Part shown: positions 1 through 64,000 of the stretch, piece after piece
How the letters are laid out: every line of letters starts with the position of its first letter
Numbering within the stretch: position 1 is the first letter of the stretch
From: Pascua guehoae
Taxonomy: Eukaryota; Basidiomycota; Tremellomycetes; Trichosporonales; Trichosporonaceae
Assembly (NCBI GenBank): GCA_001600415.1
Contig: BCJX01000004.1
Coordinates: 2,193,064 to 2,257,063 of the forward strand
Direction: 5' to 3'
DNA length: 64,000 nt
Program-made: the position numbers and the translations under genes
Notes under the pieces: model-generated
The model's database searches: none
Told to the model about the DNA's origin: nothing
What the model saw: the letters and a program-made list of their open reading frames with translations, nothing else

Positions 1-1
1 A

Positions 2-539
2 GTCGCAAACACGAAAGCGGTCATTGCGCAGAAGGACTATGACTCTGCAGAGCCCCTGGTCGCTGGGGCCTACGGACCGACGACGCGCGCCCCGATCGGT
101 CGCATTGTGCACGCGCGTTCAGGAGTGAGTTCTCGCCTGAAGCCCATCTGGTACAACAAAGCTAACGCCGCAGGACAAGGGAGGTAGTGCGTATCCGGCC
201 CAGCACTTGCACCTTCCCTGCTGAAGGAACCCGAACCACTGACACACAGACGCCAACGTCGGCTTCTTTGTCCGCAACGCCGACGAGTACCCGTGGCTCA
301 AGTCGCTTCTCTCCAAAAAGGAGCTGGAGCGCATGCTCGCCAAGGAGTACAAGGACAACCGCCTCGAGCGTGTAGAGTTCCCAGGCATGCTCGCGGTCCA
401 CTTTGTCATTCACGATTATCTCGACAAGGGCGTGTCGTCAACTGCGAGGCTGGACTCGCTCGCCAAGAGTGTCGCCGAATATCTTCGCGCAAAGTATGTC
501 GACCTGCCGAACAAGTTCCTCGCTAGGGGTGAGATTTAG
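2..539 (+). CDS. AtuA-like (DUF1446-type) protein, C-terminal fragment
   Basis: Only the 3' end lies in the window. I read three exons, 2-124, 174-183 and 250-539, joined in phase across introns with GTGAGT...CAG and GTAGTG...CAG borders. The translation runs through HARSG-DKGDANVGFF, then EYPWLKSLL, then a tail ending FLARGEI at the stop at 537-539. The 'ARSGDKG-(S)DANVGFFVR' signature followed by 'EYPW' is typical of the C-terminal domain of the AtuA/DUF1446 family, named after acyclic terpene utilisation protein A. Biochemistry of fungal members is not established. The 10-nt middle exon is unusual but is needed to keep the conserved DKG...ANVG motif in frame. The N-terminal domain lies to the left of the window, so completeness cannot be judged. 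Family assignment is moderately sure and function unknown. Confidence 0.7.
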
Positions 540-652
540 TTGTGGGGGTTAGAAACTTGCCGTATGTGCAGTTTAGAAGAGCAACGCGAGGGAGAATTCT
601 GGGAGCGTTTTTGTGGTTGTGGACATGCAAGTGCAGATGGTCACATTCTCAC

Positions 653-2446
653 TCATCTATCCCGTACCGTCGAAGATTTCCCACAGTATTTACACTTGTT
701 GTGTGGCTTCACTTCAGGCTTTCCAAGCCCCATCCACTCATACCCCACCGTCTCTGCTCGGTACTGGTAGTCTACGACCTTTGCGCGGTGTTCCTTGTGG
801 GTGCGGAACTCCACCAGGTGGTGAACCCGGCGTAACATTTCCTCGTGGGAGACCCATTTATCGGGAGAATAGGGCCTCATTAGGCATGAACGCCACAGGA
901 TCGCAGCACGAAGGCGGCGTTGAACGAGAGCGTAATGGGTATTTTTGAAGGTAGCTGGAGTGTGCGGGTCCTTGATAAAGGACTCGTATTGGCATGGCTC
1001 GTGCAGGCCGAGGGCAGCCGACGAAAATGACGCGGCGCCGACAAAAACAAGGCGGACAGGATTTTGCGAGGTCCCTATCGCCTTTGTAAATGTGTGCATG
1101 ACTGGGCCGAGGAGGTTGTGGTGGGTGAAACGCGAATTTAAGAATCCGAGCCCGTCGTCTTCGTCTATCATAACCTCGTTCGCTTTGAAGTTGGGGCGCA
1201 ACCCGTTACATCGTTCGATATCGTCATCCGAGGCCGACAGGAGCTTGATATTCGACTGCGTCCCACCCGTCCAATTGAGCCAATCCTCGTCGAATATGTA
1301 AACACACTCTTCGAGTACATCTAGGATCTCACTCTTCATCCAATGGATGTGCAGTGGGTCTTCAGGCCTCAACGGCGGGGGGTGAATCCCGGTGATCAAC
1401 TCCGGGGGACAAGGAATCCCGACATTGACAACCGTCCGTCGCTGACCGAAGGCATGTCCAAAAAGAGGTATGCTGTCAAAGAGGTGCTCGCGAGGGCGGG
1501 TGAAGGCGACCACCGTATCGGCCTTGACGGTTCGCGAGGCTCTTGAAATAACTGAAGCTTCACCTTCCCAGCCGCAAGGAATAATGCGCAGGATAGAAAT
1601 CCGTTCGGGCAAGGAAGGGATAGACCAATCTTCCCGATTGGGCGGCAGGACGAGATCGAGTACACGAGTGGATTGAAAATCGTCGCTGTTGCCGCCCCCG
1701 ACGAACTGTCCGTCCGGGATCAGACGAGCGGTGGCATATTTGGAGGCGAGACCAACTTGAAAGAAGAGAGGAGGACCCCTGTAGGATTCCCAGTCGAAAT
1801 GACCCGTAGAGTCTCGTTCACCAGACAGGTCCATACATTTCTGAGGAGGGATAGCGTCCCTTTCGAGAGCCTCTCGGGAACAAGGCGTAGTGATCCCCAT
1901 GTGCCACGTAATGTCTTTGTCGACCAGCCTCTTGAACTCTTGGCTCACGAGGCGCAAATTCTCGCGGGGCAGGGGCGTGTTGTCGTAGATGTTTTCACAA
2001 ATGTGGGGGAACATCTGGAGGTTGAATTCCTGACGAGAATCGTCCTGGGAGGGCTGATTGTGGTCGTCGTCTTGAGCCCGGGTGGCCCACGACGGCTTTC
2101 GAAAGTTGCGAAGGCGCCCACGACCGCGGACCTTTGGATTGGGAGCACCCGACGGTAGGCACAGCATTTTCGTAGGAGGAAGGGCTGTTTCGGTGTGCGG
2201 GTACTGTTGCAGAGCAGGGTTCGGCGTTGGGACGTGCGCTTGGCGTGCGCGCTGATGCTGTATTGGCTTGAAGGAGGTGGAGTAGAGGCGCGGGCAACTG
2301 GTAGAAACGATGTGGGGTGGGCGATCGGGGGCGTGAACCAGAGGGTGTGACGCCGTGTTGCCTGGACTGCTGGTCGCTGATCGGGGTTGGGCAGGAGTTG
2401 GCAGATAAATGAACCTGGAGGTGTTAGATATTGAAACGTTTGGCAC
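653..2446 (-). CDS. F-box-like family protein, copy 1 of 3
   Basis: Single open frame of 597 codons on the minus strand. An internal ATG at 2165-2167 would give 504 aa. Because the first ~90 residues are low-complexity Pro/Ser/Thr, and the paralogues seem to begin just before a basic patch, the shorter protein is at least as likely. A basic patch (KVRGRGRLRNFRK) is followed by an F-box-like segment beginning FPHICENIYDNTPL with 'LRLVSQEFKRLVD'. Family landmarks shared with the two neighbours then appear in order: AFTRP, a VVNVGIP strand, CVYIFDEDWLNW, VRLVFVGA, and near the end ETVGYEW. This copy alone has a CxxC-bearing tail (CKYCGK). I do not recognise a characterised orthologue. An SCF adaptor role is inferred from the F-box-like N terminus only. 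No introns are needed. Confidence 0.6.
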   Translation of the reverse strand: MPNVSISNTSRFIYLPTPAQPRSATSSPGNTASHPLVHAPDRPPHIVSTSCPRLYSTSFKPIQHQRARQAHVPTPNPALQQYPHTETALPPTKMLCLPSGAPNPKVRGRGRLRNFRKPSWATRAQDDDHNQPSQDDSRQEFNLQMFPHICENIYDNTPLPRENLRLVSQEFKRLVDKDITWHMGITTPCSREALERDAIPPQKCMDLSGERDSTGHFDWESYRGPPLFFQVGLASKYATARLIPDGQFVGGGNSDDFQSTRVLDLVLPPNREDWSIPSLPERISILRIIPCGWEGEASVISRASRTVKADTVVAFTRPREHLFDSIPLFGHAFGQRRTVVNVGIPCPPELITGIHPPPLRPEDPLHIHWMKSEILDVLEECVYIFDEDWLNWTGGTQSNIKLLSASDDDIERCNGLRPNFKANEVMIDEDDGLGFLNSRFTHHNLLGPVMHTFTKAIGTSQNPVRLVFVGAASFSSAALGLHEPCQYESFIKDPHTPATFKNTHYALVQRRLRAAILWRSCLMRPYSPDKWVSHEEMLRRVHHLVEFRTHKEHRAKVVDYQYRAETVGYEWMGLGKPEVKPHNKCKYCGKSSTVRDR

Positions 2447-3462
2447 TGTTCTTCTTTACTCACAGGCTTTGTGGACGTGATGGGTATGACACCAGGACAC
2501 GGTACAGGAAGAGATGCACTGCGAGGTGTTGGATTGGAGAACGCGGTGGAGTCTTGAGCGAGGTTGCCTCGGCCAGCGAGTGTAGATTGGAAGGGGTGGG
2601 CGATGTGGCTGGAACAGATGAAGGGCGCAGATACAATGATGGCCAAATGAGAGAGTGTCAATTGGGATGAGTGTTGGACAAAGAGTTGGAATGCCGACGA
2701 GAGTGCCCGTTTTAATACGATGAGGTGCGCTCTCCATGATACACAATAACCTGCCCAATTGTCCATATCGTCAAAGGCCACATGATCTCTACCAAGGGAG
2801 TGGCTGTACATTCCCCTCCCAACTCATAAGGCGATGAGGTAGCTCCGGGCTTTGCTCAGAGCCAAGTTGCACACCCATCGCTTGCGTTTGAAACCCCCTC
2901 ACAGCCCCGTCAGTGTGGTACTTCACAGAGCTATGGCTATGCTACCTCGGCCACAAGCATTGTCTTTCTCCACAGTAAGCTGCTGTTTTATGCCGCCCGG
3001 CCCCAGCAAAAGGGGAAGCACAGGTGTGCGATCAGTGACGAGTTCAGCAACTTGCCCATCACCAGCTGTTTCACATCACACTCTAATTTCAATCTTGGTG
3101 GAGAGGCGGGTACCTATCGGAGGTACCAAGAAAGCGGTGAAGATACTTTGGTCTATCTCGAATCAGCAGTTTCTCGCCTCCACTGTTTCAGGAGGGAACA
3201 GCCTCACATCCGGGGACCTGTAATAGGCACAAAAAACAGCCTCCCCCACTTGTCAGAGAGCACACTGCCTGTCCCTGCTCTAGGTCCAGTGCACTAAGTG
3301 AGATTTACCAGAAACAGACCTATGCCCAGTCGTTCGCCGCTGATTGTCGAGGCTCATTCTTTGAATGGTGCAGCAATGCCTACTGGCCCCTTGAACAAGG
3401 CTCGTCAATGGGGGAGAAAGAGCTGCATGTACATGTGCCTGTCTATGTTTCTGTCTACGAGT
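2447..3462. other. Intergenic region between F-box-like copies 1 and 2
   Basis: About 1 kb between the 5' end of copy 1 and the 3' end of copy 2, both on the minus strand, so it should hold the copy 1 promoter and the copy 2 terminator. The open frames here are short, overlap on both strands and show no recognisable protein. I see no RNA gene or mobile-element ends. Confidence 0.4.
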
Positions 3463-4893
3463 TCATCCGTCATTCTGCACGTCCTGCATGTGCCACTGGT
3501 ATCCGACAGTGTGCGTTCTCCACATACGGTCTCCAAGCAGCCTATGATGCTCATTCCGCGTCCGAAACTTGACCATTTCGTCAACAATCTCTACAACCTT
3601 GCCGTCTTGCCATCGCTCCCGCGGTTTAAAAGATTCTTGCGTTGGGTCATCGCGAACACGGAATGCGTACAAGGTGATTATCCCCAGAATGCGAGACATC
3701 ATCAATTGTGCGGGATCGTCGTCGTCTTCAAAACAGTCGTTCCGACGGCCAAAGCCGTATAGGAGAGAGTTGGGGTGGGGGACCACAGAAGCTGATATGG
3801 ACTCGGCGCCAACAAGGAGGAAGCGGACGGGGGTGACTGGGTGGCCGATCGCTCTGGCCGTACGTTCGAGAGCTTCGTCCAACAGGCCGCCGGGCGCCGG
3901 GGATAGCAGAGATCCGGTCCATTCCCAACCCTTCCAAGCCTTGTCAAAAATGTAGATACATTCCCGCAGGTTCTCGGGACGGGCGGTGTGCAAACTCCAG
4001 ACGTGTTCGTATTCGGAGCGAGGATCGGAATACCCCCAGGGGCCGTGTTGCTGGTAGCGAAGTTCTGAAAGGAACGGAATGTTGACGTTCATCACCACCT
4101 GGCGAACGTCGAAGTCACTGGCGAGGATGGGTTCCACTCCATTGCGACCGAGCCCAGGGCGGGTAAACAGGACGAGAGTGTTGGCCTCGCTGATGCGACC
4201 GTTCCCGTATTTGATCTGCAACAACGGCCGTAGTGTGTCGTAGGCGTCCGGTGCGGGGATGACCCTAAGAACATCGAGAGAGGACGGAATGACGACATTC
4301 TTATTCAAACGGTGGCGGGGAGGAGTACCGATGACGTCGAGAACGCGGGTCGATTCGAGCGAGATCGTTTTGCGTTCGTACCAGGCCTTGAACGGGAGGT
4401 TGTGAACAGCGACGGTTGGTGGGCCGGTGTCGACCGAAAAAAAGTAGGGGCGACAGTCACACTCAAACAGGCACCCGCCATCGCCGTTGAGGTCTTGCAC
4501 CGTATCTGCCGTGACCATGCACCCTTTGGACCCCTTGGTGAGTCCCAACCCGGTGCACAGATGGTTGGCACAGAGACCGACGTGTCGTGTACTAACAGTG
4601 TCGACTCGGGCGCGAAAAAGACTGCCGACAAGTCGCAAATGCAGCCGAGGGGCCGGGGTTTCTTCACAGATGGCGTCCATGATGTGTGGTACAGATAGAT
4701 TCCCGATAGTGCCCTCAAGAGTGGGCGGTGGGGTTGGGAAAGTTCCATGAGGTCGCTGCGGCTTCGTGGCTGAATCGATCGACGTGTCGGGAGCTGCCAT
4801 TTGAAGAGGTGGAGTTGGGGTCCTGCATGGTAGAAGTCGCAAGAGACGCTGGCGTTTCGGGTCGGGAGAGGCAGAGCGACGTCCGGAAAACAT
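3463..4893 (-). CDS. F-box-like family protein, copy 2 of 3
   Basis: I place the start at the ATG at 4891-4893 (476 aa). The frame stays open further upstream to 5244, but that part reads as random Cys/Leu-rich sequence, and the chosen Met is followed by a basic, probably nuclear, patch (SPDPKRQRLLRLL) like that of copy 3. Landmarks in order are an F-box-like segment (VPHIMDAICEETPAPR, then LRLVGSLFRARVD), 'LFTRPG', 'VVMNVNIPF', 'CIYIFDKAWKGWEW', 'VRFLLVGAESIS' and a C-terminal 'HTVGYQW'. These match copies 1 and 3 in order and spacing, while overall identity is low, so the duplication is old or diverging fast. No introns. Substrate and partners are unknown; an F-box adaptor role is inference. 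Confidence 0.6.
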   Translation of the reverse strand: MFSGRRSASPDPKRQRLLRLLPCRTPTPPLQMAAPDTSIDSATKPQRPHGTFPTPPPTLEGTIGNLSVPHIMDAICEETPAPRLHLRLVGSLFRARVDTVSTRHVGLCANHLCTGLGLTKGSKGCMVTADTVQDLNGDGGCLFECDCRPYFFSVDTGPPTVAVHNLPFKAWYERKTISLESTRVLDVIGTPPRHRLNKNVVIPSSLDVLRVIPAPDAYDTLRPLLQIKYGNGRISEANTLVLFTRPGLGRNGVEPILASDFDVRQVVMNVNIPFLSELRYQQHGPWGYSDPRSEYEHVWSLHTARPENLRECIYIFDKAWKGWEWTGSLLSPAPGGLLDEALERTARAIGHPVTPVRFLLVGAESISASVVPHPNSLLYGFGRRNDCFEDDDDPAQLMMSRILGIITLYAFRVRDDPTQESFKPRERWQDGKVVEIVDEMVKFRTRNEHHRLLGDRMWRTHTVGYQWHMQDVQNDG

Positions 4894-5687
4894 CTTGAGG
4901 TCGTCACTGGTGATGAATCGGGGAGCTGTCAACAGTGGGAAGGTTGGAGAACCGAACTGGAAGAGAGTGAGTATGTGGGACCAAGAGCCTGTCTTTATGC
5001 AGAGGGCACGCAACGTCGTAGGGCACTGCTTGAATATTTTATATCCAACTACGAAACAGGAAGTCCGTCTCAGCTCCTGAACTTTCTGCAATGAAGTCGC
5101 ACAATGCTGTGCTGCACTGCACTGTACCTCAGCGACAGCATAGCATTGCACGATCAGGAGAATAACCAAGCGTAACGTCATTTCATGAGTTGCCTGCTCA
5201 TGGGCTTTTGCGCCGTTGGCTACATTGAGCACCGCCATTGTCACAGCAATGCCAGATTCAGTTTAAGAAAACGGTGCAGTATGAAACGCCACCAAAACAG
5301 GCCCGTTTCAGCGACACCACACCATTTCACCACTGCTCCTGCACGGCTGCATGCATCGCCAGCATCGCTGTGGAATCTCCTCGGCTGTGGGTCACCTACC
5401 TCCTCTAGCAAGGCACGAGGCAACTACGCTGTAGTGGAGATGCATCGGGTGCCTGTATTACCCGCAGTGTGAAACGTGAAAGGGGGGAAGACTGCACCGC
5501 TTCACATTGCTGTGCCCAGCTGGCTTGATGGAGGGATTGGCTGGAGATTGACATGTGTAGCTGTTCTGCACTACTACTGTTCTGCACTGCAACTTTTCTG
5601 CGCACCGTACTACTCTGCACTGTACTGCAATGTATCTGTATGCACCTAACCTATACCCCATGTGAAACTGTGACGACGCCCAGCGTG
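4894..5687. other. Intergenic region between F-box-like copies 2 and 3, with CTGCACT-type degenerate repeats
   Basis: About 0.8 kb upstream of copy 2 and downstream of copy 3. It contains two patches of short degenerate repeats built from TGCACT/TACTGT words, at about 5103-5128 and 5559-5630 (TGTTCTGCACTACTACTG style). No gene is supportable. Confidence 0.4.
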
Positions 5688-7325
5688 TCATGCATACCCA
5701 ACGGTCTCCAACAGCCGTTGTTCCTCACCCACCAACAAGAGATACTCTTCGTATGTAAGGAGTTTGACTCTCTCTTGCACATACCCATGGAGCTTCTCGG
5801 CTGGCCATTCAGCCAGCGGTCGATACGGACAATCGTCCTCTTCTTCCGAACGCTGCCATTGGCGGATGTCACAGTAGATAGCCCTCACGACGCTCCGTCT
5901 CGCTTGCCGTGCTCGCCGGGAACGTGTGGCCTCTCCGCCCCAATCCGCTCGTATTGCCTGCTCCATCTCCCTCCGGGCCTCTTCCACCGTCAGGCCCTCC
6001 GGCAGGTTCAGCTCGTGGAGCATCCACATCCACCCCAGCTTTTCGCGTTTATTGCGGCGTATGTAGGATGGTCCCAAACTCCTCCAGCAGCGGTCCAGCT
6101 GGTCGAAGACGCCGCCGTCCAGGTAGTTCAAGTGTCGGTTGTAGAAGGCCTCGTCCTCATCTGTCATATTGAGGGCTCTAATGGGAAGCCGCTCGAGACC
6201 GACAAACACGAACTGCGTGTCCATAAGCGACCTGGATGCGTGCCCCATCACGGATTCCAGCATAGACGAGAAGCAAATGTTGGGAGGCCACGAAATCTTT
6301 GCTCTGTACCACGCCGGGTCGAAGATGTACACCATCTCGGCGACTGTCGGAATGGGGGGTGTCGGTGACCAGACGTAGAAGTCAATGATAGGATCGCGGG
6401 AGTAATCACGATCGCTGCCTTCTTGTGGTAGAGGAGCGCCGACGTGAGTGACAAAGCGCCGGACTGCCAGTTCCTGTGGGCCGCGTCCACGGTCCGACCT
6501 CGCCTCTGGACGGGTAAAGATCACAGCTTCGTCGGCGTGGATGCGCTTGATTTCGCTCAGGTCCCATGTTCCGTGGAACCGTACCGTCTGCAAGTGGGGT
6601 AACAGAGGTGCCACGAGATTAAACTGGCTTGCATCCCCAACGATATCCACAACAGTGGTAGCCTTGAGTGCGTTGTCGCCTCGGGCTAGCCACTCGACGT
6701 CGGCATCAGTCGGTCCCGAGGTCGATTGCCATCGTCCAGTAGTGTTTCGTAGATACAGTGGCGGTGGTCGCGCTACCACAGTTGTGTCGGCCGTGACATT
6801 TGCTGAAAGGACGAGGGGCGTCGAAGAGCTTGCCGAGGGTGTGCTTGGAGCCGAGTCGAGAGGTGTGGAGGCGGGCCGCTCCGAGGTTTCTTGGCCAAAA
6901 CCGTTAAGGCTGACGTTACAGCCCAGGTCTGCTATACTGACAGAGCCTGCAGCGCGTTCGGGGCAAATGGCGAGATGTTTGCAGATCCGCCGATCTGCCC
7001 AGTCGCGTAGATGGCGTGACACGGCGCGTAGTACAGGCAGTGCCGCAGGGGGTACGTCTGAGAGAATGGCGCTGAATATGTGAGGAAAGGCGGTGTGGTC
7101 GATCACCGGTGTGGATGAAGGTGTAGGCTGAGCAGAGACAGCGCCGACGAGGGAAGGCGAGCGACGTGGTGAAAGAGGCGAACGAGAATCAGATGTGGTG
7201 ACTTGAGGGGCGGCGCCATTATTGGAAGAGGTGACTGGGAGTGATGGAGAAGCGGCACTGGTGCCTCCTGGAAGCGCTTCGAGTCGCTGGCGCTTGCGAG
7301 GTCGTTGATCAAGTTGTGTTTCCAT
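5688..7325 (-). CDS. F-box-like family protein, copy 3 of 3
   Basis: I choose the ATG at 7323-7325 (545 aa) because it is followed at once by a basic patch (QRPRKRQRLEAL) matching the position and style of copy 2. The frame extends 40 codons further upstream without recognisable sequence. After a Ser/Pro-rich stretch, the F-box-like segment (FPHIFSAILSDVPP, LRAVSRHLRDWAD) is the clearest of the three. Then come 'IFTRPEARS', 'RRFVTHVGAPLP', 'MVYIFDPAWY', 'TQFVFVGLERLP' and a terminal 'LLETVGYA' right before the stop. It is single-exon like its neighbours. Three head-to-tail copies point to a lineage-specific family growing by tandem duplication. Molecular role is unknown, with an SCF substrate adaptor the leading guess. 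Confidence 0.62.
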   Translation of the reverse strand: METQLDQRPRKRQRLEALPGGTSAASPSLPVTSSNNGAAPQVTTSDSRSPLSPRRSPSLVGAVSAQPTPSSTPVIDHTAFPHIFSAILSDVPPAALPVLRAVSRHLRDWADRRICKHLAICPERAAGSVSIADLGCNVSLNGFGQETSERPASTPLDSAPSTPSASSSTPLVLSANVTADTTVVARPPPLYLRNTTGRWQSTSGPTDADVEWLARGDNALKATTVVDIVGDASQFNLVAPLLPHLQTVRFHGTWDLSEIKRIHADEAVIFTRPEARSDRGRGPQELAVRRFVTHVGAPLPQEGSDRDYSRDPIIDFYVWSPTPPIPTVAEMVYIFDPAWYRAKISWPPNICFSSMLESVMGHASRSLMDTQFVFVGLERLPIRALNMTDEDEAFYNRHLNYLDGGVFDQLDRCWRSLGPSYIRRNKREKLGWMWMLHELNLPEGLTVEEARREMEQAIRADWGGEATRSRRARQARRSVVRAIYCDIRQWQRSEEEDDCPYRPLAEWPAEKLHGYVQERVKLLTYEEYLLLVGEEQRLLETVGYA

Positions 7326-7608
7326 GATGAGATGAGGAGTAGTAAAGTGATAAAAGTGCAGAGCATGTGCAGGTGTTGTTGATTCATCTGGGGCAGGGGC
7401 GCTGGCGCGCATCGCCTCCCTCACGCGTCGCGGGATCAATTGCACGTGCTAGGCACCGCTTGACAGCCTGTGGCAAAATGCCGTTCGGAAGCACGTACGT
7501 GCACACACAGCATCAGACTCTGTAACCGAACTTTATGCATAGCAAGAGGTAAAATGGAGCAGCAGCTTCTATATGAGGTGACACCCTGAACAATAACAAG
7601 CCAAGTCA

Positions 7609-9215
7609 TTAGAGCAGAGCAGCGACGGCGAGTACAATAGCACAAACTGCAGCGACCGAGCTAATGCGAGAGACACCAGCTGCTGAGGCCGATTTGCTCG
7701 TGCTAGCGGCGGAGGATGCTGCACTTGCGGCGCTGACCGCTGCGGGCGAGCTCTCATTCACAACCGAGCTTCCGACGTATGTAAAATTCGGGTTGACCAT
7801 GACAGGGTTGACGTCCGTAGTGGCCGAAAGGTTGAAAGCCACGAACGTGGTGAGCGAGAGGTCGGTGGCCGACTTGTTGTAAAATACACTGCCGTTGCCT
7901 GCGCCCACAGCGTTGACGTCAGGCGCAAGGACGGGAGTCCATAAAGCACTGTTGGCGACGCCGGGGAAGATGCCCGTAAGGTTGAGAAGCGGAATTTCGG
8001 ACGCCTGGGGAACGTAATTGGTATAATTGGTCTGGCTGGCCTGGAACGCCCACACGCTCGCCATGGTCTTGTTGGCATCCTGGCGGCCTAGGGACGGGAG
8101 ATCCCAATTGTTCTCCACGGATGAGAGCATCGAGTAGTGGGTGTAAAATGTCGGGTCGTTGGAGCCCCGCAGCGACTCAGGTACAGCACCGCCGAGGAGG
8201 ACCGTGTAAACTGTGTTCTGAATGCTGTACGACTCGGTCTCGTCGAACGTGAGCTGAATGAGGGTGCGGTTGTCGTTGAACAGAGGGTTCTGCAGCAGAG
8301 GTAGAAGCCAGAACTCGAGCCAGGACGACATGAAGTTGACATCCGTGTCGTGCGCGTCGTTGACCATGTTAGGTGTAACCCAAACGTGCTGAGGAAGGGC
8401 CGAGGCGTTGACATCGACGGCAAAATCGTTGAAGTTGCGAACACGCAACGCACGGTCGGGGAACCCAGCGACAGTGTTTGTAATAATATGGGGGTTGTGC
8501 TAATGTTAGCGAAGGCAGACCACAGGCATTTGGTGTTCGGCCCTTCCCCAAAACTCTTTGGCGTCCTTATAGCACTCTTCACCCTTTCGACTACACCGAC
8601 TGATGCCTAAAGCCTTCCCCTCCCCCCCCTTTCCCCCGCATCCCATATTTTGCTCACCTTGCGTTTGTAGTAGACGTAGTTGGGAGCAGACGAGTTGATG
8701 TAGTTGGTTTGGTTGAAGTCGCCTGCAAAGCCATCGGTTGGCATGTTCTCCTGATACGACGCCCATGAAATGTTCTTGAGCTCCAGGAGGTCGACGAGGC
8801 TCGAGACGTTGTACGGAAGGTAGTAGTTGTCATCGTCTCCCATACCGAAGAAGTCACCAGTCACTATTCGTTAACCACAACAGACTCATATCTTCGCCAA
8901 CTAACTAGCAGCAACGTAATTCGGTTCAGACGGGTGGGTGACGCCATTGTAGTTGGTTAGAAGGATGCCTTGAGCCGCAATCTTCTGGAACGTTGGTGAT
9001 GCCGCGGCACTCTCAAAATCCGTATTCTCCATCCACACAGTGATGAAGCGATCGTAGGCATGACCGGGGACCACAGGCTGGACGGGGAGAGAGCCGTTAC
9101 TTTGGCCAACGTAGCTTGTGTCGCTGGTGCACGTTGGGCAGTCGGTTGGAGGTTTAAAGGTCTGCACCTTTGCGGCGGTCGCCAGTGCAGGAAGGAGAGC
9201 GAGGAGGGACAACAT
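7609..9215 (-). CDS. Secreted/GPI-anchored acid phosphatase, phosphoesterase family
   Basis: Three exons on the minus strand, 9215-8906, 8863-8658 and 8499-7609, all in phase, giving 468 aa. An N-terminal signal peptide (LLALLPALATAA) is followed by 'FITVWMENTDF' and 'HPSEPNYVAAMTGD', the hallmark of the fungal phosphate-repressible acid phosphatases related to Aspergillus PhoA (phosphoesterase family, as in phospholipase C-type enzymes). Further family motifs are GMGDDDN, 'PQHVWVTPNMVNDAHDTD' and 'LIQLTFDE'. Many N-x-S/T sites fit secretion. The C terminus is Ser/Ala-rich and ends in a hydrophobic tail (AVCAIVLAVAALL), as in GPI-anchored wall proteins. It should release phosphate from external organic phosphates. 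It is divergent from the laccase-type gene with about 0.7 kb between them. Confidence in the family is high. Confidence 0.88.
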
Positions 9216-9924
9216 GTCAAGAATGGATCAAGGCAGGTACTGAGACGAACAAAGTCGGCTGTGTGGACTATATGGTGCTTAAAACCACCCGAGGATGTGC
9301 CACTGGGGATCGCGTGTCGGCATCGCCGTGAGGACGGACTGGACCAAGTGTGGAACGAGAGCACCCGGATTGGTCCCCTACTGATACAAAACTGACAAAA
9401 CTTGTGCTTAGCCCAGGCGATGGTGGCAACTGCAAGAACAACAAGAACGTGTGTGGGAAGTGATGTGCTCGCGTGCTCACATGCTCGCACGCGTCACAAC
9501 GCGTGGTCGGTGTTGTGGTTAGTGACGTTGGGTGGGGTTTCGGCCATGTCCGATAATGGATAAGACCTAACTTGGTTCTAATCGTTCTATTAATAGCCGA
9601 GCCCACGAGGCACGTGCATGGCATTGGAATTCCTCTCATCCTCGTTGGTTTGGGGGCTTCTCTCGACACTTCTCCATCCTTTCCATCTTCACACACGTTT
9701 CATGTCTGTTCATCAACATCCTGGCCTTAACTCACTAGTGCCGACTTTGGCAGGCTGGTGGTCACGGTGGGACCGCCGTTCTTCCCGAATCCACATTGGC
9801 GGACCCAACGGTAACCCAAAAGCCTCTTGTCGCATCCTTGCCGAGTGGACACAAGTGTCGACGAGGGGGTAATCTCATGATACTTGCTCCGAACCGATCA
9901 AGATTCTTCATGTACTCACTCACC
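9216..9924. promoter_or_regulatory. Shared promoter region, acid phosphatase / multicopper oxidase
   Basis: About 0.7 kb between two divergent genes for extracytoplasmic enzymes. Possible E-box-like CACGTG occurs at 9610-9615 (GGCACGTGCATG). CACGTG is the core of the yeast Pho4 site, which would suit a phosphatase promoter, but one hexamer is weak evidence. Confidence 0.3.
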
Positions 9925-11922
9925 ATGTCTGACACGACGGCGGAGCTGAAGACCACACTGCCTGCGACTTCCAAGAAGGAGAGGAGCAATATCGGCAAAA
10001 TCGTTATCGTCATCGTTGGGGTCGTTGTCGCTCTCGCAGTCGGGCTTGGTGTCGGACTCGGTGTGGGCCTGAAGAAGAGACACCCTCATTCTTCTGTCTC
10101 TACGGACACAGAAACTACCTCCCCAAGGAACGTTTCATCGATTACGACCGTCGCCTCGCGCTCTGACGTTCTGGGCGATCAGTCTCGGTGGCTCGGTTCG
10201 ACACGCAACTTTACCGTTTCAGACACTCCGACAACGCGCTACTTCAACTGGACCATCTCCGAGGTGCTTTCGGCCCCCGGAGCCATGATGCGCCCGACAA
10301 TTGTGGTCAATGGAATTTCGCCGGGTCCTATCGTGGAGGCCAACCTGGGTGACCGGCTGGTTATCGAGGTGCACAACAACCTTGCCAATGAGACTGCGAT
10401 TCACTGGCACGGGATGTACATGCGTGACACCAACCATATGGATGGGACGTACAGCATCACCCAATGCGGCATCCCTCCCGGTGGGAGCATGACCTACAAC
10501 TGGACCGTTCAAAACGTCGGGACCTCGTGGTATCACGCACACAAGGCGGCACAGTATACCGATGGGTTGTTCGGCGCACTGGTACTCCACGCTCCCAACG
10601 AGACGGCCATGACGACCAACCATTATGACGACGAGTATACGTTCCTCCTCAACGACATGTACAACACGGTTTCCGGCGCCCTCGAGTGGCGTTTTACTTC
10701 CACGGGTACTGGAATCGACGGACAGCCAGGCGACGAGCCGACCGGTGATGGCGGCATGATCAACGGTGTGTCTCAGGCGCGTTGCGCGTACATTCCGTCC
10801 TCGGACATGGTCATCCCTGAGCGGAAGCGTGGTCTGGCAGCACGGCGGAGTGAGCTGGGCAGGACAGCAAAGAGGTCGTTCCGTGAGCGCTCGGCGACCG
10901 GCGGCACGTTCTACCCGGAGACCAACTACTGCGGTGATCTCACCACCGACTACTGGAATGTAACGCTTGTGGGCAACAACACGTACCGTTTGCGCCTTAT
11001 CAATGCCGGCACATTCGTCAACACCATTTTCAGTATCGACAACCACACGTTTACAGTCGTCGAAGCGGATGGGGTCAGCATCGAGCCTTACTCGGCGACC
11101 AGCATTAACTTGGCAGTGGCACAACGATACTCTGTGCTCGTCACGCTCGACCAGCCCGCGGGCGCCTACTGGATTCGCAATACCCTCGCAACGGACCAGA
11201 TTCGGTACAGCGGGCCCGACTTCAACGAGACGACATTGGGAGTGCTGCGATACGAGGGCGTCGCGTCTACCGTTGTCCCTGCCGACCTTCCGGCGTCGGT
11301 GGTCGGTAACGCCACCGATCTTGACCCACACACCACACTCGTGCCCGCAGACAAGCTTGATGCGCCCGTTCCCACCGTCGCCCAGTATGTCCAGTTCAAC
11401 ATGCAGTATACCGAAGACAACAACCACTACATGTTCTTCAACGGCTCGTCGTGGTCGCCACTATCCCCAGGCGAGTCGGCTTTCGACCTCGTTGTGGCAG
11501 GGGCGTCGAACGTGTCGGCCGCCAACATTGGCAACCAATTATCATTTGTCAACGACAACGCCGGCGGTGTCATGGACCTCGTAGTCAACTCTCTCGACGA
11601 TGGCGACCATCCCTTCCACCTCCACGGGCACACGTTTTGGATCATGTCGGCAGGCGACGGGCACTTTTACGGCTCCACTGAAGGGCTCAACACGACAAAC
11701 CCCATGCGGCGGGACACGATTCTCATCCCAAGCTATGGGCACGTTGTGTTGCGCTTCAGGACCGACAATCCGGGAATCTGGGCGTTCCACTGCCACATCG
11801 CTTGGCATATGGAGATTGGTCTGTTACTGACTGTCACCAACTTGCCCAAAGATATGGCAGCATTGCAAATGCCCAAGGAGATGGCGGAGATGTGTGCAAG
11901 GGATAAGCGGCTGGGTTACTAG
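9925..11922 (+). CDS. Membrane-anchored laccase-type multicopper oxidase
   Basis: I start at the CACCATG at 9925 (665 aa); an upstream in-frame ATG at 9796 adds 43 unlikely residues. A short cytosolic N terminus is followed by one hydrophobic segment (about residues 30-55, VIVIVGVVVALAVGL...) and then a stop-transfer KKR, so this looks like a type II membrane protein rather than a secreted laccase. All four copper-ligand motifs are present: HWHGMYM, 'WYHAHKAAQYTDGL', 'HPFHLHGHTFW' and 'HCHIAWHMEIGL', with Leu at the axial T1 position. Many N-glycosylation sites are seen. It should oxidise phenols or similar donors with reduction of O2 to water. No introns, unlike most neighbours. A ferroxidase role is less likely because the C terminus has no membrane anchor of Fet3 type, but cannot be excluded. 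Confidence 0.88.
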   Translation: MSDTTAELKTTLPATSKKERSNIGKIVIVIVGVVVALAVGLGVGLGVGLKKRHPHSSVSTDTETTSPRNVSSITTVASRSDVLGDQSRWLGSTRNFTVSDTPTTRYFNWTISEVLSAPGAMMRPTIVVNGISPGPIVEANLGDRLVIEVHNNLANETAIHWHGMYMRDTNHMDGTYSITQCGIPPGGSMTYNWTVQNVGTSWYHAHKAAQYTDGLFGALVLHAPNETAMTTNHYDDEYTFLLNDMYNTVSGALEWRFTSTGTGIDGQPGDEPTGDGGMINGVSQARCAYIPSSDMVIPERKRGLAARRSELGRTAKRSFRERSATGGTFYPETNYCGDLTTDYWNVTLVGNNTYRLRLINAGTFVNTIFSIDNHTFTVVEADGVSIEPYSATSINLAVAQRYSVLVTLDQPAGAYWIRNTLATDQIRYSGPDFNETTLGVLRYEGVASTVVPADLPASVVGNATDLDPHTTLVPADKLDAPVPTVAQYVQFNMQYTEDNNHYMFFNGSSWSPLSPGESAFDLVVAGASNVSAANIGNQLSFVNDNAGGVMDLVVNSLDDGDHPFHLHGHTFWIMSAGDGHFYGSTEGLNTTNPMRRDTILIPSYGHVVLRFRTDNPGIWAFHCHIAWHMEIGLLLTVTNLPKDMAALQMPKEMAEMCARDKRLGY

Positions 11923-13049
11923 GTCTCTGTGATTGGGGAGAGAGGCTAGAGCGATGGGTTGCGGCTGTGAGCTGTGTGTGGGACTCGGTTCGGGGCGTCC
12001 CCACTGGGGGGGGGGGGAGCGTGCGACTCGTGCCCATGGGGCCATGCATGGCATACGTGAATATGGTACACATCATATACACTTACAGCACATGCTGATC
12101 GGTTACAACACTTGCTGATGGGATAGTGTACCTTCCTAGCTCTAGCGAACTGACAGCCATCATAACCACCTCTCGCAGAACAGCCAAGACACACAAGCCT
12201 CTTGGCAACTTGGTGCATAACTGTGAACTGTGGAGGACATGTTGTAGCCTGGGCGCTGAAACTCCCAAAATTCCGCTACCTTTCCACTGCTCAGACAGGA
12301 TCATCGTGCTGCACCAGCTCACGGTAGGACAGTGAAACGGGGGGCGTGCAACGATAGAAAGCAACAGTGGGAGCCTGGTCGGCAGAATGGTACAACGCAT
12401 GCGTTGTCGTCGCTGGGAGTGTGAGTATATGGTGAAATGGGAAGCGTCTGAAACCGGCGGCAGAATTCGCATATCCGCAGCCACCCATCCACAATCTCAA
12501 ACAACGTCGTCCACACTAGCCGAGTGTTACCGACGAGGACCGAAGTACGGACAACCACTTGACACGTTCCTTACGATGCGGGTGCGACTCTATTCCAAAC
12601 CTCCGCATCGTTCCGTTATCCCTCAGCCATACCGTTCAGCCTTCAAGCCACCATACAGCTCCCTTTTCCGGCCACGGCCACCATCACTTTTGCGAATGTC
12701 GGATGAGTGTTGCCTATCCATCTGAAACAAGCGCCACACTCTCTCATCTTCCGACTGGCAGTTGTTCATCTTGGCGTGTGTCTCTTTCTCACGCCTCGCC
12801 CGTCATCCACACCACAGTGGCGTAACCTAGAAACAGCGGTCTCGCCGTGGGATCTCCCAGAGCTCTCAAGGCTGTGCACAGCAGCTAGGGGTGAGATCAT
12901 GCCCATCCTTGTCGTCGCCAACGCCACCGTCGTACACACCCGACTTGAGCCCTTTGGCACCTCCACCTCCGCCACATACATAAGCGGCGTGCCCTCTGTT
13001 GTTCATCCAATACCCACGCCCTACACAACTATCCTCCACCAGTATCCTC
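11923..13049. other. Intergenic region
   Basis: About 1.1 kb. A run of 11 G residues lies near 12006-12017. Open frames are short and overlap on both strands. The last part, rich in CCACC/CATCC, should be the promoter and leader of the small coiled-coil gene that follows. Confidence 0.35.
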
Positions 13050-13502
13050 ATGCCCGCCCCCCTCAAGTCCACGCATCCCGAGCCTACCACCGGTTCCACG
13101 GACGCCAACGGTACCCCGCCCATCTCCCCCATTACAACCCACATAATCCACCCGACCCACCTTTCTCCCAGCCCCCGTACCCCTCCAACACTCAACGTCC
13201 CTCTCCCGCCAACAAACATGCCCGACGCTCCCGCCTCCGTCACCACCCCCACGTTGCTCGACCCCCGTCCCGCCGTTGCCGCTGGCACGGGTCCGGGCGT
13301 CGGCCGCTCGTCGTCCCCTCTTCTCCCGATCGCGCCAGACACGGATCCCATCCTCGACTCGCAAAAGGTGCTCGGCGCCACCAACGACGCGCTCCTCGCC
13401 GAGAACCACCGTCTTCTCGAACAGTACGAAGCGGCCACGGCCGAGGTCGAGCGGCTGCGCGAGGAGATCAAGACTCTCAAGGCCCAGAAGGGTGGGAACT
13501 AG
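13050..13502 (+). CDS. Small protein with C-terminal coiled coil (hypothetical)
   Basis: Open frame of 150 codons from the ATG at 13050; another ATG at 13218 would give 94 aa. The first ~90 residues are Pro/Thr/Ser-rich and probably disordered. The last ~45 residues form a clear coiled coil (DALLAENHRLLEQYEAATAE, then VERLREEIKTLKAQK), with leucines at heptad spacing. Codon use is C-ending and fits a real gene. No intron is needed. I do not recognise a family; a short leucine zipper of this sort could mediate homodimerisation or docking to a larger coiled-coil protein. The pyrimidine-rich leader just upstream is typical of expressed fungal genes. Confidence 0.5.
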   Translation: MPAPLKSTHPEPTTGSTDANGTPPISPITTHIIHPTHLSPSPRTPPTLNVPLPPTNMPDAPASVTTPTLLDPRPAVAAGTGPGVGRSSSPLLPIAPDTDPILDSQKVLGATNDALLAENHRLLEQYEAATAEVERLREEIKTLKAQKGGN

Positions 13503-14348
13503 GTACGTACAGGTGGGACGACGTGTTGGGCAGGAAGTTGAAAGATGGGGGTTTGCGCTATGTCGTTGCCTGAGCAACACGGCGAACAGGGGTTAGACGT
13601 TGAGGGGCGTGTGCTGACCGTTGCCAGGCAGAAGCAGCGATCGAGGGTAGCCTGGGGTCAAGAGTCACAGCAGTTCTGGGATGTGCAGAGCTTGGTCCCC
13701 GTCATGCTAGCAATTCCGACGTGTTACGCGGAGATCCCTGCGTTCTCCACCGCCCCGTGACTGGTTGTAGTGCAAATCAGGAGTTAGTAGTAGAGACTTA
13801 CGATGCTGTGGTGTAAATCACTCGAGAACAGTATGAAGCACAGTAGTTGCGCCCGACAAGATTAACCAGGTCCTTGTCTCTATCCAAGCAGTTGTCGACA
13901 TAAGTTAGAGACCTACAGGCAGTCACATACTGACGCGACGAAGGTGGCTCATATTAACTAAAGTGGGATCAGATTGCTTCTCAAACCATGTCCCAAACTC
14001 ATCACCCGCTCCTGAGAGCCGAATACAGCCATCAACCGAGGAGACAAGACGGCAATCAGCATTCGATGCCATTTGTCCACAAGGGGCCCCAGTGTTACCA
14101 TGAGGATTTGAGATGGAGAACTGCATCCAGCAAATCCAGAACTAGAAAGCAAGACCGTGGTAGTGATGACAAATTGTTGCGACCACACCTCTGACACGAG
14201 AACGTTGATAATCGCAGCATACTGAGATTCATTTGCGGAATACGGAAGATTTCTTTTCAATAGACGACACTCTTGGGACACCAACAAACGGCACCGACGC
14301 CCAAGTTCACTAACAGAAGTCTGCCATGAGCAAGGAGTCGAAGGTTGG
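13503..14348. other. Intergenic region
   Basis: About 0.85 kb between the convergent coiled-coil gene and the small secreted protein gene. A 3' terminal exon of the latter may lie at the right edge: an acceptor is possible near 14327. Otherwise I see nothing. Confidence 0.3.
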
Positions 14349-14976
14349 TCAGTAGATCACAATACTCACAGCACGTCTCCCCATCAGGGCAGCACCTAAC
14401 GTTTTGGTACTCAGAGTCATGGTCGCACCAGGCGCAATAGGTTCTGTGGGGTTAGAATGCTGGGAAAGACTCAGGCTCATCCCGTCCCACAACTGCCCCC
14501 CGCCCCTGTACCCACCCTTTTTCGCAGGCCCCGCCTGTGAGTCAGCCTTTGCCGTGGCGCATGCTTGCAAGGACGCTATCGCCCCCACTAGAAACGTACC
14601 ACCAGGACAGCATTTCTTTTCCTTGGGAATCCAGGTCCCCGTTTTCTTGTCCGCCCCCAGACAGAACTCCACCTTGCCCCACGTTGCTTTAGGCCTGTTC
14701 TGGTCCAAAATGTCGCCGTTGAAACGACGGTGTAAAGTCGGAGCAGTGGTTGGGATGGCAACGGACGGCCCTGGGGTTGACATTCGTCCCAGCATTATCG
14801 TCCTTCTGAGTTAGCTGTGGCAGTTCGGTAAGGGCGGGGGGACTTTATTGCTGTCAACTAACACTTCCAACACTGCTACGTCCCTCGACCATGCCACGAT
14901 CCTCGTTGTTGGACTGGAGCGGCCCAGCCATGGCGAGAGTGGCAAGGATGAGGGCGAGAATCGGCTTGGCGAGCAT
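14349..14976 (-). CDS. Small secreted cysteine-containing protein, paralogue A
   Basis: Exon 1 is 14976-14880 and begins with a signal peptide (MLAKPILALILATLAMAGPL). An intron 14879-14771 (GTAGCA...CCCAG) restores phase into exon 2, starting at 14770. The mature part carries 'VEFCLGADKKTG', then 'KEKKCCPGGTF' and a later Cys. A second intron may lie inside the Gly-rich stretch, and a GTGAGT near 14376 suggests a further terminal exon, so the 3' end is uncertain; the open frame stops at 14349. Signal peptide, N-terminal style and the C-(x)n-CC pattern match paralogue B at 17665, and both have a TATATAAAC box about 95-115 bp upstream of the ATG. Function is unknown; cell-surface or effector-like small secreted protein is an inference. 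Confidence 0.5.
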
Positions 14977-17664
14977 CGTTGGTAAGATTATACTAGTATG
15001 TGCTTGGGAGGAAGTTGGGGTACGGTTTTTACACAAGTGCAAGTGGAGAGAAGAGGGGGATTGTCCACTCTGTTTATATACCTTTTTCGTGAGTGAATCA
15101 GCTTCCCATCTCGCCGTCCCATCTCCCGTCTTGGACAACAGAAAACTGCCGATGAGACACCCGTTGTGATGTTAGCGACCACCGGAAATAAGATTGCCCT
15201 TGGTGTACCTGCGCTTTGACCATCAATGGTGAGGCGTGGTGCTCATCGAGTGTAGCGATGAAAGCCTGCTCGGCGACACGGGATGTCATATAAACACGTC
15301 TCACGTCTGTTGTCAACGTCCTGGAAAGCTTTTTACGTGTCTGCACGAGTACTGTATCGGGCAGTAACAGGTTGTACATGGACATCAAGAGCTCCCCTTG
15401 TCGACCTCCTGACGGGTACCTCTCGTGGCCCCAACTTTTCCGGCCTCGGTCGTCAACCCCCCAAATGCAGACCGTTATGGTTGGTCTTTTCGTTGGTGTA
15501 ATGAGCGATGAGAAGGTCTACAGATTGGGATTGGGAGACGTTGCAAGGTCCACAATGACTTAGAGGCTTGGAGTGCCGCATCGGAGATGTTTGATACGCG
15601 GGACGCCTTGCCAAGCCCTCCACTGCGGTCTGTTAGATCATAGCCTATGGCTCTGTTGGCCCCACAGCAGTTAGGCTTATTTTTTCTAACAGGGTGCCTG
15701 TAACATGTAGGAGAAAGAGTTGGGCCAGGCACATGAAACACGCTGTGATGGGCGCGGTACTGCGGCTGCCCCGCCCGCGTCACAGGAACGTGGGGGCTGG
15801 GTGTTTCGGGGTGGCGCGTTCGAAGCCGTGGCGGGTTTGCCCGGATGTGAGGGAATGTGAGTTTTGTTGGGTAAGGCCCAGACCTAATCTTATCTCTAAA
15901 TGTGAAACCAGGTCGCGTACTCACACGCAGTGTCAAGCAACTCCTATCCATAATACATATCGCCAAGAGTAAACCACTGTTGCCGAGGAAGCAACGTCGG
16001 TATTGCCAAACATGACATGCCAATTTCACCAGCCCGTATTGTATTTGGCAATTGTGGGTGGCTGCAGTCCAACTGTTGGGAGCCGCTCAGCGACCAGAGT
16101 TACTAGGAAAATGCAGCCGATGTAGACATTCTACATCACATTTGGGAGGGTTACGTGTTCGGCACCTATCCATCTGCTGCCGTTACATATGTAGCTAACA
16201 GTCATAGAGTCACCTTTCTGGGTCACCTTTCTGCCCACAGGCTTCAGGCTTGCAGTGTATGCATAGGGTAGTTGAAGGTCTTTTACTGATCTACTCGCTT
16301 ACTCACCTATCTCACCACAAGAACTCGCGACCCGGTAGTGTGCACTGCTATTCCTGGTAACAATTGCGTGACATGGAATGAAGGGAGAAGTTGGACCATG
16401 GGTACGGCGTTGAAATAGGCGTGCGGGTGGCGAGTCGCGGGGGCGTGCGCGACACGGATTCGACTGTTCCGAAGGAAGAGTAGTGTCGGATGACCCGCCG
16501 CAGGATGAGTGGAGCGCCAACGATGTTCGCACTGGGCAAGGCCGGAGGCATAAATCGTAAAGTGTAAAAACACGTCCAATAGGACGGACAGTGGCGTGTG
16601 AGCGTACTTCGCGCTTGGCACCCAACAGAGGAGTACGTTGTCAAGTGCAAGTGATACTTTCTGGGCCGCAACATGGCATCCACTCCTGCCATATCGTGAC
16701 CCAGAAAGTGCCCACGTGGAATCAGGGTGTAAGACGCGTCGAGATACGCGTGTCGAACTTGAAGCATAACCACGACGCGTCAAACCTTTCGTGCCAAAAT
16801 GCACCCAAAATGCCAAAATGTTAGGGTACGGTAAACCTATTAATTGGGGCAGTCTGAAACATCTACAGATATGACCGCCTAGCCGTTGTCTGTCCCGAAT
16901 CCAAATCTTGAAGCACATCAGGTCGAGCCAACGCGTACATACCGCATATCGTGTGACAGTAGTACGTCAGCCGACCGACCCCACACTGTGCGACGGCTGT
17001 GTTTACACACCTCACTATACTAGCAAAGGCATTCCACGAGCCAGCTGGGGAGCGCACGCATGGTGGCACAGGTGTCATGCCAAAGTCGAGCCATGAGACA
17101 TGATGGGCCCAGCCTTTCCTGTCAAGCGCTGATCGAAACACTATTCATCTGTCAACACAAACACAGCACATCCTCACGAGGCGGCACACTCAGGATTATC
17201 TAGCTGTGGTGAAATTTGAGGGGTCACCATCTGTCACAACGTTTCGAAACGCGTGACAACGGCTTGTCGAAACACTATTCCGCTGTCAACAACAACGTGC
17301 GCGCCGTGGATCCCACGGACTACATTCCAGCTGCCGTACTGATGTGTGCTGAACCAGAGTCACGAGTACGACGCGTCAACATGTGATCTCAAAGTCAACG
17401 CGTTTGTTTACACCGGCGGCCCACTGGACGGGGAACTGTCTTTGTGTCACGGTTGCTGTGTTTACTCCCCACGTTTGTATTGGGCTCTATCGCCTACTCA
17501 GGCGTTCTCTCCGAGTCCCGCGCTCGACTCCAGCCTCCTCTGAAAGATATATAAACGGGGCGGGTGTGTGCCAGACACGCCCACCAGAACCACCTCACAA
17601 CCAGTCCAGTGACAGACACCAAACCTCTCTCAATTCACCTACAACACCATACAACGGTTTCATA
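14977..17664. promoter_or_regulatory. 2.7-kb divergent intergenic region between small secreted protein paralogues
   Basis: TATA boxes are visible for both genes: 15071-15080 on the minus strand (TATATAAACA) and 17548-17556 on the plus strand (TATATAAAC). A direct repeat of about 24 nt (TCGAAACACTATTC followed by CTGTCAAC) occurs near 17129-17152 and again near 17267-17290. ACGCGT/CGCGTC words are frequent between 16.7 and 17.4 kb. I find no convincing gene in the interval. Confidence 0.45.
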
Positions 17665-17943
17665 ATGCTCGCTCGCACCCTTTTCGCCATCTCTCTTGCC
17701 ACTCTCGCCATATCTGCTCCTCAGAAGGCAGGGCAGGATTTCGGCACTGAGAAGGGCACCGCACTCGTAACCCCACCCACTTTCCCCAATCGCGAAGGGT
17801 ACAAGTGGTGCGGTGAGATCGAAATTAAAGCTGACCGTGTTTGCTGCCGTAAGTGTCTGGATATATTCCCCCAGAACGCTGGTGGAACCATACTGAACAT
17901 CGTCAGCATGGCTAAACGATTGCGCCAAAGGGTACGTATATAA
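17665..17943 (+). CDS. Small secreted cysteine-containing protein, paralogue B
   Basis: ATG at 17665 with a signal peptide (MLARTLFAISLATLAISAP) nearly identical in style to paralogue A. Read straight through, the protein has 92 aa with 'YKWCGEIEIKADRVCCRKC' as its cysteine core. A GTACGTATA at 17932 could be a donor to an exon from about 17995, which would change only the last residues. A GTAAGT at 17850 followed by CAG only 26 nt later is probably not an intron, since splicing there breaks the frame. A TATA box lies at 17548-17556 and a pyrimidine/CA-rich leader precedes the ATG. The gene points away from paralogue A. Function is unknown; likely extracellular. Confidence 0.55.
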   Translation: MLARTLFAISLATLAISAPQKAGQDFGTEKGTALVTPPTFPNREGYKWCGEIEIKADRVCCRKCLDIFPQNAGGTILNIVSMAKRLRQRVRI

Positions 17944-18921
17944 ACGATATGGATCCTGATACGCCGAGCATGAAGAAACTACTGACTCGACAGACAGGAA
18001 TGCATTCTATGCCCAGATAAAGGAAGGTGGCGGACGGAGTGTATGAAGAGGGGGAAGAAAACTGGTGGGTACTGTACAGCGCGTGCAGGGATATCAATAT
18101 TGACTATAGTAGCTTGCCCGAAAAAGTGGCAGTTGCAGGTTCCCTTTCCTACAAACGCTTGGTAGTGATTATGTGATACTGTATAGGCACAGGGTTGTGG
18201 ATACGACCCCCATTGACTTGCTTTGCTCTGGGCGCCACAGTACAGTACTGTACAAAGGTGACGCCCGTATTCCACAAGCAGTGCTGACTGAGCTGTGTGT
18301 AGAAACTGTCTGCTCGTTGCACACGGTGTCCTTGAAAACCAGAGTGGTACAAGGCACCGATTCGGTAGTGTGCGGCACAATCGCCAACCCCAGATACAAA
18401 GTGCATCAGCGAGGCATACAAGCTGTAATGGTATACGCTCTCAACCGCTTTCTCAGAAACATGTTCATGATGGGAACCGCCGAGTTGCCCTCTCGACGGC
18501 ATTGGGATACCTTTTGGGTATATGGGTAGTGCGGCCTTGCGGTGCCATTACACAACCATTTATTAGCAAGGTCTTTCAGGACCTCATTGCACACCTACTA
18601 GAGCATTCGCTTCATGCCTATCCCCAGGAGATACTTCTACTCAATCGTGCCGAGCAGGATATTGTACCAAAACAGGCCCCCCTCGCCCACTATCTATCAG
18701 TGCCAAACTGACGTCCAGAATACCTCTGGATCGCCACTCGAGTCACGTGATTTCCTTCCGGCAAAAAGATGCCGAGCCCGAGTCGATCACTCCTAACCTT
18801 GATGACGCGATGACGACGACGCGGCCAACGACGACAGTCAGACACGTCGTCATTCACCAACCATCTCTTGATCCGTCTCCATACAATCTTATCGCCCAGC
18901 CCACCACTCTGCCCCCCGACC
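17944..18921. other. Intergenic region
   Basis: About 1 kb between the secreted protein gene and the tyrosine phosphatase gene. It contains a short palindromic stretch around 18239-18250 (ACAGTACTGT). ORFs on both strands overlap and none has recognisable sequence. Confidence 0.35.
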
Positions 18922-20061
18922 ATGTCACTCGACCACTCCGAGCTCGAGGCGCTCAGCGCGACCAACATCCAAGACGCGATCCCCGACGAGTCGCTCGCAG
19001 CAGCCCTGTCCTCGCCGCCCTTCCTCCCCGGGCCGCTCTTCAACGTGCGCGACCTCGGCCTCATCCACGGCTCGGCACTTGCCCCCGGACGCTTCTTCCG
19101 CAGTGGCATGCTCAAGGACGACGAGGAGACGGTCGCATGGCTCGCATCCCGCGTCTCGCGCATCGTCGACCTCCGCGGGGAGCGCGAGCGCCAGCGCAAC
19201 CCCGACCCGGCGCCAGAAGGCGTCGAGAGCGTCTGGTTCCCGCCACAGGGCACGCACCCCGCCCGGCTCAAGATTGAGGACTTTGTCGACGGCGACGGAA
19301 GCCAGGGGTGGCGCAAAGTGTACCTCGACATTGTGAGGGACTATCAGCCGACGATCCGCGCCGTGCTCGAGCACGTCAGGGATCGGCCACAGGAGCCCAT
19401 TCTGTTCCACTGCACGGGTGAGTGTGCCTGCTGTTTCTGAGGATTTGGCCTTGGTCGCTGTAGGGGGTGGTCGTCGCTTCTTCTCTATGTGGAGGGGTTC
19501 TTTGTCGTGTACTGAAGAGTGCTCGTCTAGAGTGCGTGTTTGGGCTGAGGTTGGACCTGCCCCCGCATAGCGTGATGCTGGCTACCTGCCAGTGTGGCGA
19601 GACTGAGTCTGCCTGGGAATTGCCTACCCCTCATACATATCATACTATATGCCCAGCATGTGCGCCCATCGTTTGATCTACCCCCCACTCCTGACTCACT
19701 CCATCACTGCGCCCCGCTGCCCCGCTAACTCCCAGCCGGACGCGACCGCACAGGCGTCGTCGCGGGCATGCTGCACCACCTCGCAGGCACACCCTCCGAC
19801 ACAATCACCTCCGACTACATGCTCACGCGCATCGGTATCGAGCCGGTCCGCGATATGCTCGAGGGCTACCTGCGAGCCGGCTTACCCGGAGTTGACCGCG
19901 ACACGCCCGGGTTCGACAACATGGCCAGCCTGCGCGAGACGTCATGGCAGGCCTTCATTGCGGGGCTGGAAGACGAGTTTGGCGGGTGGGATGGGTACAT
20001 TGCAAAGCTGGGCTTTGGGGAGGACGAGGTGGCCGTCATCAGGGCAAACCTTCGCAAGTGA
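18922..20061 (+). CDS. Tyrosine phosphatase, Y_phosphatase3 family
   Basis: Two exons, 18922-19417 and 19736-20061, give 273 aa. The start ATG follows a 'CGACC' context, and the N terminus contains 'FNVRDLGLI', as in bacterial and fungal tyrosine/serine phosphatases of the Y_phosphatase3 family ('N-x-R-D-x-G' motif). Further motifs are 'GRFFRSGML', 'RIVDLRGERER' and, across the splice junction, HCTAGRDRTG, which fits the CX5R phosphatase loop (catalytic Cys, terminal Arg). The 318-nt intron is long for this window and cuts the P-loop between Thr and Ala. A physiological substrate cannot be named; this family includes phosphotyrosine and phosphoinositide phosphatases. No membrane segment or targeting signal is seen, so a soluble cytosolic enzyme is expected. 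Confidence 0.87.
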
Positions 20062-20418
20062 ACCCACGTTATAACGAGGGGTTACGGCGTGCCAGAGAGC
20101 AGGCGTCGAGGGATCTTTCGGCGCGCCATCAACTAGACATAAGGAGTGTAGAAGCATGGCAGAAGCTGTTGTGGTAAGCGTCTATACCGCAGCCGAGTAC
20201 AGGCACGGTGCTCCGCGAGGCTAACTTGTCTTACGCGTAAGGCAGAGGACAGCGACGGACTGACGACATGCGCGATTGCTATTCTCATGGCACACGGTGG
20301 CCATGGGCGCGAGGCCACTTGTCGACTTCAGCCCTAGACCGTTTGAACTTGTCCTGTGCGGCCCAAGGAAAGATTCGCTGCTGCCAGCTGACGTGCTCAA
20401 ACCCAAAAAGCAAGATGC
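20062..20418. other. Intergenic region
   Basis: About 0.36 kb between the phosphatase gene and the tRNA gene. Nothing supportable. Confidence 0.4.
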
Positions 20419-20501
20419 AGGTCTGACTGGGAATCGAACCCAGATTACAAGAATGATCTTGCGATCAGAATCTTGTGTACTAGCCTTTATACGATCAAAC
20501 C
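20419..20501 (-). tRNA. tRNA-Gln (anticodon CUG), with intron
   Basis: On the minus strand the acceptor arms GGTTTGA and TCAGACC pair over seven positions (one G-U). The D stem is GTAT/GTAC around AAAGGCTA, the anticodon stem CAAGA/TCTTG, and the T arm CTGGG-TTCGATT-CCCAG. The loop between the anticodon stem halves is 18 nt, which leaves a 7-nt loop plus an 11-nt intron in the canonical position one base 3' of the anticodon. The anticodon then reads CTG, so the tRNA decodes CAG. The GGTTT...AGACCT ends match eukaryotic tRNA-Gln. Internal A and B boxes (AAAGGCTAGTAC, GGTTCGATTCC) are intact. Confidence 0.9.
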
Positions 20502-20929
20502 CGGATGATTGTTAATTCTGTTCCTTCACTGGTTGCAGCGATTGACAACGATTGGCCAAGAGCGATGTCGCAGCATCTGTGACTTTTTGGCATTGTGGAC
20601 GAGGTGCCCATGCCTGTGCTCGCGCTCAAACTGCAAACAACCTCCTCGCCGAGGCCAAAAAGGGGGTCCGTTCCCCAACGGGCTTAAACGGGCGAGACCC
20701 ACTTTTCAACGACCTATGTGTCCTCCAAGTTGCTCCGCTGTAGCACCACACTGCCACCTCCATCCTGGAGGGGCACATACATCACAGAGAATACGAGCTG
20801 TACTCGTACGGAGGAAGTCTCTACGTTTTACCCGTGTCTCTTGCCCTTCGGAAATTCCATCAGCACCCGTCAATTGCGACACTGGGCTGTGCCAGTGGTA
20901 ATCAAGCGTACGTCGCGTTCCAGTAGAGC
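20502..20929. other. Intergenic region
   Basis: About 0.43 kb between the tRNA and the 3' end of TF1. Nothing supportable beyond possible transcription end signals. Confidence 0.35.
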
Positions 20930-23900
20930 CTAGTGGTCAGCGTTGATATGGTACGTCGGAGTAAACTGAGCCCACGGGCCACTGAAAGGGCGCAACGTCG
21001 GAGGTGTAACAGAAATACTGACAAGGTCTGTATGAGCGGATCCATCGTCGACATGTGCATCGGGTCGAGGGTGCCCGAGTGCACTTGCGCAGCTTCACTG
21101 GGCAGCTCAAAGCCTGTCGCGAAACTATCGCCAAAGCCGTGCGAAACCTCAGCCGTACCAGGCATGCCTAGCAACGGTGGGCTAATGTCGAACATCTCAG
21201 TTGCTGAACTGGGGGTTAGCATGTCAGCCCAACTGACTAGTACTCACGATGAGCCCAACAAGTCCTGCAGAAGGGTCGCTTCAGTCCCCGGCATAGCGGG
21301 CTCGGGGGTCACGGGGTTGGTCATGCGTTCCTGCAGACGTCGTAGCATAGGAAGCGCACGTCGCGCCACGGCAGAATGGGGTGCCATTTGCTCTATAACG
21401 TCGTGCGAAGCCTGAAAGTCGGCACGTACGTCGGCGGCGAGGATGCTCTTGGGGACGCGCGAGATGACCGTGTATTGGATCACGGCGGCAGTGTATGCAT
21501 GGACTGCCTGTCAGTAGAGGATCTCTATGGTTAGTGGGCAGCGCTGGCACATCATTCACACCCATCGGTGTTGTGGCTGTCGTCGCCGCAATTTCCCTAT
21601 GTCTGCAGGATCGGTATGCAGCCCAATTCCCACGGCGATGCGGCCAGAGGGAACCGTTTCACTTACACATGAAGAACCACCACCCATACGCAGCCTCGGG
21701 GCATCGGCGAACGAGAGAGACCATGAGCCTTGTGTGTTTTCGGGCGGAAGACACACACGCGGTAAAAGAGGCGGCATGCGGCCCAAGGAGAGGTTCGCTG
21801 CCACTCATCACCGCCTTGAAGAACCACGGGCGGTGCAGTGCTGGGCATGTCAGCGTCCGCCACGGCCCGATTTGGAGATGTTGCAACCGAGCATCCGTTG
21901 AAGAACAACGTTGTGCTCCCGAACCATTGTGGTCAACTCCCACAGCCGATGACAGAAATTGCGATTTCCCATCTCATTACTCACCCAGCAAGGCCTTGTG
22001 GCAAAAGAGCGTCGCTGCATGCTGCTGCGCCGTCTGCTTGGGCGGGAGGTTACTCTCATGTGCACCCTCGTAAAAGTCTGCGTCGGCCCACCGCAGCCAC
22101 GGGGGTGCAGCACCCTCAATACCACGTATCTCAGTGTCCAAATCGACCACAACCGAGTAGTCTGGGAGATCGGTGCTGGCGAGGCAATCTGCAACGCGGA
22201 AAAACGTCTGCGCAAGGCGGTACTTGTATACGTGGAAGATGGAGTCCTGAGACTGTGTGCTTGTCGGCGTGGTGTCGAGTGGTAGTGATGGCGGGGGGCA
22301 GTCGCACAGCTGTGTTGGGGTTGAGTAGGGGCGGCCAAAGTTCAATGATTGTCTGTGACTGTCAGTCAAGTCATGGAGAGGCACGAGCATTGAGACGCTA
22401 GCCAAGATTCGTTGATCCAAGATACTCACAAGATGTCATAGGTCGCGCACTCCCACCATATCCGCGAGCGATTGTCGCGCTGCGCCTGACTCAGTCCCCA
22501 TGACGACGAGTCGCGGTGTAGGCCCATGGCACATGCAGTACGGACGCATAGGCCAAGAATCGGCCATGCAGCCTTTGCCGCGTCCGAGTTGCCCTGACCA
22601 AAGAGGTAAGAGACCATCATGTGGAGCGTCTCGACTGCCGCAATCGAGTGGCGAACAAGAAAGTGCTGCTCGGGGACACAGAGGAGTGCAGATGCGGCGT
22701 TGAAAAGCGGTTGACTCTCGCTTGCGGGGCGGAATGAGAATGTCAGTGCCAGCGCAAAGGCCATAAGGACAGTTGCGAGGCGATGGGGTGCGACACGATG
22801 TATGCGGTCTGGGCGGGCTGGAGTGCCTTCTTCTCTGGTTTCCCCATATATTGATTCGAGGGCTGCTTGGACCGCCGCCCGGTCCACGGGACAGTACATC
22901 CACTCCACCAACTCGGCTGTCTCGTTAGCTATACCGAGAGGCTAGTAGACGGGCGTACTGTACGTGTGAAACAGCGCAAACGCCTCGCCGGCAGGTGGAA
23001 ATAGTGCGTGCAGGCCTTGGAGAGCATCCTTTTCGACAGCAAGGAACGGAAGGCGTAGTGTCGCCGACGGCGGTGGCTGCGAGTGAGCTCTCCATGCCAT
23101 GGAAACTGTCAAACAAGCAAACCCCCAAATATGTACTCACCCCATCATCCTCGCATACATATAGCGCGCCAGCGCTGCGGCCAAGATACCGTTCTGTCCC
23201 ATCTTCTTCTTCCCGAACCCCGACACCCGAACCGGCCGCCGCATCAATTTGCATGGCGGCCTTTTCCACAAGGTCACGACTTGGGACAAGCGGACTCGTT
23301 GGTGATAGCGTCGAGCTCCTGAAAGAGTACGTGCTTGAGCCGGCAATGGTGTCGTGAGGATCCCCGCACTGTTTGTCAGCATGTTAACATACCAGGCTAC
23401 GAGTGGAAGGTCCTGAATTCTAGGTTCAAGCGACTGCCAATGACAATAATGTAAGGAACAGCCGCCTGATCGCCCCTCCATAAAGATTGCCCCGTATCAC
23501 TGGCCAAGTAGTGGGATGGCTCGCAACTACCAGTCGCATCGGGCTCTGGGGCTGCGCGACATAAATAGGACACACGCACCTGTTCAGATGGTAACGATAC
23601 ATCCGTAATGCTCCCACTTGGTGGCGCTGGTGGTCCGCCTTCCTTGATCTGAAATGCGCTGCTGCCCGGACCTTCCCGACCTTCGTACGCTGCCAGTCGT
23701 TCTCGTAGCTCCTTGATCTCGCTCTGAAGGTCCAGTATCCGAAGTTGGGCGTTGGGTGGTCTGCCTCAGTTAGCGAAAGAACGGTCCCACGACAGGTAAT
23801 GTAGCGGCTGCAGTGAGGCGCCTTTATGTGCAGTCTCATTTGGCGAAACAACCATGTTTGTGTGCCGGCTAGAAACCGAAGGAAGCACAAAATGACATAC

Positions 23901-24200
23901 CGATGTTTCAGTGTACCCGAAGGACAGATCTTCTCGCACCCACGTCGGACGCACGATGTACATGGCCATGAGCGCGAGCACTAGATGAACGACAGGGTGT
24001 CAGCGCGTGATTCGACAAAGTAACCTAAGTAACAGGACGTCACTGCATAGCAGTCGCACCTTGAGCTTGAGCCGAATACACTCTTTGCAACTTGGCGAGC
24101 CATTTTTCCAGTTTGTCCTCGCCTTGGGCTTCTCCCGCACAGGTGCCCGCGAAGACGACGAGCCTGGGGATGCGGGCGACGGTGACGGTGACGGCGACAT
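20930..24200 (-). CDS. Zn2Cys6 fungal-specific transcription factor (TF1)
   Basis: Multi-exon gene starting at the ATG at 24198-24200. Exon 1 (24200-24060) ends in 'SCKECIRLKLK' and exon 2 (23980-23901) continues 'CSRSWPCTSCVRRGCEKIC', completing a binuclear zinc cluster; exon 3 (23760-23580) is a coiled coil (LRILDLQSEIKELRERLAAY). Later exons carry the fungal-specific middle homology region: 'LPFLAVEKDALQGLHALFPP', 'AWPILGLCVRTACAMGLHRD' with 'SRIWWECATYDIL' (to about 22435), 'SLNFGRPYSTPTQLCDCPPP', 'LHRPWFFKAVMSGSEPLLG', and a tail 'GSSSATEMFDISPPLLGMPG'. The end at 20930 assumes a last intron; otherwise the stop is at 20902. Exons between 23100 and 23580 are not fully resolved. It lies tail-to-head before the FAH-hydrolase fusion and is a candidate pathway regulator. 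Confidence 0.82.
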
Positions 24201-24721
24201 GGACGGCAAGTGCGATGGCGTAAAAGCAGATGCTGCAAGTCGTGCAGACTGACCTGTAGAGCAGCTAGTGATGAGAATGCAGAGATGGACGTTGACGATG
24301 TTGTCGGCATCGCTGGAACGACACTTGGGAAAGTGAGGAAACCCGAAGTGGAGAGTCACTTCGCCAATCTCCGATGTTGATCGGGTGGTTGACCCATCAG
24401 GTACGCCGTATGCGCCACAGCTCCGGCCCGGTGACCGGTGCGTGTCAGGTGCCAAGAAGTTCTCTGCAGCCTGCGTGGGCCCACACGACACTGCTGGCCA
24501 CTCATGTGACTTGCCAGCTTGTTAAGCAAAGTTCCAGGTTGATCAGCTGCTGCCCGGATTCAAAAATGATGCAGGTGCCAAGCATTTAGGGACGCAAACA
24601 GCGTTTTTCATCTCCGTGCTGGATTTCCCATCGCCATCCAGCTCCTTGCCCAGTTTTTCTGCTGGTTGCTTTTCACCAACTCTCTACATGCAGACCCAAA
24701 CTCTGTACAACTCTGAGCCAG
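24201..24721. promoter_or_regulatory. Upstream region of TF1
   Basis: About 0.5 kb between the TF1 start and the 3' end of the fusion gene, both on the minus strand. It must contain the TF1 promoter and the fusion gene terminator. No distinctive site is seen. Confidence 0.3.
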
Positions 24722-26037
24722 CTACTTGACAAACGCCTTGAGCAGCTCTGCCGTTCCTTCGACATCCTCAAACATGTGCCAGTGCCCAACGTTCTGCAGT
24801 GTCTTGACCTCGGCCCTGAGTGCGTCGGCAAGGAAGTCTGTTGTGGCTTTGGGCGACGTCTTGTCCTCGTCGGCAGCGACGATGAGGGTTGGGGCGGTGA
24901 TCCTGCTGTAGTCTGGGTTTTGACCTGCCCCGAGTGCGAGACACGCCTGTGCGTATCCGTCCGCGGGCTGCGCCAGAAGCGACGCCATGACCGCCCCAGT
25001 CGCAAGTGGCCGCGACGCCTGTGTGTATGCCGAGGTGCCCGCTGTCGTGACAGCTGCAGCGATGGCAGACATGCCGCCTTCGCGTACTGTGGCTGCGCGG
25101 CCAGCGAGTGCGTTTTGTCCAGCTTCGGGAACCGCCTTGACTGGACCGATGAGGACTGCTTGTGTCAGTTCACTGTGTTTTTGGCGACAGCGTGGCCAAC
25201 TCACAGAGCTTTTCCACACGTTCAGGGTAGGAAGCAGCAAAGGTCGTGCAAACGAGCTATGGTGTCAGTGGAGGCCATCGGTTTGCTACACCTCGACGAG
25301 AGCACTTACACCACCCATCGAGTGTCCAACAACAACCGCCTTTGCCGCACCGACGTGGTCAAGCACCTCCTTGACGGACTCGGCGTACGTGTCAATCGTC
25401 ACTGCGTTGCCAGACGCTGGGCTTTGACCCAAGCCCTCGAGATCAAATGCCACGACGCGGTGGGTCTTGTCGATACCGGAAGCAGCAATGATCGGCAGGT
25501 AGTTGGTGTGCCAGCCGCCGAGGCCATGAACGAAGATGGCCGTAGGGGCGGATGAGGAAGTAACACCTCCAACCCAGACGTGCAAGCTGCCAGATGGCAA
25601 CTTGACGAGGTTGACGTCGGGGGCAGTGCTGGGTATTAGAAACAGCAGAGCGAGGATGACTCACGCGGGCAATACGGTGGGAGATACAGGCTCGCATTTT
25701 GGGGTCGGCCCATCAGGAGAGCCGACTACGTTGGACAGCGTGCCTAGACCAGTGATGGTAATGTCGATCTGGTCACCTGGCTTCAAGAACTTGCCTGCCG
25801 ACAGGCATACTCCCGCAGGAGTTCCTGTTGCAATTACGTCGCCGGGCTGGAGGGTGATGCCCATGGAGCACGTTTCGATCAGCGTGGGGATGTCGAAAAT
25901 CAGCTCGTTGGTGTTCTGGTGCTGCCGCACTTCGCCGTTGAGCTTGGTCTCGAGAATCATGTTGTTCCAGTCGAGATGGGACGCGGGAACAGCGAATGGG
26001 CCCTAGTGGTTAGGTAGGCTACACGGTCGGCGACAAG

Positions 26038-26127
<90 letters not shown>

Positions 26128-26944
26128 GCGCGCGCGCACATGTTGCACATATCAAGCCACACAGGACAGGCGCGACTCACCATGGGGCAGAAAGTATCGA
26201 GTGACTTGCCAATGTAGAATTGCTTGTGGTCGCGCTGCCGCTCACGCGCGGTGAACTAGGCGTCAGCCAGGCGGCTGCAGTAAAAGTGACCCTCTACTCA
26301 CGTCGTTGATAATACACGCGCCCCAGACATGGTCCCACCCATTCTCCTTCTTGATACCGATCCCGCCCTTGCCAACAATGATGCCGAGCTCTCCCTCATA
26401 GTCGAGCGTGCTGGTGACATTGGGATGGGGGTAGATTGGTGCACCAGTGGGGATGATCGAAGTCGCCCGCTTGGTGAAGATGACGGGAAAGTCGGGCTGC
26501 TCCTTCTTATCGCTGCTGTCGTAACCCGACGTCGCGAACTCGCTAACACGGATGTCAGTGACATTCATTGCGAGCTCCCCAGTTGGACCCACACTGCATG
26601 CGCCTTGTAGTTTTTGCCGACGCAGAGAATGTCACGCCCGCGGAAAGGTGCCAGGATCTCGACATCCTCAATGGCCTCCTCGGGATATCCGGGAATGAGC
26701 TTGTCGGCAACCTCGTCCCACACCTCGATCAGGCGTTGGAGCGTCTCGACAGGGCGGCGGTTGGGGAAGAGCAGGGGTGTGACCTTCTTCTCGTCGGCGT
26801 CAACGAGGCCAACAGTAGCGTAAGGAAGGCGTTTCGACTTGTCTGAGGTGGTTAGAGGCGAGTACTTGGAGGTACACAGCACCACTTACAGGACAGGAAC
26901 TTCATACAGCCATGAGCCGCTGGGCGAGGGAGCGTGTAAGTCAT
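24722..26944 (-). CDS. Fused FAH-family hydrolase/decarboxylase-type domain and alpha/beta hydrolase
   Basis: Eight exons on the minus strand, all phase-compatible: 26944-26890, 26842-26593, 26542-26302, 26255-26181, 26002-25665, 25628-25310, 25256-25205, 25155-24722; 587 aa. Residues about 1-319 are a fumarylacetoacetate-hydrolase-family domain: 'CVGKNYKAHAVEF' has the HxxE dyad (H100, E103), 'LDYEGELGIIVG' supplies E151 and E153, and D182 ('ACIIND') completes the metal site; 'GDVIATGTPAGV' follows. Residues about 320-587 are an alpha/beta hydrolase resembling 3-oxoadipate enol-lactonases: 'FVHGLGGWHTNY', GHSMGG (Ser423), D541 (EDKTSP) and H568 (VGHWH). An intron (25664-25629) joins the domains with no stop or ATG between them. 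A two-step ring or lactone breakdown enzyme is inferred. It is divergent from the amidohydrolase. Two separate genes are possible only if the second had an unseen start. Confidence 0.85.
26041..26136. repeat. (CA)n microsatellite with (CG)n end, inside an intron
   Basis: About 42 CA units (26041-26125) run into about five CG units (26126-26136). The whole tract lies in intron 4 of the fusion gene (26003-26180) and makes up over half of it. Alternating purine-pyrimidine tracts of this length can adopt Z-DNA. Confidence 0.95.
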
Positions 26945-27543
26945 CGTCGGACGGTCGGTGATTCAGGCAGCGTCGGGGGGAGGTTGTTGGTCAATGGGGA
27001 CGGTGATGGTCTGTCTGCGACGGTTCATATATGGAACGAAGATTGCATGCTGCGGGCCGAGAGTTTGATAGGGGACGACTTGTCTTGAGGATGGCATTGG
27101 CCTCGTTGTCGTTGAGAAACCCGGTCCGATGCGCATCGGAGTGGGCAGACCATTGCCGATGCGGAAAGGTAGATCACGTGACACTTCCCGAACCCCGGCC
27201 GGTGGGTTTCCGATAACGACCGGAGTTGCTCACAACCGCCCATCCGGCCCCTTCTACACCGAGCCCACCACAACAATACCAGGCTCCACTCCGGTTTCTC
27301 TTCGTCTCACATGACCTCTATTACACCATGCAATCACGCGTCTCCGGCACTTGTCGGAAACCCAAATAATCTTACTACTAGCCTGACAATAGACACCGCG
27401 CAGCATGTTGAGAAGCCCGGCTCGGTGCTGGCCGGCTTCTCCACACTTGCTCATGGGCCCCACGGGTATATCTGTGGAGGAGACGAGGGCTCACTGGCCC
27501 ACATCTTTCTCACACCAATAACCAAGCAGTCACTACAGCAACC
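26945..27543. promoter_or_regulatory. Bidirectional promoter, FAH-hydrolase fusion / amidohydrolase
   Basis: About 600 bp between two divergent ATGs. CGG-type triplets, as used by Zn2Cys6 factors, are frequent: CGTCGGACGGTCGG near 26945-26958 and GAACCCCGGCCGGTGGG near 27190-27207. CCGG-N-type pairs near 27192 and 27221 (ACCGGAG) are candidate operator half-sites. Which, if any, are used cannot be told. Confidence 0.4.
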
Positions 27544-30130
27544 ATGGCCCAGGTCCAGTCGCTCCCCCACCCTCCGTTCAAGTAAGACTCGCGACGCAAT
27601 CGCCACAACTGTTGCTTACGCGTCACCAGCTTCGACCCGGCGGTCGCGCCGCAGACGTCGCATTGGAAGCCACCCAAATGGTGCGTGGCATGTCTGGGTT
27701 GTTGACCTGGGTTGTTGACTGCCAACTGACTCGGCAGGATGCTTGCGCGCACCTCTGCGCCTGCGACACCGAAGAACATGAACTGTGTGCGTGTCTGATC
27801 GTCTGCATCGGCACTACTGTTGCTTACGCATTAGAACGGCCTAGGAGAGCCGTGGGACCCTAAACGCCCGACGTTCCGTGGAAAGGACCTTGTGCGTCGC
27901 CTCCAAGGTTGCTCCAGCATATTCTGGGAGTCAAGGGCTGACAATATGTGCTAGACCAAACCGCTTGCTGGTCTCCGAGTTCCGGACATTACGATCATGA
28001 CTGACGATGACGACCTTGAGAAACGCACGGCCTTTGTGGATGTCAACATTATCGACTCGACAGGCGCAGAGGCATACCGAGGCGACGTGCTAGTTGTGGG
28101 CCAACGCATTGCCAAGGTAGGCGGCAAACTCGGGCCCGACGACCTGGCGGGAGCGCGTGTAATCAAAGGCCACGGGCGTACGCTGATGGCCGGGATGAGT
28201 GAGTTGGATCAACCAAAGTAGTCCCCAACGCTCTACCTGACATGTTTTCAGCCGACGCGCACACTCACTTTACTTGGACCAACTCGGGCTCCCTCGATGG
28301 GCTGGCCACCATGCCGGTAGAAGAGCACACCTTGTTTGCTGCCCGTTCCGCACGCACCTTTCTCGATTGCGGGTACACGTCGTGCCTGGGCGCGGCGTCG
28401 GCCAAGGAGCGGATCGACGTTGTGATCCGAAACGCCATCCAGTCGGGCGATCTGCCGGGGCCCCGGTACTTGGCGAACGGAAAGGAGATGGCTCCGAACG
28501 ACGGCGCACTCGTGCCGGGCATCACCAAGTTTATCGAGTCGCCAGATGAAGCACGCGAGGCAGTGGCGCAGTACGTGGAAATGGGTGTGGACCAGATTAA
28601 ACTCTCCATGAGTGGAGAAGAGATTACGGAGACGCTTCGAGCCGAGGATATTACAATCCCGGACGATATGGTGGCGGCTGCTACGGAAAAGGCACACGAG
28701 CTGGGCATTCGCGTGTGCTCGCACGCGAGGAGCGACGAGAGTATTGTGCAGTGTCTGCAGTATGGTGTCGACATTATCTATCACGCCTGTGGGTGTCGCA
28801 TGGTGTTGGGTGGCATGGTCGCCATGTCCACTCCCCTCTACGCTTCACACTGACAGTAGCCTTCATCTCGGACGAGACAATGTACGCGCTCGAAAAGCAA
28901 AAGGATCGCGTATTTGTCGCCCCTGCCCTCAACTGGCTTGTCGCGACCTTGTACGACGCCGAGGCCTTTGGATGTGAGTCGGAACTGCCACTTCTGCTTT
29001 GATTGAGCTGCACATTGTTTTATTCTGAGATCGTTCCCGACTCCTCTTGCTCTGTGCATTCCGGGCAGCGGTCGGTTACTTCGACTGTGAGGGTTTTATT
29101 GCCCTCTGCGGGCGTTGGTGGTGGTGGTGGGGTGGGGGGCCAGATCGGGAGGCTTGGGGCTTGGAGGTGAGGAGTGTTGTGGTTGTGGGGGGGAGAGGAA
29201 GGAGAGGTGGGGTCTGGTGGAAGATGGCTGAGAGGCGTGGAGAGCGAGTGAAAGGGAGCTGGGGGCAGAGAGGACCAGATGCAGACGGGATCAAGGACAT
29301 GACCAGACGAGGACGGCGCCTTTGCTCATTCCACGCGCCCGCCCTCTGTCTGGAAATTGCTTCTCTCTCAATTCCTTTGGAGCGACGCTAGAATTGCTGA
29401 ACGCTTTACGATTTTCTCTTACGCTCAAAACCGTTTCCCCGCTCGGCGCCCTGCCAACTCTCCTGTGCGCGACTTGCTGACATTGAGACCCAACAAGCAA
29501 AGCAGAATCCGTCGGCTACGCGCGCGAACTAGAGGTCGCATGCGCGGGCCTCAAGGAGATGCACAAGCGTGGCATCAAGATCCTCCCCGGCGGAGACTAC
29601 GGGTATGTATCCGGTGGTGAGCGGGTGTGCATCGCGGAGGCGGCCGTATTCAAACCGCCACAGATGTTAGCCCCCACACCTACCCTTCCCTCTAGCCAAG
29701 ACTGACGCCAGTTTCGCATGGGCCCCGCACGGGACGTACCGCGACCTGGCCCACTTTGTAAACTACCTCGGCTTTACGCCCATGGAGGCGATTCTCTCCG
29801 CGACCGCCCTCGGCGGCGAGATTATGATGCACCCGCACGAGCTGGGCAAGATCCAGCCCGGGTACTATGCCGACCTGATCCTCGTGGACGGTAACCCGCT
29901 CGAGGACATCAGTGTCCTCAGTGGACACGAGCATATTGAATTGGTTATGATTGTGCGTGTGTCAAGCGGATAGGTTATTGCCTATTTTTTGTTCCGCCAC
30001 TCGCTGACAGTCGCAGAATGGCCGCATCCACAAGGAGCACCAGAGAGACCTCCAGGCGTGGGCGCCGGTATCTGAAGCGGCGAGGCACCATGAGCACGAA
30101 GAGGTCGTGCCGAAACTGCTCAGATCGTGA
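27544..30130 (+). CDS. Metal-dependent amidohydrolase (imidazolonepropionase-like)
   Basis: Ten exons in phase: 27544-27581, 27630-27680, 27738-27786, 27835-27891, 27955-28198, 28252-28788, 28857-28973, 29503-29602, 29712-29952, 30017-30130; 515 aa. After an N-terminal extension of about 85 residues, the amidohydrolase core starts with 'FVDVNIIDSTGAEAYRGDVL', then 'GMTDAHTHFTW' (HxH metal ligands), 'VCSHARSD', 'IIYHALAFISDETM', 'ILPGGDYGFAWAPHGTYRDL' and 'ADLILVDGNPLEDI', the last being the family's C-terminal beta-sandwich signature. It should hydrolyse a C-N or lactone bond in a cyclic substrate. Exon 8 uses a non-CAG acceptor (AAAG) because CAG would create a stop. Intron 7 (28974-29502) is the longest, at 529 nt. 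Divergent from the fusion gene and followed tail-to-tail by TF2. Confidence 0.85.
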
Positions 30131-30404
30131 ATGTAGGCCAGTGTATGTCTGTACGAGTGTATCCATGAAAGTAGTTTGAAGGTTGTCCTCGGCTGCAGTA
30201 ATCCCTCCATGGTTCAACATTCAGCCGCCCACTACTACGAGCAACCAGTCTGCGCAGGCCTAGACGCGCCTCACGCCCCATAGACAGTGGCCAAGTAACT
30301 GCATAGCCGCGGGGAAATAAACCCGCACTCATTACGCTCATGGTACAACAATATTGTGACTGGTGCCAGCTCGAATCTCCATATTACCCCCGTGCCCAGG
30401 ACGA

Positions 30405-33212
30405 TCAAGTACTCGCAGGCGGTTGCTCGACAGACTGTGGTGGCGGAGGCGAGTTTGATCTGCTGAGCGCCGTGCCCGGAGCTGGTGGGGGCATCTGGAC
30501 AAATGTGATTGCGGAAAACTGCCGTGTCAGAAGCCATTCTGCGTCTCGGCGACTGGTTGCCCTCGTCTCCCGTGGACTCACCATGTCACACCAGTCGCGG
30601 ACGAGGTCCGAGTCGGTACCCGGCGTCGAAACCTGGCCACAGAGCGCACACGCAATGTGGAAGACCTTTCCACGCACGCTCTCGCCATTGCTCGCGAGAT
30701 CCTCGACGGGGATACTCATGAGCAGATTGTGGATCTCGCGCGCAATCACCTCGCGCTCGCGCCCCAGCTGCTCGTCGTCGACATTGAGTGCCGATCGCAG
30801 ATCGTACAGGGCGAATTTTGTGATTATCGCCGTAATGAGAATGTTTGCACGCTGCGTCGCGAATACCTGCCGGTTGGCCTCGATGGCCACCGTGTTTGGG
30901 TCCTGGATGGCCGCAGGGAGCTCGCGGAGTACGGCATGCACACGCTCCTCGGCCGCCACGGTCCAGTCGAGTGTGATGGTCTGCAGCTCGGAGAGGATGC
31001 AGCGGTGGTGGAAAAAGCACTCGGACAGGATGCGGAAGATCTTTGACACGGCGACAAAGCCACACAATAGTGACGTGCGCGATGTGGGTTGGGGGAACAT
31101 GCCCTGGGACGTGATAAAGTCGTCGTCAATGGCTTCGGGGTACGAGCATACACCCTGGAAGTCGTTGATGAGCATCGGGTTGCCTGGGATTGCTCGTGTT
31201 CTGGTGTGTTAGTGGGGGAGGGGGGTGTGGGTGTCGTCGCTCACTTGTCACTCGCGTAGAGTTGCCAGAACACGCGACGTCGCAGCTGTAGTTCAACAGC
31301 ATCGAGGCCAAGCGCCTGTGTCTTGGCATCGCTGTGGAGGCCGAGCGAAAAGGCGAGCTGGACCGCCTGGCCAAGCCGCGCAGCTGCAGTGTGTGCCAGG
31401 CCGATGGAGAGGAGGTAGAAGTTGTCACTGAGGGTTAGTGGTGTCCGGTGATTCTGAAACGGAGATGCTTTCGCTGTCACTTCCAGTGACATGTGACAAA
31501 TGCCAGCGGCAGCTGCGACACTCTTCGGCCCAGCACTCCAGCCAGGCACTCATTGCTCCGATACGCACTCGGGCCTCACTTCCGCCTCCCTCCGACCTCC
31601 CTCCGACCTCACTCCCTCTCCCTCCGACCTCACTCCCTCTCCTCCGACCCATACCCATCCCCATGCGCGCACTCGTACCCTCACTCACAAGATGATTATG
31701 CAAATCTGGGTGAGCGTCACATGCCCATGATACGTCCTCTGCAAGAGCTGGCTGGTACGATGGCATCGGCGCTGGAGCCGCTTGAGGCCCTCGACGTCAA
31801 ACTGGTCCGTAATGAGGCGCGACGTCGGGAGCTGCGAGATGGTAAACGCGACAATGCTTAGGAGCAGTGCGCGAAAGTCTGTATCGCGGAGGTCGAGGCG
31901 CGTAGCGAGGTTTTCGGCAAACGTGGGGCGATGGACGAGGGGCAACAATGGCCACAGGTACTGGAGGTAGAGCGAAATGTAGTGTGAAATGTTGGCCCAG
32001 GACGTGACGTCTTCAAGCTGGGGGTCTTTGCTTGCGGGCTGGACAGTGGCGGCGTGGCCCGAGGCGGACGCGCTCAGGGGGTTCTCGGGGCTCTCGAGGC
32101 TGAGCAGCTGGGCCTGCTCGGAGGGGAAGCTCGCGCTCCCTGGCGCCAGGTCGACGCTGAAGTCTAGACTGCCGCCGAAGAGCGGCATGCTGCCGTCAAA
32201 CACAGAGTCGAGCCATGACAAGCCCCCGTTGTCGTGGTTGCCCCGCAGCGTCGGTGTGAGTGCCATGGACCCCACGCCCGACGAAAAGGGGCTCCGCGGT
32301 GTGCCGCCTGACCCGTGGTGCCGGCCAGGAGCCAGGTGGTGCGACGACCCGTGTCCGTCGTAGTTGTCCATCGCGGCATCAGGGGTAAGGCCCGAGGACG
32401 CCGGCGGGGCAGCCGCGGGAGGCGCGAACCGCGACGCGCTCGCCGGGTATGGCGTGTACGATGGCCGCTGGAGTGGTGATGGGCGTGATGGCCCCATGTT
32501 CGAGCTGGATGAGCTACCGCCGTTCTCGCCTCGTTGTTGTGATTTCAGTGCTAGCGCAAAGCTGACGTCAGTAGGTTGTTTGGCAGTTCGGCATGTTATT
32601 TGGAGCTCGGTACGCACGAGTTTTTCCTCCCAGGCTTCTTTTTAACATAGTCGTAGGTGCACTCGATCTGCAGGTTGCGGCACCCGACGCAGGGTAGTGA
32701 GGGGTCGTTGTTGTCTTCAACACATTTGATCTGGCGTGTTAGTGTGCTGCCGGCAAGGAATGGTGGGTGGCGGCCCGGGCGTTCCCGGCGCCGATGGAGT
32801 GGGGCCGATGGTGAATGCTGCGCCGACCGTGGTGACCATCGCGCGACCATCGGGGCGATCACATCGATCGCATTCCCTCCCCCGACACTCTGCCCTCTCC
32901 CCTAGTTCCACCTCGGCGTATAGGTGCCCCACAACTACCCACCTTGCGCTTGCGACAGTTGTCACATGTCCGTGACGTCTTTGGCTTGCCGCCGCCGCCG
33001 GCCGAACCCGCAGCGGGCGGCGTCGAGCCGTTGTGTGCCGTCTTGTTGGCGGGTATCTTGGCGGTGTTGTCCTGGTGTAGGAAATGTTGGACGCGATGCG
33101 CGACGGCAACGAGGTTGTGCGCGCGCAACAAAGTTGTGTGTTGGACTGTTGGTTTGTGGGGAAGTGGAGGGAGGAGAGAATGCAGGAACGAAGAGAGATG
33201 GCACCGGCGCAT
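30405..33212 (-). CDS. Zn2Cys6 fungal-specific transcription factor (TF2)
   Basis: Exons from the zinc cluster on are consistent: an exon ending at 32943, then 32730-32618, 32561-31689, 31427-31245 and 31200-30405, all in phase (655 codons after the first exon). The cluster is 'TCDNCRKRK' joined to 'IKCVEDNNDPSLPCVGC' and 'QIECTYDYVKKKPGRKN'. A Ser/Pro/Gly-rich linker follows, then the fungal-specific domain: 'YLQYLWPLLPLVHRPTF', 'FDNFYLLSIGLAHTAAARL', 'RRRVFWQLYASDK', 'IPGNPMLINDFQG'. The start is uncertain: 33210-33212 is the nearest upstream in-frame ATG that gives a reasonable N terminus, and a separate 5' exon is possible because of an acceptor-like CACCAG just before DNTAKIPANK. The 261-nt intron 31428-31688 contains a CTCCGACCT minisatellite. 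Convergent with the amidohydrolase; a regulator of the enzyme pair or of its own regulon. Confidence 0.82.
31580..31650. repeat. CTCCGACCTCACTCCCTC minisatellite in a TF2 intron
   Basis: On the plus strand, units built from CCTCCCTCCGACCT and CACTCCCTCTCCCTCCGACC repeat about four times, imperfectly, inside the intron between the third and fourth recognisable TF2 exons. Confidence 0.8.
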
Positions 33213-34892
33213 TGTCGGGGCAAAAACCCCACTACTGTATGTACTGGCATCCATCCATCCATCGGCATTCATTCCGCCCGGGCAGCGGCCAACACCGTAC
33301 TGTAGCTTTTACACTACAGTACTCGCACATGGACACTGTACTGTAGTCGATCACGCGAGGGCGGAAGATGTGTGCATGTGCGCAGTGGCGCCTGAAATAC
33401 CCCCTGCTATTGGCTCTTCGCATCGACAGCCTGTCACCCATCGGCCACCGGCTCATTGTTTTGACGCGCACGCCAAAGCTGAACGTCATCTTCACCACAC
33501 ACCATAGACTCGTCCTCGTCAAGTCGTTACCACTGATGTACAGTATGCTTGCAGAACCCCGGGGGATAGTCTGCTTTTGCGTCAGTCGCTTCATCAAGTG
33601 ATCAAGTCTTGCACAAAGCCCATCTTTGGACCCCTGCCTCCCAGCAAGGTGCCACAGGTCACGTGATGACATTATCCAACAACAAAGAGCCTCTTGGGCA
33701 CCACTGGCAAGCGCAGTCGTTCAGTGAATCGGCCGATGAGTAGGGACCAGTAGAGGGAAGAGAGGATATTCCAGTCCAGTCCAATCCGTAAAGAGACGGT
33801 AGTGTGGGAAACACCATCGTTGGACCTCGCATGAAGTCTTCACTCGCCGGAAAACACGCCCAAGATGGGCATGCCTGGCCGGCGGCAGTGGCAGTACCGG
33901 TTGACAAGACCCAGCAAGCTCCATAGACTCGATAGAGCCAAAATAACACCCCGAACCACGCTGTAGAGTGCGTGTAGAGTACGAGTGTACGAGTACGCGG
34001 AGCGTGCTCTGCCTTTACTCTGCTGACTCTGTGGTTGAAGTAATTTAAACGAGCCCCCAATAAGCCCCGCGAGCGGAAGTATTTTTTTTCCGTAGGATCG
34101 GCATCCAAAACGGCTGATCTGTATGTGCGCTGCCAATGCAACTGCAGATCCAGGACCTTCGCGAATGTGGCACTTTCCTCCTCCTCTGCCACAAACCACA
34201 ACTTCTTCGTCGACGAAGCATTCTTACTCAAACTCAAAAGCATACAGCATATTCTCTTCCAGAACATGTTTGAAACCATCTGACGTTCTGGCACGTCCCA
34301 GAGGCCAACGCAGCCACAAGAGAAGTGCACACGCGGGGTTTCCCACGTCCACACCCGCTACGGTCTTACGCACCCTCTCTCGGGCTCTGCGCGGCAAACA
34401 CCGAGATTTGCAGGCGCGTGCGTGTCCTATCAACCAAGTTGGCTCCACGGCGAGTAGAGATGAAAACGCTGGGCATACGCAGCCCACGCGCGACGCTTGG
34501 CAGGGCCCGAGATCAGATATGGGCGTACGTCGGCACCTGTCGTGACTGCGGCCACTGCCGATTGCCAGTGACATCAATCTGCTCATAAACTATGCCTTTT
34601 GCGATCGTGTATTCGTGACATTTCCGTAGACGCTAAAGATACGAAGAGTCGGATTGGTGTACGGACTTTGGAGAGAGCTAGTATACACTGGATGCCCGAA
34701 AGACCGGGGTGGAACAACGTGGGGAGAGATCTCGACCGGTGATGCAAGATGGTCCATTATCCGTGCGTGGACTTGGATGGAAGGTTTGGTAGGAAACGGG
34801 AACAAGAAACAGATGGGAGGAGAGTGGTAACACGATGATGGCCACGGGCAAAGGCAACCAATGCGACGCCGATAGGACGTGCTGGCACACGC
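33213..34892. promoter_or_regulatory. Upstream region of TF2, with GTACTGTAG inverted repeat
   Basis: About 1.7 kb between the TF2 start and the TF3 stop. GTACTGTAG at 33297-33305 and its exact reverse complement CTACAGTAC at 33314-33322 flank an 8-nt spacer; a third GTACTGTAG follows at 33338-33346. CCATCCATCCATC precedes it. An open frame at 33659-34354 (minus) has no recognisable sequence. No gene is supportable. Confidence 0.5.
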
Positions 34893-37755
34893 CTACGCGG
34901 TAATAGCGCTCGCCTCTTCCATGCTCTCGCGGCGGTGCTGCTCCTCTGCTGCGGAAACGAGGGCGTCAATGCCGAGGAGCGGCCCACCGCTCATCGACGT
35001 TGGCCAGCGCTCGCGCCTTGGTGGTTGGAGTGGGCGGGGCGTGCCTTCACGGCTGCGCTCCTTGTCGCCCGGGGCGGCATCACGCTCACGCTCGCGCTCA
35101 CGCTCACGTTCACGCTCCCATTCGCGATCCATAGGCGACGAGCGGTAGGCCGAGATGGGTGGAAGCGGGCCTCCGTGCTCGCGCTCACGCTCTGCGGGGA
35201 CACTGCTGGCGGCAGACCCAATGGAGCCTACACGCCTGTGGCCGCGAGGGGGAGAGGGCGAGCGGGGAAAGGCGCCGTCGCGAGGCCGCAGCGGTGGGAG
35301 CAGAGGGTAGCGCACATTTGGCGGGTAGTTTGCCTCGGACGGTGTAATGGGATTGGCCGACGACCCACTAGCAGTCGACTCGGACGGCGTCGGGTGCGGT
35401 GACGACTTTTGCGGCGGGAACGCGACTGGCGACGGCACGTGCAAGTTCTGAGCAGGGAGCGGAACAGGCTGCTGCAGCTGTTGTTGTTGTTGGGCCTGTG
35501 CCTGTTCAAACATTTGCCGCGCATTGGTTGGTGTTGGGATCGGCAGCGGGCGCTCGTGAGGGGCTCGGTCGGCCTCGAGACACGGGAAGATGCCACGCTC
35601 AATGGTCTCGTGACGCTCCCAGCCCCACTCGTTGTAGACCTGGGCCCACCACTGGTTGAGACGTTCCTCGAGGACGACCTGGCTCGACGATGGTGACGAA
35701 GCCCGGACGTGGTCCATCCAGCATGTAATAATCATAATCGGGAAGAACACTGGCGTTAGCGCAAGTCGACCCGCATAAACTTACTCAGAGGACCCTCACG
35801 ACCGCGCTCGCCAAGCGAGTCGATGACGACGGTGAGATTGTCGACAGCCTGGCCCTGGCGCCGGACGGCAAACTGCGCGCCGAGGTGCCTGGACTGGAGG
35901 TAAAACATGCCACATTCGGCGACGGCGTGCATGTAGCCAAACGCCCAGCCGCTGAGCGAAACCTCGGGGATGGTCGACTGGATCTTTTGCACACTGTGCG
36001 ACAGGTTGATCTCGTCAAAGCGGAGGTGGTGAGGAAGGTCCAGCGCCCACGACTTGAGTGCCTGCTCGTAGTGGCTCACGGGCAGGTGACGCGCCTCCTG
36101 CGACCCAGGTCCACCATTGTTGGCAATAGCCATAATGTTGGAGAAGAGTGCGAGCTAAGAGTCAGTAAAACATCCTCGCCTCAATCACGTACGATTCGAA
36201 TAATGTGACCCAGCTCGCCGACCTGGCCTTCCTCCGAGTGCCAGTTGCCCGTACCGACAGTGAGATTGTCACGGCGCAATGGGTCGCGGTTGCCGATACC
36301 CATACCGCCGTACCGGGTCCAGTACATTTCTGGACCAGGCAGAGGGATTGTGCTAATCTCATGGTCCCGGACGCGACGCTGGCGACCACTTGCGGCCGAG
36401 CAAATGTCACCAATCACACAGAGCCAAAAGGTGCGGTTGCGAATCTCGGCAAGTGTGTAATATTCGTGGCTCGAGAGGTTGAGGCGTGCAGCGGGTGGAG
36501 GAAGCGCACCCAAGCTGTTGGGCCGGAGGACCGACAGCGCCGTGTCAATGTAAAACAGACCAAGACGCGGTTGGCGGATCGAGTTGTAGTACACCGACAA
36601 GAGAAGGGCCGACTGAACAAACTCGGTCTCCTCCCAGGTGCCCGAGTCCATATTCCTCTCCTCCTCTGTCCAACGCTGGCGGAGGTCGATGATCCGGTCG
36701 AGGTTGGCACGGCAACGCTCGGCAAACACCTGGCCGCGAAGGTGGTTGGGCACAGACGTCGAAAACGTGGCGACAAACGCGGGGTTGGTGCACAACCGCG
36801 CACTAATGGTGTAGATGGCGTCGAGGAGAATGGGCGACACGCGGTTCATGTAGTACCGGTTCAAGAATGTTGGCACGTGAGTCATGGCCGCATAAGGCGG
36901 GGTGCGCTTGAAGAAGACTAATAGTGTGTCAGTCAGGGTTCTGAGGGATCGACTGCTACACAAATAAAAAGTGACTCACTGTCGATGAGTTCGGCGGAGA
37001 GCGAAATGTCACGGTCGACGAGGTCGAGGGGGCCAAAGCCACGGGCCTCGGCCGAGCGCCAGTCACCCACATCAACACCAGGGCGGTAGTCACGGCGGGC
37101 CCATTCGTCACTGCCGGAGGCACCAGGTGTACCCGTCTTGCCGTTGCCGTTGCTGCGCTCCGAACCATTGGCAGCAAAGTTTTGCCTGCTGCCATCGTCG
37201 CTGTTGCGCTTGGCCATGGGCTGGACAGACGAGTCGCGCGTGCGGGGCGGGGGGATTTGCTCTCCCTGAGCGTTGAGATAGATGCATGGGCGAGCCGAAA
37301 ACTCGCAGTTGGAGCAAGGGGCAAACCCATCGCAGCGACGCTTGTTCTTCTGTAGCGAGTGTGAGCGGGCGCAAAGACGCGCAAGAGGAATGATGAACAC
37401 TTACATGGCACGCGCTGCAGGCCTTTGCGAGCCTCTTGCGCTTACGACCCTTGGTCGTGAGCTCCTCCTTGTCAAGCTCGTGCTTTGCGGGACGTGGGGG
37501 CTGGAGGGCGCCTTCGCGGTCCGGCGCCACACCGCCACCAAACATGGTCTGCGAGTAGGCAATGCTTGCGTTGCTCATTGTGCGGAGTGGGGTGGGGCGA
37601 ACGGGGTGTTGTCCGAGCTGCTGAGGCTTGCTCGAGGGACCTTCGAGGGCCTTGGGGGTTCGAGAGCGTGGCTGGAGAGGAGGGGGAGTGGGCTTGGCCG
37701 CTGGCGATGACCGCTCAGCCTGGGTGCGAGGCTGGACCGAGTCCTCGACAGCCAT
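34893..37755 (-). CDS. Zn2Cys6 fungal-specific transcription factor (TF3)
   Basis: Five exons, 37755-37405, 37349-36980, 36917-36193, 36154-35785 and 35749-34893, all in phase; 890 aa. A Pro-rich N terminus leads to a basic patch (KGRKRKRLAK) and the zinc cluster 'ACSACHKNKRRCDGFAPC' plus 'NCEFSARPCIYLNAQG', split by intron 1 after the second Cys. The fungal-specific domain contains 'FFKRTPPYAAMTHVPTFLNR', 'SALLLSVYYNSIRQPRLGLF', 'IRNRTFWLCVIGDICSAASG' and 'LSGWAFGYMHAVAECGMFYL'. The C-terminal third is low-complexity: a Gln run near QAQAQQQQQLQQP and a long Glu-Arg dipeptide run (about 35080-35125). Introns are very short; the last (35750-35784) is 35 nt. No gene is visible for 7.8 kb upstream, which suggests a heavily regulated factor. 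Target genes are unknown. Confidence 0.88.
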
Positions 37756-40700
37756 CGAGTGGATATAGACTTGGAGAATACGGTAACAAGAATCCTACAG
37801 TGCGACCAGCCAGTGGAAAGCACGACACGAACAACAAGTGGGGGTCGAGTACAGTCGAGTCAAGATGGGGAGGGGGTGCGGCAAGGTCACCGGTGGTAGA
37901 CTGAAGGGGGGGGGGGGTTGTTCAACAAGCACGCGCTTTGGGGGTTGGGGTTTTGGACTGAAACGAACGACGACCAGCCGATTTGTGTCCTAGTGGTGCC
38001 AAGAGCGGAGACTTGCGATGAGGCTGCGGCTGTGGCGAGCAGACTGTGGGGATGAATCGGGAGAAGGACGGTATGAGGCGATCCAAGCGGCGGGTATGGA
38101 AAGGAGAAACACGGTGCGTGCGTCGGGCGGGGGATCCGAAGCATCCGAATACACAATGCGGGGGTGCGAGAGGTAACAACAAAGGTCGAGGCAATAGCGG
38201 AGGGGACGAGCGTCGAGGGTAAAAGGCCGACGAAGGCAAAGGGGAAAGTGGGGTGGGTAGGGTTGGGGTGGCGTGGGCACGAGCAGTGAGCAAACCACAG
38301 CCGAGGTACGCAAGTACAGCAAGGGTCCAACGAGCACGAGTAACGAGTAACCGAGATCGACACGGCCAAGGGGTTTTGGGTAGGTGGAGGAAGCAAGCCG
38401 AGGTCCGAGCGGCGGTGCGTCACAGTTGCATGTGGATGAGCGACCAGACCAGTGTCGGGGACACCGATGTGGTGGGGATAAGGGTGCGGATAAGAGCAAG
38501 TGCCGGAGCGAAGAAGCAGGAAAACAAACAGGGAAACAGCGTCAGCAAAAAGAAGGAAGGGGGGAAGGCTGGTGGAATAGGACAAGCGACCAAGGAAGGA
38601 AGCAAGGAAGGGAGGAAGGAAGGATGTGGCGATGAAAGCGGGATGGTGGAGCACAATGCCTACCTAGAGTCTGTCTTGGTGTATCACGCCGATGTGTGTT
38701 GTTGAACGCGTGGGCAAGACGAGTGTGCAGTGTATGCGATGCGCGTAATGTCGGGGTTGGGAGACGACGAGGATAGATGGCGATAGTGGTGATATCACAA
38801 GGTGGCAATGCGGGGGGGGTGGGGGTTATGCACACAATGTGGACGGTCTGGCACGGTGGTGGTTGCGGCAACGGGCGGCGGCAAACGAGGGTCGTGCGAG
38901 GGGGGTTTGGGCGGCGTAAGAGGTGGCGTCCCAGGCGTAGGAAGCAGAGGCGGTGCCAAGGAGCAAGGGGTAAAGGTGTTGGAGGTCTGGTGATCTGGTG
39001 ACAAGAAGAAAGAAGAAGAAGTGGGTAGTGTGCAAATAATTGTCGACCAACAAGAACGAGTTTGTTGCGAGTGTGGATAGAGGCGAGGCGGGGTAGACGA
39101 CACTTTTCGAACGGGGCGTGTGTGGGTGGATCATCTAGCCGGAGCACGGGGACACGGGGCACACGGGGCCAGCCAGACGCTACGGTGTGGTGCAGTGCGG
39201 TGCGGCAGCGGCGGCAGTGGGGCAGCGGCCGAGCGAGTCATGTTGTGCATCATACCGTAGTGTCGTGTACTGTACCTGTGCACCTGCAACCTGTGTGCCT
39301 TGCCGTGCATATCGGCCGTGGGTGCATGGGTATGTGTGAGCCAAGAACAGAAATATGGGGTCGGCATGCACAACGACTGCCCGACTGGCACACTGGCGGG
39401 CCGCGCGCCCTCGCTTGTCGCACGCAGTGGGGGTCCAGAGGGGGGTCGTGTGGGCCCAGAGTTGAGTGGGTGTGCTATTTCCTCTCTTTTCCACTGGCTG
39501 GGGGTCATCTAGACCATTGTGCATCGAGGCCCAAGAAGGAGAGCGAGCCGCGCACTGGGAGGGGAGAGATTGATTGCCGGCGGTTGCATAGGAAGCCACT
39601 TTTTCCCTTTGTCTCTCTCCTTTGCTCGGGTCAATAGTTTGCGCGAATACCCCACGGCCAATGCCGCTTTGGCCCTCGTCGTCCCACGATACACCACTTG
39701 TTGTTACTCGCTCTGCTTGCTGCTTTGCTCTGAATTCTGCCGCTCAGCAGGGACCCTGGATTGCAATTTGCCTCCCTTGCACAAGGTCACAGAGTTTACG
39801 CCACACCGATGGGCGCCCATGATGCATGACGCCTACAGAGAGTAGTACTACAGCATACAGCACTACATACCTGGGGATGTATCAGCCCATTCCGCCAGAG
39901 CCGCTTGTCCCATGCCGCCCATGCCGCAGGCACAACGCGGGCAGACCACGACGACTGAACACCCCGAACTCCGGCCATGGACCCAGGTTCCCTGAAGCGA
40001 GCGCGCGCATGCTGCCTTTGCCATTGTGCTTTTTTTTTTTTTTTTCGTGCTGGCCCCTCAATCTCCACCCGAAGCCATCAAACCCGGGGCCACGCTGTGT
40101 CAGGGCATACACTGCCGCCGGCGAGCTGGCACCCGAAAGCGACAGGCGGCCCATGAGCCCAGGTGATTCTACCTGCTTGCCCATGCCAGGTACGCCCAGG
40201 TACGCCGGGGTACGCCTGTGGGCGCAATCGACCCTACGGGCCCTATCTTCGCCCCCGTCCATGTGGGCCGGAAGCAACAGGGGGTCCCATCGTCTTGTGG
40301 CGAATAGCGAGACGCGAAATGACGTGAAAAGGGAGACAAAAAACGCAAATAGGCGAAAATACGCATTTGGGCTTGGATCGCTTGGGATAGAGGCGTGTAA
40401 ACTGACGACAATGGCGGCCGGCGGGGAGCTCCGGTCGCAGCGTCAACAAGGTATGACTCAAACGATACCCAGCCCTGTCTGTGGAGCCACTGCGGCTCCA
40501 CACAAACGGTGACAGCCAACAGGCCATTCCAGGCAGTGGGGGGGCACAAAGAGAACAGAAGAGGGATGCTGAAAAAGACGAACAGGTACACATAGTTTGG
40601 CACCGTGACCAGACGTGACGCAGTGACGTTGCAGGCCGCTCAGCGATCAGGTCCGTAAACCATGATTCCGATATTGCATTTGGCCGGGACGAGTTCATTT

Positions 40701-43700
40701 GGGGAGGGGGGGCAGCGATGCAAGCGCTGCAGGCAGGAGCACTGTAGTACAACTGCAAGCATCTCGGCAGCTGGCAGCTGGGCAGCCAAAGGGTGGCCAC
40801 TGTGGCCCACTGAGGCGCCAGGCGAGGGAACAACAAGCTTTGTCTCCGTGGCAGGTGGCGGGTGTGGCTGAGGGGAGACGGCGCCAACTACTGTGGCAGA
40901 GCTCGGCCGTCTCGCCAAGAGCGATTGGACAATCGTGGCGCTGTGACTGCCAAGTGGACAAAGGGACAATGGCAAGTTTTGCAACCAAAACTGTTGCGGA
41001 TGGATTCTGCAATCCCTGTCCCCGCAAAGCCACAGGGACACAGAAGTCGGGTTTCGGTCAAATGCACTTGTGCACGGGGACACGATACGCTGTGACCACA
41101 AAGAGAGACAGACACTCGAGCGGCAGGTCGTGGATTGTAACTGGTGGTTGTGGGTCTTGATGCGGGTGAGATCCGGGAGACCACACAGATTACTGTAGAT
41201 GGCTCGGAGCGCTCAGAATTGAGGTAGCCAGCATGATCAAGCAGCAGCACTCAAATCCTCTGGACTGCGGCCAGCGCCGCAGCCGACACGATAGAGGCCG
41301 AAAGAGCATACCAGCACACCAGCACATCCGACCAAGTTCCGCCCAAACCCACGCAGCAGCAATCGGGTTTTACCACACAGGCACACCATGGCGTACCATG
41401 GTGTACCACAGCCGCATCCGCGGCAGAATCCAGGGCACGGGGCATGCGTCACTGCGGCAACTGTCGCCGTTGCCGATGCAGATGCCGCATTCCCACAACC
41501 GCCCAAGACACCGCGGGGGTGGGGGCGTCGCGAGCGGCAACGAAAGTTACCGGCGGCGCTATGCGGCGCTTGGCGGGTGTAGGCGAAAAGAGAAGCAGCC
41601 AGCCAGCCCGCCACGCGCCACGGAACGATGAACCATGAACCATGCTCGAGCGCGCGGCGTGCTAGCACTGGGTGGGTGGTACCAACCGACGCGGTCAGTG
41701 CCGCCCCACGGCGGGGGTCAGCTGCCCAACGCTGGCCGCGTCCAAGCCTCCATGTTGGGTCAGTCGGTGGTTGGAGATCTGAATCAACACACTTGTTGCA
41801 CCAGTGCCAGTCGGTATCTAGCCATTGTTGGCCGCGCGTGGCACCACACGAATCGTTCTCCATGCGGGTCGGGCGGATACTTATCTCTCGAGCTTCCACG
41901 CGCGCATCGCGCATTTCATTGCAAACTGCACCAATGGTGGGTTGCTTTGGCGGCCGCCTGCACACCAAGGTCTGCACGTAAGCACATCCGTCCAGCCTGC
42001 CGTTTCTCGGAGTCGGCTCGCCTTGCCGTCCTTTGGCTTTGGCCGACCGCGCATTTCCGACGGGCACTGCCGGCGGCAGTTCGCGGCAACGGCGAGCCAA
42101 TGAACACTTAGCCGCCGGCACGACCTCCACTTTTGTGTCTCGCGCCTGCTCGCCCTTTTTGTCCAAAAGTGGCGCGCCCGCAATGTCGGGCGGTTCGTCA
42201 TGGACGCCATGGGTGGTGGAGACCTACCCCTGCACCGTGTCTTAACCCCTACCGCCTCGATTTTCCCTGTCTCGACTGTCCCTTGTTACGAGCCGCAAAA
42301 GCCGGGAGAGCACAACGACGAAAGCATTCATAAAAAAACGTAACGAGAGTGACGCAGGACAGTCGAGCAGGAGAGAGAGGGCAGAGACAAGAGGTTCAGG
42401 AAAAATCAAACCACGCACGGGGGCAAACTGGCCACCTTTGCCCGGCGGCATGTCTTCTCTGGAACCCAGCCCCGCCTCGGGGTCATGCTCCGCGCCCGCC
42501 CAGTGCCAAGGCCTGGACAGGGTCAGAGTGCGATGGGCTGCGCCACGCCGCAGGCCGAGGCGGCTGCCGGCGCCACAGCGCGTAGGCTGACGCAAGGCGG
42601 CCGTGCCAGCCCGCGGCGCTGGTGGGCAAGGTGGAGGCGAATTGTGCACTTCTGAAATGTCTCCAACTTTACGGCGCAAGAGAGTGCCACTTGTAAACAC
42701 CTGCGGAGGAACTTGTGCTCCTCGAGAATGGCACACCAGACTCCTGGACGAAAGCCACTCGGGGTGAGGGGTGAGGATGATTCCAACACTGACACGATGA
42801 TACACGGGCCCTGGTTGGACCGTTGCCTCGCGTGCCGCCGCTCGGCAACATTCTCAAAACGCGATTGCCGAGACGAGACGAGACGAGACGAGACGGCGGA
42901 GAGCGGCAGAGGCGGCAGAGGCGGCAGAGGCTGGTCGCGCGACAGCGTGGGGCTCGACATGGTCCTCGCTCAAGTGTCACTTGGCATTCCACACCTGGCC
43001 GACATGACACGGATTCCACACATCTCACTCACCACACGCGCGGGTGTGGGTTGGTTACGAGGTTCCGAGCAACAAGACGAGACTAGGCCAGGGGGCCGAG
43101 ACCAGGCGCAATGCCGCACGGTACCCGGCGGTGAGGACAATAGGACGTGTAGTGTACGCGGTCTGTGCGCGGGTTGGGGAACGTCGGAACCAGTCGCAGG
43201 GCGCCACATTCAAGGCGCGCCAAGGGGCGGCTGGGTGCCACAGACAACCTGTTTCGGTTTCGGGTTGGACAGTATTTGGTTTCGTGTGGGTCTGGTATTT
43301 TGGGGTTTGGAACTGCTCTTTCGCTTGTTGGGGAGGCAGAATGGCAATGCTCTCGAGGCTGTGGCTGGTGATCGAGGTATGTGTGGTTGTGTGGCTCCAC
43401 GCATCGATCGAGGTTCAACAGGAGTTGAAACAGTGTCAATGTCATTCAACATGGTGTTGCCCACTGCTGGCCTCCTGCACCGCTTGAAAGCAGTGTTGAG
43501 AAACGACATTACCTGTTGTACGACGATTCCCAGACGGAGGCAATAACCCTCTTCCAGCCATTTCAAGAAACAAGAGTTCAAACACTGCCCAGACAGGCCA
43601 ACCAGTTGCGCCGCTTGGGTGAATGTGCCTCCCAGCAGAGGTCAGTAATTGGTCACATAGCTGACCAAGAATTCACACAAGAGCTCTGTTGTCAGTGAGT

Positions 43701-45588
43701 AAGATCCATGGCTGCGGATAAGGCGAACCAACCACAAACCTAGTCATCTTAACTGTTGAGACAATGGGACCGCAAGTGACACGCAGCAAACTCACAGCTC
43801 GGGTATATCAAGACCGATTCGTGTGAACGCGAGAGGTGATCTCGTCTGTCTGAAGAGCCGTGAAACGGTACCATAATTGAATATGTCGGAATCCTCACTT
43901 TGACAGTCCTTGGGGAGCTTCTGATAATATTTGATATTGTTCAAGGTCTAAAGGAAAGGGAGGCCGTAGCCATTCATCAAGTCTAGCGCATCAAGTCTCT
44001 CCCATCGCAACGTTCGTCGCTTTACTTTTGCCATCAGCGCCATGATGCTAAACCGGGAATTCATTCACACGGCCGAGAATACCTTCCAGAGGTTGGCAGA
44101 TTACCTTCATGGATTTGTCAATATAGCAACAAAGATCGGAAACCATACCGCTTACGGCACATTCTACTACACAGCAGCCTATCCTCTCTGCCTCGACACC
44201 CCGACATTGGGCGTAGGGACACGCCAGTACTCATAACCCCGATATTGACAGAACCGCCGGCTTGGGCAATCACATGCTGCTCCGGCCGTGGACTACACGT
44301 CACCACATTTCCCCTCTTTCGCGAAACGCGGGCGGTAGTAGCTACGGCGATATTTCCAAGATACGAAGATCGTCTGTGCTTGCGAGGGTTGACCGTACAG
44401 ATCCCAACCAAATGTCTTTTCCAAATGATGCTTTCCCACAAGAGCACCCCAATTCTGACCCAAGTTTATTGAACAACCTTATCTGAAAGAACATCAATCT
44501 CCACACCGCGATAGCTCGAGATTCATCCGGAGAATGTGATTCAGGAAGGATGGAGCCAACCGTGCTTTCCAAGAAAAGTTACTACCGCTCAACCGACCAA
44601 GTGCCACAGTGAGTATTTGGGAGGACCCTTTCGGAGAGATCTGCACCTTGATTACTGCGCATTGACCTTGGGCGTCTAGGAGACAGGGGGCTAGGGAGGG
44701 GGGTAAGAGCCGTGGGCAATACGACGGGACAAGAGTGTTTGGGTGATTGTCCTCCTCGGGAATCGGGGGTAGTAGAGGAGGGGCTTTGAGCTTGGGTGCT
44801 CAGACAAACGTCCAGGTCTTTGTCCTCCAGGGTGTAACTGAGGGGTCATGACTACCATCAGTCCGGTTGCACTCCAAAGCACTCTTGAGGGAGCGATGAG
44901 AGACAGACGGCATGAAAGGATCGTCTGTATGGGTCCATGACTGGATGGAAAGGTTCTTTGAACCAAGCCAACCGAGAAGTGTGCGAAGAGTGAGTCATGA
45001 GCCGTGGGTGCGCGTCACCCACCGTTCGATGCCGTGCTCGTAGCGTAAAGGCGGAGGACGAAACTCCGGTGCTCATAACGGAAGTGTTGAGGATGAAGAG
45101 GCCACCAAGAGAGGACAAGAGGGGTGGTCGATGGGCCCAGAGGTCTTGAAGATGTAGCTAGGCTGGAGTAAAGGCGAGGCTGGAGTAAAGAAGTGTGAGA
45201 GGTAGCATAGGAGTTGTGCAGCTCCAGGACTAACCCCGACGCATGGTAACGGGCGAGACAAGATCGACCACCGCGGTCTCACTGGACCATACTTGGGACA
45301 GCAGCTCAAAGGCCTACCAGATCCACTCCATCGCCGATCAAAAGACCCGAGCGCGCCACCCTGGAAACGGGAACCCGGAGCGCGTTCAGCCGTGTGTTAG
45401 TCACCCAGTCAATGCACCGACGTTCATCTAAAGGTTCATCCTACAATTCAGTACAAAGGTTGGCAGCCGCGGGCTACAGAGGCGCGCGGAGAGCGCAGAA
45501 AACCATACTTGCTGCCTGCCTTCCCCACACCCCAGTCGCCTGGGCCCTGCCCCGGGCACACTCTTAAAGACTGGCCTGCGTGCGCACC
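37756..45588. promoter_or_regulatory. 7.8-kb gene-poor region upstream of TF3
   Basis: No protein gene can be supported between the TF3 start and the V-ATPase subunit G gene. From 37.8 to about 39.1 kb the minus strand is strongly pyrimidine-rich (GGAA-type runs on the plus strand at 38555-38625), as in a long fungal promoter/leader. Other local features are a T17 run at 40030-40046, a GGTACGCC triple repeat at about 40186-40217, a (GAGAC)n run at 42873-42896, a GGCAGA repeat at 42903-42930, and G runs at 37908-37917. Open frames such as 41237-42166 (minus) and 42713-43546 (plus) lack recognisable domains and intron-consistent coding signal. The part from 43.5 to 45.5 kb is less GC-rich and may be the 3' flank of the VMA10-like gene or decayed sequence. 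Confidence 0.45.
42873..42930. repeat. (GAGAC)n and (GGCAGA)n short tandem repeats
   Basis: Five or so GAGAC units (GACGAGACGAGACGAGACGA style) run to about 42896, followed after a few bases by three units of GGCAGAGGC. Both are perfect or nearly perfect and lie in the gene-poor region. Confidence 0.85.
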
Positions 45589-46604
45589 TTAGGCCTCGAG
45601 CTTCTTGAGGTTGGGGTGCAGCTTGGGCTCGACGGCGAGGACACGGCCGACGACCTTCTTGATCACCTGCTCGCGGTTCTTGGCAAACTCGTCGTCGAGC
45701 TTGGCAAGCTGCTCCTTGGTCGAGCTGTCGATGGTCGACTGCGAGGACGTGGTCTGGCTCGAGTGCTGTTGGAAGTCAACCGGGTTTCAAGGTCATGTGG
45801 TAGAGTTGTGAGGGAAGAGAGCGCGGAGTGATAGCAAAATGGAAGGGAAAGTGTCAGCATCTCCTCTGGTGATCTAGGTCGGGGGCAATGGAGCGAGATC
45901 GGATGGAGTGGTCCGCCGGCCACGACAACAACACAAGGTTGTGTTGTGTTGATCCGGCCCAGACGGGTAGGCCAAACTCGATGATCCACGCGCCGGCGCC
46001 AACCACCCGCCCAGCCCAAACAACTCACGTCGGCCTCAAACTGCTTGAACTCCTTGTCCTTCAGCGCCTTGTACTCCTCAATCTCCTTGGCGGCTTCGGA
46101 GCGCGCGTCCTTGAGCTTCTGGACACGGTCTGGCGGTCAGCAAACGCATGAAAGAAGGTGTCCAAAGGGGAACACATTCAAATGGCGGGTCTGAAGTGCA
46201 CGATCCAGGAGAACATTCTTGAAGTGACGATGCGACGCATGCCACTCAGAACGAGGGCAAAGTGGGCCCGCGGGCTGCAGCACCAAGCACGGCGGCAACA
46301 CATGTATCGCTGTTGACGGGGACAAGTGCCAGTATCATATCGGGCAGGTGCGTCCCGGTACGCCTACCCTGCACCATCTCGCTGTTCTCCCATAAACAGG
46401 ATCCGACTCTGCCTCTAACATCCACCAGGACGTGCATGACCGCGCACCCCGGCTCACAACACGAGAGCAACACTCACACTGGCGAGCCTTCTGGACAACC
46501 TTGGCCGCCTCCTTCTCGGCCTCAAGCAGTGTCTGGATTCCTTGCGAGTTGGCCGCCTGCGTGTCAGTTCTCATCCTCCAGTGCACGAGCATAGGACGCA
46601 CCAT
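45589..46604 (-). CDS. VMA10: V-type proton ATPase subunit G
   Basis: Four exons on the minus strand: 46604-46602 (the ATG alone), 46556-46478, 46129-46029 and 45765-45589; 119 aa, close to the usual length of about 115. The sequence reads AANSQGIQTLLEAEKEAAKV, then VQKARQYRVQKLKDARSEAA, and ends in a helical tail 'QVIKKVVGRVLAVEPKLHPN'. This is the diagnostic N terminus of subunit G of the V1 peripheral stalk, which couples ATP hydrolysis to proton pumping into vacuoles and endosomes. The first intron (46557-46601, 45 nt) follows the start codon immediately and has GTGCGT and CTGAC...CAG signals. The long introns 46130-46477 and 45766-46028 make up most of the locus. Divergent from symplekin. 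Confidence 0.93.
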
Positions 46605-46899
46605 CGTGTAGTGTAGGATGGATAGTGAGGGAGATGGGGGCGGGGTGTGGATGGTGACGACCGTCAAGCGCGCGGGTGGTTGCATCGCCATGACACCAAC
46701 GAGGCAACAAGGGACGACAGACGGCCCGTATCAGCCCAGTGACGCAACGGGACCAAAAATGCCACGGCATTAAATGCTGAATGACACAGGCACTCTTGCC
46801 TCCTCCGCCAGCGTCAACTCACTCGCGAGTTCAGTCCCGAGACTTGCAATTGACCTGTTTACTCGTACCTCTTTCACAACCCCAGGACGCTGCGGCACA
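46605..46899. promoter_or_regulatory. Bidirectional promoter, VMA10 / symplekin
   Basis: 295 bp between the two start codons of divergent housekeeping genes. No TATA box; CA/CT-rich leader just before the symplekin ATG (TTTCACAACCCCAGG). Confidence 0.5.
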
Positions 46900-49800
46900 A
46901 TGTCGCTCTACGCCGACGAGGAGATTGACCTCTACCCCTCGCTCCCGGGCGCGGGGGCGGCGTCTGCGCCGACCGACCCGCTCCAGGCACTCACCGTCGC
47001 GCTCTCCCAGCAGGCCGAGACACCCGCCCAGGCAGAGGCGCTGCTCGCGGCCGGCGAGCGGTTCGAGGAACATCCAGACAAGCTGCCAGACCTGTGCACC
47101 AAGCTGCTCCCTATGGTGGTCGATGGCGGCGACAGCTTGCTGCGCGCGTGGGCGCTCGACATGCTGGCGCTCACCGTCGGCCGCGCGGGATTGAGTGGGA
47201 GTGTAAAGCTTGATGGTGGGTCCCAGGCTACCTGGCACTTGCTAACCCATCAGTCGCACAGTCGTCGCTCGAGTCGCTTGACCGTCTCCTGCAGTCGGGG
47301 TCGGTCGCGACTATCCGCGCAGTGATCCCAATCTTTAGCACAGTCTTCACCATGGTCTTCCGATACCTGTGAGCCGCACATCTCTATTGTCCCCCACCCA
47401 GCGTCGCTTACGCCCAGCGCAACTGCAGGTCAGGCGGGAGCGCCCTTGAACGACGTGTTCCAGGCGTCTAAAGAGCGTATCCTCTCGCTCGTCCTTAACC
47501 CCAACGCCCAGCCGCAGAGCGTGGGAATCAAGGCGGCAGCTTGGAAGTTTGTCCAAAAGGTCCTCCTCGTCGGCACCCGTGCCCCAGGATCAGATCCTCG
47601 GGTTAGTACTACCTACTCTCAATTGCCCAGAACTAACTCTTCTTCAGTTGCAAGCGCGCATGGTCGATCCCAGCATTGCGCTCATCCAGCCGGGCTCGGT
47701 GCTCAACGCCGCCAAGCTCGAGGAAGAAGCCAACCATTTGCGGACACAGCTGGTAACGCAGCTGTACGCCCTCGATGACCCAGCCGTTTTGCACCCCATC
47801 ATCAACTCGCTGCCCCCGCTTGTCAAGGCGCGACCGACGTTGGGCCACCTGCTCGTCTCGTCCATGGCTGCATGGACACCAACCGCTATGGAGGCCGCCC
47901 GGCGACCACCCATGCAGATCCGGGCTGTGGAAAAGTCGCTCCGTTCAGTCATGGGCCACCTTGCCAGGTAAGCTAGCTGAAACGTGAACTAGCTGACAGA
48001 CAGAATCCCTGCATTGGTTGGCTTTTCGGCCCAACTGAACGACGCACTGCTCCGCCAGAAGCAGCGGATGGAAATGGCATGGGCGGCAGACGCCGACGAG
48101 CGCCGCATGCGCCGCGCCAACATTGCCGCGGGGGCAAAGCATGTTCTCGAGGCCGATGCCGAGTCGAGCGCCGGTGCGGCCAAGCGTGCACGCATCGATG
48201 TCCAGCTCGGATCAGCAGACGGACGCGGCGCGGTCATGGTTGATGTGTCGTCGCTTGACCTGGAACCCGTCATTGACGTGGTCATGGCCGGTCTGGCGGC
48301 CATCTCTGACGAGGCACTGGCCAGTGCATTCGAGAATGCAAGAAAAGCAATCCTGGACGACGCACCTGACGCGGTTCATGTGCTGGCACCGGTTTTGTTC
48401 AAACCAGAGGAAGAGGCTGAGGTTATCAACCCATTGGAGATGGACCTGGACGACGAGGAGGAGCTGCTGGTGCGTTGCTGTTCTAGCCACAGTTTCTTGC
48501 TAACCCCCAGCCGGAGCTTGCAGAGCCTGAAGCCGAAGAGACGGTCACGATTGCAGACTTCCGTCTGCCGCCTCCTGAACCTTTGGCCCCTGATGAAAAG
48601 GAGACTCTGGTCGACGTCGCAGTGCATCGTATATGGGATACTGGGTCTGACCTGTCCCACTTGGCAGACCTCAAGATTTCCGACGGTCCCCGCTCTGCTG
48701 TTCAGCCAAAGGAGATGTGGATGCTCTTGTTGGCACGCATATCGTCTCGCGGTGGTGAGGACAAGCGACGGCTCATTGGAGACTTTGTGGCACGGGACTT
48801 CAAGGTCCGGTCAAAGTTTGCGACAGTGTGGCTCAACGAGGAATGGCTGTCGAAGCGACGAGGCGAGGCCAACCAGTATGAGGCTGGCTTGATGGCCATT
48901 CTCAACGCCTACATTCCCACCATTGACTCGACCGACACCAACCAGTCCAACCAGTCGCTGTCCCAGTTCCTTCTCAGTCTGCCCGAGCTCCCTGAGGCGG
49001 CGATCGACTCACTCGAGCCCCTCTGCGAAGACCAGGACCGCACCATTGTCGGATTCTACTGCCTGCGCGCGCTCGTCGAGCACCGCCCACCTATCCGCCC
49101 GCGTGTGCTCCAGACGCTCTTGCAGTTTTGCACCCACCCCGACCGCAAAATCCGTTTCACGGCCATTGCATCTGTGCGCCGCTGGGTACCAAACGCGCCC
49201 ATGTCTGCTGCTGTCGTCGCGTACGCCCTCGGTGTCCTGCGCAGGCTTACCGTGCCAAAGGAGGGCGACGAGGCCATGGTCGAGGATGGCGAAGAGGTGG
49301 AAAAGCCAGTCGAGTCCAAGTTTCTCGTCGACGTGGATCCCGAAAAGCCAGAAACCATCTCGCAGCACGTCGAACTTGCGTTTGCGCTCTCCAGGCGCGA
49401 CCAGGACCTTCTGGACAACATCTTTAGCCTCTTCCCTCACTTCCCACCTACGCTGCAGACCACAGTGGAGGAGATGCTTGCGCCGCTCATCAAGTCGCTC
49501 GGACCGACAACGAAGCTCCTGGACATTCTGCGCAACTTCCCAGAAGGCGCCGACAAGCTCGCTTTGCGCGTCGTCACAACCTTGTCTGCAGAAGGATCAG
49601 GTCCTGTGCTCGTTGGTGTTATTCGCACGCTGATGACTGAACGCGAAATTGACCCCCGCTTCATCATCCCTGTGATCAGCGAACTGGACAAGGTGGGTGG
49701 ACTTGCCCGTCGTGTTTTTGGCTAACCCACCAGGCGGAAATCGAGAGCCAGATCCCGCGTATCGTCTCGCTCCTCCGCACGCCCGATGCGCGCGACGTCG

Positions 49801-50429
49801 TGCGCACTGCGTTTGCCTCGGCGCTGCAAAAGATGACTCCTGCCGACCTGCTCGTGTGCTTGCATTCGGAAAAGGCTGGTCTGGCGCCGACCGTCCAAGG
49901 TGAGCCATTTCAACCCCACGCTGCCATGTACTAACCCGCAGCCATCGGCATCTGTTTTTCAATGACGACCGTATTCCGTTCAGACGTCCTCGCCAACGCA
50001 ATGCAGCGGATCGTCGACCAGGCCGCCCCTCTCCCAGTATGCTTTGTCCGCACGGTCATCCAGGCAGTCACGACGTACAAGTCGCTCGTGCCGTTTGTGG
50101 CCAACAGCGTCCTGCCCAAGCTTGTGGTCAAGCGCGTATGGGAGATTCCCGAGCTGTGGGAAGGGTTTGTACACCTCGTCCGCGTGCTCGGCCGCGCGAG
50201 CTTTGGCGCCCTCCTCCAGATGCCCCTGGAGCAGATCCGCGAGGTTGTGGAGAAACTGCCCGCGCTCAAGGCCCCGCTCAAGACGTTCCTCGCAAACAAG
50301 CCCGCGGCAAGGAACCAGCTCGCTTCTGTGGGTTTCGCTACTTCGACGTCAGTGCTGACCCACCAGATTTTCGGCGACGACACTCCCCCGGCCGCTGCGC
50401 CAGCCACCGCCACTGCTACGGCGGCGTGA
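46900..50429 (+). CDS. PTA1: Symplekin/Pta1-like mRNA 3'-end processing scaffold
   Basis: Eight exons in phase: 46900-47215, 47254-47368, 47418-47601, 47648-47967, 48004-48469, 48511-49692, 49734-49899, 49942-50429; about 1078 aa. A further 39-nt in-frame intron near 50330-50368 (GTGGGT...CACCAG) may be removed. The N terminus 'MSLYADEEIDLYPSL' leads to HEAT-like helices ('ATIRAVIPIFSTVFTMVFRY', 'KAAAWKFVQKVLLVGTRAP'), then 'IPALVGFSAQLNDALLRQKQ', 'HRIWDTGSDLSHL', and the conserved C-terminal symplekin domain: 'IRTLMTEREIDPRFIIPVIS', 'LLRTPDARDVVRTAF', 'NAMQRIVDQAAPLPVCFVRT', 'LPKLVVKRVWEIPELWEGFV'. It scaffolds the cleavage and polyadenylation factor in the nucleus. Nearly every intron ends in CTAAC closely followed by CAG. 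Confidence 0.92.
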
Positions 50430-50711
50430 TCCGGCACACATCAGACATCAGCTCAGTTATAGCGCATGCATGTTGTATGGCATACGCGAGTGGGAGCTGC
50501 TAGAGGGAAGAGGTGCAACGGGAGTGTAATTGTTTCATATTTGTCACGGCGCAAGTGGGGTTTGTGACGAGAATGTTGCAGAATCGTAAACAGAAGGGAA
50601 ACAAGGTCGAAACTGAAGCTGATGAAGACAAGCAGCGTGACACTGTCGTGTGGTCATGATGTGACAAGAATATACATGCAGTTTGTTCTCTCGATATACT
50701 GATACCCGCTA

Positions 50712-52844
50712 CTACTTTACAAGTACCGGCACTGTGTGCGGTGCGACCTCCAAATGGGCAAACTCGACGCCGAGGTCGTACGCCCTCGCAGGCTGGTTTG
50801 CAGAGGCTTCCGGACGACCCTCGTCGTAGGTCAGTCCGAAGCCGCGGACATAGCGGTTCCCGTCTGCGTCGACGTAGACGTACTTGCGTCCGCCCATGAA
50901 CTTTTCCTTGTCGTAGCCCGGGACGTCGTTTGGCGAAGCGCACACGCCGTGTTCGTCGACTGCAATGGCCTCGTTGGAGATGGGCAGGGAGAGGGGCAGG
51001 ATGCCGGTGGGGCTAAACTGGCCGACAATGGCGTCAAAGAGCGTGTCGGTGTGCGTGTCGAATCCGATGACGAGGGCGTCGGCGATCTGCTCGAGGTTGC
51101 CCGGGAGCCATGCGAGGATGACGTTGAGGCCGACGACGAGTGTCTCGACGCTGTCGCGGATGGCGCGGATCTTTGTCAAGTTTACGTTTGTCGCCTCGTG
51201 GATCTCGAGGTCCATGAGGCCCGTGGCGGAGAAGTAGTCGCCGGTGAACGGGTTTGCAAACACGACGGCGACGTCGGCGGCGCGGTAGTCGGTCGTAAAG
51301 TCGATATCGGGGTGGGCGGCCGCGAGGCGGTCACGGAGAGCGTCGAGCTTTGCGACCTTGAGGTCCTTTTCGAAGAGCTCGACGTAGACGCGCTTGCCCG
51401 CAAGGTCGGCGGGGCGGAGGGGGAGGGTGTGTTTGTGGTTTTTGGCGAGGACGACCGAGCGGCGGTGTGCGTCTGCGGCCTCTGCCTCGAATGCGGGGTT
51501 GGCGACGACGCGGTCGGCGTTTTCGGGGTCGACGTAGGGGTTCTCAAAGAGGCCGAGCTGGAAGAGTTCGATGAGGAGGAGCTTGGCGGCCTCGTCGAGG
51601 CGGGCGTGCGTAAACTTGCCCTCGAGGTAGGCGGTGCGGATGGAGGGGAGGTCGTTTGTGTCTGCGATAATGTCTGTGCCGGCGGAAATGGCCCGGCCGG
51701 CGCGGTCGGGGACAGACAGGTGCTCGACGCCCCAGGCCATCTTGGAGAGGATGCCAGAGTCGGAATTGATGTAACCCCTGTGGCCCATGGAGCGGAGGAG
51801 GCCGAGGACCTCCTTGTTGAACGCAAAGCCGACGTCTTCAAAGTCGACCAGGCGGCCCTGGGGCGCCGCCGACTTGTCCCTTGATGGGATGGCGTAGTAG
51901 GGCATGACGCTCGATGTGCCCGCGTCAATGGCGGCCTGGAACGGCGGGAGGTGGTACGCCTCGAGCGACCCGGGCGTCGGGTAGACGTTCCACTTGCCCT
52001 CCTCGTAGTGCGGGTCAAACCCGTTTTCGCGCGCGCCGCCACCTGGGAAATGCTTGGTGGTGAGCGCGACGCCGTCGGGCGCCACGCCGTCCTCGCCCTG
52101 AAACCCGCGCACGACCGCATCCATCGCGCGCGCGTTGAACGTCGGGTCCTCGCCAAACGTCCCGTTGGTCCGGAACCACCGCGGGTCCGTCACCGTGTCC
52201 GCCATGTACATGTACCCCTTGCGGAGGCCCGACGCGACCCACTCCTGCCGCGAGCAAGCGGCAAACTTGCGGATCAGGTCCACGTCCCCCGTCGCCGCCA
52301 GCCCGAGCGTTCCGGGCCACTGCGTAAAGTCCTTGTCGTCGGGCCGCGCGCCCATCTTGAAACCCCCGGCCTCATTCTTCGAGTTTGCAGCCACAATCAC
52401 CGGGATGCCCCAGCGCGTCGTCTCGGCCACCTCGTTCATCGCATTCACCCACCGCGCAATCCGCCCGCCCGTAGGCGTCTCGCGCATGATAAAGTGCCGC
52501 ATGTGCATGGCCGTAATCTGCTCCGTCGTCCCCTCGTACGGCAGGCCCGCCGTATTGTGCGGGTCATTCTTGATCCGGTGGTACTGCTCGTCCAACGCGC
52601 CATCGTGGCTCGTGTGCGCCGCGTCCTTTTGCGAAATCCCCATCGAACGCGAGTTGATCACCAACAGTCCCAACTTTTCGTCCGGCGACATACGCGCCAC
52701 CAGGTCGGCTGCCCGCTCGGCCGCGCCCAGCCGCCAGTCCTCGAACGGCGCAAGAACTCCGTCGCCGTCCAGGTCCCGGAACTGCAGACCGTCCACCTCG
52801 ATAATCTTCTTCACGCGGCTGCCCAGCGGGATTTGCTTCACCAT
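50712..52844 (-). CDS. Glycoside hydrolase family 3, bacterial-type, intronless
   Basis: One uninterrupted frame of 710 codons. The N terminus has 'FRDLDGDGVLAPFEDWRL' followed by 'AADLVARMSPDEKLGLL', a combination I associate with bacterial GH3 enzymes. Core motifs are 'KHFPGGGARENGFDP' (residues 264 on) and 'GYINSDSGILSKMAWG' with the likely nucleophile D362. A beta-sandwich C-terminal domain follows ('VVLAKNHKHTLPLRP', 'GILPLSLPIS', 'RYVRGFGLTYDEG'). No signal peptide, so it probably acts inside the cell on imported oligosaccharides or glycosides. It should hydrolyse a beta-linked gluco-, xylo- or N-acetylglucosaminide; the exact sugar cannot be told. GC-ending codons and lack of introns set it apart from its intron-rich neighbours. 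It shares a 0.93-kb promoter with a divergent MFS transporter. Confidence 0.88.
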   Translation of the reverse strand: MVKQIPLGSRVKKIIEVDGLQFRDLDGDGVLAPFEDWRLGAAERAADLVARMSPDEKLGLLVINSRSMGISQKDAAHTSHDGALDEQYHRIKNDPHNTAGLPYEGTTEQITAMHMRHFIMRETPTGGRIARWVNAMNEVAETTRWGIPVIVAANSKNEAGGFKMGARPDDKDFTQWPGTLGLAATGDVDLIRKFAACSRQEWVASGLRKGYMYMADTVTDPRWFRTNGTFGEDPTFNARAMDAVVRGFQGEDGVAPDGVALTTKHFPGGGARENGFDPHYEEGKWNVYPTPGSLEAYHLPPFQAAIDAGTSSVMPYYAIPSRDKSAAPQGRLVDFEDVGFAFNKEVLGLLRSMGHRGYINSDSGILSKMAWGVEHLSVPDRAGRAISAGTDIIADTNDLPSIRTAYLEGKFTHARLDEAAKLLLIELFQLGLFENPYVDPENADRVVANPAFEAEAADAHRRSVVLAKNHKHTLPLRPADLAGKRVYVELFEKDLKVAKLDALRDRLAAAHPDIDFTTDYRAADVAVVFANPFTGDYFSATGLMDLEIHEATNVNLTKIRAIRDSVETLVVGLNVILAWLPGNLEQIADALVIGFDTHTDTLFDAIVGQFSPTGILPLSLPISNEAIAVDEHGVCASPNDVPGYDKEKFMGGRKYVYVDADGNRYVRGFGLTYDEGRPEASANQPARAYDLGVEFAHLEVAPHTVPVLVK

Positions 52845-53775
52845 TGTCGTTGTCGTCTCGTGTCAGTCGTGTAGAGAGGTGCGCAATGTGTGTGTGTGTG
52901 TGTGTGTGTGTGTTGGTGGGGGCGGGGGAGGGGGAGCTGTCTGCATTTCCCTCTTCGCGAGACAACGTCAATATATGCCCAACTCGGCAGCCTTGTCGCA
53001 GTCGCCCATCTCACGACCGGCCCGGCGCCACCGGCCATGAACGCCGCCGTTCCTATCAACCCGCAGCAACAACATGGTGGAGACAGCAGGCAACTGGAAC
53101 TGGCGGTACTGTAGTGAGGTGACGACGACGGCAATAGACATGGATATTGCGTTCCACCCCACCCCACAGGCTTGACATCTGCCACACCCGGCACAGACAT
53201 CCGTACATCCGCACAGACATCCCGAAGCCAAGCGGGGCCGTTCGAGCCGTTCATGGCAAGGCCACGTGTCAAAAACACCGCAACCGCGCAACCGAGCGCC
53301 GCGCGCAGCCGCATGCCGGAAAAGCTCCGCTCGGCGCACTCGGCCGCACAGAGGGGTTTTTCCGGAGAGAATGACTACCGTGAGATGAGTTACGTAAATT
53401 TGGTAGCCAGTGCGGACACACTTCCGCACCTTGCACCTCAGCCCCGACTGCGCCGGACAAATCAGGCACCAATGGGGCAATACTATCCTGATATTCTATT
53501 GGATGTCCTAGTTGAAGATCCGATCTCGGCCCCGCCCGCTCGTTCAGCTTAATCAGACAATCACAAATCTGCAACTCGTATATCCCCACTCCATCGTTGC
53601 AGACCTGAAAAGCCCGAAGCGACGATGGTACATATATACGAGTCGCCGTTGGGGTATGCGTACTGACTAGCCCTACTCACCACCCACTACAGTTGTCTCT
53701 ACTACTGCCTGACCTACTTGGACCGTATCCACACCCATACCACTTTACTTCACTCTCCCCACTACGTCCGCACCA
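52845..53775. promoter_or_regulatory. Bidirectional promoter, GH3 / MFS transporter, with (TG)n tract
   Basis: 0.93 kb between divergent ATGs. A (TG)n tract of about 24 nt lies at 52887-52911, only about 45 bp upstream of the GH3 start, next to a G-rich stretch. On the MFS side an ACATATATACG TATA-like element is at 53630-53640, about 140 bp upstream of its ATG. Confidence 0.45.
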
Positions 53776-55651
53776 ATGGACCACGACAAGGAAGACCTTG
53801 GGTCGTCGGCATCCCCGTCACCCACGGTAACGCTCTACCGCCGCCAGACGCGCGATGAGGAGCGTGCAGAGCGACTCCGGGGTGAAGTCCCTATCGATCT
53901 CGTCGGCGCGGTCCTTGAGAAGACGGACGCGTTTGTCGTCACATTCGAGGGCGCCGATGACCCGCGGAACCCGCAAAACTGGCCGTGAGTGTCACAGCAA
54001 CCTGCGAAAGCGAAGCATCATTTGGACTACAGCTGACGCGTACCGCAGAACCCGCAAGAAGATTCTCCAGACTGTGATCATCACGCTGGCGACCATGTGG
54101 GCAGGCATCAACTCTTCCATCCTGAGCGGCGCGTCGCCGAGCCTCTCAGCGCACTTTGGCACCAGCACCCTCGTGGCCGAGCTCGCCAATGGCATGTTTG
54201 TGAGTGGCCCTTTCAACACCTTTTACATCCACTGACACGGCGCAGGTGTTTGGGTTCGCTGCGGGCCCGCAAATCTTTGGCCCCCTCTCCGAGGTCCTGG
54301 GGCGTAAGTGGCCCCTGGTTCTGGGCCACTTTGTCGCAGCCATGTTCAGCATCCAGACGGCCGGCGCGTCCAACGTCGCGACGGTGATGTTGGGGCGCTT
54401 CTTTGGCGGCGTCTTTGGCGCGGCGCCGTACGCGATTGGCGGCGGCTGGTTCCACGACGTGTACGACAACACGTACGTGCAGACGGGCATTGCCTTCTTT
54501 GCCGCCGCGACTGCAGGGGGTCCGACACTGGGTCCCGTCATTGGCGCGGGTCTCTCGGCGAGCTCGCTCAACTACGGATGGCGCTGGACAGGCTGGTTTA
54601 TGACCGCGTTCGGCATCCTCATCACCGTCCTCCTGGCCACATTCCTCGACGAGTCGTACGCGCCGGCCATTCTCAAGCGCGAGGCCATGAAGCGCAGGCG
54701 CACCACGGGAAACTGGGCGTGGCACTCGGAACTCGATACCGTCGTCATTACACCAAAGGATATCATGCTCCGATACGTCCTCCGCCCCATCAAGATGCTC
54801 TTCACCGAGCCCAGTGAGTCCCAAACACGAACCGGTTGTTGGTCACTCCCGCTGACGCCCAGTGCTCCTCGTCATCACAATCTACATGTCCTTTGTCTAC
54901 GGCCTGCTCTACATGCTCACGTCGGCGCTGCCCATCATCTACGGCGAGATGCGCGGCTACGGCCAGGTCGTGTCCGTCCTCCCCTTCCTCTCCATGTTTG
55001 TCGGCATCATGTGCGGCGCAGGCCTCATCATCCTCGACCGCGGACGGTACGTGCGCAAACTCAGGGAGACGGGCGAGGACAGCATCCCTGAGCAGCGCTT
55101 TATTCCCATGGGCGTCGGTGCTGTTATTCTGCGTGAGTACGCAAGGTGTGGGCTTTTATTGGCTTGCCAGAGAGTCCACACCCACTTCAATAACTTGTCA
55201 CTGACAGACAGCAATCGGCCTCTTCTGGTTCGCCTTTACCGGCCCGGCGCAGACAAGCTCGCCGTGGCCCTCTATCGTCGCCGTCGGCGTCGCCATGTGC
55301 GGCATGGTCCTCGTATTCGAGACGGGTATTCTGCACATGATTGACAGTGAGTACCAAGTCGAATCCGTTTCTTCGCACCTTCGCACCGCACCGCAGCGCA
55401 CCCCGTTGCTAACGCCAGTGTACAAATCATTTGCAAACTCGGCCATTGCCGCCAACACACTGGCGCGCTCACTCGCCGGCGGCGCGTTCCCCATCTTTGT
55501 GCCCGCCATGGTACACAACCTCGGCTGGGAGTCGACATGGGCCATGGCCCTGCTCGCCTTCATCTCGCTCGCGTTGGCGCCCATCCCCCTCGTCTTCTGG
55601 TACATTGGGCCCAAGCTGCGCGCCATGTCGAAGTTTTCTCTCGAGCTTTGA
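53776..55651 (+). CDS. MFS transporter, DHA1 (drug:H+ antiporter-1) type
   Basis: Six exons in phase: 53776-53984, 54049-54199, 54246-54813, 54863-55132, 55212-55346, 55419-55651; 521 aa. A hydrophilic N terminus ends in 'DPRNPQNWP', the usual motif just before TM1 of fungal DHA1 proteins. TM segments include 'LQTVIITLATMWAGINSSIL', 'VFGFAAGPQIFGPLSEVLGR' (loop 2-3 motif GPLSEVLGRK), 'FFGGVFGAAPYAIGGGWFHD', 'TAGGPTLGPVIGAGLSAS', 'LVITIYMSFVYGLLYMLTSA' and 'GWESTWAMALLAFISLALAP'. Twelve TMs are expected at the plasma membrane, with a central cytosolic loop. The substrate is unknown; the family moves drugs, polyamines and small organics. Being divergent from the GH3 gene hints at a shared regulator, but DHA1 proteins are not typical sugar importers. 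Confidence 0.9.
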
Positions 55652-56168
55652 ACGGACAACTGGCGTAGGCCACTTTGCAGCGTGCTGGGATTAAACAATA
55701 GATAATATAGACATATAGACGAGGAAATGTAACATACAGTACAGTATTATAGCTCGCGCATTCAGCCCCACACACCAAAGCGACTTTATCGAGACGCCTC
55801 GGCCGATGCGGGGGTACACGGGGTAGTCACCAAGTGAAACGGGCACAGGGGTGAGCTATTTCGAGTTATTTATCGAGTCCCCCCTGATTGGTGCACGGTG
55901 TGTGGGTGGGTGATCGTCGGGAGAATGACGTCGGGAAAGGAGTCACCCTGGGTCCAGAACAACCGAGAGAAATGAGATGGCGGGCGGTTCGGGGTCGTCT
56001 ATTATTCCGCCAACGCTGCTGGCGGCCTCTCGGTCTCGGTCATTGATATCCCATCCCACCTGGGTCGTTTTCTGTTGTTGTCATCCGACATCTCTTTTTT
56101 TTTTTCTCTTTTCTGTTCATTTCACAGCGCATCCCCGTGGATTCACACACGTCGATACACGCACAACA
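55652..56168. promoter_or_regulatory. Promoter region of the CPDase-like gene
   Basis: About 0.5 kb between the MFS stop and the next ATG. A run of 11 T residues and CT-rich sequence (56095-56120) precedes the start, a common fungal core-promoter style. A palindromic TACAGTACAGTATTATA word is at 55735-55750. Confidence 0.4.
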
Positions 56169-56900
56169 ATGGCGGTCGTTCGAAATGGTACGTGTCCACC
56201 ACTGTAGCGTCTGTGACCTCGCCATCTCACCTTCCAGCGTGCCCACCTCTGACACACAGGCTATGCTGCGTGGCTCATCCCGGACGGCAAAGGAACCGTG
56301 GCGCTCTCGAGGGTGATCGAGGCGCTGTCGAAATCACCATCCGAGCTGAACCCGGACAAGCCGGACGCGCCCGACCTCCCCATCTTCTCGCCGCACATTA
56401 CGCTGCTGGCGCCGCAGGGGCGCGCGGCGACAGACCTCGACTACTTTGCGGGCTGCCTGCAGCGCGCAGTGGCCAAGCTGCGAGCCGACCTGGGCGCGCA
56501 AAAGGGCCAGGGAATGGGCCTGCACATGTCGCTCGACATTCCCGCAGCAGGGACGGGGTGGTACCAGTCCATCTTTTCGCCCGTGAGCGAGACGACGGGC
56601 GCGCGCGCCGTCGTCTCGTTCCGCAAACTCCTCGAGACCGAGTGCGGCGAGACCCCATCGTCGTACGGCTGGTTCCCCTACGTGCCCGACGGCGAGTGGT
56701 TCCCCCACTTCCCCCTCGCCTACTCGGAGCTCGACAAGGAGTGGGTCGGCATGGACGCAATGTCCATGCGCGCAGACATGGTCGTAAAGGCCACCCGCGT
56801 CGCGAGCTTCCCCATGAGCGTCGCCTGTCGCGAGGCCGCCATTGTCGACATTCGCGGAGACGTAAAGGACTGGAAGGTCGTGGCCGTCTGCCCCCTCTAA
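56169..56900 (+). CDS. 2',3'-cyclic-nucleotide 3'-phosphodiesterase-like protein (CPDase, 2H superfamily)
   Basis: Two exons, 56169-56187 and 56260-56900; 219 aa, close to yeast Cpd1 (about 240). The N terminus 'GYAAWLIPDGKGTVALSRVI' and 'IFSPHITLLAP' give the first HxT motif (H52, T54), and 'WFPHFPLAYSELD' aligns with the second motif position (H156). CPDases open cyclic phosphates such as ADP-ribose 1'',2''-cyclic phosphate, a by-product of tRNA splicing. In this copy the second motif reads HFP, so Pro158 replaces the usual Ser/Thr of HxS/T, which may weaken catalysis or change the substrate. No signal peptide or TM segment. The two-exon layout with a tiny first exon (MAVVRN) is clear from the GTACGT...ACACAG splice. 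Confidence 0.8.
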
Positions 56901-57774
56901 GCAATCGTGGCGATTTCACCCACACCCCGTGGCTTTCAACAAAGCTGGCGCACATCCACACCCCAGTCGAGAGGGCGAGACGAGACGGACAAGACCGGAC
57001 ACGACGACGATAGGAGCTGTACTACTTGGGCAATGGTGCTTTTCCCTTGCATCCCTCTGAATGCAAAAGATATAATGGTGTACCAGTACAAGATGCCGAA
57101 GCGCACGGGCAACGGTGCCTGTGGCGCCTGGGCCCGTGCAAGGATCGAGATCGCAGGTGAGTCTCCGTGATCTTCGAGCCATGCACGGTCGCGCCCGATC
57201 CTTGTGCATCGTGCTGCGTGCTGTGACCTCGAGTGCTTTCGTTAGACTCGTTAGACCAAGCACCAGACGGAGGCTGGTGTTTGTGCTTGGCTAATGTGGC
57301 ACGGGCAATCTGAGTGCGCCAGGCTTATCTTGGCTTCCAGGAGCTCCTTGGGAGGAAGACACTCGACTTGGGGGCGGGGGCGAACAAACTCGCAAAGAGG
57401 TGGGCCAGATCCACTGGAGCGCGTAAGAGACACCAGGAGATCGTCTCCAGGTCAGCCTTGTGATCTGGGCGCTTCCGCTGTGGCTGAGCGGTGTGTCATC
57501 TCCCTCACAGCTGGGCGCCATACCATGCGTTGGAGAGCCGAGCCGTTTCACGGGTGGCATTTCTGATGCGGTGTCCAGTCACTCGGAGTGATTACCGCTA
57601 GACTAGGTCGACTTGTTGACCAGAATTGTCGTTTGTCACCTCGCCTCCTTGCGACCCATGGGAAGTGAGCAGGCCACCGCCTCTCGAGACTTTCAGTCTG
57701 CTCTGTCAAACTAATTCTTCACATTGTTTCTTCTCTGCAATCTATACAGTCCACACGCCGTGTTGTATGTGTAG
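56901..57774. other. Convergent intergenic region
   Basis: About 0.87 kb between the 3' ends of the CPDase-like and alpha-mannosidase genes. Nothing supportable; a tRNA-like D-arm word near 57574-57610 was rejected because no T arm follows. Confidence 0.4.
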
Positions 57775-60700
57775 CTACTGCTTGAGCGTAAGGCGCACAG
57801 TCTTAATCTCAAAGCCGCGGAATGGCAGCTGGACAGTGCACTCGTTGCCGGTGTTCTCGAGCTCGAGGTCCTCAACATTGTCCTCGAGGATGTTGACAAT
57901 CTCCGCCTTGGCCACAGGGAGACAGGCGCTGGGAATGTCAGTCATATGGTGCCGCTGTTTGTGAAGGCTCCGAGCTGGTGCGAGCTTGGTATCCTCCACG
58001 TTCGACTCACATTTTGAGCGTTGCGTTGGCGTGGCCGCCGTACTGCTCAAAGAGGCGGATAATGACCGTCTTGGACTTGTCGTGCGCGTCGTCCTCGCCG
58101 CGCTTGACCGTCTCGAGAATGACGTTGCGCGCGTCGACCGAGAACGGCGTGCCGCTAAACGCCGTCGCCTCGGCGGCTGCGGCACCCGCGCGTACTGTGT
58201 CGTCAGCACGGACTGACGTAGGGGTCAGCCCGAAACGGTGTTCAACTCACAGCGCAGGGGGTTGTTGAAGGCGTACGCGACGTCGACGACGTCACTCTCG
58301 CCAAACGTCCCCGTGTGAGGGTAGATTCCAAACGAAAACTGGTGCGCGCCCATATCCGTGTCGGGGTCGGGCATGCGGGGACCACGGAGGAGCGAGAGGG
58401 TCATGACGTTGCCAGCCGTCGCATAGCCATACTTGCAGTCATTGACAATGGCGACGCCATAGCCCCACTCTGACAGGTCTGCAAACTTGTGCGCACAGAC
58501 CTCAAACTTGGCCGCATCCCACGACGTGTTGCGGTGCGTGGGGCGCTGGAGGACGCCAAACTGCGTGTCGTACGTGGCCGCGTCCGAGTGGACGTTGAGG
58601 GGAAGCTCGAATTTGACAAACTCGTGCTTTTGGTGCCAGTCGCCGTGCGCGTCAAAGCGGAGGAGGGAGCGGGCGCCGGCGCGCGTCGACGCCGCGGCGG
58701 CGATGGCGTCGAGCGAAATGTCAAATGAGAGCGTACTCTTGTCGTACGTCGTCGTGGCGTGCAGGCTCGCGCGGAGGGGGCCCTCGTCGGCAATCGAGAC
58801 CGTGTCAAACTTGAGACGCTGCAGTTTTTCGAGGTGGAAGTGGTCCACATCCCACGCGTCCCAGTAGTTGGGCTGGTCTTCGTACACGACCAACCCGGCA
58901 GTCTGGCCCGTGGGGATGAGCTCCTTCCTGCGGGGTTAGAATTCTAGTCCACACAGGTAGACTTACTTGAGAGCCACGTCCACAATGCTCGTGATACGGC
59001 CGTCGGCGAACGTGACACGCAGAGACGAGTTGGCGAGGACAAATGTGTCGTCACCAGTCTTGGTGGCCGTCGCCTTGCGGCCTTCAAACGTCGTGGGCAG
59101 GCCGAGGTCGTTGGTACCTCCCATGTCTATGAGTACATAGTCGTGCTTCCCATCCGACGAGGTCTGTGAAGACACGCCACTGCCGGCGGCGACCTTGACG
59201 ACCTCGGTGCGCGCGCGGCCCGGGAGCGAGTTGAACGCTACAAGGCCGTCTGTCACCTTGTCCTCGGGGCCGAGCGCGCGCGTTCCTTTGTAGAGAACGT
59301 CGTACGCCTCGTTGGCGACCTTTGTAATGCTCTCATGGAGGCGGGCGTAGATTTCCTCGGCATCGACGTAGACCTCTGGAATGGACGAGCCGGGGAGGAC
59401 GTCGTGGAACTGGCACAGCAGCAGGTCCTCCCATGCAGCATCCAGACGTTCTTTCGGGTAGGTGTAGTTCGGGTCGAGGATGGTTGCCATGGTGGCAGCA
59501 TACTCGGCCTCGCGCATGAGGTTTTCGCTCTTGCGGTTGCCCTTTTTAATCGACGCCTGTGACGTGTACGTCGCCCGGTGGATTTCGAGGTAGAGCTCGC
59601 CGTGCCAGACGGGGAGAAGCGACCCGTTGTGCGTCTCGGCACGGACGGCGTCGTAAAACTCCTCAAAGCTGCCTGCATTCTTGACCTGCGGGAGCATACC
59701 CGCGGCGTCGTCACGGTTCGAGCACAGCGCACGCGTGCGGCGCAGCCGCTCGATCATGGGTGCCGTCGGGCCACCGCCGCCATCACCGTGGCCAAAGAGC
59801 AGAAGCGCATTCTTGGTCACGTCAATGTTGTTGTGCTTTACAATGGCCCGGCGCAGCTCCTCAATGTGGCACTGGGCATTGTACGACTCGACGGGAGTCA
59901 TGTGTGTGAGCACCTGGGACCCGTCCAGCCCCACCCAGTTGAATGTCGAGTGCGGAAACTTGTTGCTGTCGTGAGCGTGTGCCCTCCTTTACGCCACTTG
60001 ACATTCTCCAGGTTACCCACATGTTGTTCCACGAAATCTTCTGCGTGAAAAAGTTGGGCGCCCCAGACAGACGGCAGATCTGGGGCAGCTGGCTCGAGTA
60101 CCCAAACGTGTCTGGGAGACAGAATGTCTTCGAGCGCGCCCCAAACACCTTTTCAAAGTATCGTTGGCCGTAGAGGAACTGGCGCGCGAGCGCCTCTCCT
60201 GAAGGCATGTTTGTGTCCATCTCGACCCACGTGCAGCCCAGCGGCTGGAAGCGGCCCTCGCGCACCTTGGACAGGATGCGCTGCCACAGTGTCGGGTACA
60301 GCTGGTCGACCCACTTGAACTGCTGCGGCTGCGTCGCCGTGAAGACATACTCGGGGTACCGGTCCATGAGGTCGCATTGTGTCGACCACGAGCGCGCCGA
60401 CTTTTGCTGCGTCACGGAAAACGGCCAGAGCCATGCTGTGTCGATGTGGCTGGTCGTCAGTGGGTCCGAAGGGGTGCCCTGGCAAGTAGTGAGAGCATCT
60501 TTTAAGCCGGACACCAGAGTATGTGGGATCCGGCTTTAGTTGTCTGCACTGCCTACTCGGGGACCGCACAAGCGGCATAGTGTCACAACGTGCTGACTAC
60601 TCACCAATGGCCAAGGGCCCAGAGCGTCCCATTCTGCTTCTTGGGCTCCTTGCTCGACTGTGCCACCAGCTGCTCCCAGTCGGTCCCAAACGTCTTCTCG

Positions 60701-61923
60701 GCCGTCTTGCGCGCGACCTTGCAGCTCTCGAGGTCGCCCTTGTGGAAGCTGTTCATCATCGCGTTGGCCGTCCACTTTGCCTCACGAGCGAGCGAAGAGT
60801 CCTCGGGCAGCTGTTCCCCCAGCTCGCGCAGGCACTCAAAGTCCCACTTGAGGCGCCTGGAGACGTCAATTGAGGTCTGGGAACCGGGGGGTATAGCTCA
60901 CCAGGCGTCCATATTGGGAACAACGAGATCGGCGTTCTTCAGGACCCACTTCTTCTCCTGCTGCGCCAGAGTCAGCCGTTTACCTGCGTACGTACGGCTC
61001 GACAAGCTCTACTCACGTGCGCATCCTCGGCGCCGTCCATCTCGCCAAACATCTCGTCGTTGCAGCCAAACATGCCGTTGCAGCTCGCTTCGATGTAGTA
61101 GTGCCCGACTCCCGCCTTGCGGTGAGCCTCCGGAATGATAAAGTCGACACGGCGGTCGTGGCTGTCTCCGCCCGTCAGGCCTATTGTTAGCCATGCGTCC
61201 GTTAGATGGCTTGGTGTTGATCGCCGGGATTGTGGCCAGACTCGTCGGCCGCACTCACCTTGGTACGGATTGCCCTCGGTGTCGAACACCATGGCTTCGC
61301 CAGAGCAGTCAAACTCGACTGTGACATTAGAACTCGGCTTCTGCGTCGGCGTCATACGTACACTGGACACGCTCATAGTCGGCGTACTCTTCGGGAATGT
61401 TGACCGTCACCTTGAACCAGTGGTTGGACTACCATCAGCCTCATATCACCATCCAAGCCATGCTCCTCACTCGCTCCGCCCACACTCACCCAGTTGGGGC
61501 CAAACTCCATCCCCTTCTTGGCGGGCTTGTACTGCTGCTTGATGGCCTCGTGGACGCCCGGCTTGGTATTGGGCGGGGGCGACCAGTATGCAATCTCCAC
61601 GTGCTTGTCGTCGTCGAGGCGGGCCGCATACAGGAGCGCCGAGAGGTTGTGCTGGCCATAGTAACCGCCCTGGGCGGTATGAGTTCACAGTGGGCGCGAG
61701 CCCGCTGGGGCACTTACGATGAAAGACTTGAGCCTGCCTTCGAGCTGGGGCAGCTTCTTGTAGCCTGAAGAATGAGTGCGGGGACAGACTCAGCACACGG
61801 CTCGGACTCACGTGGGTCGTATGACAGCGTCGGATACTTGTCTGCAGGGTACGTCGCAGAGCCATTTGGACGGCCGTTGACATGGCCGTTGGCGCCGCCG
61901 TTCGATGCCGCTGTGGATGTCAT
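57775..61923 (-). CDS. AMS1: Alpha-mannosidase, GH38 (vacuolar Ams1 type)
   Basis: Multi-exon minus-strand gene, ATG at 61921-61923, stop at 57775-57777; at least ten exons, roughly 1,100 aa. The N terminus is Ser/Gly/Asn-rich without a signal peptide ('KYPTLSYDPR', then 'YKKLPQLEGRLKSF'), as in Ams1, which reaches the vacuole by a cytoplasm-to-vacuole route. The catalytic core shows GHC-HIDTAWLWPF across an intron (60604-60450), with the Zn-binding His and Asp, 'FTATQPQQFKWVDQLYP', 'WVEMDTNMPSGEALARQFLY', 'FCLPDTFGYSSQLPQ' with the nucleophile Asp, 'LLLFGHGDGGGGPT' and 'FHDVLPGSSIPEVY'. The C-terminal beta domains include 'VYEDQPNYWDAWDVDHFHLE' and end in 'GFEIKTVRLTLKQ'. It trims alpha-mannosyl residues from free oligosaccharides and glycans. 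Not all small exons near 60.9-61.8 kb are precisely placed. Confidence 0.88.
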
Positions 61924-64000
61924 CGTGTTCTGGGCGACGTGAGGTGCCTCTCGCATTCCGTCAGCACTTTATCGATAGTTCTCCATGAAGGGGGGGGCAC
62001 ATGGAATGTACAGGTCCGACGAGCGACACGCTGGCATCAACATGGTCGGTCAGAACGCCGTCAAGTATCCGATGCAAGTGAGTTAGTTGTCATAGTCGGT
62101 GTGGTTAGCGCTGGCTGCACATGGACACCTGGTAGGCCGCGGTAGGGATATAACGCGGATATTCGAAGTGGCAAAAGTCGCGCTTCGTGTGGGTGTGGGT
62201 TGCTCGGCGCCATCCCTCCCGCTGAATTACCCGCACAAGGTGCGCCTAGTGTCTCTTGGCGAATGCGCTTCATCATGCCGCCTGCCATCGGAAGGCAGAC
62301 CTATATGCATGCCCATACAAGGCGTCTTCTGGGATGCGCTCAAGGCCTGGTGACCGTGGCCATGGCGCGGAATGTTGCACCGAAAATGGGGAACGGTGTT
62401 GTCGACGCCACACCGCACATAACCTCCGCACACGACCTCCGCACCCCGAGACATGAGTCCTTGATGTTGCAGGCGGGGCCGAGTGGCCGCACGGAGGAGA
62501 CCAGGACAATGGGCTCTTCCAAGCTAAACCTACGCCTGTTCTTCTTCCTTGCGCCTGTACACACTGCGAGTCATGCAAATGTATGCTTGAGCACCACTCG
62601 GGTTGTCGCCGGGCCGAGACCCAAGTAGAGTTGGTCCGGATATCCACATCAGCATCGAAATACCGATATCCCAGACGGTCAGGGGGGCAGAACGCATTCA
62701 TCGCATCTGGTATTTCTCCGCGCCGCCAACCTCAACTTGCGCGCTGCATGTAGGTCAAAGTATCCTTCTGCGTATTCGCCAGCATACGATACTTGTGCCC
62801 AGTCTCACTGCGTCGTGCGGAACGAGTGCTGGATCCCGGGGTCGCTCATCTGAGCGGGTTTAGCGAAGGCGACCAAGTGAGCGTCGTCGCCTAGGTCGTA
62901 GCTCTCCCAACTCCCAGACCACCGCGAACAGTTCCGAAATGCAAGGACAGCGTGTGAAGCGTGAGAAGTGGGAGCCAACATCCGAGGCTGTATCAACTCC
63001 ACAACTCGAGCTGTGATGACGACGGATTGAGGTTCACAATCGAGTTCAAATATACAGCAGCATGCCTGACGACGCAGGTCGTAGCGTCGGGTCCGAGCGG
63101 CGGGGTGTCACGGTTACTGTACCACCGAACGGTTTGTGCACCCTGTCTATGGTGTGTTCGGCAGAGTGGGTATTTTTGGCAAGCTCTGTATGGTGTAGGT
63201 GAGGTTGAATTGAGGCGTGGTGATGGTTTCGCCCTCTTGGAATCTCGGAACAAGTACCGGGAGGTGGCGTTCAATGTTCACCCAGTGCGCTCAACCATGT
63301 TGTGGCATGTCAAGCGTTGGTCGATGACGACACAAGGCGCGCAGGCACCAAGCCGGGTCGCTCACAAACCATCCTTACCGAACCCTCACGTCAGTCGCGT
63401 CCATCAATGGCTATTGTGCAAGGGTTTCTTCGGGAGAGGGACATGCTCTGTACAGTGCAGCACCAGGGCAGTTTGGCCTGGAGGCTGTCGGCCACGGGCC
63501 TCTGGAGCAATTCCCAGCACGCACCGCGTTGGCAGAGACGGGGAACATTGCCCTCCTACTCCGTTGTAGTCATTGGAATCATCGCGATGTCCGCACAGAC
63601 CAAACAACTCGACCCAAACGAACTCATCCCTGGTCACGCTCGCCTCCGGCCCGGGGTCCCGAATCCAACTCGTGTGTGTTAAGACGATCTGCGCTAAGCA
63701 TGCTTACTAGTCGTGCGGATGGTAAGTTTAAGTGCGGAAAGAAGCTTCGGAGCGTTGCATCCATGGAACATCCTTGGCGGGCCGGGCGCGCTAAACGCGT
63801 CAGGTGACCAACATATGACGGCCAAGTCCGCGGCATGCAGCCTGAAACTTTGAACGGGGGCTGACTTTCTCAAAGCAAGATGTGGGCTGTTGACGTCGGT
63901 CGCGATGCGGGCATGTGGCCGATTGCTCTCCACATCCTCCGCACGACGACAAACGCGAGCGGGCCGGCGGGCCGGCGACCGCGTCCGGATCGCGTTTCTT
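61924..64000. other. Right-end region without a supportable gene
   Basis: About 2.1 kb upstream of the mannosidase gene. ORFs up to about 200 codons occur on both strands (for example 62961-63569) but overlap and show no domain or splice pattern. A GC-rich GGGCCGGC repeat is at 63959-63974. The segment may hold the mannosidase promoter and the start of whatever lies to the right. Confidence 0.35.

Follow-up and report, generated by a model that had tools for sequence, protein, structure and literature searches.

Gene model of the locus

Does the minus strand of this Pascua guehoae contig encode one protein in which an FAH-family domain is joined in frame to an alpha/beta hydrolase (ABH), and, if so, from where did such a protein come and what might it do? 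The window, the whole stretch of 64,000 nucleotides that was analysed, was examined with this question in mind. Rebuilt base by base, the eight exons (Table 1) join into a single frame of 1764 nt, coding for 587 residues plus a stop (26944-24722, minus strand), in agreement with the initial annotation, which had read them as in phase. All seven introns are of the GT-AG type (47, 50, 46, 178, 36, 53 and 49 nt) and carry a CTNA branch-like site 11 to 16 nt ahead of the acceptor, and the two alternative reading frames of the spliced transcript model contain 11 and 13 stops. About half of the fourth intron is an uninterrupted TG repeat, which makes it the longest of the gene. The frame and the splicing of the eight-exon model thus stand, whereas its first codon is probably M14 instead of M1: in the alignment, the homologues from basidiomycetes start no more than about two residues away from M14 (MKFLSY...), so that translation may start at 26905 and give a protein of 574 aa. 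The ascomycete homologues have short, dissimilar extensions.

The intron that had been placed at the domain boundary (25664-25629) does lie in the linker and has good donor, branch and acceptor sites. The linker itself contains neither a methionine nor a stop, as had been claimed. Retention of this intron leads immediately to an in-frame TGA after residue 320, and a 320-aa FAH-only protein could therefore be made, which may additionally supply free FAH from the same gene.

The fusion seen by the initial annotation is thus retained, but its picture of the locus was incomplete, as it overlooked a divergent amidohydrolase gene, apparently of the same module. The start of this gene and the upstream start of the fused gene are 1053 nt apart, so that three enzyme families are adjacent. 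In its six-exon model the junction of exons 3 and 4 is the least certain part, because a few residues seem short there with respect to P0104, a homologue described below. The encoded protein matches a Corynebacterium plasmid homologue at 54.8% over 92%, and it retains HTH, the lysine in KLSMSG, two more histidines and the aspartate in GGDYG, a set which we take to be the metal-binding pattern of the amidohydrolase superfamily. The match to PF01979 was made on the N-terminal part of P0104 only, the region homologous to the window amidohydrolase. The nearest solved relatives of the window protein are a possible prolidase, a putative amidohydrolase and an arginine carboxypeptidase, with ochratoxinase further down. 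No second copy of the fused gene or of the amidohydrolase with comparable similarity was found in the genome. FAH-family loci also occur on other contigs, the genome having a total of 19 exon-level PF01557 matches, and contig C8 carries a free relative of the ABH at 35%.

Table 1. Coordinates of the fused gene and of neighbouring genes in the window
Feature	Position	Strand	Content
Exon 1	26890..26944	-	upstream ATG at 26944; likelier alternative start M14 at 26905
Exon 2	26593..26842	-	FAH domain start; H100 of HxxE dyad
Exon 3	26302..26542	-	FAH domain; E103; metal ligands E151, E153, D182
Exon 4	26181..26255	-	FAH domain (K199)
Intron 4	26003..26180	-	178 nt; contains 84-nt TG repeat at 26124-26041
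Exon 5	25665..26002	-	FAH domain end and linker
Intron 5	25629..25664	-	36 nt, within linker
Exon 6	25310..25628	-	ABH domain; nucleophile S423
Exon 7	25205..25256	-	ABH domain
Exon 8	24722..25155	-	ABH domain; D541, H568; stop
Amidohydrolase gene	27997..30130	+	six-exon model, 435 aa, divergent from fused gene
Amidohydrolase exons	27997-28198, 28252-28788, 28860-28973, 29503-29602, 29712-29952, 30017-30130	+	
Probable transcription factor gene, Fungal_trans domain	22429..22941	-	PF04082, 43.4 bits; downstream of fused gene

Domains and catalytic residues

The protein matches FAA_hydrolase (PF01557) at residues 90-300 with 209.8 bits (cut-off 23.9) and Abhydrolase_1 (PF00561) at residues 351-574 with 102 bits (cut-off 25.8), which places it in the FAH superfamily and in the alpha/beta hydrolase fold; both families had been rightly named. 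The residues listed by the initial annotation, an HxxE dyad (H100, E103), metal ligands (E151, E153, D182) and a triad (Ser423, D541, H568), are all found in place. The dyad and the acidic metal ligands are the defining residues of FAH proteins. H100, E103, D182, D541 and H568 are invariant in 27 of 27 aligned sequences, and E151, E153 and S423 are conserved in at least 90%, with a gap at E151 and E153 in P0090. One fused homologue, P0012 from Vanrija albida, has GHDLGG where the others have GHSMGG or similar; with its nucleophile changed from Ser to Asp, its ABH domain may have lost or changed activity.

More specific assignments could not be made. None of the three families reaches any NCBIfam equivalog cut-off (best 25 matches in the case of long lists), and each reaction is therefore extrapolated from a broad family. 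The fused protein scores 119.2 bits with the 3-oxoadipate enol-lactonase PcaD (TIGR02427; cut-off 255.85), 143.4 with the HpaG C-terminal domain (TIGR02303; 276.4), 117.2 with 2,4-didehydro-3-deoxy-L-rhamnonate hydrolase (NF053535; 500) and 131.3 with the bifunctional PcaDC model (cut-off 390); with values so far under the curated cut-offs, membership in these groups was rejected. The neighbouring amidohydrolase reaches 184.3 bits with the Xaa-Pro dipeptidase-type amidohydrolase (NF051886), against an equivalog cut-off of 500.

The ABH domain is nearest to 3-oxoadipate enol-lactonase models and structure chains. PcaD, its nearest named relative, shares the fold and the Ser-His-Asp triad, although the window domain stays under the PcaD cut-off. 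The PcaDC/PcaCD fusions show that such lactonases fuse with pathway partners, but the partner belongs to a different family from the FAH domain found here. The best solved relatives of this FAH domain are 8sky, named FAH family protein, which we take to be YisK, and HpaG-, isomerase- and FAHD1-named chains. The domain shares with the oxaloacetate tautomerases/decarboxylases of the FAHD/YisK type the FAH domain, the HxxE dyad, the metal ligands and the N-terminal extension; unlike them, it lies within a fusion and a cassette.

Fused and unfused homologues in fungi

A search with the whole protein yielded 862 homologues, 120 of which were listed. By local comparison, 119 of these 120 carry both domains with the FAH first, in Basidiomycota as well as Ascomycota; since the length limits of the search favour full-length relatives, this is not an unbiased rate of fusion. 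The initial annotation had regarded the two families as usually separate enzymes, which does not hold for this subfamily, in which the pairing is ordinary. It had also left room for related species without any fused homologue, and on this point the fusion stands. Judging from these proteins, the FAH-ABH fusion is old and widespread and not a one-off. Named sources include Naematelia, Vanrija, Rhodotorula, Mixia, Athelia, Sphaerobolus, Moesziomyces, Aspergillus, Botrytis, Bipolaris and Colletotrichum. These proteins, mostly of about 575-600 aa and deposited as “fumarylacetoacetate hydrolase-like protein” or “putative hydrolase”, names that record no tested function, have the same two domains, order and catalytic residues. 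The window protein is a member of this family of identical architecture; the fused protein P0003 of Naematelia encephala, for example, matches it at 68% over 98%.

Unfused relatives also exist. A search with the FAH half found FAH without ABH in Kwoniella, Cryptococcus, Papiliotrema and Mycena, and one with the ABH half found free-standing ABHs in Boletales and Rhodotorula. A quick FAH-domain tree has the unfused rows of fungi interspersed among fused ones, and the tails of the Kwoniella- and Cryptococcus-type FAHs (APDCAPV, PPPACAPI) resemble the fused linker (PTPKCEPV). We read the unfused fungal FAHs as having probably lost the ABH part and not as a primitive state, and some of them could be wrong gene models. 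The FAH models of Kwoniella, Cryptococcus and Mycena imply that an ABH in cis may be dispensable. Rhodosporidiobolus azoricus has both a fused protein (P0006, tag 006748) and an ABH alone (P0240, tag 006746; 57% to the window ABH), so that a free paralogue of the ABH apparently lies two locus tags from the fused gene.

Amidohydrolase sequence precedes FAH-ABH in one frame in 18 of the 120 listed homologues. Only P0104 has most of it (346 residues, PF01979 confirmed), while four others have about 100 to 177 residues and 13 only the last 63-77, these short pieces looking as if called from an internal start. P0104 groups with an Ascomycota-rich clade in the FAH+ABH tree, and the remaining three-domain homologues are probably fungal. 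The window fungus differs from them in having its amidohydrolase as a separate, divergent gene. The same Ascomycota-rich clade includes the fused P0032, which bears the name of a basidiomycete (Heliocybe sulcata), reflecting either transfer between fungi or contamination.

A three-enzyme cassette in bacteria

Bacterial genomes were scanned with the FAH alignment, the best 80 loci were kept, and a cassette was called where an ABH (100 bits) and an amidohydrolase (200 bits) lie beside the FAH. It is present in 26 of these loci (15 Actinomycetota, 10 Alphaproteobacteria and 1 Betaproteobacteria); the other 54 lack it at these thresholds, some being truncated by contig ends. Among plasmid records, 40 matches were listed for the ABH P0301, and the 15 regions opened, all among the best 19 and chosen by their cassette-kind ABH, all have the cassette. 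They include plasmids of Azospirillum, Corynebacterium, Cupriavidus, Pantoea, Caballeronia, Variovorax, Pseudomonas, Paraburkholderia, Alicyclobacillus and Priestia. Overall, 41 of the 95 loci, a total that includes the 15 picked by ABH, have the cassette; they belong to Actinomycetota, Pseudomonadota and Bacillota. Cassettes such as those of Azospirillum, Corynebacterium occultum (pCOCCU) and Cupriavidus metallidurans (pMOL30) consist of the same three families as the fungal locus, and identity between the window proteins and cassette members is 34-64% for the amidohydrolase, 29-46% for the ABH and 44-54% for the FAH. The fungal form differs in having FAH and ABH in one protein, a divergent amidohydrolase, and introns.

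The three genes are co-directional in 32 of 33 tabulated loci, and in 5 of the 13 plasmid regions with annotation the FAH and ABH genes share 1 or 4 nt. A regulator named GntR or FCD lies beside the cassette in 12 of these 13 regions, with none seen in Variovorax. The FAH gene is divergent within the cassette of Priestia, and in Alicyclobacillus the regulator is located between FAH and ABH. ABC transporter genes follow the cassette in Azospirillum argentinense, Caballeronia and Paraburkholderia sprentiae, and in Variovorax they follow a second amidohydrolase gene. An all-against-all comparison of neighbouring open frames at 33 cassette loci recovered the regulator cluster in 24 (GntR/FCD by Pfam for L017, by annotation for the plasmids) and branched-chain-type transporter frames near the cassette in about 10; seven proteobacterial loci share further neighbour frames, a flotillin-like one included. 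Regulator, transporters and flotillin-like frames name no pathway, and the surrounding genes vary, so that the neighbourhood was not used to assign one.

Some single loci have further features. In L077 the region upstream of the cassette codes for a flotillin/SPFH protein (5757-7925; similar frames in seven loci), and next to the cassette (14148-20238) are PALP, ornithine cyclodeaminase, M24, aspartoacylase and DctM domains, a set that to us resembles one for ectoine breakdown and uptake. As these ectoine-type genes come from L077 alone, the only locus annotated for them, the link was not used. L090, the Corynebacterium occultum plasmid, has, upstream of the cassette, a second FAH gene (9175-10062) accompanied by a separate GntR-type regulator; this region includes a benzoylformate decarboxylase gene.

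Bacterial counterparts of the fused gene occur in Williamsia sp. 1138 (L085) and its relatives (L125-L134), in which FAH and ABH likewise form a single open frame with the amidohydrolase adjacent; at L085 it follows the fusion. Compared with the fungal genes, these have a shorter linker, no introns, and the operon on one strand. Of 401 genomes of Williamsia's family, 14 were over threshold and 10 have a full-length fused frame of about 553 aa without stops, in 11 rows; two of these rows come from one genome, are each truncated at a contig end and perhaps represent one gene. In an eleventh genome a partial match reaches into the ABH half. An amidohydrolase match lies beside each bacterial fusion. 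Nine of 396 genomes drawn from the phylum were over threshold, and only the Williamsia genome itself has a full-length match. No common theme emerged from the flanking frames, seven of them near four of the fused operons and two more at L085.

Phylogeny and ancestry

The first FAH tree comprised 20 of the fused and 10 of the unfused fungal-type rows, all 41 FAHs from cassettes and, once 21 sequences under 280 aa had been dropped, 33 of the 54 remaining bacterial FAHs. The FAH+ABH tree (65 rows, 549 columns, unrooted) has the same 20 fungal rows and omits near-copies of fused rows (L126, L139) and of cassette rows (L015, L037, L055, L116); L085 was entered as L125, and P0104 was cut to its FAH-ABH part. 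The amidohydrolase tree was built without L047 (long branch) and P0102, and P0090 is in no tree.

In the FAH+ABH tree, the 20 chosen fungal fused rows and the bacterial fused rows each form a group supported at 100/100 on a long stem, and the two groups together with the Corynebacterium/Arthrobacter-type cassettes receive 99/94. In the tree of amidohydrolases, the window sequence and those of three three-domain homologues, which are its fungal rows, fall inside the actinobacterial set (97/96), although the fungal group itself has only 39/89, with the window row on a long branch. This nesting of fungi among bacteria, in unrooted trees, suggests a transfer from bacteria to fungi.

Whether fungi and bacteria share a single fusion event is less clear-cut. 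The fusion could have arisen twice from the same operon order, in fungi and in Williamsia-type bacteria, and this would agree with the compact fused clades with their long stems, the support of only 91/84 for their union, an amidohydrolase tree without a sister relation between the fungal and the bacterial fused-operon rows, and an AU test, with groups named after the tree was seen, that does not reject the joining of the bacterial fusions to unfused Corynebacterium/Arthrobacter cassettes (p 0.209). Nevertheless, the union is found in 93% of 200 bootstrap trees, and the same test rejects the joining of the fungal fusions to those cassettes (p 0.017). Two events are thus possible but rather unlikely in our judgement, and one fusion common to fungi and bacteria is favoured. 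A fuller history, in which a mobile operon of soil bacteria encodes a complete three-enzyme breakdown pathway, two of its enzymes were fused once in an actinobacterium, the set was transferred horizontally to the ancestor of Dikarya and all three became a trifunctional fusion in some fungi, has in our estimate slightly less than an even chance.

Proposed function

Recurrent gene order, fusion of two of the enzymes and, in the Rosetta-stone sense, the joining of the amidohydrolase too in some homologues support a shared task. Gene order kept in three bacterial phyla together with stepwise fusion (none, two, three domains) is good evidence for it. We consider it quite probable from fusion and gene order that the three enzymes act in one pathway. 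The frequent GntR-type regulator points to induced catabolism, and together with the transporters it fits a system induced to import and degrade an external compound.

The reading that we prefer, with a probability of about 0.62, is that the bifunctional catabolic enzyme and the amidohydrolase are a captured actinobacterial module, in which the ABH feeds the FAH in the degradation of an amide- and lactone- or ester-bearing compound. The cassette would have passed from Actinomycetota into the ancestry of Dikarya, with FAH and ABH probably fused already. The fused gene would produce an N-terminal FAH-superfamily metalloenzyme, a short linker and a PcaD-like serine hydrolase. The metal-dependent amidohydrolase would cut an amide (an N-acyl amino acid or a cyclic amide), the ABH domain would open an ester or (enol-)lactone to a 2-oxo acid able to exist as an enol, and the FAH domain would tautomerise this acid, followed by C-C bond cleavage (or decarboxylation) to central metabolites. 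The fusion would hold both domains at 1:1 and close together, and we hypothesise channelling between them. For the ABH feeding the FAH taken by itself the odds are even, and the substrate class is proposed tentatively; acyl-homoserine lactones, acyl-tetramic acids and plant amides would be our guesses. The scheme draws on the hydrolase families and on activities described for FAHD proteins: diverse members, YisK included, tautomerise oxaloacetate, and human FAHD1 has modest acylpyruvase activity (PMC10825186).

That same tautomerase activity, the nearest solved relatives of the FAH domain and the existence of FAH-only fungal proteins would also be compatible with a house-keeping or metabolite-repair oxaloacetate tautomerase or decarboxylase, with the ABH as an accessory esterase and no dedicated pathway. 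This seems improbable, as an ABH and a specific amidohydrolase accompany the FAH at so many of the bacterial loci, partly picked by ABH as they are, the FAH is fused to the ABH in bacteria and fungi and to both partners in some homologues, and the usual GntR-type regulator would point to induced catabolism. A fused form of a classical ring-cleavage route (3-oxoadipate, homoprotocatechuate or homogentisate), the role implied by the initial annotation, agrees with the nearest models of the two domains, enol-lactonase and HpaG. Yet neither domain comes to its curated cut-off, scores being about half of it or less, the consistent third partner is an amidohydrolase, and the genes listed around the 13 plasmid cassettes with annotation, in a table that is incomplete, include none named as a ring-cleaving dioxygenase; we hold this role to be very unlikely. 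Least credible is that two adjacent genes were wrongly joined over a false intron. The shortness of intron 5, the immediate stop upon its retention and the FAH-only relatives might hint at it, but the intron signals are good, 26 fused homologues align on both sides of the junction and the bacterial fused open frames need no intron, and the two-gene model was rejected on these grounds. The captured three-enzyme module therefore remains our preferred reading.

The open-access literature searched, which mostly excludes subscription journals, yielded no description of the fusion or the cassette and no named pathway for the FAH-ABH-amidohydrolase set. The portions available of PMC6288828 and PMC12176266 contain nothing on an FAH-ABH fusion. 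N. crassa fah-2 belongs to the PDR-1 regulon (PMC5469009), but it was not used here, as the available part of that paper does not show its fused state. A paper on the breakdown of salicylate in Aspergillus (PMC7842363) names an amidohydrolase with decarboxylase relatives, which was not taken as related to the one here.

The main interest of the locus is that the fused gene and its neighbour look like the fungal form of a three-enzyme bacterial cassette, a traceable case of a bacterial operon becoming a eukaryotic multi-domain enzyme. The fungal fusion is a handy single-gene entry point to the pathway, and its substrate, once found, would give a function to hundreds of proteins annotated by broad family, among them the homologues of the fused protein.

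Other features of the window

No GntR match is present among the 10 frames scanned, which cover part of the window, and one of them, beside the fused gene, has a Fungal_trans domain. This probable transcription factor gene (22429-22941) is a candidate regulator of the module; candidate regulators are fungal transcription factors in the window versus GntR in the bacterial cassettes. Two frames within 30408-32641, between the amidohydrolase and a second Fungal_trans domain (36184-36975, minus strand), have no Pfam match. The window also encodes domains of a multicopper oxidase (9739-11922, plus strand), a glycoside hydrolase of family 3 (50712-52862, minus strand) and an MFS transporter (54204-55088, plus strand), for which no link to the fused gene was seen. 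Finally, three consecutive long minus-strand frames of 586-600 aa at 653-7448 are alike in layout and may represent a tandem family.
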